Shown: positions 1 through 64,000 of the stretch, in pieces
Layout of the letters: every line of letters begins with the position of its first letter
Numbering within the stretch: the stretch's first letter is position 1
NCBI RefSeq assembly: GCF_023487995.1
Contig: NZ_JAMFKN010000012.1
Location: forward strand, 1 to 64,000
Direction of reading: 5' to 3'
Source: Thermohalobaculum sediminis
GTDB lineage: Bacteria > Pseudomonadota > Alphaproteobacteria > Rhodobacterales > Rhodobacteraceae
DNA length: 64,000 nt
Translations under genes and position numbers: made by a program
Notes under the pieces: model-generated
Database searches by the model: none
What the model was told of the DNA's origin: nothing
Seen by the model: only the letters and a program-made list of their open reading frames with translations

Positions 1-1
1 T

Positions 2-823
2 TGTGGTGCTTGTTCGCCATTCTCGATCCTCCTCTGCTTCATCATAGAGGTGGACCAAATCGTCTGGGGAGGCTCAATGCGAAGCGAACTCTTCGCATTT
101 CACCGAGGCGTCATCGACCAGTCCGATCATGCGCCATCTGAACAGAGCCTTAAGAAACTCTGCGAGGCGAAAGTTCGGCACGCACCCACCGGCGCGTCCG
201 GATATCTAGCGTTTGCAGGCTTCAGGAAAGGCGACGCGGCTTTGGCGATTATGACAAGCGACAGTACTGGCGACGTGCGCCGCCGGATCTGGCTGAGGCC
301 TCGTTTCGTCGACAAGAAAAATCCCCCGCCTGGCTTTGATCTGCTTACGCTCGACTGGGGCTATGTGTTTGATCGAAATGGTGATGGCCGGGTCGATTAC
401 TTCGCCTTCCTAATCGGTCCGATGAGTATTGCACCCAGAGGTGACGAGGCGCTTAGGTTTGCCAATAGATTCTGGGAGGTCATCGACAGCGACTTTAATG
501 GCGAGGCGGACTCTTTGATCGTTCCAGCAATTCGCGAGTCAGATGGAGGCGTCGAAGGCGCCATGCTCCTTGAAGGCATCGCGAAGTCGGGCGAACCATC
601 CGCGTGTTGCTGGGGAGGCGAAAGTGGTTCGGCCGACATCAAGGACTGTCGTCCCACTGCAAGAGGCTGTCGCTCGCTCGACAATTCACTGACGGCAGCG
701 TCTGATCGCTTCCCACCTGCCGCCATTGCCTTTGTCATGTCTCAGCTGCCGCTGGTAAATTCCGCTGCCGCAGAGTGCAACCTCAAGCCGCCAGCCATTC
801 CAAGAGGGCCGCGCCGTTACTAA
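2..823 (+). CDS. Hypothetical protein with a Ca-binding-like DxNxDG loop, 5' end outside the window
   Basis: The reading frame is open from the left edge with no stop before a GTG at 50 and an ATG at 77, so the true start may lie upstream; residues before the GTG are hydrophobic and Cys-rich and could belong to a signal peptide. The protein carries a loop reading DRNGDGRVDYF (about residue 108 counted from the GTG) and a second, looser DSDFNGEADS about 45 residues later, which resemble EF-hand or dockerin calcium loops. The C-terminal part is Ser/Cys-rich and has no recognisable fold. An IS6 fragment begins 49 bases after the stop. I do not recognise the family; a secreted or periplasmic calcium-binding protein is a guess from the loops alone. 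Confidence 0.5.
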   Translation, partial: CGACSPFSILLCFIIEVDQIVWGGSMRSELFAFHRGVIDQSDHAPSEQSLKKLCEAKVRHAPTGASGYLAFAGFRKGDAALAIMTSDSTGDVRRRIWLRPRFVDKKNPPPGFDLLTLDWGYVFDRNGDGRVDYFAFLIGPMSIAPRGDEALRFANRFWEVIDSDFNGEADSLIVPAIRESDGGVEGAMLLEGIAKSGEPSACCWGGESGSADIKDCRPTARGCRSLDNSLTAASDRFPPAAIAFVMSQLPLVNSAAAECNLKPPAIPRGPRRY

Positions 824-871
824 CTGCGTTGGCAAAGCAAGCGGGATCGACAACTTCCGGCAATCATTTTT

Positions 872-1022
872 GGCTCTGTCAAGGAAACCCGGCTTGAGGG
901 GCGAGACCAGGCACCCTACCCTCGCCGAATGAGCAGACACCACCCCTTCCGGTACTTCAAGACGTGCCCCGAGATCATCCGCCTGGCGGTCGTGATGTAT
1001 GGCCGTCTGCCTCTGCGCGCCA
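872..1022 (+). mobile_element. IS6-family left-end fragment 1
   Basis: The fragment starts with a left terminal repeat (GGCTCTGTCAAGG at 872-884), continues through the leader found in the other copies (CGGCTTGAG and an ACCCTCG stretch) and opens a transposase frame at ATG 929 encoding MSRHHPFRYFKTCPEIIRLA and a few more residues before a stop at 1028. Only about the first 28 residues match the intact transposase at 5915. The rest of the element is missing and the oleate hydratase gene ends immediately downstream on the other strand. Confidence 0.75.
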
Positions 1023-1026
1023 CTGG

Positions 1027-2607
1027 CTAGCTTGAGAACAGGACCATGGCCGCCCTGAGGAGTGCGCCAGGGTCGCGGTCGCTGCGCACAACGGGCGGCG
1101 GGGCTGCAACCGATCCGGTCAGCCGGTGCACCGCCGTCCAGGCCGAGCGCACGGAATACTCCACCGTGAAGACGCAGTCGCGCGACAGCTCGCAGAACTG
1201 GCCGATCACGGCGAAGTTCTCGGCGCCGCGCGGGATCACCGGCGGCCGATCGCCCGTCTGCCGCGGCATGAACTGGCTGGTGATGAATGGCATCCGGCAG
1301 GGGATGACTTTTGCTTCGCCGAAGAACTCCGCGTGCTGTTCCTCTGTCAGCCGAAGCTGATGGGCGAGTTCCTTGAGGATGTCCCCGCCGGTCGCCTGCG
1401 CCATCGGTTTGGCGATCACGTCGCCGTGTCGGTCGCCACGCAGGCCGTAGCCCCAGAACACTGGTCTACCGGCGGATTGCCCACGGAAATGCGGTTGGTG
1501 CAACATTACGATCGACATGAGCCAGCCGGAGTCCGCGAAGGTGACCAGACCGCCGGTACCCGTGCGGTTGCTGCTGAAATCCTCCATGAAGGTCACGAAA
1601 GCCGGCGAGGCCAGCGTGACCGTGAATGAGGTCCAGGAGGTCCGGTCCGGATGACCAGCAAAGGCCTCTGGCCGTCCCAGCCCCTCGTGGCGGGCGGCAA
1701 GCTGCCGCCACAGGTCGAAGCCGGGCGACGGGGTGTCCTCCAAGGGCGGCGGGGCGTCGCGGTCGCCGGTCACGGTGGCGTCGGTCATCGAGCCAAGGGT
1801 CAGATAGACCCGGTCTTCGGGGGCGATCTTGATGACATCGCCAGTGGACAGATGTAGTTGCGTCACCCGCCGTCCGTCCCTGTCACCCTCGATGGTCACA
1901 TCGGCCACGCTGCTGGCAGTTCTCACCTCCACCCCGTGCCCAAAGAGCCACGCGAGGATCGGCGCGACGATTGAGTCGTACTGATTGTAGCGCGTTCGCA
2001 GGATGCCCTCGATCCTCGCAAGGCCCGGAAACAGGTGCAAGAAGCGCCGCATGTAGCGCCGCATCTCGGCCACCGAATGCCAAGGCTGAAACGAGAACAT
2101 GGTAGACCACATGATCCAGAAGTTCGTGCCGAAGAAGTCGCGGGCGAACCAGTCCTCGATGCTGCGCCCCTCGAGCCGCCCTTCGGGCATCAGGAGGAGG
2201 CGGTTGAGCGCCACGATCTCTTCCGCGCCGAGGCCGAGGCTGTAGCGGTCCTCGGCCTTTTGACCGTCGCGCACGATGCGGCACTCTGCCCGGCCTGGTA
2301 CCATGCGGTTGAAGGCCATGATGTCGTCCCTGACCGAGAACGCGGAATCATCGGGCGCCGGGATCCCGGACAGCAGGTCCAGGGTGCAGACGAAGTTCGG
2401 CTCGAACATGCGCCCGCCCCGGGTAAGATAGCCCATCTCGGCATCCCCGGACCCGTCAAGGCTGCCCCCCGCCGTACCCCGATGTTCGACGATCGTGATC
2501 CGGTCACCCGGCACACCGCCGTCGCGGACCAGAAGCACGGCCGCCGACAGGGCGGCGATCCCGCCTCCGACCATGTAGTGCCGCCCAGTTGCTCCGGTGG
2601 GTTGCAT
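1027..2607 (-). CDS. ohyA: Oleate hydratase (MCRA family flavoprotein), variant with Met at the usual Glu position
   Basis: The 526-residue product matches the oleate hydratase / myosin-cross-reactive-antigen family, FAD enzymes that add water to the cis-9 double bond of unsaturated fatty acids to give 10-hydroxy acids. Visible are the N-terminal dinucleotide-binding stretch (MVGGGIAALSAA, residues 12-23), the family motif GGSLDGSG (47-54) and the segment RGGRMFEPNF (63-72). In the best studied enzymes the position after RGGR is the catalytic Glu; here it is Met67, as I recall for the monomeric Rhodococcus erythropolis group. The ATG at 2607 is preceded by AGGAGG at good spacing. The gene stands alone between IS debris. 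Family confidence is high; the exact subclass needs alignment. Confidence 0.93.
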   Translation of the reverse strand: MQPTGATGRHYMVGGGIAALSAAVLLVRDGGVPGDRITIVEHRGTAGGSLDGSGDAEMGYLTRGGRMFEPNFVCTLDLLSGIPAPDDSAFSVRDDIMAFNRMVPGRAECRIVRDGQKAEDRYSLGLGAEEIVALNRLLLMPEGRLEGRSIEDWFARDFFGTNFWIMWSTMFSFQPWHSVAEMRRYMRRFLHLFPGLARIEGILRTRYNQYDSIVAPILAWLFGHGVEVRTASSVADVTIEGDRDGRRVTQLHLSTGDVIKIAPEDRVYLTLGSMTDATVTGDRDAPPPLEDTPSPGFDLWRQLAARHEGLGRPEAFAGHPDRTSWTSFTVTLASPAFVTFMEDFSSNRTGTGGLVTFADSGWLMSIVMLHQPHFRGQSAGRPVFWGYGLRGDRHGDVIAKPMAQATGGDILKELAHQLRLTEEQHAEFFGEAKVIPCRMPFITSQFMPRQTGDRPPVIPRGAENFAVIGQFCELSRDCVFTVEYSVRSAWTAVHRLTGSVAAPPPVVRSDRDPGALLRAAMVLFSS

Positions 2608-3646
2608 CGGCCGTCCTCCTACTCATGGCGCTCCATCCCGCCGGGCGCGGTCTCTAACCTTGCTAATGACCGAATGCACCTTTTACCGTCTGCCCGACTT
2701 GTTCGAGGTCAACGCGTAGTCCTGACGTCCCTCCGATCCTGCGATTACCGATGCGCATTTCTGTCGTTGGGACATGGCACTGGCTGGCCTCCAATCGCGG
2801 CCCGCTAAGTGGCCGGGTTCTTATCCTGGGCTTCTATTCCGAAATGGGAGCGGCTCCCGCAGCAGTGGGGTGGCGATCCGGGAGCCGTACTGATCATCGG
2901 ATGCGGAGAGAATCATCCGTGATCGAGTGCATCGGCGACCTCTCGAAGCTTCGCCGTCGTGAACCGTCTGGGCATGCCGAGACGGTCCGCCTCTTCGGCA
3001 GATGCGATGGCAATGACACTGACAAGCTGGGTCGGGGAAAGCCTTCTCCCCACATCGGAACTGGCGAAATCCTTCACCATCTCAAAGGCACTCGACACGG
3101 CGCGGTCAATCTCGCGCATCTCTGCGTGACGCATACGGAACCTCTACGCTACATACTCGGTCCGGGATACCCATCTCGAACTGATTCAGAATGACACACA
3201 ATTGCGGCGGATTACCAACACACGTTCGAATTGTGCGAGGGTGTGGCCGGACAGCATGCCGAGCAAGGCACTTATCGCTCATGATTTTGGGCGCAGGCGT
3301 TCGCCAACTCCCCATAGCTAGGCCCTCTATGCTCAAGTCCACGCTTTAGGAGCCGCAACGAACATAGCGGCGACAACTGGTGGTCTGCTCGATCATCACC
3401 CCGAGGTTGAAGAATCAGGGCTATCGTCCAAGACGCAACGAGGACATCTGAGCCTTCGGGCCGTGACGTGCCGAGCGCGTAAGCGGACCATCGTCAACCA
3501 GATCGCGAGCGGAGCGGCCAACCCGTCTTGTCGCTCACATGACTGCTCTCGCCTCGCCCTTCCGTGAATGTCGTCGGCTTTTCATCCTTGGCGCCCGAGA
3601 AGCGCAACGAGCTGCTCGACGGGGCACTCGGGCCCGTTATCCGATC
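2608..3646. other. Gene-poor stretch between oleate hydratase and the IS6/porin unit
   Basis: About 1 kb with lower GC than the rest of the window. Apart from one possible small minus-strand gene (2913-3134) I see no convincing coding region, RNA gene or intact insertion sequence. Short open frames on both strands overlap each other and have no recognisable content. Composition and position suggest decayed accessory DNA. Confidence 0.5.
2913..3134 (-). CDS. Possible small hypothetical protein (73 aa)
   Basis: This frame encodes a compact, charged protein (MRHAEMREIDRAVSSAFEMV at the start) predicted by eye to be mostly helical, with a balanced residue composition unlike the Arg/Pro-rich shadow frames nearby. 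No motif or family is recognisable. It sits alone in a gene-poor stretch, and no strong ribosome-binding site was identified. It could be a real small gene or a remnant of a larger regulator. Confidence 0.3.
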   Translation of the reverse strand: MRHAEMREIDRAVSSAFEMVKDFASSDVGRRLSPTQLVSVIAIASAEEADRLGMPRRFTTAKLREVADALDHG

Positions 3647-3918
3647 GGCCCTGTCAGAAGGATCGTCCTTGAGCTGGGCCGGGCGTGTTCGTAGCGTTTC
3701 GGGATGAGCAAATTGAACCCGTTCAAGGGCTTCCAAAGCAGCCCAGCGATCATCCCCATGGCCGTGATGGTGTATATCCGGTTCCCTCTCTCGCTCAGGA
3801 ACGTCGATGACCTCCTGCATGAGCGCGGCATCGATGTCAGCCACGAGACGATCCGGTTCTGGTGGCATCGCTTCGGGCCAATCTTCGCGGCCGAGATCAG
3901 GCGCATTTCCGATCGGAT
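3647..3918 (+). mobile_element. IS6-family left-end fragment 2, in frame with the downstream porin
   Basis: The fragment begins with GGCCCTGTCAGAAGG (3647-3661), carries the usual leader and opens a transposase frame at ATG 3704. The first 66 or so residues (MSKLNPFKGFQSSPAIIPMA onward, to the helix ending AAEIRR) match the intact IS6 transposase at 5915; identity stops near 3910. The frame is not closed: it runs on through a short linker directly into the porin gene, giving one continuous 550-codon frame from 3704 to 5356. Confidence 0.8.
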
Positions 3919-3949
3919 TTGGCGCGCCAGACGCGTGATCTTCCGGTGC

Positions 3950-5356
3950 ATGCATGCAACGAGCCCGCTCACGCTTTGCTGCATGCTTGCAGCGCCGCCG
4001 CTCGCGTTGTCTGCTGCCCATGCTGGCGAGGCGTGCCATGTCGCGGTGGGCAAGCTGCGCTACGACGACGATATCGCGTGCTTCCGAGACCCGGCGAACC
4101 GTGATGGTCTTCTCGGCGCGATCAAGTTCATCTCCTTCGATGACGCGGGGCGGATGTTTCTCAGCCTCGGCGGCGGCGTCCGCCAGCGCTACGAATACAC
4201 TCAGGACCCGCTGTTCGGCGCCGGTCCGCAAGACGAGGCGGGTGTCTGGCTGCAACGTTACACGATTCACGGCGACCTGCACCTCGGACCCCATCTCCGG
4301 ATCTTCGGCGAGCTTTCGAGCGGCCTCGAGACGGGGCGCGAAGGCGGGCCGAGCCCCGTCGATGAAAACCGGCTCGCGCTGCAGAACGGATTGGTCGATC
4401 TTTCCGTCGCGCCAACCGACGCGTCGGACCTGACCCTACGCATCGGCCGGCAGGAACTCCGCTACGGTGCGAGCCGACTCATCGACGCGCGTGATGGGCA
4501 AAACGTGCGCCGCACCTTCGATGCGGCTCGCACGATCCTCGAGGTTCCTGATTGGCGCATCGATGGCTTCGCCGGCTCGCCACGCGCGACTCGGCCGGGA
4601 GTATTCGACGACGCATGGAACGACGATCAGATCCTGTGGGGCGTCTATGCGACCGGAGCCTCCGAACGCCTCCCTGCTGGCGCGCTCGATCTTTACTATC
4701 TCGGCTTTCACGATGATGCGGCGGCCTACGTGCAGGGCACGGCGGAGGAGGAGCGTCACACAGTTGGCGCCCGCTTCTGGGGCGCAATCGGTGCGTGGGA
4801 CTGGGACTGGGAGGCCGTCTACCAGTTCGGATCCTTCGGCCGGGGCGACATCGCCGCATGGTTCGTCGCTTCGGACACTGGATTTAGACTCGCGGATGTC
4901 CCGTGGCGACCCCGCGTTGCCCTGAGCGCCAACATAGCCAGTGGCGATGCGGACCCGTCCGATCCCGATCTCGGGACCTTCAACCCGCTCTTCCCGAGGG
5001 GCGACCTCTTCTCCGAGGCTCCCATCCTGGGGCCGCGCAATTTCTTCAACTTCCGCCCATTTCTGATCATCCATCCGACCGACAGATGGTCTCTGACAAC
5101 CGATGTGAACTTCTTCTGGCGGATGAAGACCAAGGACGGCGTCTACTCGCCGGGCGGGCAGATCGTTCGGGCGCCGAACGGCAGCGGCGAGCGCTTTGTT
5201 GGGTCTGCCATATCCATGAAATCAAGCTACGAGATCGTCGAAGACCTGGCCTTCACAGCGAAGTACACACACTTCTTCGCCGGTGATTTCATCCGAGCGA
5301 CCGGCCCCGCAAACGACACCGACTTCGTGGAACTGACTCTTGAGTGGTGGTTCTGA
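3950..5356 (+). CDS. Alginate-export (AlgE-like) outer-membrane porin
   Basis: I place the start at ATG 3950 because the next residues form a signal peptide (hydrophobic LTLCCMLAAPPLALS, cleavage after AHA). The mature part of about 440 residues shows the pattern of the alginate_exp family: many short amphipathic strands, RIGRQELRYGASRLIDARDG (two-strand motif typical of the family), an NVRRTFD segment and a C-terminal strand ending in aromatic Trp-Phe, as outer-membrane barrels do. It probably forms a beta-barrel for export or uptake of an anionic polysaccharide or small acidic compound. No convincing ribosome-binding site precedes 3950; an in-frame GTG lies at 3935, and the frame is continuous with the IS6 transposase start at 3704, so expression may depend on the IS leader. 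No alginate genes are nearby. Confidence 0.8.
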   Translation: MHATSPLTLCCMLAAPPLALSAAHAGEACHVAVGKLRYDDDIACFRDPANRDGLLGAIKFISFDDAGRMFLSLGGGVRQRYEYTQDPLFGAGPQDEAGVWLQRYTIHGDLHLGPHLRIFGELSSGLETGREGGPSPVDENRLALQNGLVDLSVAPTDASDLTLRIGRQELRYGASRLIDARDGQNVRRTFDAARTILEVPDWRIDGFAGSPRATRPGVFDDAWNDDQILWGVYATGASERLPAGALDLYYLGFHDDAAAYVQGTAEEERHTVGARFWGAIGAWDWDWEAVYQFGSFGRGDIAAWFVASDTGFRLADVPWRPRVALSANIASGDADPSDPDLGTFNPLFPRGDLFSEAPILGPRNFFNFRPFLIIHPTDRWSLTTDVNFFWRMKTKDGVYSPGGQIVRAPNGSGERFVGSAISMKSSYEIVEDLAFTAKYTHFFAGDFIRATGPANDTDFVELTLEWWF

Positions 5357-5410
5357 GGGTGCGAGCGGCGGAGGCTCGTGGAGGGCGAATTGGTCAGAGC
5401 AAGCCGGATG

Positions 5411-5535
5411 GGCCTGTTAGAAGAACTCGGCTTGAGGCGGGATGCCGGCCTCCCTACCCTCGTGGCATGACCACACCCAATCCATTTCGCTACTTCAAGA
5501 CGTCACCCGAAATCTTCCGCCTGGCGATCATGATG
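5411..5535 (+). mobile_element. IS6-family left-end fragment 3, interrupted by an IS1111-type element
   Basis: A degenerate left repeat (GGCCTGTTAGAAGAAC at 5411) is followed by the shared leader (CGGCTTGAGGCGGGATGCCG) and a transposase start at ATG 5467 encoding MTTPNPFRYFKTSPEIFRLA. Identity to the other copies ends within codons 22-24, exactly where the left end of the IS1111-type element begins (GATGGGGTGGACG), so this is an insertion into an IS6 element. Confidence 0.7.
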
Positions 5536-5835
5536 ATGGGGTGGACGCCCCCCGGCGGCATCGATGTGCCAGGGTAGGTGTTGTTGAGCACCTATGAGAG
5601 GAGGCGTCCGTGAGCGAGGTTACTGTAATTGGTCTGGATATCGCGAAGAATGTCTTTCAGGCGCATGGGGCAGACGCGCAAGGTCAGCAGCTGTTCAGCC
5701 GCCGAATTACGCGCGGGAAAGTGCTGGAGTTCTTTGAGCATCAGCCCAGATGTCTGGTGGCGCTCGAGGCTTGCGGCGGCGCTCATCACTAGGCGCGCGA
5801 ACTGACGCGGATGGGCCATGAGGTATTGGCAAGTT
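5530..5835 (+). pseudogene. Truncated IS110/IS1111-type transposase, with a Trp-to-stop change
   Basis: A GTG at 5610, preceded by GAGGAGG, opens a frame similar to the N-terminal RuvC-like domain of the two neighbouring IS110-family transposases: GLDIAKNVFQAHGADAQGQQ, then VALEACGGAHH. A TAG at 5790-5792 replaces the Trp codon found at this position in both intact copies, and after another dozen in-frame residues (ARELTRMGHEVLAS) homology ends at about 5835. The third and fourth acidic residues of the DEDD site and the whole C-terminal domain are missing. The 80 bp in front of the GTG match the left end of the element at 6667. Confidence 0.75.
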
Positions 5836-5856
5836 AACGGCGCTTTCGCGCAAAGT

Positions 5857-6673
5857 GGACACTGTCAGAAACTTCCGGCTTGAGCCAGACGGGGCGGGTT
5901 CATAGCGTCCCGGGATGAGCAAATCGAACCCGTTCAAGGGCTTCCAAAGCAGCCCGGAGATCATACGCCTGGCCGTGATGATGTATATTCGCTTCCCGCT
6001 CTCGCTGCGGAACGTCGAAGACTTTCTGCATGAGCGCGGCGTCGACGTGAGCCACGAGACAATCCGTTTCTGGTGGCATCGGTTCGGCCCAATCTTCGCG
6101 GCCAAGATCCGGCGAAAGCGCGCCGACCGGATGCGTGCTTTCTCGAACTGGCGCTGGCACGTGGACGAGGTGTTCGTGAAGATCAGCGGAGAGCGGCATT
6201 ACCGTTGGCGGGCTGTCGACCATGAGGGCGAGGTTCTCGAGGCCGTCGTCACGAAACGTCGGAACAAGATGGCGGCATTGAAATTCCTCCGGAAATTGAT
6301 GCGCAGATACGGCCGGCCGGATGAGATCGTTACCGATCGCCTGCCGTCGTGCCGCGCAGCGCTGCGCGAGCTTGGTGGGTCGGATATTCAGTCTACCGGG
6401 CGCTGGTTGAACAACCGTGTTGAGAACTCACACCTGCCACTTCGACGACGGGAACGAGCGATCCTCCGCTTCCGGCGGATACGAAGTTTGCAGAAGCTCG
6501 CCGCTGTCCACGCCTCCGTCTCGAACCACTTCAATCAGGAACGCAGCCTTTCAAGCCGGCACATGTTCAAGGTCAACAGAACCGCCGCACTCGAGGAGTG
6601 GCGCAAGCTCGGCGCAGCCTGAAGGCCGACGTTGACAGCCAATCTGAGACTGGTTCGCATTGGTCTGATGGTG
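5857..6673 (+). mobile_element. IS6-family insertion sequence with a full transposase gene
   Basis: The left end GGACACTGTCAGAA lies at 5857-5870. A degenerate inverted copy, TCTGATGGTGTGG, lies at about 6662-6674 and could be the right end; the same bases also start the adjoining IS1111-type element, so this end may have been rebuilt. The neighbourhood of the right end (GAGACTGGTTCGCATT) recurs next to the inverted IS6 remnant at 15.4 kb, which supports it being part of the element. I could not find an 8-bp target duplication. Confidence 0.65.
5915..6622 (+). CDS. IS6-family DDE transposase, full length
   Basis: The 235-residue protein has the usual IS6 length. It begins with the helix-turn-helix region (residues 14-60, including SHETIRFWWHRFGP) and continues into the DDE nuclease: Asp84 in WHVDEVFVKI, Asp141 in EIVTDRLP and Glu170 in NNRVENSH. 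The C-terminal basic stretch RERAILRFRRIRSLQKLAAV is also typical. All catalytic residues are present, so the enzyme could be active and could act on the four related left ends in the window. Expression presumably comes from the short leader inside the left end. Confidence 0.93.
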   Translation: MSKSNPFKGFQSSPEIIRLAVMMYIRFPLSLRNVEDFLHERGVDVSHETIRFWWHRFGPIFAAKIRRKRADRMRAFSNWRWHVDEVFVKISGERHYRWRAVDHEGEVLEAVVTKRRNKMAALKFLRKLMRRYGRPDEIVTDRLPSCRAALRELGGSDIQSTGRWLNNRVENSHLPLRRRERAILRFRRIRSLQKLAAVHASVSNHFNQERSLSSRHMFKVNRTAALEEWRKLGAA

Positions 6674-6752
6674 TGGACGGCTCCACCCCGCCGGCATCGC
6701 ATTGTGCCAAGTTGGTGCTGTGTGAACGCCAACAAAGGAAGGAGGCGACCAC

Positions 6753-7775
6753 ATGGAGATTACAACACTCGGGATCGATCTGGCCAAGTCTGTCTTCCAG
6801 CTACATGGCGTTGATCGGAATGGCACCATTGTGCTGCAGAAGAAGGTTCGGCGAGGCGCGCTGCTCGCCGTTCTGGGCCAGCTTGAGCCCTGCCTGATCG
6901 GCATAGAATCCTGTCCGACGTCACACTTCTGGGCGCGGGAAATTGCGGCGCTTGGCCACGAGGTCCGGCTAATTCCGCCGGCTTACGTGAAGCCCTACGT
7001 GAAGCGGCAGAAGAACGACGCGGCGGATGCCGAGGCGATCTGTGAAGCCGTGACCCGTCCGAACATGCGCTTCGTGCCGGTGAAGACCGAGGAGCAGCAG
7101 AGTATCCTGGCCCTGCACCGGTCACGCGATCTGCTGATGCGCCAGAGAACCATGATCCTCAATGCCATCCGTGCTCACCTGGCCGAGTTCGGGATCATCG
7201 CCGCGCAGGGTCCGCGGAAGGTGGCCGAGCTTGTGCGGCGCCTGAGCGATCCGGATGATCTGTGTCTCCCGGAGGTCGCCCGATCCGCCCTTCTGGCCTT
7301 AGGGGCTCAGCTTGAGAGCCTGGCCGAAGAGATCAGCAACCTCGAGCGACAGCTGATGAGCTGGCACCGAAAGAGCTTCGCAAGCCAGCGGCTCGAGACG
7401 ATCCCCGTCGTCGGCGTTATCACCGCCACGGCGCTCGCCGCCAGCGTGCCTGATCCTTCCGTCTTTCGGTCCGGCCGACAGTTCGCGGCCTGGCTCGGGC
7501 TCGTCCCCCGACAGAACTCATCGGGCGGCAAGGAGCGACTGGGACCGGTCTCCAAGATGGGCAATGGCTATCTGCGCCGCCTGCTCGTCGTCGGCGCCAC
7601 CTCGGTGACACGAAGAGCGCCAACCATCAACACCCGAACCGGCGCCTGGGTGCGATCGCTCCTCGAACGCAAGCCACCCCGGCTCGTCACCGTCGCGATC
7701 GCCAACAAGACCGCTCGGACCGCATGGGCGCTGCTGATCCGGGGTGAAAGCTACAAGGCCCCGACCGCGGCCTGA
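6753..7775 (+). CDS. IS110-family transposase (DEDD recombinase) A
   Basis: The 340-residue recombinase has an N-terminal RuvC-like domain with the tetrad Asp9 (GIDLAK), Glu52 (GIESC), Asp89 and Asp92 (KNDAADAE), then a long helical region, then the C-terminal Tnp2 domain with IPVVGVITATALAASV and the serine-bearing RQNSSGGKERLGP segment. Recent work on the family shows that the RuvC tetrad and the C-terminal serine form a composite active site guided by a bridge RNA. GGAGG lies a few bases before the ATG. Length and motifs are intact, so activity is plausible. Confidence 0.93.
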   Translation: MEITTLGIDLAKSVFQLHGVDRNGTIVLQKKVRRGALLAVLGQLEPCLIGIESCPTSHFWAREIAALGHEVRLIPPAYVKPYVKRQKNDAADAEAICEAVTRPNMRFVPVKTEEQQSILALHRSRDLLMRQRTMILNAIRAHLAEFGIIAAQGPRKVAELVRRLSDPDDLCLPEVARSALLALGAQLESLAEEISNLERQLMSWHRKSFASQRLETIPVVGVITATALAASVPDPSVFRSGRQFAAWLGLVPRQNSSGGKERLGPVSKMGNGYLRRLLVVGATSVTRRAPTINTRTGAWVRSLLERKPPRLVTVAIANKTARTAWALLIRGESYKAPTAA

Positions 7776-8035
7776 GATTAGACTAGGAAACGCGGCACCG
7801 CAGGCCGCCGCGACAGGATGCAAGGACAGACGTGAGTGATGATGATCGAACGGGACCGCTGCCGGGACACCCCGAGGTGCTGTCAGGGCGTCGAAGCTCG
7901 GTGGTCTGATTGGGACCCTGCACGCGGACTTCATTAGGGCCAGCGGTCGAGTGCGCCGCGTGAACAGGCCGGACACATGACCGCTCCCCGCTGCGATCGA
8001 CACTCACTCAACCGAACCCTTGCACAACCGGAGCC
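7776..8035 (+). ncRNA. Candidate bridge-RNA region in the right end of IS element A
   Basis: These 260 bases hold no plausible gene. They contain several short complementary segments that could fold, for example GCGGCACC with the following GCCGC, and GACACC opposite GGTG..GTC around 7870-7895. In IS1111-type elements this position encodes the bridge RNA that selects target and donor. No covariance or expression evidence is available here; the call rests on element layout. Confidence 0.35.
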
Positions 8036-9240
8036 AATGGTATGGACCCCGCCGCCACCGGAGGGGAGCTTTCGAACGTCGGCTGCGAAGAAGGAGGAAT
8101 TCATGCAGATCGTTCGGATTGGTCTCGACCTGGCGAAGTACGTCTACGAGGTTCATGGCGTTGATGCTGAGGAGCAGGTCGTTCTGCGCAAGACGTTGCG
8201 CCGCGACGCGGTCGCCACGTTCTTCGCCGATCTGCCTCCGTGTCTCGTGGGCATGGAGGCCTGCAGCGGCGCTCACTACTGGGCCAAAGTGCTGTCCGAT
8301 CTCGGGCATGAGGTGCGCCTCATGTCTCCGCAGTTCGTGACGACCTACGTGAAATCGAACAAGAGCGACCGCAACGATGCCGAGGCAATCTGCGAGGCGG
8401 TCGGCCGACCGTCCATGCGGTTCGTACCGCAGAAGTCGGGCGACCAGCTCGCGCTGCAGGCGGTGCATCGCATCCGCCAGCGCCTGGTGTCCGACCGGAC
8501 GCGGCTGGTGAACCAGATCCGCGGGCTGCTGGCCGAGCACGGCATCGCGATCGCGCGCGACATTTCCCGCCTGAGGAGCGCCCTCACGAAAATCGTCAAT
8601 GGCGACGACGCTGGTCTCGGTGCTCTGATGCGCGACCTCGTACGCGAAATACGCGAGGAGCTCGCCGACCTCGACCGGCGCATTGCCTCCTACAACCGGC
8701 GGCTCAGGGAGTTCTTCCGCACGGACGAGATGTGCCGGCGCATCGGCAGGATCGAGGGCATCGGCCCGGTCACGGCGACCGCGCTGGTCGCGTCGGTAGG
8801 AGATCGGACCTGCTTCAAGAACGGCCGAGAGTTCGCGGCTTGGCTCGGGCTCGTCCCGCGGCAGAGATCGAGCGGCGGCAAGGCGAGGCTGCTGGGGATC
8901 TCCAAGCGCGGCGACCGCTACATCCGGACGCTGATGATCCACGGCGCCCGGGCCGTCCTCGGAAAGGCCGGCAGCAAACAGGATGCGCGGAGCCAATGGA
9001 TCGGGCGGATGCGCGAGCGGCGGCATCCGAACGTCGTGGCCGTCGCGCTCGCCAACAAGAACGCCAGGATCGTATGGTCGGTCCTGGCGAGCGGCAACGC
9101 GTACCAGCCCGCCCGGACGGCCCTGGCGGCCTGATGACTGCACCGAGAATATAGAAAAGGGAGGGCTCGCCCCCAGAGACATTGCAGCAAACTGGCAGGG
9201 GATGGAGAAAGGGTCACGGCCCGTCGCTTCGTGAGCCTGA
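8036..9240 (+). mobile_element. IS110-family (IS1111-like) insertion sequence B
   Basis: The element starts near AATGGTATGGACCC (about 8036), abutting the right end of element A, and has a left leader of some 70 bp before its transposase. A further GATGTGTGGAC at about 9238 resembles the left-end signature again and may mark the junction or another relic. About 100 bp of non-coding right end are left between the gene and that point, including a GGGAGGGC/GCCCCC hairpin near 9160. The right boundary is uncertain. Confidence 0.6.
8103..9134 (+). CDS. IS110-family transposase (DEDD recombinase) B
   Basis: I take ATG 8103 as start because AAGGAGGAATTC lies directly before it. The 343-residue protein shows Asp9 (GLDLAK), Glu52 (GMEAC), Asp89 and Asp92 (KSDRNDAEA) and the C-terminal domain GIGPVTATALVASVGDRTC, WLGLVPRQRSSGGKARLLG with the conserved serines. 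It is clearly related to, but distinct from, transposase A, so the two elements arrived separately. All catalytic residues are in place. Confidence 0.93.
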   Translation: MQIVRIGLDLAKYVYEVHGVDAEEQVVLRKTLRRDAVATFFADLPPCLVGMEACSGAHYWAKVLSDLGHEVRLMSPQFVTTYVKSNKSDRNDAEAICEAVGRPSMRFVPQKSGDQLALQAVHRIRQRLVSDRTRLVNQIRGLLAEHGIAIARDISRLRSALTKIVNGDDAGLGALMRDLVREIREELADLDRRIASYNRRLREFFRTDEMCRRIGRIEGIGPVTATALVASVGDRTCFKNGREFAAWLGLVPRQRSSGGKARLLGISKRGDRYIRTLMIHGARAVLGKAGSKQDARSQWIGRMRERRHPNVVAVALANKNARIVWSVLASGNAYQPARTALAA

Positions 9241-9480
9241 TGTGTGGACCGGCACGGCGAAAGCCGATGTCTCGGAGGCATTGAGGACGGAGCGCGCGGA
9301 AACCCATCGGGGCTTGCGGCGACGATCTATCGGGCCGCTCAGAGAGGCCGGATATACGTCAGAAATCGTGACACCCGACCACAACCAGCCAAACCGTTGC
9401 AATGAGGCGGGGTCCATATACGTCCACACATGACAGTGCCCGTGCCGATCCGAGGCCACGGCCCGCCGGGGCTCCGGCCG
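9135..9480. other. IS debris between element B and the LysR gene, ending in an IS6-like terminal repeat
   Basis: No gene is visible here. The stretch contains the right end of element B, a repeat of the GTGTGGAC signature near 9240, and TGACAGTGCC at 9431-9440, which is the inverse complement of the IS6-type end GGCACTGTCA. The latter faces the LysR gene and marks the left border of the catabolic operon region. Confidence 0.5.
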
Positions 9481-10386
9481 TCATGAGCTTGCCCGCTCGA
9501 ACCATGCCGGCATCGCTTCCGCGACACGCCGCACCGGCGCGTCGGCAGCGAGCCCGGATGCGATGCGCGCCGACCATCGGATCGGGATGCCCTGCCCGGC
9601 CAGCGGCGTTGCGACGAGCGAGCCCGCCGCGAGCTCGCGGGTCACGCCCCACCGGCTGAGGATCGACACGCCCGCGCGGGCCTTGATGAGTTCGCAGACC
9701 GCATCGACCGAGCCGAGGTTTCGCTTGCGCACCGGCATCGTGCCATCGGCGGACCAGAGCCGCTCCGACTCGAAGCCGGCGCGCGCCTCGAGCGAATAGG
9801 TGAGGTAGGTCTCGGCGTCGAAATCCGCGGCCCTCACGCTCGCCCGACCGTCGAACCGATGGCCCGGCCAGACGATCGCGGCGAGGTCGTCGTCGAAGAG
9901 CGCGATCGCGTCGGCGGGCGACGCGTCCCGCGCTGCAGGGACGAGCGCGATGTCGAGCCGCCCCTCGGCAAGCTGGCGAAGCGTCGACGCCATGGTGCCG
10001 GGCTCGATCTCGATCTCGATATCCGGGTGCTGCACCGTGAAGACCGCGAGGAAGCCCGGCAGCCAGTGATAGGCGTTGTAGTCGCAGACCGCGAGACGCA
10101 CGATGTGACGGACGCCCTGCGACGATGCCGCGGCGGCGCGCTCGGCAAGCTCGATCCGGTCGATCACGTGCTCGGCCGTCTCGGTGAGGATCTCGGCCGC
10201 GGCAGACGGGCGCAACTGCCGGCCAACCTTCGCGAAGAGGATGACGCCCAGACGCCGCTCCGCCTCGCGCAGCCGGTGGGTCAGAGCCGATTGCGTGAGG
10301 CCCAGCCTCTCGGCGGCCGCGCTCAGCGTCCTCGCCTCGCGGATGGCGACAAGCATCTGCAGATGGGCAAGAGAGAGCGCCGGCAT
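9481..10386 (-). CDS. LysR-family transcriptional regulator of the adjacent D-amino acid operon
   Basis: The 301-residue protein has the N-terminal winged helix-turn-helix of LysR regulators (residues 4-62, LSAAAERLGLTQSALTHRLR) and a periplasmic-binding-protein-like effector domain (about 90-295, with the usual VRLAVCDYNAYHWLP and DIALVPA pieces). It is transcribed divergently from the five-gene operon starting at 10507, the classical arrangement for a LysR regulator and its target. The effector is unknown; a pathway intermediate such as an N-carbamoyl or D-amino acid would fit the context but is inference. Confidence 0.93.
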   Translation of the reverse strand: MPALSLAHLQMLVAIREARTLSAAAERLGLTQSALTHRLREAERRLGVILFAKVGRQLRPSAAAEILTETAEHVIDRIELAERAAAASSQGVRHIVRLAVCDYNAYHWLPGFLAVFTVQHPDIEIEIEPGTMASTLRQLAEGRLDIALVPAARDASPADAIALFDDDLAAIVWPGHRFDGRASVRAADFDAETYLTYSLEARAGFESERLWSADGTMPVRKRNLGSVDAVCELIKARAGVSILSRWGVTRELAAGSLVATPLAGQGIPIRWSARIASGLAADAPVRRVAEAMPAWFERASS

Positions 10387-10400
10387 ATTGATGCAGAACT

Positions 10401-10417
10401 TTCAAGTTATCGGTGAA
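10401..10417. promoter_or_regulatory. Candidate LysR-type operator in the divergent promoter region
   Basis: TTCA-N9-TGAA forms a 17-bp dyad containing the T-N11-A pattern of LysR sites, in a locally AT-rich patch between the divergent regulator and dioxygenase genes. A TTGAAA that could serve as a -35 box follows at 10421. Confidence 0.4.
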
Positions 10418-10506
10418 TTATTGAAATTGGTTTCAGGCGCGGTCAAGCGATAGCGTCATGAGATCCGATCGGGGAGAAGGTCTCCGATCTCGTGAAGAGG
10501 CCGCCC

Positions 10507-11376
10507 ATGTTCTCCACCATTGCTCTGCATCCCGATTTCGGTGTCGAGGTCCACGGCGTCGATCTCGCGACACTCGACCGCGAGGCGTTCGGCGCAATCC
10601 GCGCGCTCTTCGAGGAGCACTCGCTCCTCCTCTTCCGCGGGCAAGAACTCGACGAGGCGAGCCATCGCCGGGTCGCCGAGCTCTTCGGCCCGCTCGAGGA
10701 CCTGCGCGGCGCGGTCATAGGCACGCCGGTCGAGCGGCCGATGGTCTCGAACCGGTCGGCGACCGGCGCGCTGGTCGGCGACCCGGAGATGCGACTTCTC
10801 GATCTCAAGGCCAACTTCCTCTGGCATGCGGACAGCACCTTCCTGCCGACGCCCGCGATCTCGAACGTGCTGGTGGGCTATGTCATCCCGCCCTCGGGCG
10901 GGGGCGCGACCGAGGTCGTCTCGACCCGGGCGGGGTGGGAACGGCTCCCGCAGGCGCTGCGCGAGCGGGTGCGCGACAAGGTCTTCATCCATCGCTTCTC
11001 GCATTCGCGCAGCCTCGTCGACCCGCGGCTCGGCGCGCTGCCGCATTACACGAAATACCCCGACACGCCCTGGCGCGCGGTCTGGACCAACCCGGTCAAC
11101 GGGCGCGAGGCACTGCTCTTCGGCGCCCATGTCGCGGGCGTCGCGGGGATGGACCAGGCCGAGGGAGCCGCGCTGATCGACGAGCTCATGGCCGCCTTGA
11201 CGGCGCGCGACGCCATCTATTCCCATGACTGGCGGCCGGGCGACGTTCTCGTCTGGGACCAGCGCGCGACGCTCCACCGCGGGACGCCTTGGAACTATGA
11301 CGAGGAAAGGACGCTCGCGAGCTTCGTCTCCTCGGCGGTCGAGGCGGACGGCATCGAGAGCGTGCGGGTGCACTGA
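10507..11376 (+). CDS. TauD/TfdA-family Fe(II)/2-oxoglutarate dioxygenase
   Basis: The product (289 aa from ATG 10507; AAGAGG seven bases upstream supports this start over the GTG at 10492) is a double-stranded beta-helix dioxygenase of the TauD/TfdA family. The iron ligands are His107 and Asp109 in WHADSTF and His257 in LHRGTPW, and Arg268 in DEERTL is the usual 2-oxoglutarate-binding Arg. Such enzymes couple decarboxylation of 2-oxoglutarate to hydroxylation of a substrate. Here it leads an operon with a cyclic-ureide hydrolase, a D-carbamoylase and a D-aminotransferase, so the substrate may be a hydantoin, a ureide or an N-alkylated precursor. The substrate cannot be read from sequence. 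Confidence 0.9.
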   Translation: MFSTIALHPDFGVEVHGVDLATLDREAFGAIRALFEEHSLLLFRGQELDEASHRRVAELFGPLEDLRGAVIGTPVERPMVSNRSATGALVGDPEMRLLDLKANFLWHADSTFLPTPAISNVLVGYVIPPSGGGATEVVSTRAGWERLPQALRERVRDKVFIHRFSHSRSLVDPRLGALPHYTKYPDTPWRAVWTNPVNGREALLFGAHVAGVAGMDQAEGAALIDELMAALTARDAIYSHDWRPGDVLVWDQRATLHRGTPWNYDEERTLASFVSSAVEADGIESVRVH

Positions 11377-11389
11377 GAGGGAAAGACGA

Positions 11390-11692
11390 ATGGCCTGGCT
11401 GATCGTCAGCAACGACAACGAATATGGCCCGCGCATCCGGGCGGACCAGGCGGTCATGGACGCGCACTGGGCCTACGAGCTCGCCAACACCGACGTGATC
11501 CTCTGCGCGGGCAGCCTGCGCACGGATGACGGGAATACCAAGACCGGCAGCGTGCTGCTGCTCGACCTCCCGACGCGCGCGGATGCCGAGGCCTTCTTCG
11601 CGAACGACCCGGCGACCAAGGCCGGCATGCGGGGCGAGACCGAGATCCGCTGGCTGAATGTCGCGATCCTCGACCGCGAGGAGCAGCCGTGA
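11390..11692 (+). CDS. YciI-like small protein
   Basis: The 100-residue protein starts at ATG 11390, 14 bases after the dioxygenase gene, with a GAGGGAAAGA ribosome-binding stretch. It has the YciI/dimeric alpha-beta barrel pattern: MAWLIVSND at the start, a conserved His (DAHWAYELA), a central GSLRTDDGNTKTGSVLLLD strand region and FFANDPATKAGM near the end. YciI-like proteins often act as small accessory enzymes or muconolactone-isomerase-like folds in catabolic operons. Its stop overlaps the GTG start of the next gene, so it is translationally coupled. The function in this operon is unknown. Confidence 0.85.
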   Translation: MAWLIVSNDNEYGPRIRADQAVMDAHWAYELANTDVILCAGSLRTDDGNTKTGSVLLLDLPTRADAEAFFANDPATKAGMRGETEIRWLNVAILDREEQP

Positions 11693-12597
11693 CCGGGCCG
11701 ACGCGCGACCTCATCGGCTACGCGGACGCGCCACCGCCGGCGGACTGGCCGGGCGGAGCGAGGGTCGCGGTCAACTTCTGCATCAATTTCGAGGAGGGCG
11801 GCGAGCGCTCGATCCTCGAGGGCGACGCGCAATCCGAGACGCGGATCTCGGACGTCGTCGTGCCTCCGGTGATCGGCGGGCGCGACCTCAATATCGAGCA
11901 TTCCTACGAATACGGATCGCGGGTCGGCTATTGGCGCCTCCTGCGGGCCTTCATGGAGCGCGGGCTGCCCGCCACCGTCAACCTCGTCGGCCGGGCGGGA
12001 GAGCTGACGCCGCAGCCCCTGCAAGCCATGATCGACGCGGGCTTCGACCTCCATCCCCACGGCTGGCGGTGGATCGACTATGCAAAGCTCTCGCGCGCCG
12101 AGGAGGCCGCGATGATCGCGAAATCCATCGCCCAGGTCGAACGCCTGACCGGCGAGCGGCCGCTCGGCTATTACGCGGGCCTTCCCTCGATCAACACCTA
12201 CGCGCTCGCGGCCGAGGCGGGGTTCCTCTATTCCTCGGACGTCTACAACGACGACCTGCCCTACTGGTCGCCCGACCATCCGAGGCTTCTGATGATCCCC
12301 TACTCGCTCGACACGAACGACAGCCGCTTTGCCCGCGACGGAGGTGGCTACGTGCTGGGGGAACAGTTCACGCGCTATGTCTGCGACACTTTCGACCAGC
12401 TCTATGCCGAGGGGGGCGAGCGGCCGGCGATGATGTCGGTCGGGCTCCACGCGCGCCTGATCGGGCGGCCGGGGCGGATCGGGGCGCTGCACCGGATCCT
12501 CGACCACATCGCGGGCCACGACCGTGTCTGGATCGCCCGGCGCGACGACATCGCGCGCCACTGGCAGGCGCGTCATCCCGACGAAAGGGCTCGCTGA
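11689..12597 (+). CDS. PuuE-like allantoinase / polysaccharide-deacetylase-family amidohydrolase
   Basis: The 302-residue protein starts at GTG 11689, overlapping the preceding stop. It belongs to the NodB-fold polysaccharide deacetylase superfamily, in the PuuE branch whose founder opens the hydantoin ring of allantoin: FEEGGERSILEGD near residue 35, NIEHSYEYGSRVGYWRLL, a DLHPHGWRWIDYAKL metal-ligand region near 120, and GYYAGLPSINT. No other purine-degradation gene (uricase, OHCU decarboxylase, ureidoglycolate enzymes) is present, and the next gene is a D-carbamoylase, so I infer that it opens a 5-substituted hydantoin or related cyclic ureide rather than allantoin. The family call is strong; the substrate is inference. 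Confidence 0.88.
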   Translation: MTGPTRDLIGYADAPPPADWPGGARVAVNFCINFEEGGERSILEGDAQSETRISDVVVPPVIGGRDLNIEHSYEYGSRVGYWRLLRAFMERGLPATVNLVGRAGELTPQPLQAMIDAGFDLHPHGWRWIDYAKLSRAEEAAMIAKSIAQVERLTGERPLGYYAGLPSINTYALAAEAGFLYSSDVYNDDLPYWSPDHPRLLMIPYSLDTNDSRFARDGGGYVLGEQFTRYVCDTFDQLYAEGGERPAMMSVGLHARLIGRPGRIGALHRILDHIAGHDRVWIARRDDIARHWQARHPDERAR

Positions 12598-13556
12598 TGG
12601 AAGCGCTCGTGACCGGCGTGGCCCAGATGGGGCCGATCCAGAAGATCGACAGCCGCGCTGCGGTCGTGAGGCGGATGCTCGCGCTCCTCGCCGAGGCGAA
12701 GGCGCGCGGCTGCCGGTTCGTGGTCTTCCCCGAGCTTGCGCTCACCACCTTCTTCCCCCGCTGGGTCTACGAGCCGGGCGAGCCTGCGCTCGACGCCTGG
12801 TTCGAGGACGCCATGCCGGGCCCCGAGACCCGGCCTCTGTTCGATGCCGCGGCGGCGGCCGGGATCGGCTTCTACCTCGGCTATGCCGAGAAGGCCGGAA
12901 ACCGCCGCTTCAACACCGCGATCCTTGTCGACGGGACAGGTCGGATCGTCGGCAAGTATCGCAAGGTCCACCTTCCGGGCCATGCCGAGCCCGACCCGAG
13001 CCGCCTCGGCGAGCATCTCGAGAAGCGATACTTCCATGTGGGCGACCTCGGCTTCCCGGTCTTCGAGACCATGGGCGCGAAGATCGGCATGTGCATCTGC
13101 AACGACCGCCGCTGGCCCGAGACATACCGCGTCATGGGATTGCAGGGGGTGGAACTGATTGCCCTCGGCTACAACACGCCGACCGGCCTCGGCGAGCCCT
13201 ACCAGGCTGCGGCGCAGGCCAACATGCACAACGAGCTTTCGCTGCGCGCGGGCGCCTATCAGAACGCTACCTGGGTCGCCGCGGCGGCGAAATGCGGGGT
13301 CGAGGGCGGCTACCCGATGATCGGCCAGTCGATGATCGTATCGCCCCTTGGCGAGGTCGTCGCCATGGCCGCGACGCTGGAAGACGAACTCATCACCGCA
13401 CGCTGCGACATGAAGCTGGCAGCCTATGCCCGGACCGAGATCTTCAACTTCGCGCGCCACCGCCGGCCGGAGGCCTATGCGCTTATCACGGACAGGGTGG
13501 GCGCGGGCGAACCGGTCGTGCCATCGCGCGCGCAGATGGGCCTCGACGATGCCTGA
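12597..13556 (+). CDS. N-carbamoyl-D-amino acid hydrolase (D-carbamoylase), nitrilase superfamily
   Basis: The 319-residue protein resembles Agrobacterium D-carbamoylase throughout, including FVVFPELALTTFFPRW, GKYRKVHLPGH and CNDRRWPE. The catalytic triad is Glu46, Lys123 and Cys168. The reaction is hydrolysis of an N-carbamoyl-D-amino acid to the D-amino acid, CO2 and ammonia. Several segments near the substrate (HLEKRYF, GYNTP) are shared with the characterised enzymes, so the specificity call is better than the general nitrilase call. The start overlaps the preceding stop (ATGA), and the stop overlaps the next start, which indicates tight coupling. Confidence 0.93.
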   Translation: MEALVTGVAQMGPIQKIDSRAAVVRRMLALLAEAKARGCRFVVFPELALTTFFPRWVYEPGEPALDAWFEDAMPGPETRPLFDAAAAAGIGFYLGYAEKAGNRRFNTAILVDGTGRIVGKYRKVHLPGHAEPDPSRLGEHLEKRYFHVGDLGFPVFETMGAKIGMCICNDRRWPETYRVMGLQGVELIALGYNTPTGLGEPYQAAAQANMHNELSLRAGAYQNATWVAAAAKCGVEGGYPMIGQSMIVSPLGEVVAMAATLEDELITARCDMKLAAYARTEIFNFARHRRPEAYALITDRVGAGEPVVPSRAQMGLDDA

Positions 13557-14403
13557 GACCGTCTATCTCAACGGGAGGTTCCTGCACGCGGCCGAAGCGA
13601 AGGTCTCGGTCTTCGACCGCGGCCTTCTCTTCGCCGATGCGATCTACGAGGTCTGCGGGGTGATCGACGGCAAGCTGATCGACTTTCCGGGCCACATGGC
13701 GCGGCTAGACCGCTCTCTCAGCGAAATGGGGATGACCTGTCCGCTCGACCACGACGGCATCCTCGATGTGATGCGCCGCCTCGTCGCGGCCGAAGGTGTG
13801 ACCGAGGGCCTCGTCTACATGCAGTTCACCCGTGGCAGCTCTGGCGACCGCGACTTTCTGCCCAGCGGGGAGGAGGCACCCACCGTCTTCGGCTTCGCCC
13901 AGCACAAGTCCGAAGCCTTCCGCGCCGAGATCGAGAACGGCATTCATATGGTCTCGGCCCCCGATCAGCGCTGGCGGAGGCGCGACATCAAGACCGTGGG
14001 GCTTATGGGCAGCGTCTTCGCCAAGATGGCCGCGCGCGATGCCGGTGGCCAAGAGGCCCTGCTCCACGAGGACGGGATCGTGACCGAGGGTGCCGCGACG
14101 AGCTTCTTCTTCGTCCGCGACGGCCGGCTGGTCACGCGCCCCCTGTCGGACTCCATCCTGCACGGATGCACCCGTAAGGCGCTGATCGCGCTCGTCGCCG
14201 AGCATGGCCTCGCGGTCGATGAACGGCTCTTCACGCTCGCCGAGGCAAAGGCGGCGGAAGAGGCCTTCCTCACCGGCGCCTCGACCTATGTCTGCCCGGT
14301 TCTGTCGATCGACGCGGCGACATTCGGCGACGGCCGTCCGGGATCTCTGACCCGCCGACTTCAGACGATCTATGTCGATCTCGCCCGCGAGAGCGCGATC
14401 TAA
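13549..14403 (+). CDS. D-amino acid aminotransferase (class IV PLP enzyme)
   Basis: The 284-residue protein is a fold-type IV aminotransferase. Lys148 in RRRDIKTVGLM is the PLP lysine, in the RDIK context of D-alanine aminotransferases; VFDRGLLFADAIYEV near residue 21 and TEGAATSFFFV near 185 are also typical. It moves the amino group of a D-amino acid to a keto acid, which would yield the alpha-keto acid from the D-amino acid released by the carbamoylase. The ATG at 13549 lies inside the end of the carbamoylase gene (8-base overlap). Branched-chain or 4-amino-4-deoxychorismate activity cannot be fully excluded, but the operon context favours D-amino acids. Confidence 0.9.
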   Translation: MPETVYLNGRFLHAAEAKVSVFDRGLLFADAIYEVCGVIDGKLIDFPGHMARLDRSLSEMGMTCPLDHDGILDVMRRLVAAEGVTEGLVYMQFTRGSSGDRDFLPSGEEAPTVFGFAQHKSEAFRAEIENGIHMVSAPDQRWRRRDIKTVGLMGSVFAKMAARDAGGQEALLHEDGIVTEGAATSFFFVRDGRLVTRPLSDSILHGCTRKALIALVAEHGLAVDERLFTLAEAKAAEEAFLTGASTYVCPVLSIDAATFGDGRPGSLTRRLQTIYVDLARESAI

Positions 14404-14428
14404 CTCGTGAATGCACCCGGATGGTGAT

Positions 14429-14460
14429 GGCACCCGGCCGACATGCCGTCGGTGCCCTTT
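14429..14460 (+). terminator. Candidate terminator of the D-amino acid operon
   Basis: GGCACC and GGTGCC form the outer stem, GGC/GCC an inner stem, followed directly by CTTT. It lies 26 bases after the aminotransferase stop and just before an IS6 fragment. Confidence 0.5.
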
Positions 14461-14487
14461 CCACGCCGCCCGAGGAGCTGTCGGAGC

Positions 14488-14803
14488 GGCAATGTCAAAG
14501 GAACTTGGCTTGAGGCGGAATAGCCGCCTCCCTGCCCTCGTGGCATGAGCAAACCCAACCCCTTCCGCTACTTCAAAACGTCACCCGAGATCATCCGCCT
14601 GGCGGTCATGCTCTACGTCCGCTTCCCGCTGTCGCTGCGGAATGTTGAAGACCTGCTGCACGAGCGCGGCATCGACATCAGCCACGAGACGATCCGGTTC
14701 TGGTGGCAGAGGTTCGGGCCGATGTTCGCGGCGGAAATCCGAAAGCGACGGATCGAGGGCATGCGCTCGAGCCGCTGGCGATGGCATCTCGATGAGATGT
14801 TCG
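14488..14803 (+). mobile_element. IS6-family left-end fragment 4
   Basis: GGCAATGTCAAAGGAAC at 14488 is the left repeat; the leader and the transposase start (ATG 14545) follow. About 87 codons are preserved, through the helix-turn-helix to WRWHLDEMF, ending at the first catalytic Asp. At 14804 a second element with its own IS6-like end begins, cutting the gene. Among the four truncated left ends this is the longest. Confidence 0.8.
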
Positions 14804-14966
14804 GGCACTGTCAGATTAACCGGCGGGGGCCATCTTTCCCCTCCCTCGCTTGTGCGAGAGGACCATGAAACGCCTAGCTGTAAAGCAAAAAGCTTTCCAG
14901 AACGCCGCCAGCCAACCTCTCCAAGCCAGCGTCAGGCTATCAGATCAGTTTAATTTGACAATGCCG
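14804..14966. mobile_element. 163-bp MITE-like element with IS6-type inverted repeats
   Basis: GGCACTGTCAGATTAA at 14804-14819 is matched by TTAATTTGACAATGCC at 14951-14966, an inverted repeat with 13 of 16 positions matching. The interior has no transposase and is AT-richer than the flanks. It cuts the IS6 fragment on its left and the DUF3299 gene on its right. No 8-bp target duplication is visible, so it may be the scar of a deletion between two ends rather than a simple insertion. Confidence 0.55.
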
Positions 14967-15305
14967 CGCCGACTTGCCGCCACCGCGGTGAACGAGGCGC
15001 TGATCGGTCAGGAGATCCGCATTCCCGGATATGTCCTGCCGCTCGAGATGAAGGACGGCAAGGCAGTGGAGTTCCTGCTCGTTCCCACGGTCGGCGCCTG
15101 CATCCACACGCCCCCGCCGCCCGCCAACCAGCTGATCCACGTGGTCCATCCCGACGGCGTCGAAATCAGGGGCCTCTATGACCCCGTCTGGGTCACCGGA
15201 GTCATGGAGTCCGACCAGTCGGTGCAGGACGTTCGCTACGCCGACGGACAGGCAGAGGTCGCCGTCAGCTATGCGATGCGTTCCGCTTCGGTCGTGCCAT
15301 ATTGA
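14967..15305 (+). pseudogene. 5'-truncated DUF3299 protein
   Basis: The frame encodes about 110 residues with the features of DUF3299: GQEIRIPGYVLPLE, VEFLLVPTVGACIHTPPPP and GLYDPVWVTGVM, conserved in small periplasmic proteins of proteobacteria. The signal peptide and N-terminal part are missing because the 163-bp element lies directly upstream; an ATG at 14850 inside that element is in frame and could still start translation. The stop overlaps another IS6-like end (TTGACAGTGGC at 15302). I regard it as a broken gene. Confidence 0.65.
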
Positions 15306-15394
15306 CAGTGGCGTTCGGTTTCATGGACGGAACAGTGCTATCGATGCATGGCCGTCGGAAGCCCAAAAGTGGCTAGGCGGTGCTGGCAGACGAA

Positions 15395-15664
15395 TGCGAA
15401 CCAGTCTCAATTCTGCCGGGGAAGAGGTCTTTCAAGCAACGCCGAGTTGACGCCACTCGGCAAGTGCGGCGGCGCGGCGCGGCTCGGCTTGAAGACGTCC
15501 CTGCGGGAAAGGCTGCGTTCCCGGTTGGAGTGATTGTGGACGGAGGCATAAACGGCGGCGAAGATCTGCAGACTTCGTACCAGCCGGAAGCCTAGCGTGA
15601 CCGGTTGCCGTCGCTTCAAGAACGAAAAGAACAAAATTCTCCTCACGACAAGTGGCCCGATCAT
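15395..15664 (-). mobile_element. IS6-family right-end fragment, inverted
   Basis: Read on the minus strand, this stretch encodes FRLVRSLQIFAAVYASVHNH and further residues that match the C-terminus of the IS6 transposase at 5915 (FRRIRSLQKLAAVHASVSNH). Downstream of it, GAGACTGGTTCGCATTCGTCTG matches the bases after the intact transposase gene near 6650. The frame has been eroded; the N-terminal two thirds and the left end are missing. It is the only IS6 copy in the opposite orientation. Confidence 0.7.
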
Positions 15665-15750
15665 TCGCAGATAGTGGGTCGGTCAGCGGGAATCGCTACG
15701 GGAGTGGGCGATGCTGATCTGCGACGTGGATCGAAGTGTGGATCGATCCT

Positions 15751-15799
15751 TATGATTTATAATTTTTTCTTTTAAAATCAAATATTTATATTATTTATG
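15751..15799. other. AT-only-like tract at the tRNA-Ser 3' end
   Basis: Forty-nine bases consist almost entirely of A and T, in an otherwise very GC-rich sequence. It begins directly after the 3' CCA of tRNA-Ser and would act as the transcription stop of that gene on the minus strand. Its position separates IS-laden DNA on the left from core genes on the right. Confidence 0.6.
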
Positions 15800-15887
15800 T
15801 GGCGGAAGGGGTGGGATTCGAACCCACGGAACCTCTCGGTTCAACGGTTTTCAAGACCGCCGCAATCGACCGCTCTGCCACCCTTCC
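15800..15887 (-). tRNA. tRNA-Ser(UGA)
   Basis: The minus strand reads GGAAGGGTGGCAGAG at the 5' end and CCCCTTCCGCCA at the 3' end, so the acceptor stem closes and CCA is encoded. The anticodon loop CTTGAAA gives UGA. GGTTCGAATCC is the T arm, and the long variable arm (GAACCGAGAGGTTC) is the class II arm of serine tRNAs. The gene is intact. Confidence 0.97.
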
Positions 15888-16018
15888 ATACGTCGAGCGA
15901 CTTAACCTCTCCCCGCCGGGCCGGGCAAGAGGCTGCCAAGGCCGGCGGGATCCTTTCAAAGCGAGGGGGCGTTGGCTAGACTGGCGGCAAAACGGAGAGG
16001 CAGGCGGGAAAATCCGGA

Positions 16019-17620
16019 ATGGCGGTTCGGGCGTCGGACTCGGCGGGTGCGATGCGGCGGCTGATACCCGCCATCCTGTCGGCGGGGCTTGCGGGGTGCG
16101 TGCCGCCGCCGGATGCGCCCGGCGCCGGATCCGGCGCGGGCGGGGGACCACGACCCGCGCAGGCCGCACCCGCGTCAGATGCCGATCAGGCGATCGACAG
16201 CGCGCTTGCCGCGGCCGCCGAGCAATCTCGATCCGAGAGCGCACCCGCCAGCACCCCGCCCCCCCAAACGGCCGAGGCGAGCGCCGGAGGGCCCGCGCCC
16301 GACCTCTCCGCCGTGCCTGCCTTGCCGGAGGATGGCGACGCCATCGCCGCGATGGCGAGCGACGAAGGCCCGGACGCGGAGCTTGCTGCCACCGATAATC
16401 CTGATGGCCCCGTTCCGCCCAATCCGGACGCGGCCCGCCTCCCGGAGGAGCCGGCGGCCGTGGAGCCGGCGCAGGGGGGCGACCTCGCCGCCTTGACGGA
16501 GTCCCCGGCGACGCCCGGGACGCCCGAGCCCACCAAAGCCACCGCCGTGTCTCTGGGCGGGAGCGCCACGCCGGAGCAGCCGCCCGCCCTGCCCCAGGTC
16601 GATCCGGCGCTCTATGCAGGCACGTTCGACGGACGGCTCGACAGCCGCCTCGAACTCGCGCCGGACCAGTTCGCCGCCCAGTCCGAGGCGCGCTGGAACG
16701 GCGCGCGGACGCTCGCCGGCATCTGGGTCGCGCATTCGGCGGCGCCCCGGACGATGAGGGCGCGCATCTTCAACCTCTCGAACGGGCAGGCTGCGGACGG
16801 CGCGCTCTACAGCCGCGAGGGCATGTCCCCGGATGCGCCGCTCCAGGTCTCGTCCGAGGCGGCTCAGGCGCTGGAAATGCGGGTGAACCGCCCTGCCGAC
16901 CTCGTGATCGTGGCGCTGCGCCGGCCCGACCTGCCGGAAACGCAAGGCGAGCCCGTCCCGGTCGTGGCGCTCGAGATCGACGTCCCCGGCGACGACGTCG
17001 CGACGTCGGACACGCCGGAGGCAGCGGCACCGGGGCCGGATGCGGCGACCGGAAGCGACGCGGACGCGCAGGCAAGCCCCGAAGCCCGGCGCGAGCAGGC
17101 CGAGACCGGAACCGCGCAGCCGCCCGTGGGGGTCGACACCCCTGCCCCGCCTGCGCCCCCGCCGACCGATCCCGGCAGCGACGCCATGCCGGATGTCGCC
17201 ACGCCGGTCGCCGAGCCCCCAGCCGATACCAAACCCCAGGAATCCCCGGCAAATGATGCGCGCAGCGATGGCCCGGAGACCGACGTCCCCGCCGCGCCCG
17301 CATCCGACCGCGCCGGCGTGCGGGACGCGGCGTCGGTCGCGGCGGACGATGCCGGCCCGGCCTGGTCGGAGGACGGCGCTGATCCCGCGGCCGGGGGATT
17401 CATCCAGGTGGGCATCTTCGGCGTGCCCGAGAACAGCACCCGCCTGATCGCGCGGCTGGCGAACGCCGACATCCCCGCCGAGGGCATTCCGCTGCAGCGA
17501 CAGAACCGGGCGCTGACGCGGGTGCTCGCCGGCCCCTTTGGCAGCGAGGCCGAACGTGATAGGGCCCTGAGAATGATCGAGGACATGGGCATCCGCGACG
17601 CCCGCCTGGTGAGCGAATGA
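16019..17620 (+). CDS. SPOR-domain lipoprotein with a long disordered region
   Basis: The 533-residue product carries a lipobox (LSAGLAGC, Cys at 27 from the first ATG; an ATG at 16052 is an alternative start that still keeps the lipobox). Residues 30-190 and 310-440 are rich in Pro, Ala, Asp and Glu and probably unstructured. Between them lies a folded stretch (WNGARTLAGIWVAHSAAPRT and following). The last 75 residues form a SPOR repeat domain (GGFIQVGIFGVPENSTRLIA to the end), which binds denuded septal peptidoglycan. A PBP5-type carboxypeptidase gene follows after 53 bases, so a role in septal wall processing is likely. Confidence 0.85.
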   Translation: MAVRASDSAGAMRRLIPAILSAGLAGCVPPPDAPGAGSGAGGGPRPAQAAPASDADQAIDSALAAAAEQSRSESAPASTPPPQTAEASAGGPAPDLSAVPALPEDGDAIAAMASDEGPDAELAATDNPDGPVPPNPDAARLPEEPAAVEPAQGGDLAALTESPATPGTPEPTKATAVSLGGSATPEQPPALPQVDPALYAGTFDGRLDSRLELAPDQFAAQSEARWNGARTLAGIWVAHSAAPRTMRARIFNLSNGQAADGALYSREGMSPDAPLQVSSEAAQALEMRVNRPADLVIVALRRPDLPETQGEPVPVVALEIDVPGDDVATSDTPEAAAPGPDAATGSDADAQASPEARREQAETGTAQPPVGVDTPAPPAPPPTDPGSDAMPDVATPVAEPPADTKPQESPANDARSDGPETDVPAAPASDRAGVRDAASVAADDAGPAWSEDGADPAAGGFIQVGIFGVPENSTRLIARLANADIPAEGIPLQRQNRALTRVLAGPFGSEAERDRALRMIEDMGIRDARLVSE

Positions 17621-17673
17621 GACCCGGCGCGGCGGGCACCGCGGCGATGCGGGCAGGACGAGGAGAGCGGACG

Positions 17674-18837
17674 ATGAAACAGGCGATGACCGCGGCCCGG
17701 ATCTTCATGGCGGTGGCGGCGATGCTGGTCGGACTCGCGTCGGCGGCGCGGGCCGAGACCCAGACCACGCCCGCCCGCGCCGCGGTGCTGATCGACATGA
17801 CCTCGGGCGCCGTGCTGCTCGACAAGAACGCCGACGAGCCGCTGCCGCCGGCCTCAATGTCCAAGCTGATGACGCTCTACATGGTCTTCGAGGCGATCGA
17901 GGCGGGCCGGCTCTCGCCCGACGACTCGTTCCGCACCTCGGCGCATGCTGCCTCGTTCGGCGGCTCGAAGATGTTCATCCGCGAGGGCGAGGTCGTCCGC
18001 ATCGAGGACCTGCTGCGCGGCGTGATCGTGCAGTCGGGCAACGACGCCGCAGTCGCGCTGGCCGAGGCGCTGGCCGGGAGCGAGACCGCCTTCGCCGCGC
18101 TGATGAACAAGCGCGCGCCCGAACTCGGCCTCACCGCGTCGCATTTCGCGAACGCGACCGGCTGGCCCGACCCCGAGCACTACATGAGCGCGCATGACCT
18201 CGCGCTGCTGGGCATACGGATCATCGAGGACTTCCCGCAGTTCTACCCGATGTTCGCCGAGACCGAGTTCACCTGGGACGGCATCGCCCAGAAGAACCGC
18301 AACCCGCTGCTTGCCGCCGGCATCGGCGCCGACGGGCTCAAGACCGGCCATACCGAGGAGGCGGGCTATGGCCTCGTCGCCTCTGCCAAGCGGGGAGAGC
18401 GGCGGCTGATGCTGGTCGTGACCGGGCTCGAGAGCATGGCCCAGCGCCAGCGAGAGACCGAGCGACTGATGAACTGGGCCTTCCGCGCCTTCGACACGCG
18501 CACGCTGTTCGCCGCCGGCACGCCGGTGGCCGAGGCCGAGGTCTGGATCGGCCAGCGCAAGCGCGTCCCCCTCGCGCCCGCCCGCGATGTCGTGGTGACG
18601 GCGCCGCTCGGCGCGATCGAGGGCGCGCGCCTCACCGTCCATTACGACGGCCCGGTGCCCGCGCCGATCGAGGCGGGGACGCCGGTCGGCCGGATCGAGA
18701 TCGCCATCCCCGACATGCCCGTGCAGGCGGTGCCGCTGGTCGCCGCCGAAAGCGTGGCGCCCGGCGGCTTCCTGAGCCGCATCGAGGCGGCGGCGGCCCT
18801 GCTGATGCGCCGCGCCCTTGGCGCCGCGCAAGGCTGA
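17674..18837 (+). CDS. D-alanyl-D-alanine carboxypeptidase (PBP5/6 family)
   Basis: The start at ATG 17674 is chosen because AGGAG lies 8 bases upstream and the protein then begins with a clean signal peptide cleaved near ARA. The product (387 aa) shows the three penicillin-binding motifs: Ser61-Met-Ser-Lys64, Ser121-Gly-Asn123 and Lys223-Thr-Gly225. The C-terminal PBP5-like beta domain and an amphipathic end helix follow. The enzyme trims the terminal D-Ala of peptidoglycan stem peptides in the periplasm. It lies between the SPOR lipoprotein and tmk, in an order familiar from Rhodobacterales. Confidence 0.94.
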   Translation: MKQAMTAARIFMAVAAMLVGLASAARAETQTTPARAAVLIDMTSGAVLLDKNADEPLPPASMSKLMTLYMVFEAIEAGRLSPDDSFRTSAHAASFGGSKMFIREGEVVRIEDLLRGVIVQSGNDAAVALAEALAGSETAFAALMNKRAPELGLTASHFANATGWPDPEHYMSAHDLALLGIRIIEDFPQFYPMFAETEFTWDGIAQKNRNPLLAAGIGADGLKTGHTEEAGYGLVASAKRGERRLMLVVTGLESMAQRQRETERLMNWAFRAFDTRTLFAAGTPVAEAEVWIGQRKRVPLAPARDVVVTAPLGAIEGARLTVHYDGPVPAPIEAGTPVGRIEIAIPDMPVQAVPLVAAESVAPGGFLSRIEAAAALLMRRALGAAQG

Positions 18838-18844
18838 GGGGCGG

Positions 18845-19519
18845 ATGCGCGCCGGCACGGCCGATCGCGGCGGGCGCGGCCTGTTCGTCACCCTCGAGGG
18901 GATCGACGGCACGGGCAAGTCGACGCAGGCCCGCCTCCTCGCCGAGCGCCTGCGGGCTCTGGGGCGCGAGGTCGTCGTGACGCGCGAGCCCGGCGGCGCG
19001 CCGGGCGCCGAGGAAATCCGCCGCCTGCTGGTCGAGGGCGATCCCGCCCGGTGGTCGCCCGAGACCGAGATCCTGCTGTTCACCGCCGCCCGGCGCGACC
19101 ATGTCGAGCGCGTGATCCGCCCGGCGCTGGCGCGCGGGGCAATCGTCGTCTGCGACCGCTTCGCCGATTCGACCCGCGCCTACCAGGGCGTCGCCGGCGC
19201 GGCGGGGCGCGATCTGGTGGATCGGCTCCACGCGCTCGCAATCGGGATCGAGCCCGACCTCACGCTGGTGCTCGACCTTCCGCCGGACGCCGCCATCGCG
19301 CGGGCGGCAAGCCGGGCGGTCGGCGCCCCCGGCCCGCGGGAGGACCGTTTCGAACGCAAGGGCGCGGCCTTCCAGGCGCGCCTCGCCGCCGCCTTCCGCG
19401 AGATCGCCGCAGGTGCGCCCGAACGCTGCCGCGTGATCGGCGCGGACGCAGCACCCGACGAGGTCGCCGCGCGGATATGGGCCGAGGTTGCGCCGCTTGC
19501 CGGGGCGCCCGCGCCATGA
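18845..19519 (+). CDS. tmk: Thymidylate kinase
   Basis: The 224-residue protein has the P-loop GIDGTGKST (19-27), the DR-type nucleoside-binding motif VVCDRFADSTRAYQG and a LID region with PGPREDRFE. It phosphorylates dTMP to dTDP with ATP. ATG 18845 lies 8 bases after the carboxypeptidase stop with GAGGGGCG before it. The stop overlaps the holB start (ATGA), as is common because Tmk and HolB are often coupled. Confidence 0.96.
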   Translation: MRAGTADRGGRGLFVTLEGIDGTGKSTQARLLAERLRALGREVVVTREPGGAPGAEEIRRLLVEGDPARWSPETEILLFTAARRDHVERVIRPALARGAIVVCDRFADSTRAYQGVAGAAGRDLVDRLHALAIGIEPDLTLVLDLPPDAAIARAASRAVGAPGPREDRFERKGAAFQARLAAAFREIAAGAPERCRVIGADAAPDEVAARIWAEVAPLAGAPAP

Positions 19520-20664
19520 CCGACACGCCGCCCGAGCCAGACCGGGTCGCGGGATACCCGCATCCGCGCGAGAGTCCCCGGCTGGTCGGACAGGCCCCCG
19601 CCGAGCGGAGCTTCCTCGAGGCCTGGCGCGCCGGGCGGCTGCATCACGCCTGGCTGCTGCGCGGCCCGCGCGGGGTGGGCAAGGCGACGCTCGCCTACCG
19701 CATCGCCCGCGCGCTGATCGCGGCCCCCGCCGACGAACCCGCAGGCGGGCTGTTCGGCGACGCCACGGCAGGTGGCGCGGCGGTCCCCGAAACGCTCGAC
19801 ATCCCGGACGGATGCCCGGTGATGACGCGCATCCGGGCGGGTGCCGAGCCGCGCCTTGCCGTGCTTCGCCGCGGCCTCAACGACCGGGGGCGGCCGAACA
19901 CAGTCATCCGCGTGGACGAGGTGCGCGACCTGCGCCGCTTCCTCGGGCTCAGCGCGGCCGATGGCGGCTGGCGCGCGGTGATCGTGGACGCCGCCGACGA
20001 GATGAACGTGCAGGCGCAGAACGCGATCCTGAAGATGCTCGAGGAGCCCCCTGCCCGCACTGCCTTCCTCATGGTCTCGCATTCGCCAGCCGCGCTCTTG
20101 CCCACGATCCGCTCGCGCTGCCGCACGCTCGACCTTGGGCCGCTCGCGCCGTCCGACCTCGCACTGGCGCTCGCGGCCGCGGGCGCTCCGGTCGACGAGG
20201 CCGAGCATGGGGCGCTTGCCGCGCTCGCCGGCGGCTCGGTCGGCGCGGCGCTGCGGCTGATCGAGGGTGAGGGGCTCGATCTCTGCCAGCGCCTCGTTGC
20301 CAGCCTCGCGGGGGGCTCCGGGGTCGACCGGGCCGCCATGATCGCGCTGGCCGAGACGCTGGGCGCACGGGGCGCCGAGGCGCGCTACGCGCTCGCGCTC
20401 GACCTGATCCTGATCGTCGCCGGACGGCTCGCGCGCCACGCGGCCGGCCTGCCGATCGACATCGAGGTGGCGCGGGGCGAGGCCGCGCTCGCCGCCCGCG
20501 TCGCGCAGCATCCCGCGCAGGCGGCCCTCTGGGCCGATGCGGCCAGCCGCATCGCCGCAAACGCCGCGCATGCCCGCGCGGTCAATCTTGACCCCGCCCA
20601 GACCATCATGGATACCTTGCTCGACCTCGACGAGACCCTGGCCCGCGCCCGCGCGGCCGCGTGA
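19516..20664 (+). CDS. holB: DNA polymerase III subunit delta'
   Basis: The 382-residue protein is the clamp-loader delta' subunit: a P-loop-like GPRGVGKAT (50-58), VDAADEMNVQAQNAILKMLE (Walker B equivalent) and the SRC motif in LLPTIRSRCRTLD. It helps to open and load the beta clamp. The residues after the Walker A lysine are Ala-Thr, as in many alphaproteobacterial delta' proteins. The gene is coupled to tmk by a 4-base overlap and its stop overlaps a GTG that may start the TatD gene. Confidence 0.95.
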   Translation: MTDTPPEPDRVAGYPHPRESPRLVGQAPAERSFLEAWRAGRLHHAWLLRGPRGVGKATLAYRIARALIAAPADEPAGGLFGDATAGGAAVPETLDIPDGCPVMTRIRAGAEPRLAVLRRGLNDRGRPNTVIRVDEVRDLRRFLGLSAADGGWRAVIVDAADEMNVQAQNAILKMLEEPPARTAFLMVSHSPAALLPTIRSRCRTLDLGPLAPSDLALALAAAGAPVDEAEHGALAALAGGSVGAALRLIEGEGLDLCQRLVASLAGGSGVDRAAMIALAETLGARGAEARYALALDLILIVAGRLARHAAGLPIDIEVARGEAALAARVAQHPAQAALWADAASRIAANAAHARAVNLDPAQTIMDTLLDLDETLARARAAA

Positions 20665-20702
20665 CACCGCCTGAAACCCCGCCTGAGGAGCCCGCGAGCC
20701 CG

Positions 20703-21512
20703 ATGTCAGCGCCCCGGCTGGTCGACAGCCATTGCCATCTCGACTTCCCCGACTTCGCCGAGGAACTGCCCGCCGTCGTGGCGCGCGCGGCGGCCGCGGG
20801 CGTCACCCGCATGGTGACGATCTGCACGCGGCTCCGCCACGAGCCCAAGGTGCGCGCCATCGCCGAGGCGTTCGATGGCGTGTTCTATGCCGCCGGCACC
20901 CACCCGATGAACGCCGCCGCCGAGCCCCTGGCGAGCGTCGAGCAGCTCGTCGCCCTCGCCCGCCACCCGAAATTCGTCGGCATCGGCGAGACCGGCCTCG
21001 ACTACCACTACACCGCCGAGAGCGCGGCCGCGCAGCAGGAAAGCCTGCGCATCCACATCGAGGCCGCGCGCCGGACCGGCCTGCCGCTGATCATCCATGC
21101 CCGCGACGCCGACGAGGACATGGCCCGCATCCTGTCCGACGAGCACCGGGCGGGCGCCTATGCCTGCGTCATGCACTGCTTCTCGTCGGGCGAGGCGCTT
21201 GCCCGCGCCGCGCTCGATCTGGGCTTCTACCTCTCCGTCTCGGGCATCGCGGCCTTCCCCAAGTCCGGCACGCTGCGCGAGATCTTCGCCGCCGCGCCCC
21301 TCGACCGCCTGCTGGTCGAGACCGACGCCCCCTATCTCGCGCCCCCGCCGCACCGCGGCAAGCGCAACGAGCCCGCTTATGTCGCGCACACCGCCGCCGC
21401 GATGGCAGCCCACCTGGGGTTGGACGCGGCCGGGTTCGCCGCGCGGACGACGGCGAATTTCGACCGGCTGTTCGCCAAGGCCGCCCGCTCGGGCGAAGAG
21501 GCTGCCGCCTGA
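20703..21512 (+). CDS. TatD-family metal-dependent hydrolase (nuclease)
   Basis: The protein shows the TatD signature: DSHCHLDF near the start (metal ligands His10 and His12 from ATG 20703), GETGLDYHY, PLIIHARDADEDM, MHCFSSG and VETDAPYLAPPPHRG. TatD enzymes are Mg-dependent 3'-5' exonucleases. A GTG at 20661 overlapping the holB stop gives a 14-residue longer alternative; I prefer ATG 20703 because GAGGAG lies upstream of it and the family begins close to the metal motif. The stop overlaps the next start. Confidence 0.93.
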   Translation: MSAPRLVDSHCHLDFPDFAEELPAVVARAAAAGVTRMVTICTRLRHEPKVRAIAEAFDGVFYAAGTHPMNAAAEPLASVEQLVALARHPKFVGIGETGLDYHYTAESAAAQQESLRIHIEAARRTGLPLIIHARDADEDMARILSDEHRAGAYACVMHCFSSGEALARAALDLGFYLSVSGIAAFPKSGTLREIFAAAPLDRLLVETDAPYLAPPPHRGKRNEPAYVAHTAAAMAAHLGLDAAGFAARTTANFDRLFAKAARSGEEAAA

Positions 21513-22327
21513 TGGGTGCGACGCTCCGCTTCACCATTCTCGGCTGCGGCTCGTCGGGGGGCGTTCCGCGCATCGGCCCCGCCGGGCCGAACTGGGGCGC
21601 CTGCGACCCCGAGAACCCGCGCAACCGCCGGCGGCGCTGCGCGCTGCTCGTGCAGCGGGTGGACGCGGAGGGCGCCACCTCGGTGCTGATCGACGCGGGG
21701 CCCGACATCGCCGAGCAGCTGGCGCGCGCCGGCGCCGGGCTCCTCGACGCCGTCGTGTTCACCCACGACCACGCCGACCACTGCCACGGCATCGACGATC
21801 TGCGCATGGTGGTGTTCAACCGCCGCTCGCGGCTGCCCGCCTGGATGGACGCCCGGACCGAGGCGATGATCCGCGCGCGCTTTGCCTATGTGTTCGAGAC
21901 GCCGTCCGGCTCGAACTACCCGCCGATCCTTGACCTCTGCCGCATCGAGGGGCCCGTCACCATCGCCGGTGCGGGGGGCGCGCTGACGCTCGAGCCCTTC
22001 CTGGTGCCGCATGGCGAGATCGAGGCGCTGGGCTTCCGGGTCGGGCCGCTGGCCTACACCCCCGACATCTCGGCCATGTCGGACGCCGCCTGGGAGGCCC
22101 TGCGCGGCATCGACACCTGGATCACCGACGCGCTGCGCTACACGCCGCATGTCAGCCACGCCAATGTCGAGACCGCGCTCGCATGGATCGAGCAGGCAGC
22201 GCCCCGCCGCGCCATCCTGACCAACATGCATGTCGATCTCGACTACGAGACCCTGAACGCCCAGACGCCCGCCAACGTGACGCCGGCCCATGACGGGCTG
22301 GTGCTGGAATTCCCCGCCACCGGCTGA
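21512..22327 (+). CDS. PhnP-like metallo-beta-lactamase-fold hydrolase
   Basis: The 271-residue protein begins with the strand FTILGCGSSGGVPRIG typical of the PhnP / phosphoribosyl cyclic phosphate phosphodiesterase branch, followed by the metal motif THDHADHCHGIDDLR and later metal residues in LVPHGE and NMHVDLDYE. PhnP proper acts in phosphonate degradation, but this paralogue sits after tatD in many alphaproteobacteria without phn genes, so the substrate is open. It overlaps tatD by the ATGA junction and closes the operon. Confidence 0.92.
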   Translation: MGATLRFTILGCGSSGGVPRIGPAGPNWGACDPENPRNRRRRCALLVQRVDAEGATSVLIDAGPDIAEQLARAGAGLLDAVVFTHDHADHCHGIDDLRMVVFNRRSRLPAWMDARTEAMIRARFAYVFETPSGSNYPPILDLCRIEGPVTIAGAGGALTLEPFLVPHGEIEALGFRVGPLAYTPDISAMSDAAWEALRGIDTWITDALRYTPHVSHANVETALAWIEQAAPRRAILTNMHVDLDYETLNAQTPANVTPAHDGLVLEFPATG

Positions 22328-22462
22328 GCGCCGGGGCGGGGCACGACGACACCCACACGCCCCCGCCCATGGCCGCAGGTCATGGGCGCCTTCCCGGGGT
22401 CGCGGCGGGGCGGCGCCATAGGCCCTGCCCGGCCGGGGCCTCACCCTCGAGAGGCATGGCCC

Positions 22463-23416
22463 ATGCACGCGCTCCTCAGCCTCTTCCTGATCGTGCTGCC
22501 GGTCTTCCTGGTGGTGGGCGCGGGATATGCTGCTGTGCGCTCGAAGATCTTTCCCGATGCCGGCATCGACGCACTGGTGCGCTTCGCCACCGGCATCGCC
22601 GTGCCGGTGCTGCTGTTCCGCGCGATCTATCGGCTCGATCTGGGCGCGGTGCTGGTGCTCGCGCATCTCGCCTCGTTCTACATCGGCTCGCTTGCGGCCT
22701 TCGTCTGCGGGATCGTGCTGTCGCGGCGCATCTGGGGGCGGCGGCCGGGCGAGTCGGTCGCGGTCGGCTTCTCGGCCTTCTTCTCGAACACGGTCCTTCT
22801 GGGCGTTCCGGTGATGACGCGCGCCTATGGCGAGGAGGCGCTGGCGCCCGCCTTCGCGATCATCGCCTTTCATGCACCCTTCGGCTATCTCGTCGGCATC
22901 CTCACGATGGAGTTCTCGCGCCGCGACGGCGCGCCGGTCAGCCTGGCGCTGCGCCGCACCGCGCGCGCGATGTTCCATAACGAGCTCACGCTCGGGATCG
23001 CGCTCGGCTTCGTGCTCAACCTCACCGGGGTGCCGTTGCCCGAGCCCGTGACCGCCACCATCAACATGATCGCCGCCGCCGCCCTGCCGGTCGCGCTGTT
23101 CGCGCTGGGCGGCGTGCTCACGCGCTACCGCCTGCGGGCCGAGCTGGGCGAGGCGGGCATGACGGCGGCGCTGAGCCTCATGCTGCACCCCTTCATCGCC
23201 TTTGTGCTCAGCCGCCATGTGTTCGGCCTGCCGGACGAGTTCGTGCGCGCCGCGGTGGTGATCGCCGCCATGCCAACGGGGGTCAACGGCTATGTCTTCG
23301 CCGCGATGTACGACCGCGCGGTGGGCACTGCCGCCTCGACCGTGCTGCTCGGCACCGCGGCCAGCATCGTCACCATCACGCTGTGGCTGGCGATCCTGGG
23401 CGGTGGGGCGCTCTGA
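22463..23416 (+). CDS. AEC-family (auxin efflux carrier-like) transporter
   Basis: The 317-residue membrane protein starts at ATG 22463, with GAGAGG 8 bases upstream. It has about ten hydrophobic segments and the two-repeat layout of AEC carriers, including FFSNTVLLGVPVMTRAYG in the first half and AAMPTGVNGYVFAAMYDRAV in the second, which are the conserved broken helices. Bacterial members export or import small carboxylic or amino acids. It follows the PhnP-like gene by 135 bp and is probably transcribed separately. Confidence 0.9.
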   Translation: MHALLSLFLIVLPVFLVVGAGYAAVRSKIFPDAGIDALVRFATGIAVPVLLFRAIYRLDLGAVLVLAHLASFYIGSLAAFVCGIVLSRRIWGRRPGESVAVGFSAFFSNTVLLGVPVMTRAYGEEALAPAFAIIAFHAPFGYLVGILTMEFSRRDGAPVSLALRRTARAMFHNELTLGIALGFVLNLTGVPLPEPVTATINMIAAAALPVALFALGGVLTRYRLRAELGEAGMTAALSLMLHPFIAFVLSRHVFGLPDEFVRAAVVIAAMPTGVNGYVFAAMYDRAVGTAASTVLLGTAASIVTITLWLAILGGGAL

Positions 23417-23420
23417 AGCC

Positions 23421-24977
23421 TCAACGCTCGGTGAACTTGAACTCGATTCGGCGGTTGCGGGCCAGCGCCTCGGGGCTGTCGCCTTCCGCGATCGGCTGGA
23501 ATTCGCCGAAGCCGGTGGCGGCCAGCCGCTCGGGCGGCACGCCCTCCTGCTCGACCAGGTAGCGCACGACCGACAGCGCCCGGGCCTGGCTCAGTTCCCA
23601 GTTGCCGAACGACCCGCGCCCGCGGATCGGCGTCGCGTCCGTGTGCCCGTCCACCCGCAGGATCCAGTCGAGCCCCTCGGGGATGTTCTGCGACACCTCG
23701 CGCAGCACCTGCCCCAGCTTGGCAAGCTCGGCAATCCCCGCCGGGTTGAGTTCCGACGAGCCGACGTCGAACAGCACCTCGGACTGGAACACGAAGCGGT
23801 CGCCGACGATGCGGATGTCGCCGCGCCCACCAAGGACCTCGCGCATCCGCCCGAAGAACTCTGAACGGAAGCGCGACAGCTCGGACACCTTCTGCGCCAG
23901 CGCCGCGTTCAGCCGCTGGCCCAGCTCGGCGATCTGCACCTTCTGGCTCCGGTCGCGATCGGCGGCGTCGTCCAGCAGCGCCTGCAACGAGCCGAGCTGA
24001 TCGCGCAGCGCGCGGACCTGCTGGTTCAGGAGTTCAGCCTTGCGCGCCTCCTCGACCGAGCGGGCTTCCGCCTGCGCCAGTTCGCTCTCGGCGATGCGGC
24101 GCAGCGCCTCGGCCTGGCTTAGCGCGCTCGCGGTCTCGCCGGTCTCGGCCTCCAGCTTGCGCTTCGCGGCCTCGGCGGCGGCGAGCAGCGTCAGCGTCTC
24201 CTCCGCCTCCTTGCGCGCGGATTCGAGCGCCAGCGTCATCGCGTCGAGCTCGGCCTCGGAGTTCTCGAGCCTGCGCCGCAGCGCCTCGGCGGCGGCGGCT
24301 TCCACGAGGCGCGCCTGCTCCTCGGCGCTCAGCTGCGCGCGGACCTCGGCCTCGGCCGCGCGCAGCCGCTCGATCTCGTCGGCGCGCAGGGCGCCCTGCT
24401 GCTCGGCCTCGGCCTTGCCGCGCTCGAGATCGGCGATCAGCGCCTCCATCGCCTCGCGCCGGGCCGCGGCCAGCCGCGCGGCCTCGGCCTGTGCGTCGAT
24501 CTCGCCCCGCGCGGCGGCAAGCGCGGCGGCAAGCGCGTCGCGAGCGTCCACCGTCTGCGACAGCTCGCCGGACAGCTCCGCCGCCTTCGCCTCGGCCGCC
24601 ATCCGCGCCTCGGTCATCGCGGCCAGCGCCGCGGTCAGCCGGTCGGCCTCGGTCCGCGACTCCGTCAGCGTCGAGCGCAGCTCGCCCGCCTCGGCCTCGG
24701 CCGCCGCCCTTCCTGCGCGTTCCAGCGAGAGCACGTCCGCCAGCGCCGCAAGCTGGGAGGAGAGGCTGTCGATCTCGCTCTCCTGCTGCGCGATCTCGTC
24801 CTCCTGCGTGCGGATCGTCTCGGTCTGTCCGGTGACGGTCTCGCGCAGGCTGAACTGCACGATCATGAAGATCGACAGCACAAACATCAGGATCAGCAGG
24901 AGCGCGGTCATCGCGTCCACGAATCCGGGCCAGATCGTGGCCTCGAAGCGCGCTCCCGAGCGGCGGGTCAGGGCCAT
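23421..24977 (-). CDS. MotB/OmpA-like peptidoglycan-binding stator protein with a long coiled coil
   Basis: The 518-residue protein has one N-terminal membrane helix (residues 15-42) carrying Asp21 in WPGFVDAMTALLLILMF, the position of the proton-binding Asp of MotB and ExbD. A coiled coil of roughly 310 residues, rich in Ala, Glu and Arg, follows (about 55-365), then an OmpA-type peptidoglycan-binding domain (about 390-518, LFDVGSSELNPAGIAELAKL and RVDGHTDATPI). It overlaps the MotA/TolQ-like gene upstream by ATGA, so the two form a proton-driven stator-like complex spanning the inner membrane and reaching the wall. The biological role of this non-flagellar pair is not established. Confidence 0.9.
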   Translation of the reverse strand: MALTRRSGARFEATIWPGFVDAMTALLLILMFVLSIFMIVQFSLRETVTGQTETIRTQEDEIAQQESEIDSLSSQLAALADVLSLERAGRAAAEAEAGELRSTLTESRTEADRLTAALAAMTEARMAAEAKAAELSGELSQTVDARDALAAALAAARGEIDAQAEAARLAAARREAMEALIADLERGKAEAEQQGALRADEIERLRAAEAEVRAQLSAEEQARLVEAAAAEALRRRLENSEAELDAMTLALESARKEAEETLTLLAAAEAAKRKLEAETGETASALSQAEALRRIAESELAQAEARSVEEARKAELLNQQVRALRDQLGSLQALLDDAADRDRSQKVQIAELGQRLNAALAQKVSELSRFRSEFFGRMREVLGGRGDIRIVGDRFVFQSEVLFDVGSSELNPAGIAELAKLGQVLREVSQNIPEGLDWILRVDGHTDATPIRGRGSFGNWELSQARALSVVRYLVEQEGVPPERLAATGFGEFQPIAEGDSPEALARNRRIEFKFTER

Positions 24978-26236
24978 CAGGCGGCTCCACCCGGCCCGCC
25001 GGTCCGCTCGTCGATCAGCCGGATCAGCAGCCGCAGCTCGGCCCGGATCGCGTCGACCGACTGTTGCCGGCCCAATGCCAGTTCATCCAGCAATTGCCGC
25101 ATCTGGTGGTCGAGATTGCGCAGATGCTGGCGCGTCTCGCTGTCCAGCACCTGCCGCCGGCTCTCCAGCGCCCGGTCCAGAAGTTGCACCATTCCCGCCT
25201 GGCTCGATGCCGACTGCGACTGGCCCTGGTCGATGCGCTTCAGGACCGCCAGCACCGCGTGGTCGCGGCCCGACTGGTTCTCGCGCGCCTCGCGCATCTC
25301 GGCCACCATCTGCGCGACCGAGCTGCGCTCATGGTCGATCTGCTCGGCCATCTGCGCGACCACGTCGGCGGCGCGGCCCAGCCGGTTCTCGGCCTCGATC
25401 CGCGCGGCCTCGGCGCGGGCGGCGAACTCGACGGTCTTCTCCAGCCCCTCGTCCACCCGCTCGAGCAGCGCGACCAGCGGCCCCTCCGGCCCCTCGCCCT
25501 CGGAAATCAGGCCGAGCCGCGTGAAGGACGCCAGCCATTCCTCCAGCTCGCGGTAGAAGCGGTTCTGCCCGTGTCCCGCGAACAGCTCGAGCATGCCCAC
25601 GACCAGCGAGCCCGCGAGCCCCAGCAGCGACGAGGCAAACGCCGTGCCCATGCCGCCGAGCTGGCTCTCGAGCCCCGTCATCAGCCGGTCGAAGACCGAG
25701 ACGTCCGACACCTCGCCCGCGTCGGGCGCCAGCGAGCGGATGGTGTCCACCACCGCCGGCACGGTCTTGGACAGACCCCAGAACGTGCCCAGAAGTCCCA
25801 GGAAGATCAGCAGGTTGGCAATATAGCGCGTGATGTCGCGTGCCTCGTCGAGCCGCGCGGCCACCGAGTCGAGGATCGAGCGCGTCGAGCTGGTGGCGAT
25901 GCGCTTCTGCATCCCCCCCTCGCGCACCAGCGGCGCCATCGCGATCAGCAGCGACGGCGGGCGCGTGAGCTCGATCCCCTTGTAGCCCGCCTGCACCGAG
26001 CGCACCCAGCGCATCGCCGCGATCAGCTGGCCCACCTGCCAGAAGGTCGCCATCACGCCGATCACGAAGATGCCGATGATGACGCCGTTCAGATACGGGT
26101 TGGCGAAGAAGACCTGCTCGATCTCGCGGAACAGGAAGAAACCCGCGACCGCGACGAGACCCAGCACCGAAAGCATCAGGAAGATCTGGCGCACTGGCCG
26201 CGAGAACTGGACTTCCCTGTGGTCGACCACTGCCAT
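24977..26236 (-). CDS. MotA/TolQ/ExbB-like proton channel with a helical C-terminal tail
   Basis: The 419-residue product starts at ATG 26236 (GAGGGCGAGGG upstream). Membrane segments lie near residues 16-36, 46-66, 138-160 and 210-230; the stretch FLGLLGTFWGLSKTVPAV and GGMGTAFASSLLGLAGSLVVGM match the pore helices of the TolQ/ExbB/MotA group. The last 160 residues form a helical, Gln/Glu/Arg-rich cytoplasmic tail. With the overlapping MotB/OmpA-like gene it should make a five-to-two type rotary unit. No flagellar, Tol-Pal or TonB gene is near. Confidence 0.9.
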   Translation of the reverse strand: MAVVDHREVQFSRPVRQIFLMLSVLGLVAVAGFFLFREIEQVFFANPYLNGVIIGIFVIGVMATFWQVGQLIAAMRWVRSVQAGYKGIELTRPPSLLIAMAPLVREGGMQKRIATSSTRSILDSVAARLDEARDITRYIANLLIFLGLLGTFWGLSKTVPAVVDTIRSLAPDAGEVSDVSVFDRLMTGLESQLGGMGTAFASSLLGLAGSLVVGMLELFAGHGQNRFYRELEEWLASFTRLGLISEGEGPEGPLVALLERVDEGLEKTVEFAARAEAARIEAENRLGRAADVVAQMAEQIDHERSSVAQMVAEMREARENQSGRDHAVLAVLKRIDQGQSQSASSQAGMVQLLDRALESRRQVLDSETRQHLRNLDHQMRQLLDELALGRQQSVDAIRAELRLLIRLIDERTGGPGGAA

Positions 26237-26485
26237 GAACTGCCCTCGCCCTCCGACCATCCCCGCCGTGGCCTGCGGCGCCAAGCATAGCCGCATTTCC
26301 GCGTCGCGCCAGAGGCTTGTCGGCCGTTTCCGATACTGCCGCCCGCCGCGTCCGGAACGCCACTGACCCGTCGCATTGGCTCAGGCTGGCCCTAACGCCC
26401 GGCGCCGGGGCGGGTTAAGGTCGTGGTGCGTGGACGCGTGCCGTCGTCCGGGCGAGCGAGAACAACGAACAAGGGGACTGGGACC

Positions 26486-27604
26486 GTGCTGATCGGCTGC
26501 CCGAAGGAAATCAAGAACCAGGAGTACCGCGTGGGCATGACGCCCGCCGCGGCGCGCGAGGCGGTGGCCAATGGCCACGAGGTGATCATCGAGACCGGCG
26601 CCGGCGCCGGCGCGGGCTTCGGCGACACGCTCTACGAGGCCGCCGGCGCACGGATCGTCGCGACCGCCGCCGAGGTGTTCGAGCGCGCCGAGATGATCGT
26701 CAAGGTCAAGGAGCCGCAGGCCGCCGAGCGCGCGCAGTTGCGCGAGGGGCAGGTGCTGTTCACCTATCTCCACCTCGCGCCCGATCCCGAGCAGACCCGC
26801 GACCTCCTGGCCTCGGGCGTCACCGCCATCGCCTACGAGACGGTGACCGACTCGCGGGGCGGCCTGCCGCTGCTCGCGCCGATGTCCGAGGTCGCCGGGC
26901 GGCTCGCCCCGCAGGTCGGCGCCTGGGCGCTGCAGAAGGCCAATGGCGGGCGCGGCGTGCTGCTGGGCGGCGTGCCGGGCGTGGGCCCGGCCGAGGTTGT
27001 GGTGATCGGCGGCGGCGTCGTCGGCACCCACGCCGCGCGGGTGGCCGCGGGGATGGGCGCGCATGTGACCGTGCTCGACCGCTCGCTCGACCGGCTGCGT
27101 TATCTCGACGACGTGTTCGGCGGCCGCATCGGGACGCGCTATGCCTCGAAGGCGAACACCGAGGAGCTGGTGGCACAGGCCGACATGGTGGTGGGCGCCG
27201 TGCTGATCCCCGGCGCCGCCGCGCCCAAGCTGGTGACCCGCAAGCAGCTCTCGGACATGAAGCCGGGCGCGGTGGTGGTGGACGTGGCCATCGACCAGGG
27301 CGGCTGCTTCGAGACCTCGCGCGCCACCACCCACGACGACCCGATCTACATCGTGGACGGCATCGTGCATTACTGCGTGGCGAACATGCCCGGCGCGGTC
27401 GCGCGCTCGTCCACCATCGCGCTCGGCAATGCGACCCTGCCCTTCCTGATCGCGCTGGCGAACAAGGGCTGGGCCGCGGCCTGCCGGGACGACCCGCACC
27501 TGATGGCCGGGCTCAACACCCACAAGGGGAAGCTCACGAACTTCGCCGTGGGCCAGGCGCTGGAGATCGACGTGCTCAGCCCCAAGCTCGCGCTGGGTCT
27601 CTGA
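26486..27604 (+). CDS. ald: Alanine dehydrogenase
   Basis: The start is GTG 26486, giving [20 protein letters not shown], the family's invariant N-terminus, and a length of 372 residues, as usual. The product shows the active-site Lys and His of the family (VKVKEPQ and FTYLHLAPD), the NAD-binding [18 protein letters not shown] and the segment [17 protein letters not shown]. It interconverts L-alanine and pyruvate plus ammonia with NAD. AAGGGGA lies upstream of the GTG. A strong hairpin follows the gene. Confidence 0.96.
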
Positions 27605-27616
27605 ACCTGAAACGGG

Positions 27617-27642
27617 GTGGCTTTTCACGTTTGAAAGGCCAC
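27617..27642 (+). terminator. Hairpin after ald
   Basis: GTGGCTTTTCA and TGAAAGGCCAC pair over 11 positions (one G-U) around a CGTT loop, 12 bases after the ald stop. There is no T run, so it may stop RNA decay rather than terminate transcription. Confidence 0.5.
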
Positions 27643-27655
27643 TCATTCCATTGAT

Positions 27656-27661
27656 TATAAT
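27656..27661 (+). promoter_or_regulatory. Possible -10 box of the cupin gene
   Basis: A perfect TATAAT lies in an AT-rich patch 70 bases before the cupin start; TTGAAA lies 19 bases upstream of it, within the ald hairpin. The spacer is longer than ideal. Confidence 0.35.
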
Positions 27662-27731
27662 AAGTTTCCCGTAACTCCCCATCCAGCGCGGCGCGTCGGT
27701 GGGAGCAGACCGGAACCGAAGGAGACGAGCG

Positions 27732-28025
27732 ATGACCGAGGCCGTGCCCACCGTCCACGTCGACAACGAGCAGGTGCGCGTCACCGAATGGGCCTTCGCG
27801 CCGGGGGCGGCGACTGGCTGGCACCGGCATGGCTTCGACTACGTGATCACCCCGGTCACCGGCGGCCCGGTCGAGATCCTGGGCCCCGGCGGCCAGCGCA
27901 CCCAGTTCCTGATGCAGCCCGGCGTGAGCTACTTCCGCGCGGCAGGCGTCGAGCACGACGTGATCTGGAAGGGCGAGGGCGAGCTGCGCTTCGTCGAGGT
28001 CGAGCTGAAATCGCGCCCCGGCTGA
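27732..28025 (+). CDS. Small cupin-domain protein
   Basis: The 97-residue protein is a single cupin_2 barrel: GAATGWHRHGFDYVITPVTG is cupin motif 1 with two His and AGVEHDVIWKGEGELRFVEV is motif 2. Such small cupins are metal-binding enzymes or sensors of uncertain function. AAGGAG lies 7 bases before the ATG. It stands alone between ald and a minus-strand lipoprotein gene. Confidence 0.88.
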   Translation: MTEAVPTVHVDNEQVRVTEWAFAPGAATGWHRHGFDYVITPVTGGPVEILGPGGQRTQFLMQPGVSYFRAAGVEHDVIWKGEGELRFVEVELKSRPG

Positions 28026-28031
28026 GGCGCC

Positions 28032-28442
28032 TCACTTCGGCAGTGTCACCCGCTCCTTGCCGCTGGCCCACCAGGCGGTCGCCTCGCGGGTGCAGTCGGC
28101 GGTGCAGGTGCCGGTGACCCGGGCCTGCCCCGCGTAATCGGGGCCGAAGGCGGCGGCGGGCATAGCGAAGGCAAGCGGGGGCTTGCCCTCGCGCGGCGCC
28201 GCGGTGAAGGCGACGGCGGAGCGGCTTGCCGACCAGCCATCGACGCTCGCCGCGCCCTCGGCACCCGCCAGGCTGCCGTCGGGGTTCACGAACAGCATGA
28301 TGTCCTCGGGCACGCCGGCGGTGTTCACCCGCAGCACGCCGCCGGGGAAGGTTTCAGGGTCGAGTTTCGGTCCGGGCGTGCAGGCCGCGACGGCAAGGGC
28401 CAAGGCAAGCGCGAGGGCGGCACCGACAGGGTTGCGCATCAT
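28032..28442 (-). CDS. Small lipoprotein of unknown function
   Basis: The 136-residue protein starts with a signal peptide of Ala/Leu repeats ending in the lipobox LAVAAC (Cys21). The mature part has an even Gly/Ala-rich sequence with a Cys pair (GTCTADCT) near the C-terminus that could form a disulfide. No family is recognised. It lies next to, and in the same direction as, the inositol-phosphatase-family gene, from which it is separated by about 45 bases. Confidence 0.75.
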   Translation of the reverse strand: MMRNPVGAALALALALAVAACTPGPKLDPETFPGGVLRVNTAGVPEDIMLFVNPDGSLAGAEGAASVDGWSASRSAVAFTAAPREGKPPLAFAMPAAAFGPDYAGQARVTGTCTADCTREATAWWASGKERVTLPK

Positions 28443-28488
28443 CCGTCTCCCGTTCCGTCCACCTGCTGCCCGCAGGCGCGACGCGCCG

Positions 28489-29280
28489 TCAGTCGGGGTC
28501 GAGCAGCTTCCTCACCGGCTCGAACACCTCGGCATTGGTGGCGAGGATCACGCCCGTCTCGAGCGGGTTGCCGCCCGGCTTGATCGTTCCGACCATGCCC
28601 CCGGCCTCGCGCACCAGCAGGATGCCGGCGGCCATGTCCCAGGACTGCAGCTCGCGCTCCCAGAACCCGTCATAGCGCCCCGCCGCGACATAGGCGAGGT
28701 CGAGCGCGGCCGAGCCCATCCGCCGCACGCCGGAACAACGCGGCATCAGGGCCGCGAGATCCCGCATGGTCAGATTGAGCGTCCGCTTCGCGCCGAAGGG
28801 CACGCCGGTCGCAAGCAGCAGCGTCACCATCTCGCGCCGCGCCGAGACGCGGATGCGCCGGTCGTTGAGCCAGGCGCCCGCGCCCTTCTCGGCCACGAAC
28901 ATCTCGTCCTTGGCCGGGTCGTAGACCACGCCCGCGACGATCTCGCCCTTGTGCTCGAGCGCAATCGAGATCGACCAGTGCGGCAGGCCGTGCAAGAAGT
29001 TGGTCGTGCCGTCCAACGGGTCGACGATCCAGCGCCGGGTCGGGTCCTTGCCCTCGACAGGCTCGGATTCCTCGCCCACCCAGCCATAGCTCGGCCGGGC
29101 GGTCATCAGCTCCTCGCGGATCGTCTCCTCGGCCTTGCGGTCGGCGGCCGAGACGAAATCCCCCGCCCCCTTCATCGAGACCTGCAGGTTCTCGACCTCG
29201 CCGAAGTCGCGCACGAGGCGCCGGGCCGCCTTGCGGGCAGCCTTGATCATCACGTTGAGCGTGGGCGAGGCGGTCGACAT
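28489..29280 (-). CDS. Inositol monophosphatase family protein (SuhB-like)
   Basis: The 263-residue protein has the Mg-dependent phosphatase motifs GEES (near residue 70), WIVDPLDGTTNFLHGLP (near 90) and QSWDMAAGILLVREAGG (near 215). Members hydrolyse inositol-1-phosphate or related sugar phosphates, and SuhB also binds RNA polymerase antitermination complexes in enterobacteria. GGAGAG precedes the ATG. It is followed on the same strand by the lipoprotein gene and preceded by efp. Confidence 0.93.
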   Translation of the reverse strand: MSTASPTLNVMIKAARKAARRLVRDFGEVENLQVSMKGAGDFVSAADRKAEETIREELMTARPSYGWVGEESEPVEGKDPTRRWIVDPLDGTTNFLHGLPHWSISIALEHKGEIVAGVVYDPAKDEMFVAEKGAGAWLNDRRIRVSARREMVTLLLATGVPFGAKRTLNLTMRDLAALMPRCSGVRRMGSAALDLAYVAAGRYDGFWERELQSWDMAAGILLVREAGGMVGTIKPGGNPLETGVILATNAEVFEPVRKLLDPD

Positions 29281-29308
29281 GGGTCTCTCCGGGCGGCTCG
29301 CCGGGCGC

Positions 29309-29872
29309 TCAGGCGCGCTCGACGTATTCGAAGGTTTCGGTGTTGACCACGATCTTCTCGCCGGTGCCGACGAAGGGCGGCACCATCACGCGCACGCCGT
29401 TGTCGAGCATGGCGGGCTTGAACGAGTTGGCGGCCGTCTGGCCCTTCACGACGGGCTCGGTCTCGACGATCTCGCAGGTCACCTTCTCGGGCAGCGTGGC
29501 CGAAAGCGCCTCCTCCTCGTAATACTCGACCACCACGGTCATGCCGTCCTGCAGGAAGGGGCGGCGGTCGCCGAGGATGTCGGCCGGCAGCTCGGTCTGT
29601 TCGTAGGTCTCGGCGTCCATGAACACCAGCATGCCGTCGTTCTCGTAGAGGAACTGCTTGTCCTTCTGCTCGAGGCGGACGCGCTCGACCTTGTCGGCCG
29701 AGCGGAATCGCTCGTTCAGCTTGCGCCCGTCGCGGATGTTCTTGAGCTCGACCTGGGCGAAGGCGCCGCCCTTGCCGGGCTTGACGTGGCTCGTGCGGAC
29801 GGCGATCCAGAGGCCGCCATCGTGCTCGATGATGTTGCCGGGGCGGATCTCGTTCCCGTTGATCTTCGGCAT
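29309..29872 (-). CDS. efp: Translation elongation factor P
   Basis: The 187-residue protein has the three-barrel EF-P layout: KOW-like domain with the modifiable loop [10 protein letters not shown] (Lys34 at the tip, in the KPGKG context of beta-lysylated EF-Ps), an OB domain and the C-terminal OB domain ending [12 protein letters not shown] rescues ribosomes stalled at polyproline. AGGA precedes the ATG. Lys at the tip suggests EpmA/EpmB-type modification; those genes are not in this window. Confidence 0.97.
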
Positions 29873-30051
29873 GGAAATGTCCTGCGGTGGATGAGGTCTG
29901 CGCCCCTATATCCGCCCGCCCAGCCACTGGCAAGGCGCGCAGGGCGCGTGGGCTTGCGGCTTGCGCGGGATCAAGGCGGCGCGGTCCCGCCCGTTGTCTC
30001 ATGCAGGGGACGGGCGGCGCCGCGCGCCGCAGCCGGGCTGGAGGCGCCGGG

Positions 30052-31173
30052 ATGTTTGCAAGGACCACGACGATCGCCGCCGCGCTGATCGCGGCCACTG
30101 TGTGGCAGGGCGCCGGGGCCCAGACGCCCGCCGGGGGCGCGGACTGCGCGCTCGAGCCCCAGAGCATCCACCGCGAGAGCGCAAGCCGCGTCGTGCGCGT
30201 CGTCGGCGTCGGCATCGACCCGATGCGGGTGATGGACCGGGTCCGCTTCGGCAGCGGCACGGGCATCGTGCTGGGCGAGGGCCTCGTGCTGACCAATCTG
30301 CACGTCGTGGCCGGGGCGAGCGAGATCGTGGCGATCCACGAGGGAAACGCCTGGCCCGCCGAACTGGCCGGCCGCGACGCGGTGCTCGACCTCGCGGTCC
30401 TGCGGGCGCCGGGGCTGATTTTCAGCGCCGAGGCCCTGCCCATGGCTCCCGCGGACCCCGTGCCCGGCGACACGGCCTACGTGGTCGGCTACCCGCTGGG
30501 GCTGGGGCAGTCGATCACCGCGGGGATGGTTTCGGGCATCGACCGGTTCCTGCCGCTCAACACCTCGTCCTGGATGACGCGCTACATCCAGACCGACGCG
30601 CCGGTCAGCCCCGGCAATTCCGGCGGTCCGCTGCTGGACCGCTGCGGGCGGCTGATCGGGCTCGTCACGCTCAAGAGCCTGCACCCGGCGGCCGAGGACA
30701 TCGGCTACGCCCTGCCGGTGTCCGAGATCGCCAGGGTGCTGCCCGAGCTTATCGAGACCGGCGAGGTGCGCCGGCCTTGGCACGGGCTCTATGGCCAGAT
30801 GGTCTCGCCGCTGATCCAGAACCTGATGGGACAGTCGCCGATCGGCCGGCGCGGCGGCTTCCTCGTCGAGACCGTCGAGCCCGGCAGTGCCGCCGACCGC
30901 GCGGGGCTGCGCGGCGGCACGATGCCGCTGATGTGGGGCGCGAGCGAGATCATCCTGGGGGGCGACGTGATCACCGGGGTCAACGGCCGGCGCCTGGTCA
31001 CCCTCGAGGATGCGGTCGCCGCCGTCCAGGCCCTGGCGATCGGCGAGGCCGTGACGATCAGCTACCTCCGCGACGGCGAGCCGCGCGAGGCCACGTTGAC
31101 GATCGAGGCCCGGCCGGTCTTCGAGAGCGACCTGCCGCCGCCTGGCTCGGGTCGGGATGGGTACTCCAAGTGA
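30052..31173 (+). CDS. Periplasmic trypsin-like serine protease with PDZ domain (HtrA-like)
   Basis: The start at ATG 30052 gives a signal peptide (cleavage near AGA-QT) and has GGAGG upstream. The 373-residue product shows the catalytic triad His84 (LTNLHVVAG), Asp113 (VLDLAVL) and Ser190 (SPGNSGGP), then one PDZ domain (about 265-365, GFLVETVEPGSAADRAGLRG). It is shorter than DegP and has a single PDZ, like DegS-type or S1C proteases. It probably works in periplasmic protein quality control. The peroxiredoxin gene follows 80 bases later. Confidence 0.93.
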   Translation: MFARTTTIAAALIAATVWQGAGAQTPAGGADCALEPQSIHRESASRVVRVVGVGIDPMRVMDRVRFGSGTGIVLGEGLVLTNLHVVAGASEIVAIHEGNAWPAELAGRDAVLDLAVLRAPGLIFSAEALPMAPADPVPGDTAYVVGYPLGLGQSITAGMVSGIDRFLPLNTSSWMTRYIQTDAPVSPGNSGGPLLDRCGRLIGLVTLKSLHPAAEDIGYALPVSEIARVLPELIETGEVRRPWHGLYGQMVSPLIQNLMGQSPIGRRGGFLVETVEPGSAADRAGLRGGTMPLMWGASEIILGGDVITGVNGRRLVTLEDAVAAVQALAIGEAVTISYLRDGEPREATLTIEARPVFESDLPPPGSGRDGYSK

Positions 31174-31253
31174 GCGGTGGCATGCATCGGCGAGGCGCGC
31201 TATGGTCCGGCCGCTTCCGTGGATCTATCGAAAATCCCGCAGGAGTTCGTGAA

Positions 31254-31913
31254 ATGAGCCTCCGCATCAACGACACCGCCCCGGACTTCACCGCCGATAC
31301 GACCGAAGGGCCGATCCGCTTCCATGACTGGATCGGCGACGGCTGGGCGGTGCTGTTCAGCCACCCCAAGGACTTCACGCCGGTCTGCACCACCGAGCTG
31401 GGAGCCATGGGGAAGATGAAGGACGAGTTCACCCGGCGCGGCGTGAAGGTCATCGGCATCTCGGTCGACCCGGTCGAAAGCCACGTGAAGTGGAAAGCCG
31501 ACATCGAGGCGGCGACCGGCGGACGGGTGGACTACCCGCTGATTGGCGACACCGAGCTGAAGGTCGCCAAGCTCTACGACATGCTGCCGGCCTCCGAGAC
31601 CGGCACCGCCGAGGGGCGCACGCCGGCCGACAACGCCACCGTGCGCTCGGTCTTCGTGATCGGGCCGGACAAGAAGGTGAAGCTCTCGCTCACCTACCCG
31701 ATGACCACGGGGCGCAACTTCGCCGAGATCCTGCGCGCCATCGACTCGATCCAGCTCACGGCGAAGCACAAGGTGGCGACCCCCGCGGACTGGAAGCAGG
31801 GCGAGGACGTGATCATCACCGCGGCCGTGTCCGACGCCGAGGCGACCGAGAAGTTCGGGAGTTTCGAGCGGGTGCTGCCGTACCTGCGCAAGACCAGGCA
31901 GCCGGGAGCCTGA
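31254..31913 (+). CDS. 1-Cys peroxiredoxin (Prx6-like)
   Basis: The 219-residue protein has the peroxidatic Cys45 in HPKDFTPVCTTELG and the C-terminal extension typical of Prx6 (YPMTTGRNFAEILRAIDSIQ, TPADWKQGEDVII). No resolving Cys is seen. It reduces peroxides using thiols. AGGAG lies before the ATG. Its neighbour, a periplasmic protease, also has a stress role, but the two genes seem to be separate units. Confidence 0.95.
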   Translation: MSLRINDTAPDFTADTTEGPIRFHDWIGDGWAVLFSHPKDFTPVCTTELGAMGKMKDEFTRRGVKVIGISVDPVESHVKWKADIEAATGGRVDYPLIGDTELKVAKLYDMLPASETGTAEGRTPADNATVRSVFVIGPDKKVKLSLTYPMTTGRNFAEILRAIDSIQLTAKHKVATPADWKQGEDVIITAAVSDAEATEKFGSFERVLPYLRKTRQPGA

Positions 31914-32024
31914 GCGGGCGGGGCAGACGGTCGGGGCGGCATCGTCGCGACCGTTCGGCTCAGCCGCTGCCCCGGGCTCGACCCGCGGTTAGGCGCCAGG
32001 GCCGGGCTCCCGCCCCTGCGGCCG

Positions 32025-33029
32025 TCAATCCGCACCCGGCATGAGCACGATCTTCGGCGCCGCGGCACGGCCGGCCGCGATCTCTGCGAAGGCGGCGGGG
32101 CCGGCCGCGAGAGCGCGGCCCTCGGCCCAGTCGAGCGGGCCGAGGCGGCCGCCGAAGATGGCTTCGGCGGTCTCGCGAAAATCGGCCTTCGTGTAGGTGT
32201 AGGTGCCGATGAAGGTGATCTCCTGCAACGTCATACGGCGGATGTCGAGCCCGCCCTCGGCGGAACCGAGCCCGATATGGACGATCACGCCGCCGGGGCG
32301 CGCCAGCCGGCAGGCCTCGGCGCGCGTGGCGGGGTAGCCCACGGCGTCGATCACGAGGTCGGCTTCGCCCGCTCCCGGCCCGCCCTCGCCCGGCACATGC
32401 GGCACGACCGCGCCCGCGGCGGAGATCGCGGCATGGCGCAGGCGGTTCGGCTCGGCCAGCGGGATCGGACCCGGCGCGCCTTGCGCGAGCGCGGCGAGCG
32501 CGGCGCCGAGCCCGATGGCGCCGCCCCCCAGCACGGCGCAGCGCGCCTGCGCCAACGGCACCCCCAGCGCCCGCGCGCCCAGCCGGACGGCGTGCCAGCC
32601 ACAGGCCAGCGGCTCGGCCAGCGCGGCCCGGGCCAGCGGCACACCGTCGGGGACAGTCACAAGGTTCTGCTCCGGCATGGCCAGAAGCTCGGCGAACGCG
32701 CCCTCGCGCGGTGGCATCGAGATGATCTGGCGCGAGGGGCACAGGTTCTCGCGCCCCGCGCGGCAGGCCGGGCAGGCGCCGCAGGTGACCAGCGGGTTGA
32801 CGGTCACGCGCCGCCCGGCCTGCGGGCCCGCCACGATCACTCCCGCGGCCTCGTGGCCCAGGATCAGGGGCGGCGGGCGGCGTTCGTCATGGCCCTCGAA
32901 GGCGTGCATGTCCGAGCCGCAGATGCCCACGGCCTCGACGCGGATCAGCGCCTCGCCGGGCCGGGGTTCGGGGTCGGGCACCTCGCGCAGGGCGAGGCTG
33001 CGGGGGGCTGTGTAGACCAGCGCCTTCAT
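32025..33029 (-). CDS. Zinc-dependent alcohol/polyol dehydrogenase (MDR family)
   Basis: The 334-residue protein has the catalytic zinc ligands Cys37 (GICGSDMHAF) and His59-Glu60 (GHEAAG), the structural zinc cysteines CGACPACRAGRENLC and the nucleotide-binding GGGAIGLGAALAAL. The sequence resembles the sorbitol / L-idonate / galactitol dehydrogenase branch. It overlaps the SDR gene upstream by ATGA and is the last gene of the TRAP operon, where it probably oxidises or reduces the imported hydroxy compound. Confidence 0.9.
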   Translation of the reverse strand: MKALVYTAPRSLALREVPDPEPRPGEALIRVEAVGICGSDMHAFEGHDERRPPPLILGHEAAGVIVAGPQAGRRVTVNPLVTCGACPACRAGRENLCPSRQIISMPPREGAFAELLAMPEQNLVTVPDGVPLARAALAEPLACGWHAVRLGARALGVPLAQARCAVLGGGAIGLGAALAALAQGAPGPIPLAEPNRLRHAAISAAGAVVPHVPGEGGPGAGEADLVIDAVGYPATRAEACRLARPGGVIVHIGLGSAEGGLDIRRMTLQEITFIGTYTYTKADFRETAEAIFGGRLGPLDWAEGRALAAGPAAFAEIAAGRAAAPKIVLMPGAD

Positions 33030-33880
33030 TTCGCGGTGAACCCTCCGTCGACGAACAGGGTCTGGCCGGTCACGTAGTCCGACGCGGCCGAGCACAGGAA
33101 CAGCAGCGGCCCCTCGAGGTCGGCCATCGTGCCGTTGCGCCCGATGCAGGTCTGCGCGGCGTTGCGCGCGGCGCGCTCGGGGTCGGCGAAGACCGGCGCG
33201 GTCAGTTCCGTCGGGAAGAAGCCGGGCGCCAGCGCGTTCGCGGTGATGCCGTCGCTCGACCAGGCCTCGGCCATCGCGCGGGTGAGCTGCTCGACCCCGC
33301 CCTTCGAGGCGCCGTAGGCGATGCCGCCCGGAAAGGCGCGGCGCGATTGCAGCGAGGCGAAGTTGACCACCCTGCCCCAGCCCGCGGCCCGCATCCCCGG
33401 CACCAGCGCCTGCGCGAGGAAGAAGGGCGCGTCGAGGTTGAGTGCCATGGTCTTCTGCCAGCCGGCGCGCGTGACCGCATCGGCCGGCTCGCGCGTGTTG
33501 ACGCCGGCGGCGTTGACGAGGATCGAAGGCGGGCCGAAGGGCGCCGCGATGCGCGCGGCAAGGCCCGCGAAATCCTCGCAGGCGCCGAGATCGGCCATCA
33601 CCGCCGCCGTCTTGCCCGGCGTGGCGGCGCGCCAGGCGGCCAGCGCCTCGTCGCGCCGGGCGAGGCCAACGACGTGCGCGCCGCGCGCGGCCAGCATCGA
33701 GGCCGCCGCGCGCCCCAGCCCGCTGCTCGCGCCGGTCACGCAGGCCACGCGGCCCGCCACCGAGAAGAGCGGGTCGGCCTCAGCCACGGCGCGCGGTCGC
33801 GCCCAGGGGGGCTTGCGCCACGGCGACCACGCGGTGGGCGCCATCGCGGGACGCGCGCCCGGCGCTCGCCTGACAGGCAT
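33026..33880 (-). CDS. SDR-family oxidoreductase
   Basis: The Rossmann fold shows TGASSGLGRAAA (glycine motif), NAAGVN, FASLQSR and YGASKGG (catalytic Tyr and Lys), and ends LFVDGGFTAK, close to gluconate-5-dehydrogenase or similar classical SDRs. The ATG at 33880 adds a Pro/Arg-rich 31-residue head; a GTG at 33787 gives a normal 253-residue SDR. The well-spaced AGGAGG at 33894-33899 actually suits an out-of-frame ATG at 33887, whose 35-codon frame ends just over that GTG, so coupled translation from a leader peptide is possible. Confidence 0.85.
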   Translation of the reverse strand: MPVRRAPGARPAMAPTAWSPWRKPPWARPRAVAEADPLFSVAGRVACVTGASSGLGRAAASMLAARGAHVVGLARRDEALAAWRAATPGKTAAVMADLGACEDFAGLAARIAAPFGPPSILVNAAGVNTREPADAVTRAGWQKTMALNLDAPFFLAQALVPGMRAAGWGRVVNFASLQSRRAFPGGIAYGASKGGVEQLTRAMAEAWSSDGITANALAPGFFPTELTAPVFADPERAARNAAQTCIGRNGTMADLEGPLLFLCSAASDYVTGQTLFVDGGFTAK

Positions 33881-33897
33881 GGATCATCGCGGGCCTC

Positions 33898-35220
33898 CTA
33901 TCGGTAGATCTCGGGCAGGAGCGTCGTCGAGACTTCGGGCACATAGGCGATCAGCAGCGTCACGATCAGCATCGTCAGCACGAAGGGCACGGCGCGCCAG
34001 GCGATGCGCAGGATCGACTCGCCCGTCAGCCCCGCGACGACGAACAGGTTGAGCCCCAGCGGTGGCGTGATGAAGCCTACGCCCAGCGCGGTGATCATCA
34101 TGACGCAGAACTGGATCTCGTTCATCCCGATCTCGTCGGCCAGCGGCTTCAGGATCGGCGCGAGGATGACGATGTTGGGCGTCGTCTCCATCACGCAGCC
34201 CGCCGCGATCAGGATCAGGATCATCAGCAGCACCAGCATCGCCGGGTCGTCGGTGAGCCCCGTGACCGACGCGACGAAGCCCTGCGGCACGCCCAGCGCC
34301 GCCATGGTCTGCGCCAGCGGCAGCGACATGGCGATAATCGGCAGGATCACGCCGCTGACCTTGGCGGAACTGACCAGCATCGCCGGGAAATCCGCAAGCT
34401 TCAGCGTGCCGAGGAGGAAGCCCATGGCGATGGTCACGGTGACCGCGGTCGCGCCCGCCTCGGTCGGCGTGAGCCGGCCCGAGAAGATGCCGTAGAAGAT
34501 GATCCCCGGCACGATGAAGGCATACCAGCCCCGCGCCAGCGCGCGCCCGACATTTCCCAGCCATTCGGCCCAAGAGATCCCTCCGCCGCTTTCATAGGCG
34601 TGGCGGCGGTTGACGAGGATGTTGGTCACGAGGATGGCACCGAGGATCATCAGCCCCGGGATCAGCGCCGCCTGGAACAGCGTCGCCGCCGAGATGCCCA
34701 GCACCAGCCCGATGATGATATAGGCGATCGAGGGCGGGATCAGGATGCCGGTGCAGGCGCCCGAGGCCACCAGCGCGCAGGCGTAAGGCCGGGGATAGCC
34801 GCTCTCGACCAGCCGGTCGATGGTCATCCGCCCGACCGCCGCGGCCCCCGCCGCGTCCGAGCCCGAGATGGCCGAGAACATGCCGCAGACCAGCACCGTG
34901 GCCGAGCCGAAGCCGCCCCGCGTCCACGAGGTCAGCGCCTCGGCCACGTCGAGGAACTTGCGCGACAGCCCGGTGCGCACCAGCACGTCGCCGGTGAGGA
35001 TGAACAGCGGGATCGCGGTGAGCGCGAAGGCGTCGATGCCGTCGAACAGCGCCTCGCCGAACAGCGAGAGCGGCAGCACCTCGGAGGCCAGCAGCATCGC
35101 CACGGCCGACAGCCCGATCGCCGCCCAGACCGGCACGCCCAGCGCGATCAGCACCGCGAACAGGATCACCGGGCCGTAGAAGTCCCAGCCCAGAGAGGTT
35201 TCCTGGTGAAGCTGCCACAT
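33898..35220 (-). CDS. TRAP transporter large permease (DctM family)
   Basis: The 440-residue membrane protein has the 12 or so hydrophobic segments of DctM proteins with the conserved GMFSAISGSDAAGAAAVGRM loop, GACTGILIPPSIAYIIIG and GFITPPLGLNLFVVAGL near the C-terminus. It forms the ion-driven transport channel with the small permease 10 bases upstream. Substrate specificity resides in the binding protein. It is part of the minus-strand operon running from the GMC oxidoreductase to the zinc dehydrogenase. Confidence 0.95.
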   Translation of the reverse strand: MWQLHQETSLGWDFYGPVILFAVLIALGVPVWAAIGLSAVAMLLASEVLPLSLFGEALFDGIDAFALTAIPLFILTGDVLVRTGLSRKFLDVAEALTSWTRGGFGSATVLVCGMFSAISGSDAAGAAAVGRMTIDRLVESGYPRPYACALVASGACTGILIPPSIAYIIIGLVLGISAATLFQAALIPGLMILGAILVTNILVNRRHAYESGGGISWAEWLGNVGRALARGWYAFIVPGIIFYGIFSGRLTPTEAGATAVTVTIAMGFLLGTLKLADFPAMLVSSAKVSGVILPIIAMSLPLAQTMAALGVPQGFVASVTGLTDDPAMLVLLMILILIAAGCVMETTPNIVILAPILKPLADEIGMNEIQFCVMMITALGVGFITPPLGLNLFVVAGLTGESILRIAWRAVPFVLTMLIVTLLIAYVPEVSTTLLPEIYR

Positions 35221-35230
35221 GCGCCCTGCC

Positions 35231-35737
35231 TCAGTCGAACAGCCGCTCGCCCTCGTAGGGCGCGCGGCCCCGGGCGAGATCGCGGAAGTCGCGCCTCAGC
35301 GACTGCGCGAGGCGGAAGATCATCAGCGAGAAACCGACCGGCACCGCCAGCAGGAACCAGACCATCGAGACCCTGAGCCCCGCGCTGACCGAGCCGAAGC
35401 GCCACGAGACGCGGACCGTCTCGAACGACCAGTAGACCGCGATCAGCGCGACGCCCAGCATGACCAGGTCGCCGAGGATGTAGAGCGCCGCCCGCGCCCG
35501 CGGGCCGAGGAAGGCATAGATCACGTCAATGCGGATATGCGCCCGCTCGCGCACCGCCGCCGCCGCGCCGATCCAGGCGAGGTAGATGAAGGCATAGCGC
35601 ACGATTTCCTCGCCCCAGACCGACGAGTAGGCGAGCAACTCGCGCCGCAGCACCTCGATCGCCATGGTGGCGACCAGCATCACGTAGAAGACGAGAAGCG
35701 CCCAGCGCTCGACGTTGCGATCGAGTGTTGCGAACAT
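35231..35737 (-). CDS. TRAP transporter small permease (DctQ family)
   Basis: The 168-residue protein has four membrane helices and the DctQ pattern (LVATMAIEVLRREL, VWGEEIVRYAFIYLAWIGAA, ERAHIRID). It pairs with the large permease downstream. Spacing of 10 bases to the large permease and about 60 to the binding-protein gene upstream fits one operon. Confidence 0.93.
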   Translation of the reverse strand: MFATLDRNVERWALLVFYVMLVATMAIEVLRRELLAYSSVWGEEIVRYAFIYLAWIGAAAAVRERAHIRIDVIYAFLGPRARAALYILGDLVMLGVALIAVYWSFETVRVSWRFGSVSAGLRVSMVWFLLAVPVGFSLMIFRLAQSLRRDFRDLARGRAPYEGERLFD

Positions 35738-35798
35738 GGCTGGCCCCGCTGCGGCAAGGGCCGGGCGCGGCGCGCGCGCCCGGTGTCAGGACGGGGAT

Positions 35799-36953
35799 TC
35801 AGGCGTCGTGGACGTAGAACCGGCTGCGGGTCTCGGCCGCCTCGACCAGCTTCGCGAAATTCTCCATCGAGCCCGCGAGATCGACCTTGAAGCTGTCCCA
35901 CTCGCTGCGCTGGAAGCCCGCCGCCTCGCGCCATTCGCCAAGCTGGTCGGCCGTGAGCGAGTGGAACTCGACCCCCGACTTGCGCATCTCTGCCATGGCG
36001 AAGGTGCGCGACGAGGGCACCTTGGCGAGATTCTGGTGGAACGACATCTCGGACGCCCAGTCGATCGCCTCCTGCACGTCCCCGTCCAGCGTTTTGAACC
36101 ATTCGAGGTTGCAGGAATAGCACTGGCTGTCGGGCACCGCCTGCGTGAATGTCACGTGGCTGAGGATGTCCTTGAAGCCGAAGGCATAAAGCGCGCCCAC
36201 CGCGGGGTCGAGCGCGTCCGCCACGCCCTGCTTGATTGCCGAGGGCGTCTCGCCCCACGCGACCGGCGTGGGGTTCGCGCCGACAAGGCGGTAGAACTGC
36301 TGCAGCATCGCCGAGCCGGGAACCCGGAACTTCATGCCGGCGAGATCGCCCGGCTTGATGACGGGGCCGCTCGCGCCCTTGCGGATCGCGACGACCCGCG
36401 GGTCGATGCAGAAATAGAACAGCGGTCGGAAGCCACGCTCCTCGACCCGGCTGTTGACCTCGGCCTTCCAGACATCCGAGGTCACGAGGTTCACGAAGCG
36501 CTGGTTGGCGCCGCACAGATACGGCAGGTTGATCAGATCGACCGTGGGCGCGAATGGCGCGAAGTTCGACAGCGAGAACTGCCCCGCCTGCACCGTGCCC
36601 GCCTGCACCTTCTGCGCGAGTGCGCTGCCGATGCCGAGCTGCCCGCCGGGCGAGAGCTTGACATAGACCTTGCCGTCGGTGGCGTTCTGGATGTTCTCCT
36701 TCACGTCGAGCTGCATCATCGGATAGCTGCGCGTCGTGCCGATGGGATACTCGGTGGCGAGGTTCATCACGTATTTCGCCGCCTGCTCGCGCTCTCGCTC
36801 TTCCTTGGCGGTCTGCGCGACCGCCTGGCCTGAATGCAGCACGCCGCCCGCGCCCGCGACCACTGCGGCGGTGAAGGCGCCGGTGCCGGCGAGCTTGAGG
36901 AAGTTGCGCCGCTCCTCGGATTGCACCTCGGTCGCGTCCTTGTCGTCGATCAT
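35799..36953 (-). CDS. TRAP transporter substrate-binding protein (DctP family), Tat-exported
   Basis: The 384-residue protein begins with a twin-arginine leader (EERRNFLKLAGTG) and ends its signal near AVA-QT. The mature part has the DctP layout with GKVYVKLSPGGQLG, the substrate-carboxylate Arg region FRVPGSAMLQQFYRLVGANP and a long C-terminal helix. Residues 24-52 are hydrophobic and Gly/Ala-rich, as in Tat leaders. The ligand is unknown; the dehydrogenases around it suggest a sugar acid, polyol or other hydroxy acid. Confidence 0.93.
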   Translation of the reverse strand: MIDDKDATEVQSEERRNFLKLAGTGAFTAAVVAGAGGVLHSGQAVAQTAKEEREREQAAKYVMNLATEYPIGTTRSYPMMQLDVKENIQNATDGKVYVKLSPGGQLGIGSALAQKVQAGTVQAGQFSLSNFAPFAPTVDLINLPYLCGANQRFVNLVTSDVWKAEVNSRVEERGFRPLFYFCIDPRVVAIRKGASGPVIKPGDLAGMKFRVPGSAMLQQFYRLVGANPTPVAWGETPSAIKQGVADALDPAVGALYAFGFKDILSHVTFTQAVPDSQCYSCNLEWFKTLDGDVQEAIDWASEMSFHQNLAKVPSSRTFAMAEMRKSGVEFHSLTADQLGEWREAAGFQRSEWDSFKVDLAGSMENFAKLVEAAETRSRFYVHDA

Positions 36954-37192
36954 GCCGTTTCTCCTCCCTTGCCGGGGCTTTGCCCCTGGTCGATGTGATC
37001 GTCTCGCGCGGCTCCCTCACGCTGCAGAACGCCCGCGACGAAGAGGCCGCAGGCGAGGAATAGCGTCAGCATCTCGGCGATGTCAGGAAAGAAGGGCTGC
37101 CCGGTGAAGGCGCCGGAAAGCACGATGGCCAGGAACGCGAGAAAAACCACCGCCGCCATTCGCAGCAATCCGCGTCCATCCGGTCGGGCCAT
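36950..37192 (-). CDS. Small two-helix membrane protein of the TRAP operon
   Basis: The 80-residue protein starts at ATG 37192 behind GGAGGGGAG and has two hydrophobic helices (about 10-30 and 40-58) and a charged tail. Its stop overlaps the start of the dctP gene (ATGA), so translation is coupled and the gene is very probably real. I recognise no family. Being neither a DctQ nor a DctM it may be an accessory membrane subunit. Confidence 0.7.
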   Translation of the reverse strand: MARPDGRGLLRMAAVVFLAFLAIVLSGAFTGQPFFPDIAEMLTLFLACGLFVAGVLQREGAARDDHIDQGQSPGKGGETA

Positions 37193-37298
37193 GCAGACAC
37201 TCCCCTCCGCCGGGGCCAAGGTTAGGCATGCGGGGCGGCGCTTGGCAAGCATCCTGCCGCGCCGGCGCCGGGCCGCGCCCCGCGCGCGGGGCGGGGCC

Positions 37299-38924
37299 TC
37301 AGCGGGCGGCGTCGCGCAGGATCAGCTCGGCTCCCTTCCAACCCATCATCATCGCGGGCGCGTTGGTGTTGCCGCCAATCAGGCTGGGGAAGGCCGAGGC
37401 GTCGCAGACCCTGAGCCCCTCGACGCCATGCACGCGAAGGTCGGGCCCGACCACGCTCGACGCGGGGTCCGGCCCCATCCGGCAGGTGCAGGAGGGGTGA
37501 TAGACGGTGCCGCTGCGGGCGCGGATGTCGGCGATCAGGTCCTCGTCCGAAGCGATCTGCGGGCCGGGGCGGAGCTCTTCGGCGATCAGCGGGGCCAGCG
37601 GCTCGGCCGCCGCGATCCGGCGCAGGAACTTGACCGCCGCAAGCATCTCGTCGATGTCGTGGCGGGTGCCGTAGGCGTTGGCCTCGATGCGGGGATGCGC
37701 GAAGGGGTCGGGGCTTGCAAGGGTGATGCGCCCGCGGCTGGTCGGCCGGCAGTTCGACAGTCCCAGCGACATGCCCGGGAAGGGGTCGGGCGTCAGGATC
37801 GGCCGCTCGCCCTCGCGCGGGATCAGCGTCGAGAAGGCCTGCATGTAGAGCTGCATGTTCGGCCGCGCGAGATCGGGCGAGGTGCGGAAGAAGCCGCCGC
37901 CGTGGTTGATCGAGATCGACAGGGGGCCGCGGCCGGTCAGAAGGTAGCGCAGCCCCGCCGCCAGCTTGCCCCACCACGGCCGCAGCAGGTCGTTGTAGGT
38001 GGGGACCCGCATCCGGTAGGTGTAGTTGAGCCCTTGGTGATCCGCGAGGTGCGCGCCGACATTGGCGTTGTCCGCCACCACGGGGATGCCCATCCCGCCC
38101 AGCGCCGCGCCCGGCCCCACGCCCGAGAGCATAAGCAGCTGCGGCGAGTTGATCGCGCCGCCCGCAAGGATCACCTCGGCCCGCGCCCGCACGCGGCGCA
38201 GAGCGCCGCGATGGCGGTACTCGACCCCCACCGCCCGGCGCCCTTGCCACAGCACGCGCGTGGCCTGCGCATGGGTCAGCACCCGCAGGTTCGCCCGCTT
38301 CATCGCCGGGCGCAGGAAGGCGCGCGCGGCCGAGTTGCGCCGGCCGCCCTTCACCGTGAGCTGGTAGGTGCCCACCCCCTCCTGCCGGGCGCCGTTGAAA
38401 TCGGGGTTGCGCGGCAGGCCCGCGGCCTCGGTCGCGCGGATGAAGACCTCGCACAGAGGGTGCAGGTCGCGCCGGTTGGCCGAGACGAACAGTGGCCCGC
38501 CCTGCCCGCGCCATTCGTCGGCGCCGGCCTCGTTGTGCTCGATGGCGCGGAAGGCCGGCAGCACCTCGTCCCAGCCCCAGCCCGGATTCCCGGCGGCCTT
38601 CCAGTCCTCGTAGTCCGAAGCGTGGCCGCGGATGTAGACCATGGCGTTGATCGCGCTAGACCCCCCAAGGATCTTGCCGCGCGGCCAGTGATCGCGCTGA
38701 CCGGCAAGGCCGGGGTCCGGCTCGGCGCGGTAGAGCCAGTTGACGGCGGGGTCGTAGAACAGCTTGCCGTAGCCCAGCGGCATCTGCACGAAGAAGCGCA
38801 GGTCGCTGCCGCCGGCCTCGAGCACCAGCACGCTGTGGTGCCCGCCGGCGGACAGCCGCTCGGCCAGCACGCAGCCGGCCGAGCCGGCACCGACAATCAC
38901 GTAATCGAAGCTCGCGTCTTCCAA
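37299..38924 (-). CDS. GMC-family FAD oxidoreductase (choline-dehydrogenase-like)
   Basis: The 541-residue flavoprotein starts with the FAD motif YVIVGAGSAGCVLAERLS and shows GKILGGSSAINAMVYIRG, GAINSPQLLMLSGVGPG and the C-terminal active-site region YHPSCTCRMG with a catalytic His and later Asn in GGNTNAPAMMMG. Family members oxidise primary alcohols such as choline, glucose or alkan-1-ols. It lies 106 bases upstream of the small membrane protein and the TRAP genes, on the same strand, so it probably acts on the transported compound. No betaine-aldehyde dehydrogenase is present, so choline is not favoured. Confidence 0.92.
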   Translation of the reverse strand: MEDASFDYVIVGAGSAGCVLAERLSAGGHHSVLVLEAGGSDLRFFVQMPLGYGKLFYDPAVNWLYRAEPDPGLAGQRDHWPRGKILGGSSAINAMVYIRGHASDYEDWKAAGNPGWGWDEVLPAFRAIEHNEAGADEWRGQGGPLFVSANRRDLHPLCEVFIRATEAAGLPRNPDFNGARQEGVGTYQLTVKGGRRNSAARAFLRPAMKRANLRVLTHAQATRVLWQGRRAVGVEYRHRGALRRVRARAEVILAGGAINSPQLLMLSGVGPGAALGGMGIPVVADNANVGAHLADHQGLNYTYRMRVPTYNDLLRPWWGKLAAGLRYLLTGRGPLSISINHGGGFFRTSPDLARPNMQLYMQAFSTLIPREGERPILTPDPFPGMSLGLSNCRPTSRGRITLASPDPFAHPRIEANAYGTRHDIDEMLAAVKFLRRIAAAEPLAPLIAEELRPGPQIASDEDLIADIRARSGTVYHPSCTCRMGPDPASSVVGPDLRVHGVEGLRVCDASAFPSLIGGNTNAPAMMMGWKGAELILRDAAR

Positions 38925-39177
38925 GGTCGCACCCAGGGCCTTCGGCCGGGCCCCTGCCCGCGCCCCGCGCGGGCCCCGGGCGGACCGGCCACATCCGGCG
39001 CAGAGTGGCCCGGAGCGCCCCGCCGCGACGCTTCAGATTGCGACGCCCCCGTGTCGGTTTTCCCGCGAGGCGGGCGATGGGCGCCGCGCGGCGCGGGCGC
39101 GATGCTGCTCTGGCGGCGCGGGAATTTCGTGTTAGGGTTGACCGCGTTGGGATAGGGAGATTTCAGGGGCTGGGGAC

Positions 39178-42100
39178 GTGGCGGGGTCGATCGGTGCATG
39201 GCTGGCCGCTCTCGGACTCGACGAGTACGCCGAACGTTTCGAGCGGCAGCGCATCACGCCCGACATCCTGCCGGACCTGAGCGAGGCCGACCTCGAAAAG
39301 CTCGACATCCCGCTCGGCGACCGAAAGCGGCTGATGCGCGCGATCGCGGCGCTCGGCCCCGCCGACGCCGAGCCGGAGGCACCGCCCGCCGAGGACACGC
39401 CGCCGGGTTTCTCGGACGTCACCGCGGCGGGACAGCTTCGCCACCTGACGGTCGCGTTCATCGACCTCGTCGGCTCGACCGCGTTGTCGGCCGAGCTCGA
39501 CCTCGAGGACTACAAGAACCTGATCCGCAGCTATCACGACGTCTGCGCTCAGATCGTCGCGAGCCATGGCGGCTATGTCGCGCATTTCGCGGGTGATGGA
39601 GTGCTGGCCTATTTCGGCTATCCCACCGCACAGGAGGACGACCCCGAGCGCGCGGCGCTCGCGGCGCTCGCGGTGCTGCGCGAGGTGCCGCAGATCCCGC
39701 ACGAACGCGCGGGGCCCCTGGCCGCGCGCATCGGCATCGCGACCGGCGAGGTGCTGATCGGCGGCCTCGTGTACGAGGGGCTCGAGTCCATCCGCGCGGC
39801 GGTGGGCGAGACCCCCAACCTCGCCGCCCGCCTGCAGGCCCTAGCCGAGCCGGGCAGCGTGATTGTCAGCGCCGACACGCACCGGCTGCTGGGCAACGCC
39901 TTCGTCTGCGAGGACGCGGGAACCCATGCGCTCAAGGGCTTCCGCGAGCCGGTGCAGACTTACCGGCTGCGCGAGGTGCGCACGGCCGCCGCGCGCTTCG
40001 AGTCACAACAGCGGGGCAAGCAGACCCTGTTCGTCAACCGCGACGAGGAACTGGGCCTGATGCGCCGGCGCTGGGCGCGCGCGCTCGAGGGGCGCGGCAA
40101 CGTCGTTCTGCTGTCGGGCGAGGCCGGCATCGGCAAGTCGCGCCTCGCGCGCGAGCTGGCGGGGCGGGCGGCGGCCGAGCCTCACCTGCGGCTGATGTAC
40201 CAGTGTTCGGCGCTCTACACCGGCACCCCGCTCTACCCCGTCGCGGCGCATCTGGAATACGCCGCGCGCTTCCGCGGCAGCGACAGCGGCGAGGAGAAGC
40301 TTCACAAGCTCGAAACGCTGCTTGCCGAGCCCGACGGATCGGTCCCCGACCTGCCGATCTTCGCGCGGCTGCTGTCGCTGCCGCATGACGAGACGGCGCC
40401 GCCGCTTGCGGGGCTGAACGCCGCGCAGATCCGCGAGGCGACGATCCGGGCGCTGGTCGACCGCCTGTTCCGGCTGGCCGGGCGGCGCCCGGTGCTGGTG
40501 GTGTTCGAGGATCTGCACTGGATCGACCCGACGACGCAGGAGCTGCTCGACCTGCTGGTCGAGCGCATCGAGGGCCATCGCGTGCTGATGATCTGCACCT
40601 TCCGGCGCGACTTCGTCTCGCGCTGGAGCGGCCTGCCCAATGTCACGCAGATCGAGATCAACCGGCTGGGGCCGCGCGAATCCGCCGCCATCGTCGCAAG
40701 CCTGATGCAGGGGCGAGGCGCGGCCAAGGCTCCGCTCGAGGCGATCGTCGAGAAGACCGATGGCGTGCCGCTGTTCATCGAGGAGCTGACCAAGGCCGCC
40801 CTCGACGCCGTGGGTGTGGACCGTGAGGGCGGACCCGGCATCGGCAAGGGCCATGTCGACCCGCTCGCCCTGCCCTCGACCCTGCGCGACTCGCTGATGG
40901 CGCGGATCGACCGGCTGCCGCTCGCGGACAAGGTGATGCCGGTGGGCGCCGCGATCGGGCGAACCTTCAGCCACCGCGCGATCTCGAGCGTCACCGGCCT
41001 GCCCGAGAACGTGCTGGCCGAGGCACTGAAGCAACTCGTCGATGCCGAGCTGCTGACGCGGCGCGGGCAGCCGCCCGATGCGCACTACACCTTCAAGCAC
41101 GCGCTGGTGCAGGACATCGCCTATGAGAGCATGCTCAAGAGCCGCAGGCGCGCGCTGCATGGCCGCATCGCGCAGGTGCTGGAGGACCATTTCCCCGAGC
41201 TGGTCGACCGCAGGCCCGAGATGGTCGCGCAGCACTGCGCGCGCGCCGGCGAGCCGCTGCGGGCGATCGCGCTGTGGGAGCGCGCGGCCCATCGCGCCAT
41301 CGCGCGATCGGCCAATTCCGAGGCGATCGCGCACCTGACGGCCGCGCTGCGCGAGAACGCGGCCGATGCCGACCCGGCGCGGCGCGTCGCGACCGAGATC
41401 CGGCTGCGCGAGGCCCTGTGCGTGCCGCTCGAGGCCCGGGCCTGGGGGTCCGAGGACATCACCGACAACCTCGACCGGCTGCACGACCTCGTGGCCGAGC
41501 ACGGCGACGAGACGCGGCTTTTCACCATCCTGCACGGGCTCTGCGGCGAGCACCTGATCGCCGGGCGGGCCGAGATGGCGCACGACTTCGCCCGCAAGAT
41601 GCTTACCCTGACAGCGCGGATCGCCGCGCCCGCCTTCGCGGTGCTGAGCCATCACGCGCTGGGCATGAGCTGCTTCATGCTTGGCAGCTTCGACGGCGCG
41701 CTCGAGCATTTCGAAAAGGCCGTCCAGCTTCGGCGCGGCGTCGAGATGGAGGCGCTGCGCCGCTACTACGTCGCCGACCCCGAGGTGGTGGACCGCGCGA
41801 TGCAGGCCTGGACGCTGGCGCTGACCAGCGACGGCACCGCCGGCGCGGTGGAAAGGGCACGGGCGGCGATAGAGCGGGCGCATGCGCTCTCCGAGGTCTC
41901 GGGGCATGATTTCAGCGCGGCCTACGGCTTCTCGATCCTCGCTTCGGCGCAACAGTCGCTGGGCGACCCGCACGCGGCGCTGGAACTGGCCACGCGGGCG
42001 CGCCAGCTCAGCCGCCGCGACGGGTTCATCTACTGGGAGGCCTGGTCCGAGATCGTCTTCGGCTGGGCGATGGCGATGACCGGCGACAGTGCGCTGGGGA

Positions 42101-42351
42101 TCGAGCGGCTGAAGGCGGGGCTCGAAAAGTACCGCGCCACGGGATCGCGCCAGATCCTGGGCTACGGCCAGGCGCTGCTGGCCGATGCCTGTCACAGGAC
42201 GGGCCGGCTAACTGAGGGTCTCGCCGCCCTCGAGGCGATCGAGGAAGGCCGGATCGGCACCAGCATCCGCTTCTACGACCGCCCGATCGAGGCCATCCGC
42301 AACGCGCTGCTCGCCGCCACCCAGCAGGGCGGCACCGAGCTCGAGCTCTGA
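39178..42351 (+). CDS. SAM domain / class III nucleotidyl cyclase / AAA ATPase signalling protein
   Basis: The 1057-residue protein starts at GTG 39178. Residues 1-60 form a SAM domain (WLAALGLDEYAERFERQRIT). Residues 85-265 are a class III cyclase with metal-binding Asp96 (FIDLVGST) and Asp140 (FAGDGVLAYFGYP) and the transition-state pair Asn214/Arg218 (PNLAARLQ). A P-loop ATPase follows (GEAGIGKSRLAREL, about 313-327; Walker B VLVVFEDLHWID near 440), then about 400 residues of helical repeats. The domain order is known from rhizobial and other alphaproteobacterial cyclases and resembles STAND regulators. It probably makes cAMP in response to a signal sensed by the repeats. It is divergent from the GMC gene. 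Confidence 0.92.
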   Translation: MAGSIGAWLAALGLDEYAERFERQRITPDILPDLSEADLEKLDIPLGDRKRLMRAIAALGPADAEPEAPPAEDTPPGFSDVTAAGQLRHLTVAFIDLVGSTALSAELDLEDYKNLIRSYHDVCAQIVASHGGYVAHFAGDGVLAYFGYPTAQEDDPERAALAALAVLREVPQIPHERAGPLAARIGIATGEVLIGGLVYEGLESIRAAVGETPNLAARLQALAEPGSVIVSADTHRLLGNAFVCEDAGTHALKGFREPVQTYRLREVRTAAARFESQQRGKQTLFVNRDEELGLMRRRWARALEGRGNVVLLSGEAGIGKSRLARELAGRAAAEPHLRLMYQCSALYTGTPLYPVAAHLEYAARFRGSDSGEEKLHKLETLLAEPDGSVPDLPIFARLLSLPHDETAPPLAGLNAAQIREATIRALVDRLFRLAGRRPVLVVFEDLHWIDPTTQELLDLLVERIEGHRVLMICTFRRDFVSRWSGLPNVTQIEINRLGPRESAAIVASLMQGRGAAKAPLEAIVEKTDGVPLFIEELTKAALDAVGVDREGGPGIGKGHVDPLALPSTLRDSLMARIDRLPLADKVMPVGAAIGRTFSHRAISSVTGLPENVLAEALKQLVDAELLTRRGQPPDAHYTFKHALVQDIAYESMLKSRRRALHGRIAQVLEDHFPELVDRRPEMVAQHCARAGEPLRAIALWERAAHRAIARSANSEAIAHLTAALRENAADADPARRVATEIRLREALCVPLEARAWGSEDITDNLDRLHDLVAEHGDETRLFTILHGLCGEHLIAGRAEMAHDFARKMLTLTARIAAPAFAVLSHHALGMSCFMLGSFDGALEHFEKAVQLRRGVEMEALRRYYVADPEVVDRAMQAWTLALTSDGTAGAVERARAAIERAHALSEVSGHDFSAAYGFSILASAQQSLGDPHAALELATRARQLSRRDGFIYWEAWSEIVFGWAMAMTGDSALGIERLKAGLEKYRATGSRQILGYGQALLADACHRTGRLTEGLAALEAIEEGRIGTSIRFYDRPIEAIRNALLAATQQGGTELEL

Positions 42352-42384
42352 GCCGGGCGCGAGCCGCGTGCCCGGCCCATCGCC

Positions 42385-43359
42385 TCAGCGCGTGTTCACG
42401 ATCGGCGGGTTCTTGCACCGGCCGAGGCAGTAGTAGGGGGGCTCTGATCCCGCCGGAAGCTGACCATCTTGCAATGCCCCATCCTGGTCATATGGAAGAC
42501 TCGGGTCTTTGGCGAACATCATGTCGAAGCAAGCCTCCGAGTCCGCGGCAAAGATTTCTTTGACGTATTTTGGCGCATTGGTTGCGTTGCTTGCAGTGTA
42601 CTTCCGCCCCGGCGCATAGACGGGCCCTGTGTTCGGGTTGACGTTATCATCAATCCAATAATCCGTGACACGGACGTGCGCGCCGACCGCCCAGAGCTTG
42701 AAGTCCAGATCGCTTTCGATCATGTCCTCACTAACATTGAACGCAAGTTTTGCAAACTCGGGGAAAAGATTGCCCTTTGGGCCGGTCTTCGGCTCCACCT
42801 CCATCTGATCGAACGGGATCTCGACTCGGAACATCTCGGCACTGATCTTGGATTTTGGGTTCTTTCCCTTGGTTCGCGTCGAGGTTGTCACCATCTGAAC
42901 CCAGATGTGCATTGGCTCGCCGGACTTGTAGAGAAACCCTGGCTCACCATTTTGCGCTGACTGGATCTGGCCCTTGACGGTGACGACCTCCGGCGGGCCG
43001 GCAAAGTTGCCGTCCTTGTCGAGCGCCGCATCGGCAGCATCCAGCAGCGCGCGTGCCTGCACGCCTCCAAGACCCCGCATCTTGGCCGTTGGAGCATTCT
43101 GAAGCACCTTGATTCGGCGGCCGAGATTGTTATTCGGCGGCGCATCGAGAGCATCAAGCACTTCCGCGAGACTCTGTTCCGTTGAGACCGCCTCCTTAGC
43201 CTGCATGCCGCTGATCTTCAGCTTCATGTCGATGGATCCGAAGGGATCTGAGCCCGTCAACGCCATCAGCGTCGGCCCGTCTTGTGTCCGTGGCTCACAG
43301 GCCCCCATCGCCAGCACGAGCCCCAGCACGCAGACGCGGCGTGATATTCTGGAAAGCAT
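42385..43359 (-). CDS. Lipoprotein of unknown function, lower GC than its neighbours
   Basis: The start at ATG 43359 is supported by GGAGGGGGAAG and yields a 324-residue protein with a lipobox-like LAMGAC (Cys21). The mature part is soluble and Lys/Asp-rich, with an even beta-strand pattern and Cys pairs near the C-terminus (EACFDMMF, YYCLGRCKNPP). No family is recognised. Codon use is clearly less GC-biased than in the genes on either side, which suggests transfer. It is convergent with the cyclase gene and lies beside the glycan cluster. Confidence 0.8.
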   Translation of the reverse strand: MLSRISRRVCVLGLVLAMGACEPRTQDGPTLMALTGSDPFGSIDMKLKISGMQAKEAVSTEQSLAEVLDALDAPPNNNLGRRIKVLQNAPTAKMRGLGGVQARALLDAADAALDKDGNFAGPPEVVTVKGQIQSAQNGEPGFLYKSGEPMHIWVQMVTTSTRTKGKNPKSKISAEMFRVEIPFDQMEVEPKTGPKGNLFPEFAKLAFNVSEDMIESDLDFKLWAVGAHVRVTDYWIDDNVNPNTGPVYAPGRKYTASNATNAPKYVKEIFAADSEACFDMMFAKDPSLPYDQDGALQDGQLPAGSEPPYYCLGRCKNPPIVNTR

Positions 43360-43506
43360 CTTCCCCCTCCTCGATGCGAAATGACATACGTCAGCAAGTT
43401 CCCCCACCCGGGGGAGTATGCCAGCAAGGCGGGAGTGAAACAATTGGACACACGCAGGGCGTGAGCGACGGAACATCAGCGGCCCCCGCGTCCTCGGACT
43501 TTCGGG

Positions 43507-45009
43507 TCAGGCGCTCTCCCCGGCCCGGCCGCGGAACCGCGCGATGGCGCGCCGCGCGCCGGGCGAGACCGCGAGCGCGCCGGCGCAGCCGGCGATTGCG
43601 GTCCCGGCAACCCATGCAGCGCCCGCGCCAAGCCCGATGCCCGGCGGCAGAAGCACCGCACCCGCCACGATCGCAGGCGCGGCCCCCAGCGCCGGACGCA
43701 GCATCGCCCGCAGCATCCAGCGCCCGGCGGGAATGCCGAGCAGCCGATGCGTCACCCGCGTGAAGAACACGAAGCTGACCCCTTGCACGACGAGCAGCGA
43801 CAGCGCCGGCGCGAGGATGCCCATCCGCTCGATCACCAGCAGCATCATCGCCAAATAGGCCAGCCCTCCCGCCGCCGTGAACCTGAGCGCCGTGACCGAG
43901 TCGCCGGCGGCAAGCTGAACCCCGTGCGGCAGGTGCATCAGGTTGTTCAGCACCGTCGCCGCGACCAGCATGGACAGGACCCAGGGCAGCGCAGTGCTGC
44001 CAGCCGCCTCACCGAGGACCGTGGCCACGATCTCGGGCGAGAAGGCGATCATCGACGCAGCGACCGGAATGATCGCGCAGCCCAGAAGCTGCGTCGCGAC
44101 CAGATAGTCGGCGCGCAGCGCCTCGCGCCGGCCCGCCGCGGTCAGCCCGACGAAATGCGGCAGAAACGCCGCCGCGAAAGGGCCCGTCAGCCGGCCCAAC
44201 CCCGCCGCCACGGTCGAGACCAGCGCATAGGGCCCGTAATCCGGCAGCGGCAGCAGCGCGCTCAAGAGGATCCGGTCGCCATGCGCAAGCGCCGCCCCGA
44301 TCATCGTCGCGCCCGCATCGCCGCCCGCGAAGCGCCATGTCCGCCGCAGGACGCTCCAGTCGGGCCGCGGCGCCCCGGCGCCGGGCATCAGCCGCCATGC
44401 GGTCGCGACCGCCACGACCGCCTCGGCCGAATGCACCGCGATCTGGGCCGCGAGGAAGCTGGGCAGCGACCCGGCATCGAGATGCAGGGCCAGGACGCCC
44501 GCCACGCCGCCCGCCAGCACGAAGCTCATCAGCAGGGCGTTCGACAGTACCTGCCGCTGCATGCCGTTGAGACAGGCATAGGCGAAGTTGCGCACCATCA
44601 TCAGCGGGATCAGGACGGCGATCAGCCCGAGCGCCGAAGCGAGCCCCCCGGCCGGGAGACTGCCGGCGTCGAGCCAATGCGCCGCGATCGCCGGCGCCGC
44701 GCCCGCCAGCGCCGCGCCCAGCCCCAGCCCGACGGCAGCGCTGCACAGTTGCAGCGTCAGGATTGACCGGCGCAGACCCGGCGCCTCCGCGCCCATGGCG
44801 AGTGCCCCGGCGATCAGCCGCCCGGCAGTCCGGCCTGCCCCGAAGTCGAGTGCCGGCAGGATCAGCGTGACGGTGAGCAGAAGCGAGATGACGCCGAACA
44901 CCTCGGCCGGCGCCATCCGCAGGTAGAGGGCGTTGAAGCCGAGTACCGCGGCCATCACGACCAGCCCGCCGACGAGGTTCGCCCCCGTGTTGCCCAGCGC
45001 CTTCAGCAC
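43507..45009 (-). CDS. Polysaccharide flippase (Wzx/MATE-like)
   Basis: The 500-residue protein has about 12-14 membrane segments and the overall pattern of the oligosaccharide flippase family (GNTGANLVGGLVVMAAVLGF at the start, a DRILLSALLPLPDYGPYALV region typical of helix 7). I choose GTG 45009 because GGGGGA lies before it; a longer start at 45069 would add a Cys-rich head and overlap the next gene. It probably moves lipid-linked oligosaccharide units across the inner membrane. It is followed upstream by a GT2 gene on the same strand. Confidence 0.88.
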   Translation of the reverse strand: MLKALGNTGANLVGGLVVMAAVLGFNALYLRMAPAEVFGVISLLLTVTLILPALDFGAGRTAGRLIAGALAMGAEAPGLRRSILTLQLCSAAVGLGLGAALAGAAPAIAAHWLDAGSLPAGGLASALGLIAVLIPLMMVRNFAYACLNGMQRQVLSNALLMSFVLAGGVAGVLALHLDAGSLPSFLAAQIAVHSAEAVVAVATAWRLMPGAGAPRPDWSVLRRTWRFAGGDAGATMIGAALAHGDRILLSALLPLPDYGPYALVSTVAAGLGRLTGPFAAAFLPHFVGLTAAGRREALRADYLVATQLLGCAIIPVAASMIAFSPEIVATVLGEAAGSTALPWVLSMLVAATVLNNLMHLPHGVQLAAGDSVTALRFTAAGGLAYLAMMLLVIERMGILAPALSLLVVQGVSFVFFTRVTHRLLGIPAGRWMLRAMLRPALGAAPAIVAGAVLLPPGIGLGAGAAWVAGTAIAGCAGALAVSPGARRAIARFRGRAGESA

Positions 45010-45031
45010 CGTGCCATCCCCCGCGGCATCC

Positions 45032-45907
45032 TCACGGCCGCAGCCTTCCGCGCAGCATCGAGAGCACAAGGAACAGGCTCTGGTGCAGGTTGACGACGAT
45101 CAGCGACGGCAGCACGCAGACCCGGTGCCGCGGGCCGAGCCGCGCGAGCAACTCGGCCGACATGCGCGCGACCGGCAGCAGGCGGTGCAGCCAGGACCGC
45201 TCCTGCGCGAACAGGTGCCGGTGATACTTTCCCGGCGCCGCCCCCTCGCGGCGCAGCACGATCGAGGCGGACCGCAGATGCCCGCCCATCGCCAGCGTCA
45301 GGGCCGAGACGACCCAGTCGAAGCCGTGGAACGCCCGCCCGGGGATGTAGGCCGCGCGCATCACCCCGGTGCGGTAGAGCCCGTAGAAGCGGGTATTGTC
45401 CGAGGGCCGCAACAGGAATCGCGCGAGACGCAGGCAAGCTGGCCCAGTGATGGCGCCCGAGCCCCGCGCCTCGCGCGTTCGCCCGCCGGCGAACTCGATG
45501 AGCGCGCGCGGCGCGCAGGCGGCCGCCCCCGGCGCGGCCTCGATCATGGCGAGCATCTCGGCCACGGCGTGCGGCGCCACCCGGTCGTCGGCGGCGGCGA
45601 ACATGAAATACGGCCCCCGCGCGGCCCGCAGCACGGCCTCGAAGTTCGCGACCGGCCCGAGGTTGCGCGGCTGGCGCAGCACCCGCACACGCAGGTCGCG
45701 CCGCGCCACCGCCTCGCAGATCGCCAACGTCGCGTCGGTCGAGGCGTTGTCCGAGATGACGAGTTCGATGTCGGCGAAGGACTGGCCGAGGATCGCCGCA
45801 ATCGCCACCCCGATCGTCGCCTCGCCGTTGAAGACGGGAAGGCCGATCGAGACAGTGGGCGTGTCGGAACGCACGGGCGCCGCCTGCCCGACCGCGTCGG
45901 GCGTCAT
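45032..45907 (-). CDS. Family 2 glycosyltransferase
   Basis: The product shows the GT-A fold: VSIGLPVFNGEATIGVAIAA, LVISDNASTDATLAICEAV and FMFAAADDRVAPHAVAEML (DXD-like AADD). The C-terminal part has weak hydrophobic segments. From ATG 45907 it is 291 residues; the frame is open for another 360 bases upstream, but that part is Arg/Gly-rich and looks non-coding. No clear ribosome-binding site decides the start. It probably adds a sugar to the surface glycan built by this cluster. Confidence 0.87.
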   Translation of the reverse strand: MTPDAVGQAAPVRSDTPTVSIGLPVFNGEATIGVAIAAILGQSFADIELVISDNASTDATLAICEAVARRDLRVRVLRQPRNLGPVANFEAVLRAARGPYFMFAAADDRVAPHAVAEMLAMIEAAPGAAACAPRALIEFAGGRTREARGSGAITGPACLRLARFLLRPSDNTRFYGLYRTGVMRAAYIPGRAFHGFDWVVSALTLAMGGHLRSASIVLRREGAAPGKYHRHLFAQERSWLHRLLPVARMSAELLARLGPRHRVCVLPSLIVVNLHQSLFLVLSMLRGRLRP

Positions 45908-46266
45908 GTAGCCGGGTTCGTGTGGCACTCGGGTCCCGCCGGTCCTGGTTTCCGCTTCCTCGGGTCTGCCCTGTTCCTCGACGGATTTCCAGCCGCTTTC
46001 CATCGCAAAGTCGGGCGGGATTTCGCGCGTCCGGCGACGGGCCGCGGCCTGCGCCTCGCGCAAGAGGGTTGCGCGGTCGCGAGCCGGGATTGGATAGTTC
46101 AAGCCCTGATCGTCGCCTGCGCGACCTGGATCCGACGTCGTGCCGGAGTGCCCATGCGGCACCCAGTACCGGGTCCCGCGCGCCAACCGAGCCGGGGAAC
46201 CCGATGCGACCAGACGCGTGCACCGATCCCTCCCCGCCCCCGGCGGCTCACCCATCCGACAAACCA
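45908..46266. other. Intergenic region between the divergent glycosyltransferase genes
   Basis: About 360 bases without a convincing gene. Both flanking reading frames stay open through it, but neither extension resembles a protein. It presumably holds the divergent promoters; I see no clear boxes. Confidence 0.4.
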
Positions 46267-47364
46267 ATGAAGGTCGTCGTCGTCGGCCCGGTTAGTCCCT
46301 ATCGCAGCGGCATCGCCCGGCATACCACGGCGCTCGCCTCGGCACTGGCCGCCCGAACGGGAGTCGAGCTCTCCGTCGTGTCGTTCGCGCGCCAGTATCC
46401 GGCGCTGCTCTACCCCGGAAGCGACGAGCGGGACCCGCAGGGGCAAGCTCCGGCGGGGATCGACGTTGCATTCCAGCTCGATGCGCTCAACCCGTTCAAC
46501 TGGCACCGGGTCGCGCGAGATATCATCCTAAAGAGGCCCGACCTCGTCATCCTGCCGGCCTGGACCTGCTTCGTCGCGCCCGCCCTTGGCAGCGTAGCGC
46601 GCCTTCTGCGCCGTGCCGGCGTTCCCGTCGCGATGATCGTCCACAACGCCGAGGACCATGAAAAGGCGGCATGGAAGACGGCCCTAACGCGCTTTCAGCT
46701 TGCTCAGGCCAGCCGCTTCGTGACGCACAACGCATCGATCCTCGCGGACCTCTCGCGGCTGGCGCCGGGCACTCCGGCGAGAACGTTTCCGCATCCGTTG
46801 TACGACACGTATCCGAAGCCGAAAGGGACACTGCCGCGCGAGCGCGGCCTCGAGCTTCTGTTCTTCGGCATCGTCCGTCCCTACAAGGGGCTGGACATCG
46901 CCCTCAGGGCGCTCAAGCTCGCAGGGCTTCGGGACGTGAGGCTGGCCGTCGTCGGCGAGTTCTGGAACGGACGCGCCGACACGGACCGGCTTATTGCCGA
47001 CCTCGACCTCGCCGACCACGTGGAGCTGGTGCCGCGCTACGTCCCGGACGAGGAGGCCGCCGAGTACTTCGCACGCTGTGATGCCGTCGTCGCGCCCTAC
47101 CGGACTGCAACGGGGTCCGGCGTCGTCGCCCTTGCGCAATGGTACGAGCGGCCAGTCATCGCGAGCGACGTTCCCGGCCTTGCCGCCTCGGTCGACGATG
47201 GCGTGACCGGGTGGCTGTTCACTGCCGGAAGTGCCGAAGCCCTGGCCGAGACGATCGCGCGGCGCGCCTCGCGCGATGCCGCGGCGGCGATGCATCCGGG
47301 GATCGCGGAACTTCGTGCGCGGTGCACATGGCACGGACTGGCGGACGCGCTGCTGGCGCCGTGA
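46267..47364 (+). CDS. Family 1 / GT4-like glycosyltransferase
   Basis: The 365-residue protein has the GT-B fold: MKVVVVGPVSPYRSGIARHT at the N-terminus with the Gly loop, LLFFGIVRPYKGLDIALRAL near 200 and the donor-binding EX7E-like region YRTATGSGVVALAQWYERPV near 280. It probably transfers a hexose during surface-glycan assembly. The start is placed at ATG 46267 because the family motif begins there; an upstream in-frame ATG at 46204 is possible. No ribosome-binding site is obvious. The neighbours are a GT2 gene (divergent) and a methyltransferase gene (convergent). Confidence 0.88.
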   Translation: MKVVVVGPVSPYRSGIARHTTALASALAARTGVELSVVSFARQYPALLYPGSDERDPQGQAPAGIDVAFQLDALNPFNWHRVARDIILKRPDLVILPAWTCFVAPALGSVARLLRRAGVPVAMIVHNAEDHEKAAWKTALTRFQLAQASRFVTHNASILADLSRLAPGTPARTFPHPLYDTYPKPKGTLPRERGLELLFFGIVRPYKGLDIALRALKLAGLRDVRLAVVGEFWNGRADTDRLIADLDLADHVELVPRYVPDEEAAEYFARCDAVVAPYRTATGSGVVALAQWYERPVIASDVPGLAASVDDGVTGWLFTAGSAEALAETIARRASRDAAAAMHPGIAELRARCTWHGLADALLAP

Positions 47365-47438
47365 CGCGGCATCGCGCGCACGGCCCTGCCCGCGCGCCGT
47401 TCCTCCGGGCGTCGGAACCCGCGGGCCGCGTGCGCGCG

Positions 47439-47996
47439 TCACGGTTTCTGAAGGATCGCCAGCTGATTGCAGCCGAACTGGAACGTCCGGTGCGACTTCA
47501 GCACAAGCCCTATCTCGTGCGCGAAGATCTCGAGCCGCCTGCGGTTGAAGATGGCGATGTGATCATCGCCCGCGGCCCTGCTGAACAGGCCCAGCGCAAC
47601 GCCTACGGGATGCACGATGTCGTTGCCGAACGGGGTTGGTGTCGTCACGAGCACGACCCCTCCCGGCTTGAGGGCGCGGGCCAGCGATTGACCCACGGAC
47701 TTGAGGTTGAAGATGTGCTCGATCACGGCCATCATGACGACGGTATCGAACTCGCTCTCGAAGCCCAGCGGTTCATCATCGATGTTGATGACGCGAAAGT
47801 CGCAGTCCCGGTGCTTCTGCCGCGCGGTCTGGATGGCGTCTGCATCGAGATCGACGCCGGCGTAGCGCGAGATCTGCGGCCTCAGCATGTCGTAGAGCTG
47901 CCCATGCTGGCAGCCGATATCGAGAACGCTTCCCCTGACATGCCTCGAGACCACAGCCTGTCTCGCGCGGGAAAGATAGGGCGACAATATCGACAT
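47439..47996 (-). CDS. Class I SAM-dependent methyltransferase
   Basis: The 185-residue product (start ATG 47996) shows motif I VLDIGCQHGQLYDML, the acidic residue after strand 2 (AGVDLDADAI), and the post-I motif MAVIEHIFNLKSVGQSLARA with ALKPGGVVLVTTP. It belongs with the small methyltransferase_11/23 proteins found in glycan clusters and may methylate a sugar or lipid-linked intermediate. An ATG at 48086 would add 30 residues without motif content. GC is somewhat lower than in neighbouring core genes. Confidence 0.87.
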   Translation of the reverse strand: MSILSPYLSRARQAVVSRHVRGSVLDIGCQHGQLYDMLRPQISRYAGVDLDADAIQTARQKHRDCDFRVINIDDEPLGFESEFDTVVMMAVIEHIFNLKSVGQSLARALKPGGVVLVTTPTPFGNDIVHPVGVALGLFSRAAGDDHIAIFNRRRLEIFAHEIGLVLKSHRTFQFGCNQLAILQKP

Positions 47997-48156
47997 CGAA
48001 TGCTCTCGCCCGTCGCTGGAGGGAATTATGCGCGTCCCGTCGCAATTCCGAAGAACCTTACAAGGGCGCAGCGGGTTTGGGAACACGCAGGGGCCGGGAG
48101 CCCGACTGCAGATACCGCAACAGATCGAGCGCCCTGCACCCCGCCAAGTGTGCCGC

Positions 48157-49149
48157 TCAGCTTGTGCCGCCCGGCACGATCTCTCCGTCGAGGGTCACGC
48201 GGGGCGGCGCGGGCACGTCGTCCGCAGCGGCGATCCAGGCGGCGGCGGCGCGGCCGATCTCGAAGCGGGGCGAGCGGAAGGTGGTGAGCGGGATGGGCAG
48301 CGCCTCGCCCAGTTCGAGGCCGTTGAAGCCTGCGAGCGCGACGCCGCCGGGCACCTCGACGCCGTGCGCGAGGCAGTGCATCAGCCCGCCCGCCGCCATG
48401 TCATCGTTCGAGAAGAAGATCGCGTCGATCCGCTCGCCGCAGGCCAGCAGATCGGCCGTCAGCCGCCGGCCCAGCAGCATCGAGGAGCGCTCGGCCGGGG
48501 CAAGCTCGCGCACCACCCGCGCCCCCGCGTCGCGGACCGCCTCAATGAAGCCGTCGCGGCGCTTTCGGGCGCGCAGGTCGTGGTCGAGGAAGGCCCCGGC
48601 ATAGCCGAAGCGGCGGTAGCCCCTTGCCAGCAGATGCCGCGCCATCTCGGCGCCCACGGCCCGGTGCGAGAGGCCGAAGCACGCGGCGACCGGCGTGCCG
48701 TCGGTGTCCATGATCTCGGCCACCCGCGCGCCGCAGCCGGCCAGAAGGCGGCGCGTGCCATCGCTGTGCTCGAGCCCGGTCACGATCATCCCCGCGGGGC
48801 GCCAGCTCAGCAGTTCGCGCACCACCCGTTCCTCGGTCTCGGCACAATACTCGGTCACGCCGAAGACGGGCGTCATGCCACCGGGCTCGAGCCCCTGCCC
48901 GATGCCGGCGAGGACCTCGGGAAAGACCGCGTTGAACAGCGTCGGCAGGACGACGGCGACGAGGGGGGTGCGCTCGCTCGCCAATGCGCCGGCGAGGCGG
49001 TTCGGCGTGTAGCCGACTGCCGCCGCCGCGGCCTCGACCTGCCGGCGCGTCTCGTCCGAGACGTAGCCCCGGCCGCTGATCGCGCGCGAGACCGTCATCT
49101 CGCTGACCCCGGCGAGGCGCGCGACATCGGCGAGTGTGGGACTGCTCAC
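48157..49149 (-). CDS. LacI-family transcriptional regulator of the threonate operon
   Basis: The 330-residue protein starts at GTG 49149. The N-terminal helix-turn-helix and hinge (TLADVARLAGVSEMTVSRAI and GYTPNRLAGALASERT) are classical for LacI/GalR members, followed by the periplasmic-binding-protein-like domain (PLVAVVLPTLFNAVFPEVLA to the end). It resembles the GntR-type subgroup that responds to sugar acids. It is divergent from ltnD, and two operator-like dyads lie in between, so it very probably represses the L-threonate operon and is released by threonate or an intermediate. Confidence 0.93.
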   Translation of the reverse strand: MSSPTLADVARLAGVSEMTVSRAISGRGYVSDETRRQVEAAAAAVGYTPNRLAGALASERTPLVAVVLPTLFNAVFPEVLAGIGQGLEPGGMTPVFGVTEYCAETEERVVRELLSWRPAGMIVTGLEHSDGTRRLLAGCGARVAEIMDTDGTPVAACFGLSHRAVGAEMARHLLARGYRRFGYAGAFLDHDLRARKRRDGFIEAVRDAGARVVRELAPAERSSMLLGRRLTADLLACGERIDAIFFSNDDMAAGGLMHCLAHGVEVPGGVALAGFNGLELGEALPIPLTTFRSPRFEIGRAAAAWIAAADDVPAPPRVTLDGEIVPGGTS

Positions 49150-49211
49150 CCTCTCAAGCCCTTGCCCTTCCTGCAGGAACCGCAACCGGCACGGTTGGCG
49201 GAGTGACCGAT

Positions 49212-49227
49212 ATGTTAGCGTAAACAT
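49212..49227. promoter_or_regulatory. LacI-type operator O1
   Basis: ATGTTAGCGTAAACAT is an imperfect dyad of two 8-base halves with the central CG of LacI/GalR sites. It lies 30 bases (centre to centre) from O2, near three helical turns, so two repressor dimers could sit on the same face. Confidence 0.6.
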
Positions 49228-49234
49228 AAATCGA

Positions 49235-49263
49235 TTGACAAGTGATAGCGCTAACACAATCAT
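49235..49263 (+). promoter_or_regulatory. Promoter of the threonate operon
   Basis: A perfect -35 box TTGACA lies at 49235-49240; after a 17-base spacer, AATCAT at 49258-49263 matches four of six -10 positions. The operator O2 fills the spacer, so repressor binding would exclude RNA polymerase. The ltnD start follows 54 bases after the -10 box. Confidence 0.6.
49242..49257. promoter_or_regulatory. LacI-type operator O2
   Basis: GTGATAGCGCTAACAC is a dyad with 7 of 8 half-site positions matching around the central AGCGCT. It coincides with the spacer of the ltnD promoter. Confidence 0.7.
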
Positions 49264-49316
49264 TCGACGCGCCGGGGCCGCCCGGCCGCGCCACCACGCA
49301 TGGGAGGGATTGCCGC

Positions 49317-50207
49317 ATGGAAGCTGTTCTGGTCGGTCTTGGCTCGATGGGCTTCGGCATGGCCTGCTCGCTCATCCGCGCGGGCATTCCGACGCTTGGC
49401 GTCGACATCAGCCCCGCGCGGGAGGCGGCGCTGCGCGAGCGCGGCGGCGCCGGCGGGCCGCGCGAGGCGGCCATCGCCGCGGCCGATGCGGTCGTGATCG
49501 TCGTGGTCAACGCCGCGCAGTCCGACGCGGTCCTGTTCGGCGAGGGCGGCATCGCCGCGGGGATGAAGCCGGGCGCCGTGGTGGTCAACTGCACGACCGT
49601 CCCGCCCGACCACGCGCGGGCGAGCGCGTCGCGGCTGGCGGCGCGCGGCATCCACTACCTCGACGCCCCGATCTCGGGTGGCGCGGCACGGGCGGCGGCG
49701 GGGCGGCTCGGCGTCATGGCCTCGGGCACGGAGGCCGCCTTCGCGGCAGCGCGGCCCGCGCTCGACGCGATGGCCGAGACGGTGTTCGAGCTGGGCGACG
49801 AGGCCGGCGCGGGCTCGGCGATGAAGGCGGTCAACCAGCTTCTGGCCGGCGTCCACATCGCGGCCGCAGCCGAGGCCATCACCTTCGGCATGAAGCTGGG
49901 CCTCGACCCGGCGCGAACGGTCGAGGTCATCTCGAAATGCGCGGGCACCTCGTGGATGTTCGAGAACCGCGGGCCGCACATCGCGCGCGGCGACTACACG
50001 CCCCATTCGGCGGTCGACATCTTCGTGAAGGACCTTGGCATCGTGTCGGACATTGCGCGCGCCGCGCGCTTCTCGGCGCCGGTCGCCTCGGCGGCGCTGC
50101 AACAGTTCCTCGCGGCCTCGGGGGCGGGCCATGGCGCCGAGGACGACGCCGCGGTCGCCAAGGTCTATGCCCGGAACGCGGGCCTCGAACTGCCGGGAGG
50201 GGGGTGA
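49317..50207 (+). CDS. ltnD: L-threonate dehydrogenase
   Basis: The 296-residue protein is a beta-hydroxyacid dehydrogenase: GLGSMGFGMA (NAD motif), DAPISGGAARAAAG (substrate loop) and catalytic Lys170 in GSAMKAVNQLLAG. In operons with otnI, otnK and otnC this family member oxidises L-threonate to 2-oxo-tetronate. The start is ATG 49317 behind GGGAGGGA, and the gene is the first of four with overlapping ends. The related D-erythronate pathway uses a different (SDR) dehydrogenase, so L-threonate is favoured. Confidence 0.92.
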   Translation: MEAVLVGLGSMGFGMACSLIRAGIPTLGVDISPAREAALRERGGAGGPREAAIAAADAVVIVVVNAAQSDAVLFGEGGIAAGMKPGAVVVNCTTVPPDHARASASRLAARGIHYLDAPISGGAARAAAGRLGVMASGTEAAFAAARPALDAMAETVFELGDEAGAGSAMKAVNQLLAGVHIAAAAEAITFGMKLGLDPARTVEVISKCAGTSWMFENRGPHIARGDYTPHSAVDIFVKDLGIVSDIARAARFSAPVASAALQQFLAASGAGHGAEDDAAVAKVYARNAGLELPGGG

Positions 50208-51454
50208 TGCTGCTGGGCTGCATCGGCGACGATTTCACCGGCTCGTCGGATCTCGCCAACACGCTGGCCAAGGGTGGCATGCGCGCCGTGCAGTACTGCG
50301 GCGTCCCGTCGGGGCCGGCGGCGCCGGGCGTCGAGGCAGGCGTGGTCGCGCTGAAGTCGCGCACGATCCCGCCGGCCCAGGCGGTCGCGCAATCTCTGGC
50401 GGCGCTGGAATGGCTGCGCGCGCAAGGGTGCAGGCAGTTCTTCTTCAAGTACTGCTCGACCTTCGATTCGCGGCCCGAGGGGAACATCGGCCCGGTGGCC
50501 GACGCGCTGATCGCGGCACTGGGCACCGACTGCGCGATCGTCTGCCCGGCATTCCCCGCCGCCGGACGCTCGGTCTACCAGGGGCATCTGTTCGTCAATG
50601 ACCGCCTGCTGAGCGAGTCGGGCATGGAGAGCCATCCGCTGACGCCGATGACCGACCCCGACATCCGGCGCTGGCTCGCGCCGCAGACGGTCCACCCCGT
50701 GGGCCATGTCGGGGCGGCCTCGGTGCTGGCGGGCGCGGATGCGATCAGCGCCGCGCTGGCGGGGCAGCGCGCCGCGGGCCGCGTGCTGGTCGTGGTCGAT
50801 GCGATCCGGGACTCGGACCTGATGGCGATCGGCGAGGCCGCACGCGACCTTGCCCTGATCACCGGCGGCTCGGGTGTCGCGCTGGGCCTGCCTGCGAATT
50901 TCCGGCGCGAGGGGCTGATCGCGGGCGCCGGCATGGCCTGGCACGGCATCGGCGGCCCCTGCGCGATCCTGTCGGGCTCGTGCTCGGCCGCCACGCGCGC
51001 GCAGGTCGCCCGCCACGCGCGCCACCACCCGGCAATGGAGATCCGTGCCGAGCGGGTGATGGCGGGCGAGACGACGCCCGAGACGGTGGCCCGCTTCCTG
51101 CTGTCGCACCCGGACGGGCTGCCGCTCGCCTATTCCTCGGCCGATCCCGCGGCCGTGCGGGCGGCGCAGGAGAGCTTCGGGCGCGAGACGGTCGCGGCCG
51201 CGCTCGAGACGCTGCTTGCGCGCACGGCGTCGCTGGTCGTCGCGGCGGGCGTCACCCGCCTCGTCACCGCGGGGGGCGAGACCTCGGGCGCCGTGGTCGA
51301 GGGGCTGGGGCTCGACGCGCTGGAGATCGGGCCCGAGATCGACCCCGGCGTCCCCGCCCTCAGGGCCGGCGGGCTGGCGCTCGCGCTCAAGTCCGGCAAT
51401 TTCGGCGCCGAGGACTTCTTCGAGAAGGCCGCCCGCATGCTGGAGGCCGCATGA
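50207..51454 (+). CDS. otnK: 3-oxo-tetronate kinase (DUF1537 four-carbon acid sugar kinase)
   Basis: The 415-residue protein belongs to the DUF1537 kinase family: N-terminal MLLGCIGDDFTGSSDLANTL, substrate region FKYCSTFDSRPEGNIG, and the C-terminal nucleotide-binding VTAGGETSGAVVEGLGLDAL and ALKSGNFGAEDFF. It phosphorylates 3-oxo-tetronate at C4 with ATP. Its ATG overlaps the ltnD stop, and its own stop overlaps the otnC start. Confidence 0.93.
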   Translation: MLLGCIGDDFTGSSDLANTLAKGGMRAVQYCGVPSGPAAPGVEAGVVALKSRTIPPAQAVAQSLAALEWLRAQGCRQFFFKYCSTFDSRPEGNIGPVADALIAALGTDCAIVCPAFPAAGRSVYQGHLFVNDRLLSESGMESHPLTPMTDPDIRRWLAPQTVHPVGHVGAASVLAGADAISAALAGQRAAGRVLVVVDAIRDSDLMAIGEAARDLALITGGSGVALGLPANFRREGLIAGAGMAWHGIGGPCAILSGSCSAATRAQVARHARHHPAMEIRAERVMAGETTPETVARFLLSHPDGLPLAYSSADPAAVRAAQESFGRETVAAALETLLARTASLVVAAGVTRLVTAGGETSGAVVEGLGLDALEIGPEIDPGVPALRAGGLALALKSGNFGAEDFFEKAARMLEAA

Positions 51455-52104
51455 GCGCCGAGGCGAGGCTGCGCGAGCAGATCTGCGCGCTTGGCGCCTC
51501 GCTGTTCGGGCGCGGGCTGATCTGCGGCGCCTCGGGCAACCTGTCGGCGCGGCTGCCGGATGGGGGGCTGCTGGTCACGCCCACGGGAGCGAGCCTCGGC
51601 CGTCTTGACCCGGCGCGGCTGAGCCGGCTGGACCGGCATGGGCGCCTGCTCGATGGCGATGCGCCGACCAAGGAGATGGCGCTGCACGCGGCCTTCTACG
51701 AGACGCGCGGCGACAAGGCGGGGGCGGTGGCGCATCTGCATTCGACCCACGCGGTCGCCTGGTCGATGCTGCCGGGCACGGACCCCGACTGGCTGCTGCC
51801 GCCGCTCACGGCCTATTCGGTCATGCGGCTGGGCCGCGTCCGGCTGCTGCCCTATTTCCGTCCCGGCGACCCGGCGATGGGCGAGGCGGTGCGCAGCCTC
51901 GCCGGACGGCGCTCGGCGGTGGTGCTGGCCAATCACGGGCCGGTGGTCGCGGGCGCGGACCTCGAGGCGGCGGTGAACGCGATCGAGGAGCTCGAGGAGA
52001 CCGCGCGCCTTGCCCTCCTGACCCGCTCGACCGGTGCGGTCGGGCTGAACGAGGCCCAGATCCGCGACCTCGTCGCGACCTTTGGACTGGAGTGGGACGC
52101 ATGA
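51451..52104 (+). CDS. otnC: 3-oxo-tetronate 4-phosphate decarboxylase (class II aldolase fold)
   Basis: The 217-residue protein has the class II aldolase/adducin fold with GASGNLSARLPDGGLLVTPTG, catalytic Glu in PTKEMALH and the zinc ligands in VAHLHSTHAVAW plus ANHGPVVAG. In this pathway it decarboxylates 3-oxo-tetronate 4-phosphate to dihydroxyacetone phosphate. It overlaps both neighbours by ATGA junctions, so the operon is tightly coupled. Confidence 0.92.
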   Translation: MSAEARLREQICALGASLFGRGLICGASGNLSARLPDGGLLVTPTGASLGRLDPARLSRLDRHGRLLDGDAPTKEMALHAAFYETRGDKAGAVAHLHSTHAVAWSMLPGTDPDWLLPPLTAYSVMRLGRVRLLPYFRPGDPAMGEAVRSLAGRRSAVVLANHGPVVAGADLEAAVNAIEELEETARLALLTRSTGAVGLNEAQIRDLVATFGLEWDA

Positions 52105-52865
52105 TCCGGCTGTCCGCCAATCTCGGCTTTCTCTGGACCGACCTGCGGCTGCCGGACGCGATCCGCGCTGCGGCGGCGGCGGGCTTCGACGCGGTCGAGT
52201 TGCACTGGCCCTATGACGTGCCCGCGGCCGAGGTGCGGGGCGCGCTGGACGAGACGGGGCTGCCGGTGCTGTCGCTGAACACGCCGCGCGGCGATCCCGC
52301 GCGCGGCGAGAACGGGCTTGGCGCCCTGCCCGGCCGCGAGGCCGAGGCGCGGGCGGCGAGCGGGCAGGCCTTCGACTATGGCGCCGCGATCGGCGCGCGC
52401 CACGTCCATGTCATGGCGGGCGTGGCCGCGGGTCCCGCCGCGCATGACGCCTATCTCGACACCCTCGCCCATGCCGCCGAGCGTGCCCGGCGCGAACGGA
52501 TGGGCGTTCTAATCGAGCCGCTCAACCCGCGCGACGCGCCCGGCTACTTCCTCGCCGGCGCGGACCAGGCGGCCGGGATCATCGCGGCCCTGGGCCGGCC
52601 CGAGGTGCGGCTGATGTTCGACTGCTATCACCTGCAGATCCTCCACGGCGATCTCACGCGCCTTTTCCAGCGCCTCGCGCCGGTGACCGGGCATGTGCAG
52701 TTCGCGGGCGTCCCGGACCGCGGCGCGCCCGACGAGGGCGAGATCGCCTATGATCGCCTGCTGCCGGCGATCGCGGCGCTTGGCCATGACGGCTTCTTCG
52801 GCGCCGAATACCGCCCGCGCGGCGCGACGGGCGACGGCCTCGGCTGGATGCGCGTCTTCCGCTGA
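52101..52865 (+). CDS. otnI: 2-oxo-tetronate isomerase (hydroxypyruvate-isomerase family)
   Basis: The 254-residue TIM barrel has the metal/acid residues of the Hyi family in VLIEPLNPRDAPGYFL, MFDCYHLQILHGDL, GHVQFAGVPDRGAPDEGEI and FFGAEYRPRG. It converts 2-oxo-tetronate to 3-oxo-tetronate, the step between LtnD and OtnK. Hydroxypyruvate isomerase itself is similar, but the operon decides the assignment. It is the last gene of the operon; a GC-rich hairpin follows. Confidence 0.92.
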   Translation: MIRLSANLGFLWTDLRLPDAIRAAAAAGFDAVELHWPYDVPAAEVRGALDETGLPVLSLNTPRGDPARGENGLGALPGREAEARAASGQAFDYGAAIGARHVHVMAGVAAGPAAHDAYLDTLAHAAERARRERMGVLIEPLNPRDAPGYFLAGADQAAGIIAALGRPEVRLMFDCYHLQILHGDLTRLFQRLAPVTGHVQFAGVPDRGAPDEGEIAYDRLLPAIAALGHDGFFGAEYRPRGATGDGLGWMRVFR

Positions 52866-52866
52866 G

Positions 52867-52901
52867 GCGCGCGCGGAGCCCCTCCGTGGCGCCGCGCGCG
52901 C
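52867..52901. terminator. GC-rich hairpin between convergent genes
   Basis: GCGCGCGCGG (52867-52876) pairs with CCGCGCGCGC (52892-52901). It lies directly after otnI and faces the end of the beta-CASP gene, so it could serve both strands. No T run follows. Confidence 0.4.
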
Positions 52902-52914
52902 TACGCGCGGGGGG

Positions 52915-54297
52915 TCAGATCTCGAAGGCCTCGTGCATCGCGGGCATGACCACCGCGCCGGTGCCCAGCCCCTCGGCCAGCGCGGTCATCGAGGACGGCT
53001 CGCCATGCACGAGGAAGGTTGTCCCCGGCCCGCCCAGGCGGGCGTGCCAGGCGCGCAGCTCGCTCGCGTCGGCATGCGCCGAGAAGCCGTTGATGGTGTG
53101 GATCCGGGCCCGCACCGGCACCTCGTCGCCGAAGATCCTCACCTTCTGCGCCCCGTCGATGATGCGCCGCGCCAGCGTGCCCTCGGCGGCGAAGCCCACG
53201 AAGACGACGCTGCAATCGGCATGCGGCAGGTTGTGCCGCAGGTGATGACGGATGCGGCCCCCGGTGCACATGCCCGACCCGGCCAGGATCAGCGCGCCCG
53301 ATCGGATCTGGTTGAGGGCCGCAGACTCGCCCGCCTCGGAAACGAGGTGCAAGCCCGGCAGCTCGAACGGGTCGTGCCCGGCGGCAAAGATCTGCGCGAT
53401 CTCGTGGCGGTAGGCATCGGGGTGGCGGCGGAAGATCTCGGTGGCCGAGATCGCCATCGGCGAGTCGAGGAACACCTGCAAGGTCTTGGGCACCTTCCCA
53501 TGGCGCTTGCCCTCGCCGAGATGGAACAGGATCTCCTGCGCGCGCTCCATCGCGAAGGACGGGATCACGACGTTGCCGCCGCGCTCGAGCGTGGCGCGGA
53601 TCGCGCCGTAGAGCTCGGCCACCGACGCCGCGCGCGAGCGGTGGTCGCGGTCGCCATAGGTCGTCTCCATCACCACGGCATCGACGGGCCCCGGCGGCTC
53701 GGGCGACAGGAACAGCGGGCTTTCGCGCCCGCCCAGATCGCCCGAGAACAGCACCCGGCGCGTCTGCCCCCGCTCGGTCAGCTCCAGCAGGATCGAGGCC
53801 GAGCCGAGGATGTGGCCCGCGTCGAAGAAGGTCGCGGCGATCCCCTCGCGCAGCTGGATGCGGGTGCCATAGCGCGCGGTCCGGCCGAAGCGGTCGAAGG
53901 CGTTCAGCACGTCGAGCGTGTCGTAGAGCGGACCGTCGGCGGTGGGAGCCGCCCGCCCGCGCTTGCGCCAGCGCTTCGCCTCCTCCTCCTGCAGCTTTCC
54001 GGCATCGAGCAGCACCAGCCGCGCCAGCTCGCGCGTCGGCGCCGTCGCGATCACCTCGCCGTCGAAGCCGCGCCGCACAAGCAGCGGCAAGCGTCCGCAG
54101 TGATCGAGATGCGCGTGGGTCAGCAGCAGGAAATCGACCGTCGGGGGCTCGAAGCCGAAGGGCGCGGCGTTGTCCTCGTCGAGCTCGTGCCCCCCCTGGA
54201 AGATGCCGCAGTCGATCAGGATCCGCGTGCCCGCGCAGGTCACCAGGTGGCATGACCCCGTGACCTGCCGCGCGGCGCCGTGAAACGCGATCTCCAT
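52915..54297 (-). CDS. Beta-CASP metallo-beta-lactamase nuclease (RNA exonuclease-like)
   Basis: The 460-residue protein starts at ATG 54297 behind AAGGAGG. The metallo-beta-lactamase domain has LLTHAHLDHCGRLP (His61, His63, Asp65, His66), FFDAGHILGSASILLEL and LFSGDLGG; the inserted beta-CASP region has IPSFAMERAQEILFHL; the RMMBL-type end has INGFSAHADASELRAWHARL and FLVHGEPSS. It is a homologue of CPSF-73/YsxB-type RNA nucleases. The LOG gene follows upstream on the same strand at 35 bases. Confidence 0.93.
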   Translation of the reverse strand: MEIAFHGAARQVTGSCHLVTCAGTRILIDCGIFQGGHELDEDNAAPFGFEPPTVDFLLLTHAHLDHCGRLPLLVRRGFDGEVIATAPTRELARLVLLDAGKLQEEEAKRWRKRGRAAPTADGPLYDTLDVLNAFDRFGRTARYGTRIQLREGIAATFFDAGHILGSASILLELTERGQTRRVLFSGDLGGRESPLFLSPEPPGPVDAVVMETTYGDRDHRSRAASVAELYGAIRATLERGGNVVIPSFAMERAQEILFHLGEGKRHGKVPKTLQVFLDSPMAISATEIFRRHPDAYRHEIAQIFAAGHDPFELPGLHLVSEAGESAALNQIRSGALILAGSGMCTGGRIRHHLRHNLPHADCSVVFVGFAAEGTLARRIIDGAQKVRIFGDEVPVRARIHTINGFSAHADASELRAWHARLGGPGTTFLVHGEPSSMTALAEGLGTGAVVMPAMHEAFEI

Positions 54298-54332
54298 CGC
54301 CCCCGCCTCCTTCGCTGGCCGCCGCGCCCCGT

Positions 54333-55295
54333 TCAGGGAAACAGCGGCGCGCCGCGCGCCTCGTGCCACGCGGCGATCCGGGCCTGGATTTCCTCGGCGG
54401 TCTCGACCACCGAAAAGAGTTCGAGATCCTCGCCCGCGATCATCCCCTCGGCCACCAGGAAGTCGAAGTCGACCGCCCGCGACCAGAAGGCGCGACCGAC
54501 GAGAACGACCGGCAGGGGCGCGATCTTGCGCGTCTGGATCAGCGTCAGCGTCTCGAACACCTCGTCGAAGGTGCCGAAGCCGCCGGGGAACGCCACCAGC
54601 GCGCAGGCGCGGTACAGGAAGTGCAGCTTTCGCATCCCGAAATAGTGGAACTGGAAGCACAGGTCCGGCGTGATGTAGGGGTTGGGATACTGCTCGTAGG
54701 GCAGGCTGATGTTGAGCCCGACCGACTGCATCCCGACCTGGAAGGCGCCCCGGTTCGCGGCCTCCATCAGCCCTGGCCCTCCGCCCGTCATCATCGCGAT
54801 GCGCTCGCCATGGGGGCGCCCGTCGAGGCGGCCGACAAGCGCCGCGAACTCGCGCGCGACGTCGTAGTAGCGGCTGTTGTCGGCGATCCGCTCGGCCAGC
54901 GCCACGGCACGGCGCGCGGCCGGGTCGTCGGGCGCGAGATCGAGCGCCTCGCGTGCCGCGTCGAGCCGGCGCCGCGCCGCGCGCGGCTCGGGGATGCGCG
55001 CGCTGCCGAACACCACGATGGTGTGCGCGATGCCATGCGCGGCGAGACCCTGCTCGGCCTTGAGATAGTCGAGTTGCAGGCGCGCACCGCGGGTGTCGTC
55101 GGCCTGCAGGAAGTCGACATCGTGATCGGCCAGCCGGTAGCTGGGCCGTGCCATGGTCGCCATCACGCGCTCGAGCGCCTCGCAGTCGTCGCAGGGGTCC
55201 TTGGGGCTCTGCCACGGAAAGGGCTCGGCGGGTGCCTCCATCGGCATTCCGGCGGGGTCGTCGGCGATCGGCATCCCGGATGAGGGGTTCGGCAT
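54333..55295 (-). CDS. LOG-family protein (TIGR00730-like phosphoribohydrolase)
   Basis: The LOG motifs are GGGPGLMEAANRGA and PGGFGTFDEVFETLTLIQT, with FGSARIPEP at the strand-1 loop. Members cleave cytokinin or AMP-type nucleoside monophosphates to the base and ribose 5-phosphate. The 320-residue length includes an N-terminal extension of about 80 residues seen in the longer bacterial branch. I prefer ATG 55295 (GGAG 9 bases upstream) over ATG 55307. It is probably cotranscribed with the beta-CASP nuclease. Confidence 0.9.
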   Translation of the reverse strand: MPNPSSGMPIADDPAGMPMEAPAEPFPWQSPKDPCDDCEALERVMATMARPSYRLADHDVDFLQADDTRGARLQLDYLKAEQGLAAHGIAHTIVVFGSARIPEPRAARRRLDAAREALDLAPDDPAARRAVALAERIADNSRYYDVAREFAALVGRLDGRPHGERIAMMTGGGPGLMEAANRGAFQVGMQSVGLNISLPYEQYPNPYITPDLCFQFHYFGMRKLHFLYRACALVAFPGGFGTFDEVFETLTLIQTRKIAPLPVVLVGRAFWSRAVDFDFLVAEGMIAGEDLELFSVVETAEEIQARIAAWHEARGAPLFP

Positions 55296-55474
55296 CTCGC
55301 GCTCCATACTCTGCACAGCCTGCCCAGCATAGCACCGGGCCCGCCTCGCGGCAGCGCCGCCCGATGCGGCAGATGGACCGACTGCGCCCAAGGGCGGCGC
55401 CCCTGACCCCGCCAACGCCAAAAACCCCGGATCGCCCCGCTGTCACAGGGGCGCCCCGCCGCCGGGACGGACCG

Positions 55475-56401
55475 TCACCCGAGTTCGGCAAGCCGCCTCT
55501 CTTGCCGCGCGATCAGCGTCTCGACCTCGGCGATGTCGGCGGCGCTCAGCCGCGCGCCGGGGCGACGCAGCACCGGCTCGGCGATCACGCCGCGCCGCGC
55601 GAGCACATATTTGCGGATCGCGAGCCCGATGCCGGGCTGCTGTTCGAGCCGGGCGAGCGGCAGGTAGGCGTCGAACAGGTCGCGCCCGCGTTCGGGCGTG
55701 CCGGCGAAATGGTTGCGGCACACCTCGACCATCATCTCGGGATAGGCGAAGCCGGTCATCGCCCCGTCGGCGCCGCGCCCCATCTCCTCGGGCAGGAACA
55801 GCCCGCCATTTCCGCACAGGATCGAGATCCGCCTCGACCCCGCGTCGGATGCCGCGCGGAGCGCCGAGATCTTGGACAGGCCGGGCCAGTCCTCATGCTT
55901 GAGCATGACGCAGGTGGGCAGGTCCTCGACGATCTTCAGGATGACGGACGGCGCGATCTGCACCTTGGTCACCAGCGGATAGTCCTGCAGCACGAAAGGC
56001 GTGTCGCCCAGCTCCTCGGCCACGCCGCGGTAATAGGCGACGATCTGCTCGTCGGTCGAAAGCGAGGCGGGCGGCGCCACCATGACCCCCGCGGCCCCAT
56101 CGCCCATCACCGCCTGGGACAGCGCGCGCATCTGCGCGAAGCCCGGCGCCGAGACGCCCACCACAACCGGGACGCGCCCGGCCACGCGGCCCAGCACGCG
56201 GCGCACGACCTCGCCCGACTCGGCGGCCGTGAGCTTCGGCGCCTCGCCCATCATGCCCAGCACCGTGAGCCCGTCGGCGCCGGCGCCGAGGTAGAAATCG
56301 ACCATCCGGTCGATGCTGTCGAAATCGACGGCCCCGTCGGCCTTGAAGGGCGTCACGGCGATCACGAAGACACCGCGCGCGGATTCGTCCAGTCTGGTCA
56401 T
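55475..56401 (-). CDS. Dihydrodipicolinate synthase/N-acetylneuraminate lyase family aldolase
   Basis: The 308-residue TIM barrel has the Schiff-base Lys168 (VMLKHEDWPG) and the catalytic Tyr141 (QDYPLVTK), and a GMMGEAPKLT version of the GxxGE loop. It is a class I pyruvate-type aldolase, but the context (hydantoin racemase and dihydropyrimidinase) argues against lysine biosynthesis. It overlaps the racemase gene by ATGA. A role in cleaving or hydrating the carbon skeleton released from the ureide is possible; the substrate is unknown. Confidence 0.9.
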   Translation of the reverse strand: MTRLDESARGVFVIAVTPFKADGAVDFDSIDRMVDFYLGAGADGLTVLGMMGEAPKLTAAESGEVVRRVLGRVAGRVPVVVGVSAPGFAQMRALSQAVMGDGAAGVMVAPPASLSTDEQIVAYYRGVAEELGDTPFVLQDYPLVTKVQIAPSVILKIVEDLPTCVMLKHEDWPGLSKISALRAASDAGSRRISILCGNGGLFLPEEMGRGADGAMTGFAYPEMMVEVCRNHFAGTPERGRDLFDAYLPLARLEQQPGIGLAIRKYVLARRGVIAEPVLRRPGARLSAADIAEVETLIARQERRLAELG

Positions 56402-57090
56402 TCCCTCTCCCCTTCGACGCGCGGCCGGCGACGCCAGCCCAGTGCGATCTGTCCCAAGGCCATGGCGACGGCGGCCTGCGTGGGCTCGACCACCGGCAGG
56501 CTGGTCTCCTGCTCCAGCCGGTCGCGGTAGGCCGCCATCCCGGCGCAGCCCATGATCAGCACATCCGCCAGATGCGCGTCGCGCAGCCGCCGGCCCGTCT
56601 CGATCATCCGGCCGAGGGTGCGATCCGCATCGGCCAGCTCGGCCACGCCAAGGCCCAGCGGCAGATCCCCCGCCAGGCGGTCGAGCACACCCATGGCGCC
56701 GAAATACCGGATATGCCGCGGCACCGAGGGCGGCAGGATCGAGATCACGCCGAACCTCTGGCCCAGGCTCATCGCCGTCAGCACCGCGCACTCCGCGATC
56801 CCCAGCACCGGCTTCGCGGTCGCGTCGCGCAGGGCGTGCAGGCCCGGATCGCCGAAGCAGGCGATCACGAAGCCGGACGCCTCGGGCTCGAGCGCGAGGC
56901 AATGCCGCAGCAAGGGCTCGATCACCCGATCCGCCTGGAGCTGGCTCTCGATGCCCGGCGGCCCCTCGGCGAGCGTGCGGCAGATGATCTCGGGCCCGTC
57001 CGGCCGGCGAAGGCGCGAAATCCCCGCGTCGATCGCAGCGGTGACGGTGCGCGAGCTGTTGGGGTTGACGACGAACAGCCTGCCGCTCAT
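56398..57090 (-). CDS. Asp/Glu/hydantoin racemase family protein
   Basis: The 230-residue protein starts MSGRLFVVNPNSSRTVTAAI, as hydantoin racemases do, and has the two catalytic cysteines Cys78 (IACFGDPGL) and Cys182 (MGCAGMA). Hydantoin racemases interconvert D- and L-5-substituted hydantoins. It is coupled to the DapA-like gene and follows the dihydropyrimidinase gene by about 150 bases on the same strand, so it probably feeds the preferred enantiomer to that enzyme. Confidence 0.9.
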   Translation of the reverse strand: MSGRLFVVNPNSSRTVTAAIDAGISRLRRPDGPEIICRTLAEGPPGIESQLQADRVIEPLLRHCLALEPEASGFVIACFGDPGLHALRDATAKPVLGIAECAVLTAMSLGQRFGVISILPPSVPRHIRYFGAMGVLDRLAGDLPLGLGVAELADADRTLGRMIETGRRLRDAHLADVLIMGCAGMAAYRDRLEQETSLPVVEPTQAAVAMALGQIALGWRRRPRVEGERE

Positions 57091-57238
57091 GCGCCCTCCG
57101 TCCTCCGGCCGGCGCGCGGGCGGGACGCCACCGCACTTCGAGCCCGGTCCTGCATTCGGTCACTCCCGCCGCCCAAGCGGCCGTCGCCGCCTGCTCCGCC
57201 GGGTCTGCCAGCGACCGCGCCGCAGGGCAAGCGCCGCG

Positions 57239-58702
57239 TCACCGCCATGCGGGGGTTCCGCCCATTGCCGCAAGCTCGGCGCCCTGGCGGCCGGTGGGGC
57301 GCATCGTCTCCCCCACCGCACGGCGCAGCAGGCGGCCCCCGCCGGGCTCGCCGGTCAACCGCCCGCCCTCGACGATCGCGCGGCCCCGCAGCAGCACCAT
57401 CTGCGGCCAGCCGGTGATCTCGCGCCCGGCGAAGGGCGTGTAGCCCGCATTGTCCTGCCCGTCGGCGTCGCTCAGGGTGACGCGCCGGTCCTGGTCCCAG
57501 ATCACGAGGTCCGCGTCCGAACCCACCGAGATCGTGCCCTTTCCCGCGAGGCCGTAAAGCCGCGCTGGCGCCGTCGATGTCAGCTCGACGAAGCGCTGCG
57601 CCCCCAGCCGGCCCTTAGAGACCATCGCGTCGAACATCAGCGCCTGTCGAAGCCCGATTCCCGGCAGCCCGTTGGCGATGCGGTCGAACGAGGGAGCGGG
57701 GCCGGCCCGTAGCTTGCCCGACTGGTCGAAGCGATAGGGCGAATGGTCGGACGAGACGTAGCCGAGATCGCCGGTGGCAAGCCCCTGCCACAGCGCGTCC
57801 TGATCCAGGACCTCGCGCTGCGGCGGGCTGCACATGAACTTCGCGCCCTCGATGCCGGGCCGGTCGAGCACCTCGGCCGTCATGAACAGGTAATGCGGGC
57901 ATGTCTCGGCATGCACCCTGAGGCCGGCGGCGCGCGCGCGGGCGACCACGCCGACCCCCTCGGCGGTCGAGACGTGGAACAGCACGATGGGCTGGTCGAC
58001 GAAGGCGGCGAGCCGGATCATGCGCTCCATGGCCTCGACCTCGGCCACGCGGGGATGGCTCAGCGCGTGGGCGGCGGGCGCGGTCAGGCCCGCCGCGAGC
58101 AGGCGCCTCGTCATCCAGCGGATCAGGCCGTCGTTCTCGGCATGGATGCAGACCAGCGCGCCATGCTCGCGCGCGCAGGCCATCAGGTCGAGGATCTGCT
58201 CGTCGCCCAGCCGCACCTTGTCGTAGGTGGTGAAGATCTTGATCGAGCGATGCCCCTCGGCGATCAGCGCCGGCAGGTCCCGCGTGAGCGCCGCCTCGTC
58301 GGGATCCGAGACGATCATGTGGAAGGCGTGGTCCACGATCGCGCCGCGCGCGGCCCGCGCGGTATAGTCGTCCACAACGTCGCGCAGCCGCATCCCGGGA
58401 TGCTGGGACGCGAACGAGATCACGCTGGTGGTGCCGCCAAGGGCGGCGGCCCGCGTCGCGGTCTCGAAGGTGTCGGCGTTCATCACGCCAGTGCCCGAGA
58501 TCTGCTCGATGTGGCAATGGGCGTCGACGCCCCCCGGCGTGACGATGCGGCCGGCTGCGTCGATCTCGCGCCGGGCAGGGCCCAGCCCCTCGCCGATCGC
58601 GGCGACCCGCTCGCCGCGGATCGCGATGTCAGCCCGCATGGTCTCGCCCGCCGTCACCACGATGCCGCCGCGGATCACGAGGTCGTGGTCGTTCGCGCTC
58701 AT
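57239..58702 (-). CDS. Dihydropyrimidinase / D-hydantoinase family amidohydrolase
   Basis: The 487-residue cyclic amidohydrolase shows DAHCHIEQ (metal His62 and His64), the carboxylated Lys155 in SIKIFTTYDK, metal His residues in CIHAEND and LFHVSTAEG, and SSDHSPYRFDQSG near residue 330. It opens dihydrouracil or 5-substituted hydantoins to the N-carbamoyl amino acid. No dihydropyrimidine dehydrogenase or beta-ureidopropionase genes are present here, while a hydantoin racemase follows, so hydantoins are favoured. It is divergent from the TakP-type TRAP operon. Confidence 0.92.
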   Translation of the reverse strand: MSANDHDLVIRGGIVVTAGETMRADIAIRGERVAAIGEGLGPARREIDAAGRIVTPGGVDAHCHIEQISGTGVMNADTFETATRAAALGGTTSVISFASQHPGMRLRDVVDDYTARAARGAIVDHAFHMIVSDPDEAALTRDLPALIAEGHRSIKIFTTYDKVRLGDEQILDLMACAREHGALVCIHAENDGLIRWMTRRLLAAGLTAPAAHALSHPRVAEVEAMERMIRLAAFVDQPIVLFHVSTAEGVGVVARARAAGLRVHAETCPHYLFMTAEVLDRPGIEGAKFMCSPPQREVLDQDALWQGLATGDLGYVSSDHSPYRFDQSGKLRAGPAPSFDRIANGLPGIGLRQALMFDAMVSKGRLGAQRFVELTSTAPARLYGLAGKGTISVGSDADLVIWDQDRRVTLSDADGQDNAGYTPFAGREITGWPQMVLLRGRAIVEGGRLTGEPGGGRLLRRAVGETMRPTGRQGAELAAMGGTPAWR

Positions 58703-59247
58703 TCTCCGGGCTCCGTCGCGGGTTGCGGTCCGGGCGGACTGTAGCCACCCGGCGGGGCGGATGTCATGCGCGACGTTGCGCGCCCGAGATCGTCTCGGGC
58801 GGACGGCGCCGGGGACTGGCAGCACCCGAGTCGCCCGCCGCGAAGGCCGCAATCGATTCGGACACGCAGCGCGCCCGGAGCCGCCGCTCGCCCCCGGCCG
58901 GCCGTTCACGCAGAGCTGATCGGCGTTGCGGGCGCCCGCGAGACGGCCCGTCGCGCCGACTGCCGTGCTGGCGACGCCCGAAAGCCGCCAATGCCCCGGA
59001 ATGGCACAGAGACGGACGCGCGAGGCCGTCCGGCAGGCGGAAATGTCTGCCTGAAAGCGGCACCACGGCGCTTGCGCACTGCAGGCTATGCCGATAGCAA
59101 TGGTGCCACTGATGTTTCTGCAATGGTGCCACCGAGGCTCCGATGTACGGTTGACATCGGCAAATCACATCGGAGAAAGCATCCGCCGCAGAACCAATTC
59201 GGATGCACAAAACCAACCGAGACCAACAGACCGGAGGGATATCACAA
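58703..59247. promoter_or_regulatory. Divergent control region between dihydropyrimidinase and TRAP operon
   Basis: No gene is visible in these 545 bases. The part next to dctP holds direct repeats GCAATGGTGCCAC at 59097-59109 and 59120-59132 (23 bases apart, about two helical turns) and an inverse half-site GGCACCAC near 59059, suggesting a regulator with a TGGTGCCA-type site. TTGACA at 59151 may be a -35 box; no good -10 box follows. The remaining part is GC-rich and featureless. Confidence 0.5.
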
Positions 59248-60330
59248 ATGGAACGCCGCCTCTTCCTCAAGGGCGCCGCGCTGACGGGTGCAGCCAGCAC
59301 GCTCGCCGCCCCCGCGATCGCGCAGTCGAAGATCGACATGGTGATCGTATCGACATGGCCGCGCGACTTCCCCGGGCTTGGCACCAGTGCGCAGCGTCTT
59401 GCCGCCCGCATCACCGAGCTGACCGAGGGCCGCATCACCACCCAGTACTTCGCCGCCGGCGAGCGCGTGGGCGCCTTCGACTCGTTCGACGAGGTCGCGT
59501 CGGGCAACGCGCAGGCCTACATCGGCGCCGACTACTACTGGAAGGGCAAGCATCCGGGCTGGGCGCCCTTCACGGCCATCCCGTTCGGCCTGACCTACAC
59601 CGAGCAGGACGCCTGGATCAAATATGCCGGCGGCCAGGAGCTGTGGGACGAGCTGGGCGCCGAGTTCGGCGTGAAGTGCTACGCCTGCGGCAACACCGGC
59701 GTGCAGATGGGCGGCTGGTTCAACAAGGAGATCAACTCGCCCGACGATCTCAAGGGCCTCAAGATGCGCATCCCCGGCCAGGGCGGTGACGTGATCGCGA
59801 AGCTCGGCGGCTCGCCGGTCTCGCTGCCGGGCGGCCAGATCTACGAGAACCTCGTCTCGGGCGCGATCGACGCCACCGAGTGGGTCGGTCCCTGGAACGA
59901 CTACTTCCTCAAGTTCTACGAAGCCGCCAAGTACTACTACTGGCCGGGCATGCACGAGCCGGGCTCGCAGCTCTCGCTCGGCATGAACGCCTCGTGGTGG
60001 GGCTCGCTCTCGAAGAACGACCAGGCCATCATCCACGCGGCGTGCAACGAGGAAAACGCGCGCCAGATGGCCGAGACCAACGCCAACAACGGCACCTACC
60101 TCACAAAGCTGATCAAGGAAAACGGCGTCGAACTCCGCGAGTTCAACGACGACGTCTACGAGGCGTTCGGCGAGGCGGCGGGCGAGGTGTTCGAGGAGGT
60201 GCGCGACCACTCGGATCTGGCCAAGCGCATCATGGACAGCGTCGCAGCGGCGCGCACGGACATCGGTGCATGGACCGCGATCTCGGACGCGGCCTATGTC
60301 GTGAAGCGCAACCGCGTGCTCGGGCTCTGA
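59248..60330 (+). CDS. TRAP transporter substrate-binding protein, TakP-like (alpha-keto acid type)
   Basis: The start at ATG 59248 (GGAGGG 10 bases upstream) gives a twin-arginine leader ERRLFLKGAALTG cleaved near AIA-QS. The 360-residue protein resembles Rhodobacter TakP: CGNTGVQMGGWFNKEINS, the Arg-bearing GLKMRIPGQGGDVIAKLGG, GAIDATEWVGPWNDYF and YYYWPGMHEPGSQL. TakP binds 2-oxo acids such as pyruvate and oxobutyrate. Located next to a hydantoin-degradation locus, it may bring in a keto acid or a carboxylated ureide. A hairpin follows before the small permease. Confidence 0.93.
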   Translation: MERRLFLKGAALTGAASTLAAPAIAQSKIDMVIVSTWPRDFPGLGTSAQRLAARITELTEGRITTQYFAAGERVGAFDSFDEVASGNAQAYIGADYYWKGKHPGWAPFTAIPFGLTYTEQDAWIKYAGGQELWDELGAEFGVKCYACGNTGVQMGGWFNKEINSPDDLKGLKMRIPGQGGDVIAKLGGSPVSLPGGQIYENLVSGAIDATEWVGPWNDYFLKFYEAAKYYYWPGMHEPGSQLSLGMNASWWGSLSKNDQAIIHAACNEENARQMAETNANNGTYLTKLIKENGVELREFNDDVYEAFGEAAGEVFEEVRDHSDLAKRIMDSVAAARTDIGAWTAISDAAYVVKRNRVLGL

Positions 60331-60363
60331 GCGGCGCGCTGACGGCCTGACTTCGGGTCGGTC

Positions 60364-60391
60364 GGGACGAGGCTGCGGCCTCGTCCCTTTT
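60364..60391 (+). terminator. Attenuator-like terminator between dctP and the small permease
   Basis: GGGACGAGGC pairs perfectly with GCCTCGTCCC around a TGCG loop and is followed by TTTT, 34 bases after the dctP stop and 20 bases before the next start. It would reduce transcription of the permeases relative to the binding protein. Confidence 0.75.
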
Positions 60392-60410
60392 CGCAATCTG
60401 CTTGACGGGG

Positions 60411-61394
60411 ATGACGGCCATGACGACGAGCGGCGGGTCGGGGACGTTCTTGGTACGGGCCTTTGGCTGGGGGATGCTCGCCTTCCTCGTGGCGTTCATG
60501 ACAAACGCGATCCTCACAATCTGGATGGATTTCCCCGGCGCGGGCAGCGTCCTCGCGGCGGGCGGTCCGACCACCCAGGGAATAATTCAAGCCGCCATCT
60601 ACCTGGGCCTGCCGCTGATCGGCATCCTGCACGTGCTGCGCTCGGCCGGCACGCCGCTCAGGGCCGACGCGACGCGTGTCAGCAACTTCAACGCCTTCCT
60701 GGTGCGCGCCGCCTTCTGGGTCGTGCTGCTGGTCGGTGCAGGGGACGCGGTGATCTCGTTCCTGCGCGTCGAGGGCATGCTCGAGGGGCTGGTGGGGGCG
60801 CAGCTCGCGGGCGATCTGGGGCGCTCGCAGTTCCGGGGGATGAACGTGCATGTGCCGCTGGTGGTCCTGGGCATCGTGATCGGGGCGGTGACGCGGGGTC
60901 TCAGCGTGGTCTGGCTGGCCTTCCTCGTGGTGCTGGCGGAGCTGCTGATCGTCATCCTGCGCTTCATCTTCTCGTACGAGCAGGCCTTCATGGCCGATCT
61001 CGTGCGCTTCTGGTACGGCGCGCTGTTCCTGTTCGCCTCGGCCTACACCCTGCTCGAGGACGCCCATGTGCGCGTGGACTTGCTCTATGCGGGCTTCTCG
61101 CGCCGGGCCAAGGGGCTGGTGAACGGCTGGGGATCGATTCTCCTCGGCATGACGCTGTGCTGGACGATCCTGGTGATCGGCTTCGGCAGCAAGGCCAGCA
61201 TCATCGCGAGCCCGATCCTCGTCTTCGAGGTCACGCAGGCCGGGTTCGGCATGTATGTGAAGTACTTCATGGCAGGCTTTCTCGGGGTCTTCGCCATCAC
61301 CATGCTGCTCCAGTTCGTGGCGCAACTTTTCGATGCCTTCGCGGATCGCCGCGGCGAGCCCGGCGCGCACGAAGCCCATTCCGAGATGATGTGA
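60411..61394 (+). CDS. TRAP transporter small permease, enlarged form
   Basis: From ATG 60411 the protein has 327 residues and about eight hydrophobic segments. The C-terminal half (FMADLVRFWYGALFLFASAY, EDAHVRVDLLYAGFSRRAKG) is a normal DctQ; the N-terminal 150 residues add further helices. DctQ proteins are usually 160-220 residues with four helices. Other starts are TTG 60402 and ATG 60420. It lies between the binding-protein gene and the large permease. Confidence 0.85.
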   Translation: MTAMTTSGGSGTFLVRAFGWGMLAFLVAFMTNAILTIWMDFPGAGSVLAAGGPTTQGIIQAAIYLGLPLIGILHVLRSAGTPLRADATRVSNFNAFLVRAAFWVVLLVGAGDAVISFLRVEGMLEGLVGAQLAGDLGRSQFRGMNVHVPLVVLGIVIGAVTRGLSVVWLAFLVVLAELLIVILRFIFSYEQAFMADLVRFWYGALFLFASAYTLLEDAHVRVDLLYAGFSRRAKGLVNGWGSILLGMTLCWTILVIGFGSKASIIASPILVFEVTQAGFGMYVKYFMAGFLGVFAITMLLQFVAQLFDAFADRRGEPGAHEAHSEMM

Positions 61395-61417
61395 GCCGGC
61401 ATTGAGGCAGAACTGAC

Positions 61418-64000
61418 ATGGAACTCGTCTTCCTTCTCATCCTGATCCTGCTGATGGTGATCGCGCTCGGCTCGGGCTATCCCGTGGCCTTCGCGCTGCC
61501 CGGCTCGGCAATCCTGACCATCGGCCTCGCGGCCGCGGCCGGCCACCTCTTCGCCGGCAACCCGGATGCCTATTTCCACAGCGGCGGCCCATCGGCGTGG
61601 CTCAGCGCCGGCGTCACCAACCTGCGCGGCGTCTACTGGGAGCCCGAACGCGACACGCTGATCGCGATTCCGCTGTTCATCTTCATGGGCATCATGCTGC
61701 AGCGCTCGAAGATCGCCGAGGACCTGCTGGTCACCATGGCGCAGCTGTTTGGCCCGATCCCCGGCGGCCTCGGCATTGCGGTGGTGTTCGTGGGCGCGCT
61801 GCTGGCCGCGACCACCGGCATCGTCGGCGCCACGGTGGTGGCGATGGGCCTGATCTCGCTGCCGGCGATGATGCGGCACAACTACTCGCAGCCGCTCGCG
61901 ACCGGCGCAATCGCGGCCTCGGGCACGCTGGGGCAGATCATCCCGCCCTCGATCGTGCTCATCATCCTCGCCGACCAGCTGGCCAGCGCGGTCGACCAGG
62001 CCGACACGGCGCGCAAGGTGCTCTACCGTCAGAGCACCGGCGAGGTCGCCATGCCCTCGGAATACGGCGTCGTCTCGACCAGCGCGGGCGACATGTTCCT
62101 CGGCGCCCTCGTGCCGGGCCTGATGCTGGTCGGGCTCTACATCCTGTTCATCCTGACGGTGGCACTTCTGCGGCCCCGCCTCGCCCCCGCGGTGCCCTAC
62201 GAGGGCAAGTACGACATTCGCTTTGCCGGGCAGGTCGTGCTGACCCTGCTGCCGCCGCTTACGCTGATCTTCCTCGTGCTGGGGTCGATCATCGGCGGTA
62301 TCGCCACGGTGAACCAGGCGGGCGCGATCGGGGCGGCGGGCGCCATGATCATGGCCGGCTACCGGCTGCACAACGGCGGGCGGATGACTTATGTCCCGGC
62401 GCTGCTGGCCATCGCGGGGCTCGTGCTCACGGCCTTCGTGCTCGCCAATTACAGCGTCAACATCAAGAGCATCGTGACCGATGCCGACCGAATGGGGCTG
62501 ACGCTGGCGATCGTCGCGGTTGCCATCCTCTCGGTTGCCCTGGTCTGGAGCGGGATGCGCGCCTACCGCAACGAGAACACGCTGGTCGAGGTGATGTCCG
62601 ACACCGCCAAGACCACGTCGCTGGTGTTCATCATCCTGCTCGGCGCCGCGATGCTGACGGCGGCGTTCCGCGCCTTCGGCGGCGAGGAACTGGTCAAAGA
62701 CTTCCTGAACGGCCTGCCGGGCGGCTTCTGGATGAAGTTCGTCATCGTCATGGCGGTGATCTTCGTCCTGGGCTTCTTCCTCGACTTCATCGAGATCGCG
62801 GTCGTCGTGGTGCCGATCGTCTCGCCGATCCTGCTGGCGGACCCCGAGGCGAACGTGACCGCCGTCTGGCTGGGCGTTATGATCGGGCTCAACATCCAGA
62901 CCTCGTTCCTGACGCCGCCCTTCGGCTTCGCGCTGTTCTACCTGCGCGGCGTCGCGCCGGCGGCGATCCGGACGATCCAGATGTACAAGGGCGTGGTCGC
63001 GTTCATCTCGCTGCAGCTTCTGGCCCTCGGCATCGTGGGGCTCTATCCGCCGCTGGTGAACTATCTGCCGACGCGCGCCTCGCTGACCGCCGAGACGGCA
63101 CCGCCGCCGCTGAACCCCAAGCTCCAGTACTGCATGGAGAACTTCGTCCACGACCGCTTCCAGCGCGACGGCGATGCGATCCGCGCGGCGATCGAGGAGT
63201 TTTCGAAGGTTGATCTGTCCTACCTGCCGAAAGGCCTCGCCGGCGACCTGAAGGACGGGCTCGAGAGCGCCTCGGAGAGCTTCGACCTGATGGCCGAGAT
63301 CAAGGCGGTCGAGCAGCGGCTCGACGCCGCCGCGGTCGAGTACCGGCCGCTGCACCGCACGGTCCGCGCGATCGAGCGGGACGCCGGGAACCTCGAGGAG
63401 CGCATCGACATCCTCAGGACCCGCGTCGAGCGGGCCCGCGAGGAGAGCCCCGCGATCGAGCGGGCGAAGGAGCGCATCGCCGAGCTCGAAGCCCGGCGCG
63501 ACGAGATCCTGTCGGGCATCCCAGCCGCGTGGGACGCCGCGCACGACACCTTCAACGAGATCACCAAGGCCGAGCGCAACGCGCGCAACGCGTATCGCCG
63601 GGCGGTGGACAGCGCCTACAAGCCGATCATCGATATCCGCGACGTCCTCGCGGGCACCGATGCCCTCAGGGAGCTGGAAGCGCCGCTGAACCAGCTCGTG
63701 GCCGATCTGCCCACGCTCGAGGGCGAGGCCGGCGAGGATCGGCTCAAGGCCGAGGAGGCGCGCGTCGGGGCCGTGCCCGGCGCGGGCGAGATCCGCTCGC
63801 TGCTGGCCAAGGCCCGCCGCGAGATCCGTGGACGCGCGCCCGACCCCGCGAAGGCAGCGGAGTTCGTGCAGGAGGCGCTGGCCGAGTATCAGGCCGAGGT
63901 GGCCTGGCGCACCCGCGCCGTCGCCGAGCTCGCGCCCGCACTCGCCCGCTACGACGCGGCGATCCGGGACACGATCGGCCTGCGCAACCAGCCCCGCCTG
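61418..64000 (+). CDS. TRAP transporter large permease with a coiled-coil C-terminal tail, 3' end outside the window
   Basis: The frame is open from ATG 61418 to the last base (861 codons, no stop). Residues 1 to about 560 are a DctM-type permease: LIAIPLFIFMGIMLQRSK, TTGIVGATVVAMGLISLPAM, GTLGQIIPPSIVLIILADQL, GFFLDFIEIAVVVVPIVSPI and TPPFGFALFYLRG. From about residue 575 the sequence is soluble, charged and heptad-like (Glu, Arg, Ala, Leu) to the window end, an extension of at least 285 residues. DctM proteins are normally 425-450 residues, or up to about 600 with insertions. No other TRAP permease that I know has such a tail; its role is unknown. Confidence 0.88.
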   Translation, partial: MELVFLLILILLMVIALGSGYPVAFALPGSAILTIGLAAAAGHLFAGNPDAYFHSGGPSAWLSAGVTNLRGVYWEPERDTLIAIPLFIFMGIMLQRSKIAEDLLVTMAQLFGPIPGGLGIAVVFVGALLAATTGIVGATVVAMGLISLPAMMRHNYSQPLATGAIAASGTLGQIIPPSIVLIILADQLASAVDQADTARKVLYRQSTGEVAMPSEYGVVSTSAGDMFLGALVPGLMLVGLYILFILTVALLRPRLAPAVPYEGKYDIRFAGQVVLTLLPPLTLIFLVLGSIIGGIATVNQAGAIGAAGAMIMAGYRLHNGGRMTYVPALLAIAGLVLTAFVLANYSVNIKSIVTDADRMGLTLAIVAVAILSVALVWSGMRAYRNENTLVEVMSDTAKTTSLVFIILLGAAMLTAAFRAFGGEELVKDFLNGLPGGFWMKFVIVMAVIFVLGFFLDFIEIAVVVVPIVSPILLADPEANVTAVWLGVMIGLNIQTSFLTPPFGFALFYLRGVAPAAIRTIQMYKGVVAFISLQLLALGIVGLYPPLVNYLPTRASLTAETAPPPLNPKLQYCMENFVHDRFQRDGDAIRAAIEEFSKVDLSYLPKGLAGDLKDGLESASESFDLMAEIKAVEQRLDAAAVEYRPLHRTVRAIERDAGNLEERIDILRTRVERAREESPAIERAKERIAELEARRDEILSGIPAAWDAAHDTFNEITKAERNARNAYRRAVDSAYKPIIDIRDVLAGTDALRELEAPLNQLVADLPTLEGEAGEDRLKAEEARVGAVPGAGEIRSLLAKARREIRGRAPDPAKAAEFVQEALAEYQAEVAWRTRAVAELAPALARYDAAIRDTIGLRNQPRL

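Follow-up and report, generated by a model that had tools for sequence, protein, structure and literature searches.

A PuuE-like NodB-fold hydrolase as candidate ring opener in a conserved gene set of Thermohalobaculum sediminis

Classical hydantoin clusters, such as those of Sulfitobacter dubius (L115) and Aminobacter (L121), combine a D-carbamoylase with a dihydropyrimidinase, joined in L115 by a racemase. Little is known about what hydantoinase clusters act on in nature; in industry, the process for D-amino acids relies on metal-dependent amidohydrolases. Ring opening is also found in the NodB-fold superfamily, where cyclic imides are hydrolysed by the imidase of Pseudomonas putida (AAY98498) and by HxnM of Aspergillus (PMC9304392).

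In the stretch of T. sediminis DNA analysed here (64,000 nucleotides; hereafter the window), the initial annotation had described a five-gene operon at 10507-14403, and its five genes are borne out: five ORFs are called there, all on the forward strand, with families backed by Pfam (Table 1; family calls combine Pfam, NCBIfam and PDB sequence matches). To these we add a sixth gene, absent from that annotation, for a divergent LysR-type regulator that is kept in L003. Our reading, toward which the evidence leans slightly, is that the operon is a catabolic unit for a hydantoin-type cyclic ureide, with the PuuE-like enzyme as ring opener. From the YciI gene onward each gene overlaps the next, by 4 bases (YciI/PuuE-like), 1 base (PuuE-like/D-carbamoylase) and 8 bases (D-carbamoylase/DAAT). 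The spacing between TauD and YciI, earlier given as 14 bases, is 13 by the ORF coordinates, and the TauD gene has an alternative GTG start at 10492. No dihydropyrimidinase-type hydantoinase is present in the operon by ORF calls and Pfam, and neither a transporter nor a racemase gene is among its members. A scan for promoters and terminators gave nothing usable.

Table 1. Features of the operon and its surroundings (positions within the window)
Feature	Coordinates	Strand	Evidence
Left IS6-type transposase copy	5862..6622	+	PF13610 in ORF 5915-6622; repeat D1
LysR-type regulator, divergent from operon	9481..10386	-	Pfam HTH_1 + LysR_substrate; divergent in L003
TauD/TfdA-type Fe(II)/2-oxoglutarate dioxygenase	10507..11376	+	PF02668 168 bits; best PDB matches 5j92, 5bke
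YciI-like small protein	11390..11692	+	PF03795 46 bits; adjoins TauD in L003, L004, L154
PuuE-like NodB-fold hydrolase, proposed ring opener	11689..12597	+	PF01522; TIGR03212 374 bits; PDB 1z7a, 3cl6, 3s6o
N-carbamoyl-D-amino acid hydrolase (D-carbamoylase)	12597..13556	+	PF00795; PDB D-carbamoylases; key residues
Class IV transaminase, D-amino acid subfamily (DAAT), Lys148	13549..14403	+	PF01063; NF005209; PDB D-AAT
Right IS6-type remnants	14492..15613	.	Repeats D1, D2, I1, I2

A search for this neighbourhood in other genomes, suggested in the initial annotation, met the gene set again at two loci. On the L003 chromosome all six genes (LysR and the five) lie in the same order; in L004 four are kept, from TauD through YciI and the PuuE-like gene to the D-carbamoylase, within which the contig ends. 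The operon is therefore not unique to the host genome, but with the host counted this makes only two complete copies and one partial one, a small number that weighs against our reading. Complete genes of the TauD to D-carbamoylase set in L003 and L004 encode proteins 61-84% identical to those of the host, the clipped L004 D-carbamoylase has 68% identity over 145 amino acids, and the L003 DAAT and LysR proteins have 71% and 59%. For YciI the identities to the host copy are 84% (L003), 71% (L004) and 63% (L154). The 8-base overlap of D-carbamoylase and DAAT is also present in L003. As the order is kept in both L003 and L004, the gene set appears to be more than a product of chance. Distribution was counted in samples of 295 family, 385 class and 398 phylum genomes: TauD was found at E 1e-100 in two of the class genomes, namely G383, which has TauD-YciI alone, and the host, and at E 1e-95 in one of the phylum genomes (the host), while the PuuE-like protein was found at E 1e-115 in five of the family genomes, the other four of which are without the rest of the operon.

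The PuuE-like protein is homologous over its full length to the verified allantoinase PuuE of Pseudomonas fluorescens (3cl6; E 7e-95), and the PuuE core motifs are retained, but the two are separable on several grounds. In a tree with true allantoinases, another check that had been proposed, it falls outside the group of 3cl6, in a separate clade of 24 rows that is apart from both 3cl6 and the host's own PuuE (support 100/98; midpoint root, bootstrap not settled). Its TIGR03212 score lies under the curated cut-off of 424.6 bits, as do those of all six clade proteins tested (358-380 bits, the host protein included), whereas the five canonical PuuE proteins tested all lie above it (514-570 bits). 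Prevailing residues, set at 85% or more of the 23 clade rows and 80% or more of the 36 other rows, differ between the two groups at 17 positions, including Glu122 to Asp, Trp163 to Tyr and Met218 to Ser, which are complete in both sets. The host protein has the clade residue at 16 of the 17. Its match to 3qbu, which is related to the NodB-fold cyclic imide hydrolases, reaches only 3e-16.

The neighbourhoods point the same way. Strict purine markers lie within 8 kb at none of 22 clade loci vs. 34 of 64 others, or at 1 vs. 36 with xanthine dehydrogenase-type genes counted; these counts were made by tblastn instead of gene calls, as far as the contigs reach, some of which are short. Neighbour clusters in high-GC loci are approximate, coming from a crude gene scorer with some wrong-strand calls. 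A D-carbamoylase is near the clade protein at 4 of the 22 loci (L003, L013, L014 and L017) vs. 2 of the 64; L004, with its clipped copy, is among the 18 clade loci without a scored D-carbamoylase, leaving 17 with none, which weighs against the hydantoin reading. The D-carbamoylases adjoining clade members come from at least two D-carbamoylase lineages. On the tree, the 17 positions, the TIGR03212 score and the neighbourhoods, we set aside the view that the PuuE-like protein is a second allantoinase for the host. A canonical-type PuuE is also present, separately from the clade protein, in the genome of L013.

These data bear on a mirror-image allantoin route, in which the PuuE-like protein would be an allantoinase, the D-carbamoylase would turn allantoate into (R)-ureidoglycine and the transaminase would yield oxalurate. 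Formally, allantoate counts among the N-carbamoyl amino acids and ureidoglycine among the alpha-amino acids, and the three genes fit in order; the retained core motifs are also in keeping with such a route, as are M20 genes (allantoate amidohydrolase/carbamoylase family) near 5 of the 22 clade loci. In genome G194, locus L153 encodes a PuuE-like protein 74% identical to that of the host and in the same four-row group, molybdenum-hydroxylase genes of xanthine dehydrogenase type lie nearby, no TauD, D-carbamoylase or DAAT was found near the clade gene, and no second PuuE-type match was found in the genome at E 1e-40, leaving the clade copy only. This evidence lowered our confidence in the hydantoin reading and raised the allantoin rival, which we nevertheless consider unlikely, given the missing strict purine markers and sub-cut-off scores of the clade, and a host that already has a second, canonical PuuE together with ureidoglycine aminohydrolase and ureidoglycolate lyase. 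An allantoin route would also leave TauD and YciI without a role, and L003 gave no OHCU decarboxylase or ureidoglycolate lyase match at the thresholds used, though allantoin could there be taken up from outside.

The L003 chromosome gave no match to D-hydantoinase (TIGR02033) at E 1e-60, and none, at the thresholds used, to OHCU decarboxylase, ureidoglycolate lyase or a second PuuE-type protein, which makes the PuuE-like protein its best candidate for feeding the D-carbamoylase. In the host, two genes of the dihydropyrimidinase/D-hydantoinase type score above the curated cut-off; one of them lies at 57239-58765 in the window, beside a racemase-like gene and with no carbamoylase near it within the window. 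The earlier proposal that the PuuE-like enzyme replaces a hydantoinase thus fits the operon but not necessarily the host, with its two ordinary hydantoinases elsewhere. The host's single strong D-carbamoylase (one genome match at E 1e-70) could serve both of these.

IS remnants, likewise absent from the initial annotation, flank the operon on both sides, and it is probably mobile; on the right, ORF 14545-14868 has no Pfam match. The flanks would also suit a patchwork, an IS-bounded island of unrelated pieces with a D-carbamoylase mainly serving the ordinary hydantoinase and its racemase-like neighbour at 56-59 kb, a part of the window where no D-carbamoylase is present; the single genomic match and the TauD-YciI pair standing alone in L154 would agree. 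We hold this very unlikely, as the gene order is the same in L003 and L004, starts and stops overlap, and the L003 chromosome is without a TIGR02033 match.

The residues named in the initial annotation (Glu46, Lys123 and Cys168 of the D-carbamoylase and Lys148 of the DAAT) were all found where claimed. With His125, His140, Arg171, Arg172 and His211, the D-carbamoylase keeps 8 of 8 key residues, mapped by motif on an alignment with PDB D-carbamoylases; the Glu/Lys/Cys triad and the recognition set of His, His, Arg, Arg and His are those given for D-carbamoylases in PMC3546935. Its top 11 PDB matches are D-carbamoylases (344-366 bits), the next match having 105. As to the D-amino acid aminotransferase, the subfamily stands (NF005209, 334 bits over a cut-off of 320), but the protein remains under the cut-off of the D-AAT equivalog TIGR01121 (212 vs. 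277.45 bits). It also differs in that Asp100 and Asp102 align with Arg98 and His100 of the Bacillus D-AAT, which we take to be the carboxylate site; the GDRDF motif is the same in L003.

This altered site would be at home in a pathway where the ring opened by the PuuE-like enzyme is that of a six-membered cyclic imide or dihydropyrimidine, as with the NodB-fold cyclic imide hydrolases, and the other enzymes handle a ureido acid other than an N-carbamoyl-D-alpha-amino acid. So would the class III aminotransferase encoded close to the clade gene in L013, L014 and L017, and PuuE has NodB-type ring openers among its relatives in the P. putida imidase and HxnM (PMC9304392). Such a pathway is quite unlikely, the D-carbamoylase having both the residues tied to N-carbamoyl-D-alpha-amino acids and D-carbamoylases as its best PDB matches.

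The dioxygenase has the HxD...H motif and distal Arg of the TauD/TfdA type, as His107, Asp109 and His257, presumably the iron ligands, and Arg268, presumably the distal Arg; L004 has Leu at the first ligand position, which may be a sequence error. In L154 the TauD-YciI pair occurs without the other operon genes. At E 1e-60, TauD matches are found in 32 of the 295 family genomes, at 35 places. Among the 19 places examined, an FAD-dependent oxidoreductase is present in 13 and a creatininase-like gene in 6, the neighbours being named by eye and from an annotated stretch of Ruegeria TM1040. These are hints of nitrogen compounds, with no particular substrate indicated.

For a hydantoin-type ureide, then, the PuuE-like enzyme would hydrolyse the ring by PuuE-like NodB-fold chemistry to an N-carbamoyl amino acid. 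From family chemistry, the D-carbamoylase is expected to release CO2 and ammonia from the carbamoyl group, giving a D-amino acid, which the class IV transaminase would convert to a 2-oxo acid. TauD and YciI, a separable pair, might perhaps trim or oxidise the compound ahead of ring opening, and the probable role of the divergent LysR protein is to detect the substrate. The separate clade, its neighbourhoods and L003, with no TIGR02033 or second PuuE-type match, support the members of the PuuE-like clade as candidate hydantoinases that do not belong to the amidohydrolase family. The fuller claim, that the clade is a second, unrelated NodB-fold family of hydantoinases and forms, with the dioxygenase, YciI, D-carbamoylase and D-transaminase, an undescribed route that leads from a natural hydantoin to a 2-oxo acid, we put forward tentatively, at somewhat less than an even chance. 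Among the titles and abstract openings returned by searches of an open-access library, none dealt with a PuuE-type hydantoinase or with this gene set. If the claim is true, a second family of ring openers would be a new tool. A likely annotation error would also be corrected, since the PuuE model is the best family for the clade proteins and yet they do not reach its cut-off. The regulator that the operon brings with it offers a direct handle on the natural compound.

Among described systems, the plasmid cluster L116 of Paracoccus yeei resembles the host operon in having a D-carbamoylase along with genes for a racemase-family protein, a Zn-dependent hydrolase and a member of the polysaccharide deacetylase family, and no dihydropyrimidinase in the stretch shown, the PLSDB gene tables being incomplete; its PuuE-type protein is 47% identical and does not group with the clade, its branch being long and its placement unsure. 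HxnM, likened here by description, belongs to the nicotinate pathway of Aspergillus, where an amide hydrolase comes next. In Pantoea, too, a D-carbamoylase adjoins a D-amino acid transaminase. With the classical clusters the operon shares its D-carbamoylase, and hence the steps predicted to run through an N-carbamoyl and a D-amino acid; it is unlike them in its NodB-fold ring opener, its lack of a racemase and its extra transaminase, TauD and YciI.

Five closely packed genes, separated by a 13-base gap and then by overlaps of 4, 1 and 8 bases, make up the operon of the window. The residues named in the initial annotation were all correct on checking, and the D-carbamoylase carries the catalytic triad and all five recognition residues of the set listed in PMC3546935.

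Features of the window, with their coordinates
Feature	Coordinates	Strand	Basis or remark
Alginate-export-type porin frame	3704-5356		
IS6-type remnant (left)	5862-6622		
LysR gene	9481-10386		reading away from operon
TauD/TfdA dioxygenase, YciI, PuuE-type polysaccharide deacetylase, carbon-nitrogen hydrolase, class IV aminotransferase	10507-14403	+	family matches
IS6-type remnant (right)	14492-15613		
Four-carbon sugar acid cluster	48157-52865		
Ordinary hydantoin-type cluster, no carbamoylase	55475-64000		
Racemase-like gene (Asp/Glu/hydantoin racemase)	56398-57090		by eye; no NCBIfam match at E 1e-15
D-hydantoinase/dihydropyrimidinase	57239-58765	-	680 bits, NF009941 cut-off 647
TRAP transporter	59203-64000		

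When the PuuE-like protein was scanned against one genome per species, at least 590 relatives appeared among the stretches examined, and among the best 80, which were kept, the operon is present in the top two, L003 and L004. L003 has all six genes in unchanged order and orientation (identities of 68% for TauD, 84% for YciI, 75% for the PuuE-like protein, 80% for the D-carbamoylase, 71% for the D-amino acid aminotransferase and 59% for LysR); L004, a 3 kb contig, holds TauD, YciI, the PuuE-like gene and the start of the D-carbamoylase. A third close relative, locus L153 (74%), comes from the same family as the host; TauD, D-carbamoylase and aminotransferase are all absent from its 15 kb. The L003 record (CP051228.1) is titled Mesoflavibacter and its stretch has 64% G+C, presumably at odds with that genus; the label looks doubtful. 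The TauD copy of L004 (416-1276) has Leu at the expected first iron-ligand His, either a real loss or a sequence error.

IS6-type remnants flank the operon region, two IS110-type genes separate the left copy from the LysR gene, and G+C is 66-69% at 9-14 kb of the window vs 73-77% at 16-21 kb. The start of the porin frame resembles an IS6-type transposase start, as if it were a fused IS remnant. The sugar acid cluster includes an L-threonate dehydrogenase (411 bits, cut-off 350), a 2-oxo-tetronate isomerase-like gene below its cut-off (264 bits vs 325) and a regulator-like gene, of LacI type by eye.

That the hydrolase stands apart from verified allantoinases, on which the initial annotation's proposal depended, is borne out by a tree of 91 proteins, in which it falls in a separate clade of 24 (100/98) that excludes both the verified P. 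fluorescens enzyme and the host's second PuuE copy, although the bootstrap is unsettled and some rows have long branches. On the curated PuuE model (cut-off 424.6) it scores 374 bits and five further clade members 358-380, vs 514-570 for five canonical proteins including the host's second copy. The core motifs are common to the clade and the presumed allantoinases; a comparison of 23 clade rows with 36 assumed to be allantoinases shows 17 positions that differ in prevailing residue, three of them complete in both sets, and the window protein has the clade residue at 16. Purine markers (OHCU decarboxylase, PuuD, ureidoglycolate lyase, allantoicase and ureidoglycine aminohydrolase, within 8 kb where contigs allow) occur at none of 22 clade loci vs 34 of 64 others (Fisher p 1.8e-6, although the loci are related to each other). 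By the available tests the window protein would not be an allantoinase. L153 is the only one of the 22 with molybdenum-hydroxylase genes of xanthine dehydrogenase type, and in its genome no other PuuE-type match appeared at E 1e-40, so this copy may yet act on allantoin.

The host carries a canonical PuuE on contig C21 (loci L122 and L162, about 433-450 kb; 545 bits on the PuuE model), together with ureidoglycine aminohydrolase, ureidoglycolate lyase and bhcB, bhcC and bhcD, the last three over model cut-offs. On contig C38 lie an OHCU decarboxylase and another member of the ureidoglycolate lyase family; judged by gene content, a second allantoinase is not needed. Allantoin breakdown genes here adjoin beta-hydroxyaspartate cycle genes for glyoxylate. 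A similar case is the L013 genome, where a PuuE distinct from the clade protein shares 70% identity with the canonical copy of the host.

The proposal that the PuuE-like enzyme replaces the hydantoinase suits the operon but not necessarily its host. Two host genes, one of them the D-hydantoinase gene at 57239-58765, score above the cut-off of TIGR02033 (588 and 520 bits), which speaks against a simple replacement in this genome. The window has no second D-carbamoylase, and the host's one match at E 1e-70 is the operon copy, which may serve both the operon and the ordinary hydantoinase route; in each of the four further members of the genus that were searched there are one or two matches (57-60%). 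A dihydrodipicolinate synthase-like frame, recognized by eye, also lies in the hydantoin-type cluster. The L003 record, a single 4.9 Mb chromosome whose completeness is not given, has no match to D-hydantoinase (TIGR02033, with E values up to 1e-60; of 14 control genomes, 7 match), OHCU decarboxylase (4 of 14) or ureidoglycolate lyase (1 of 14). Its operon copy is the sole PuuE-type match at E 1e-40, and carbon-nitrogen hydrolases of all kinds number nine there and eight in the host. Since L003 lacks a standard hydantoinase and both of the purine steps looked for, the PuuE-like enzyme is the best candidate there for making the D-carbamoylase substrate, and no other single finding supports the idea of the initial annotation as strongly.

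A D-carbamoylase lies near the clade protein at 4 of 22 loci (L003, L013, L014 and L017; the cut-off copy of L004 is a fifth), compared with 2 of the 64 others, a weak difference (p 0.035). At 17 of the 22 none is seen nearby, so the clade may also serve other functions. The D-carbamoylases of L013, L014 and L017 group together (94/93; 100/99 with L055), apart from those of the window and L003 (100/99), and since paired enzymes fall in separate groups, the two genes seem to have come together on more than one occasion, the deeper forks being less sure. A gene of the M20 carbamoylase family and one for a class III aminotransferase are further features of L013, L014 and L017, with a dihydropyrimidinase-like gene in addition in the first two; the M20 carbamoylase of L017 found no host match at E 1e-30, in a search run without a control. 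Beyond the dihydropyrimidinase-like gene, the same clusters hold a second, diverged PuuE-type protein (40-43%; L013:13707-14570, L014:13641-14525). In a Sulfitobacter plasmid hydantoin cluster, two polysaccharide deacetylase-family proteins (L114:7067-8008 and 10424-11326), 26-28% identical to the window protein, flank a D-carbamoylase and a dihydropyrimidinase.

As to the remaining steps, the TauD-YciI pair occurs without the other operon genes in L154, and TauD relatives at about 50% have genes for creatininase, amidohydrolase and FAD oxidoreductase as neighbours, a hint of nitrogen-ring chemistry; where TauD and YciI act in the order of steps is a guess. The transaminase passes subfamily model NF005209 (334 bits, cut-off 320), misses equivalog TIGR01121 (212 vs 277) and carries Asp in the two places that align with Arg98 and His100, the carboxylate-site residues of Bacillus D-AAT, so its substrate may be other than an ordinary D-amino acid. 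No paper on a PuuE-type hydantoinase or on this gene set was found in an open-access library, judged by titles and abstract openings. Ring opening of cyclic imides other than allantoin by NodB-fold enzymes is described for the imidase of P. putida and for HxnM of Aspergillus (PMC9304392), and HP0310, a PuuE relative, is reported to be inactive on allantoin (PMC3084791).
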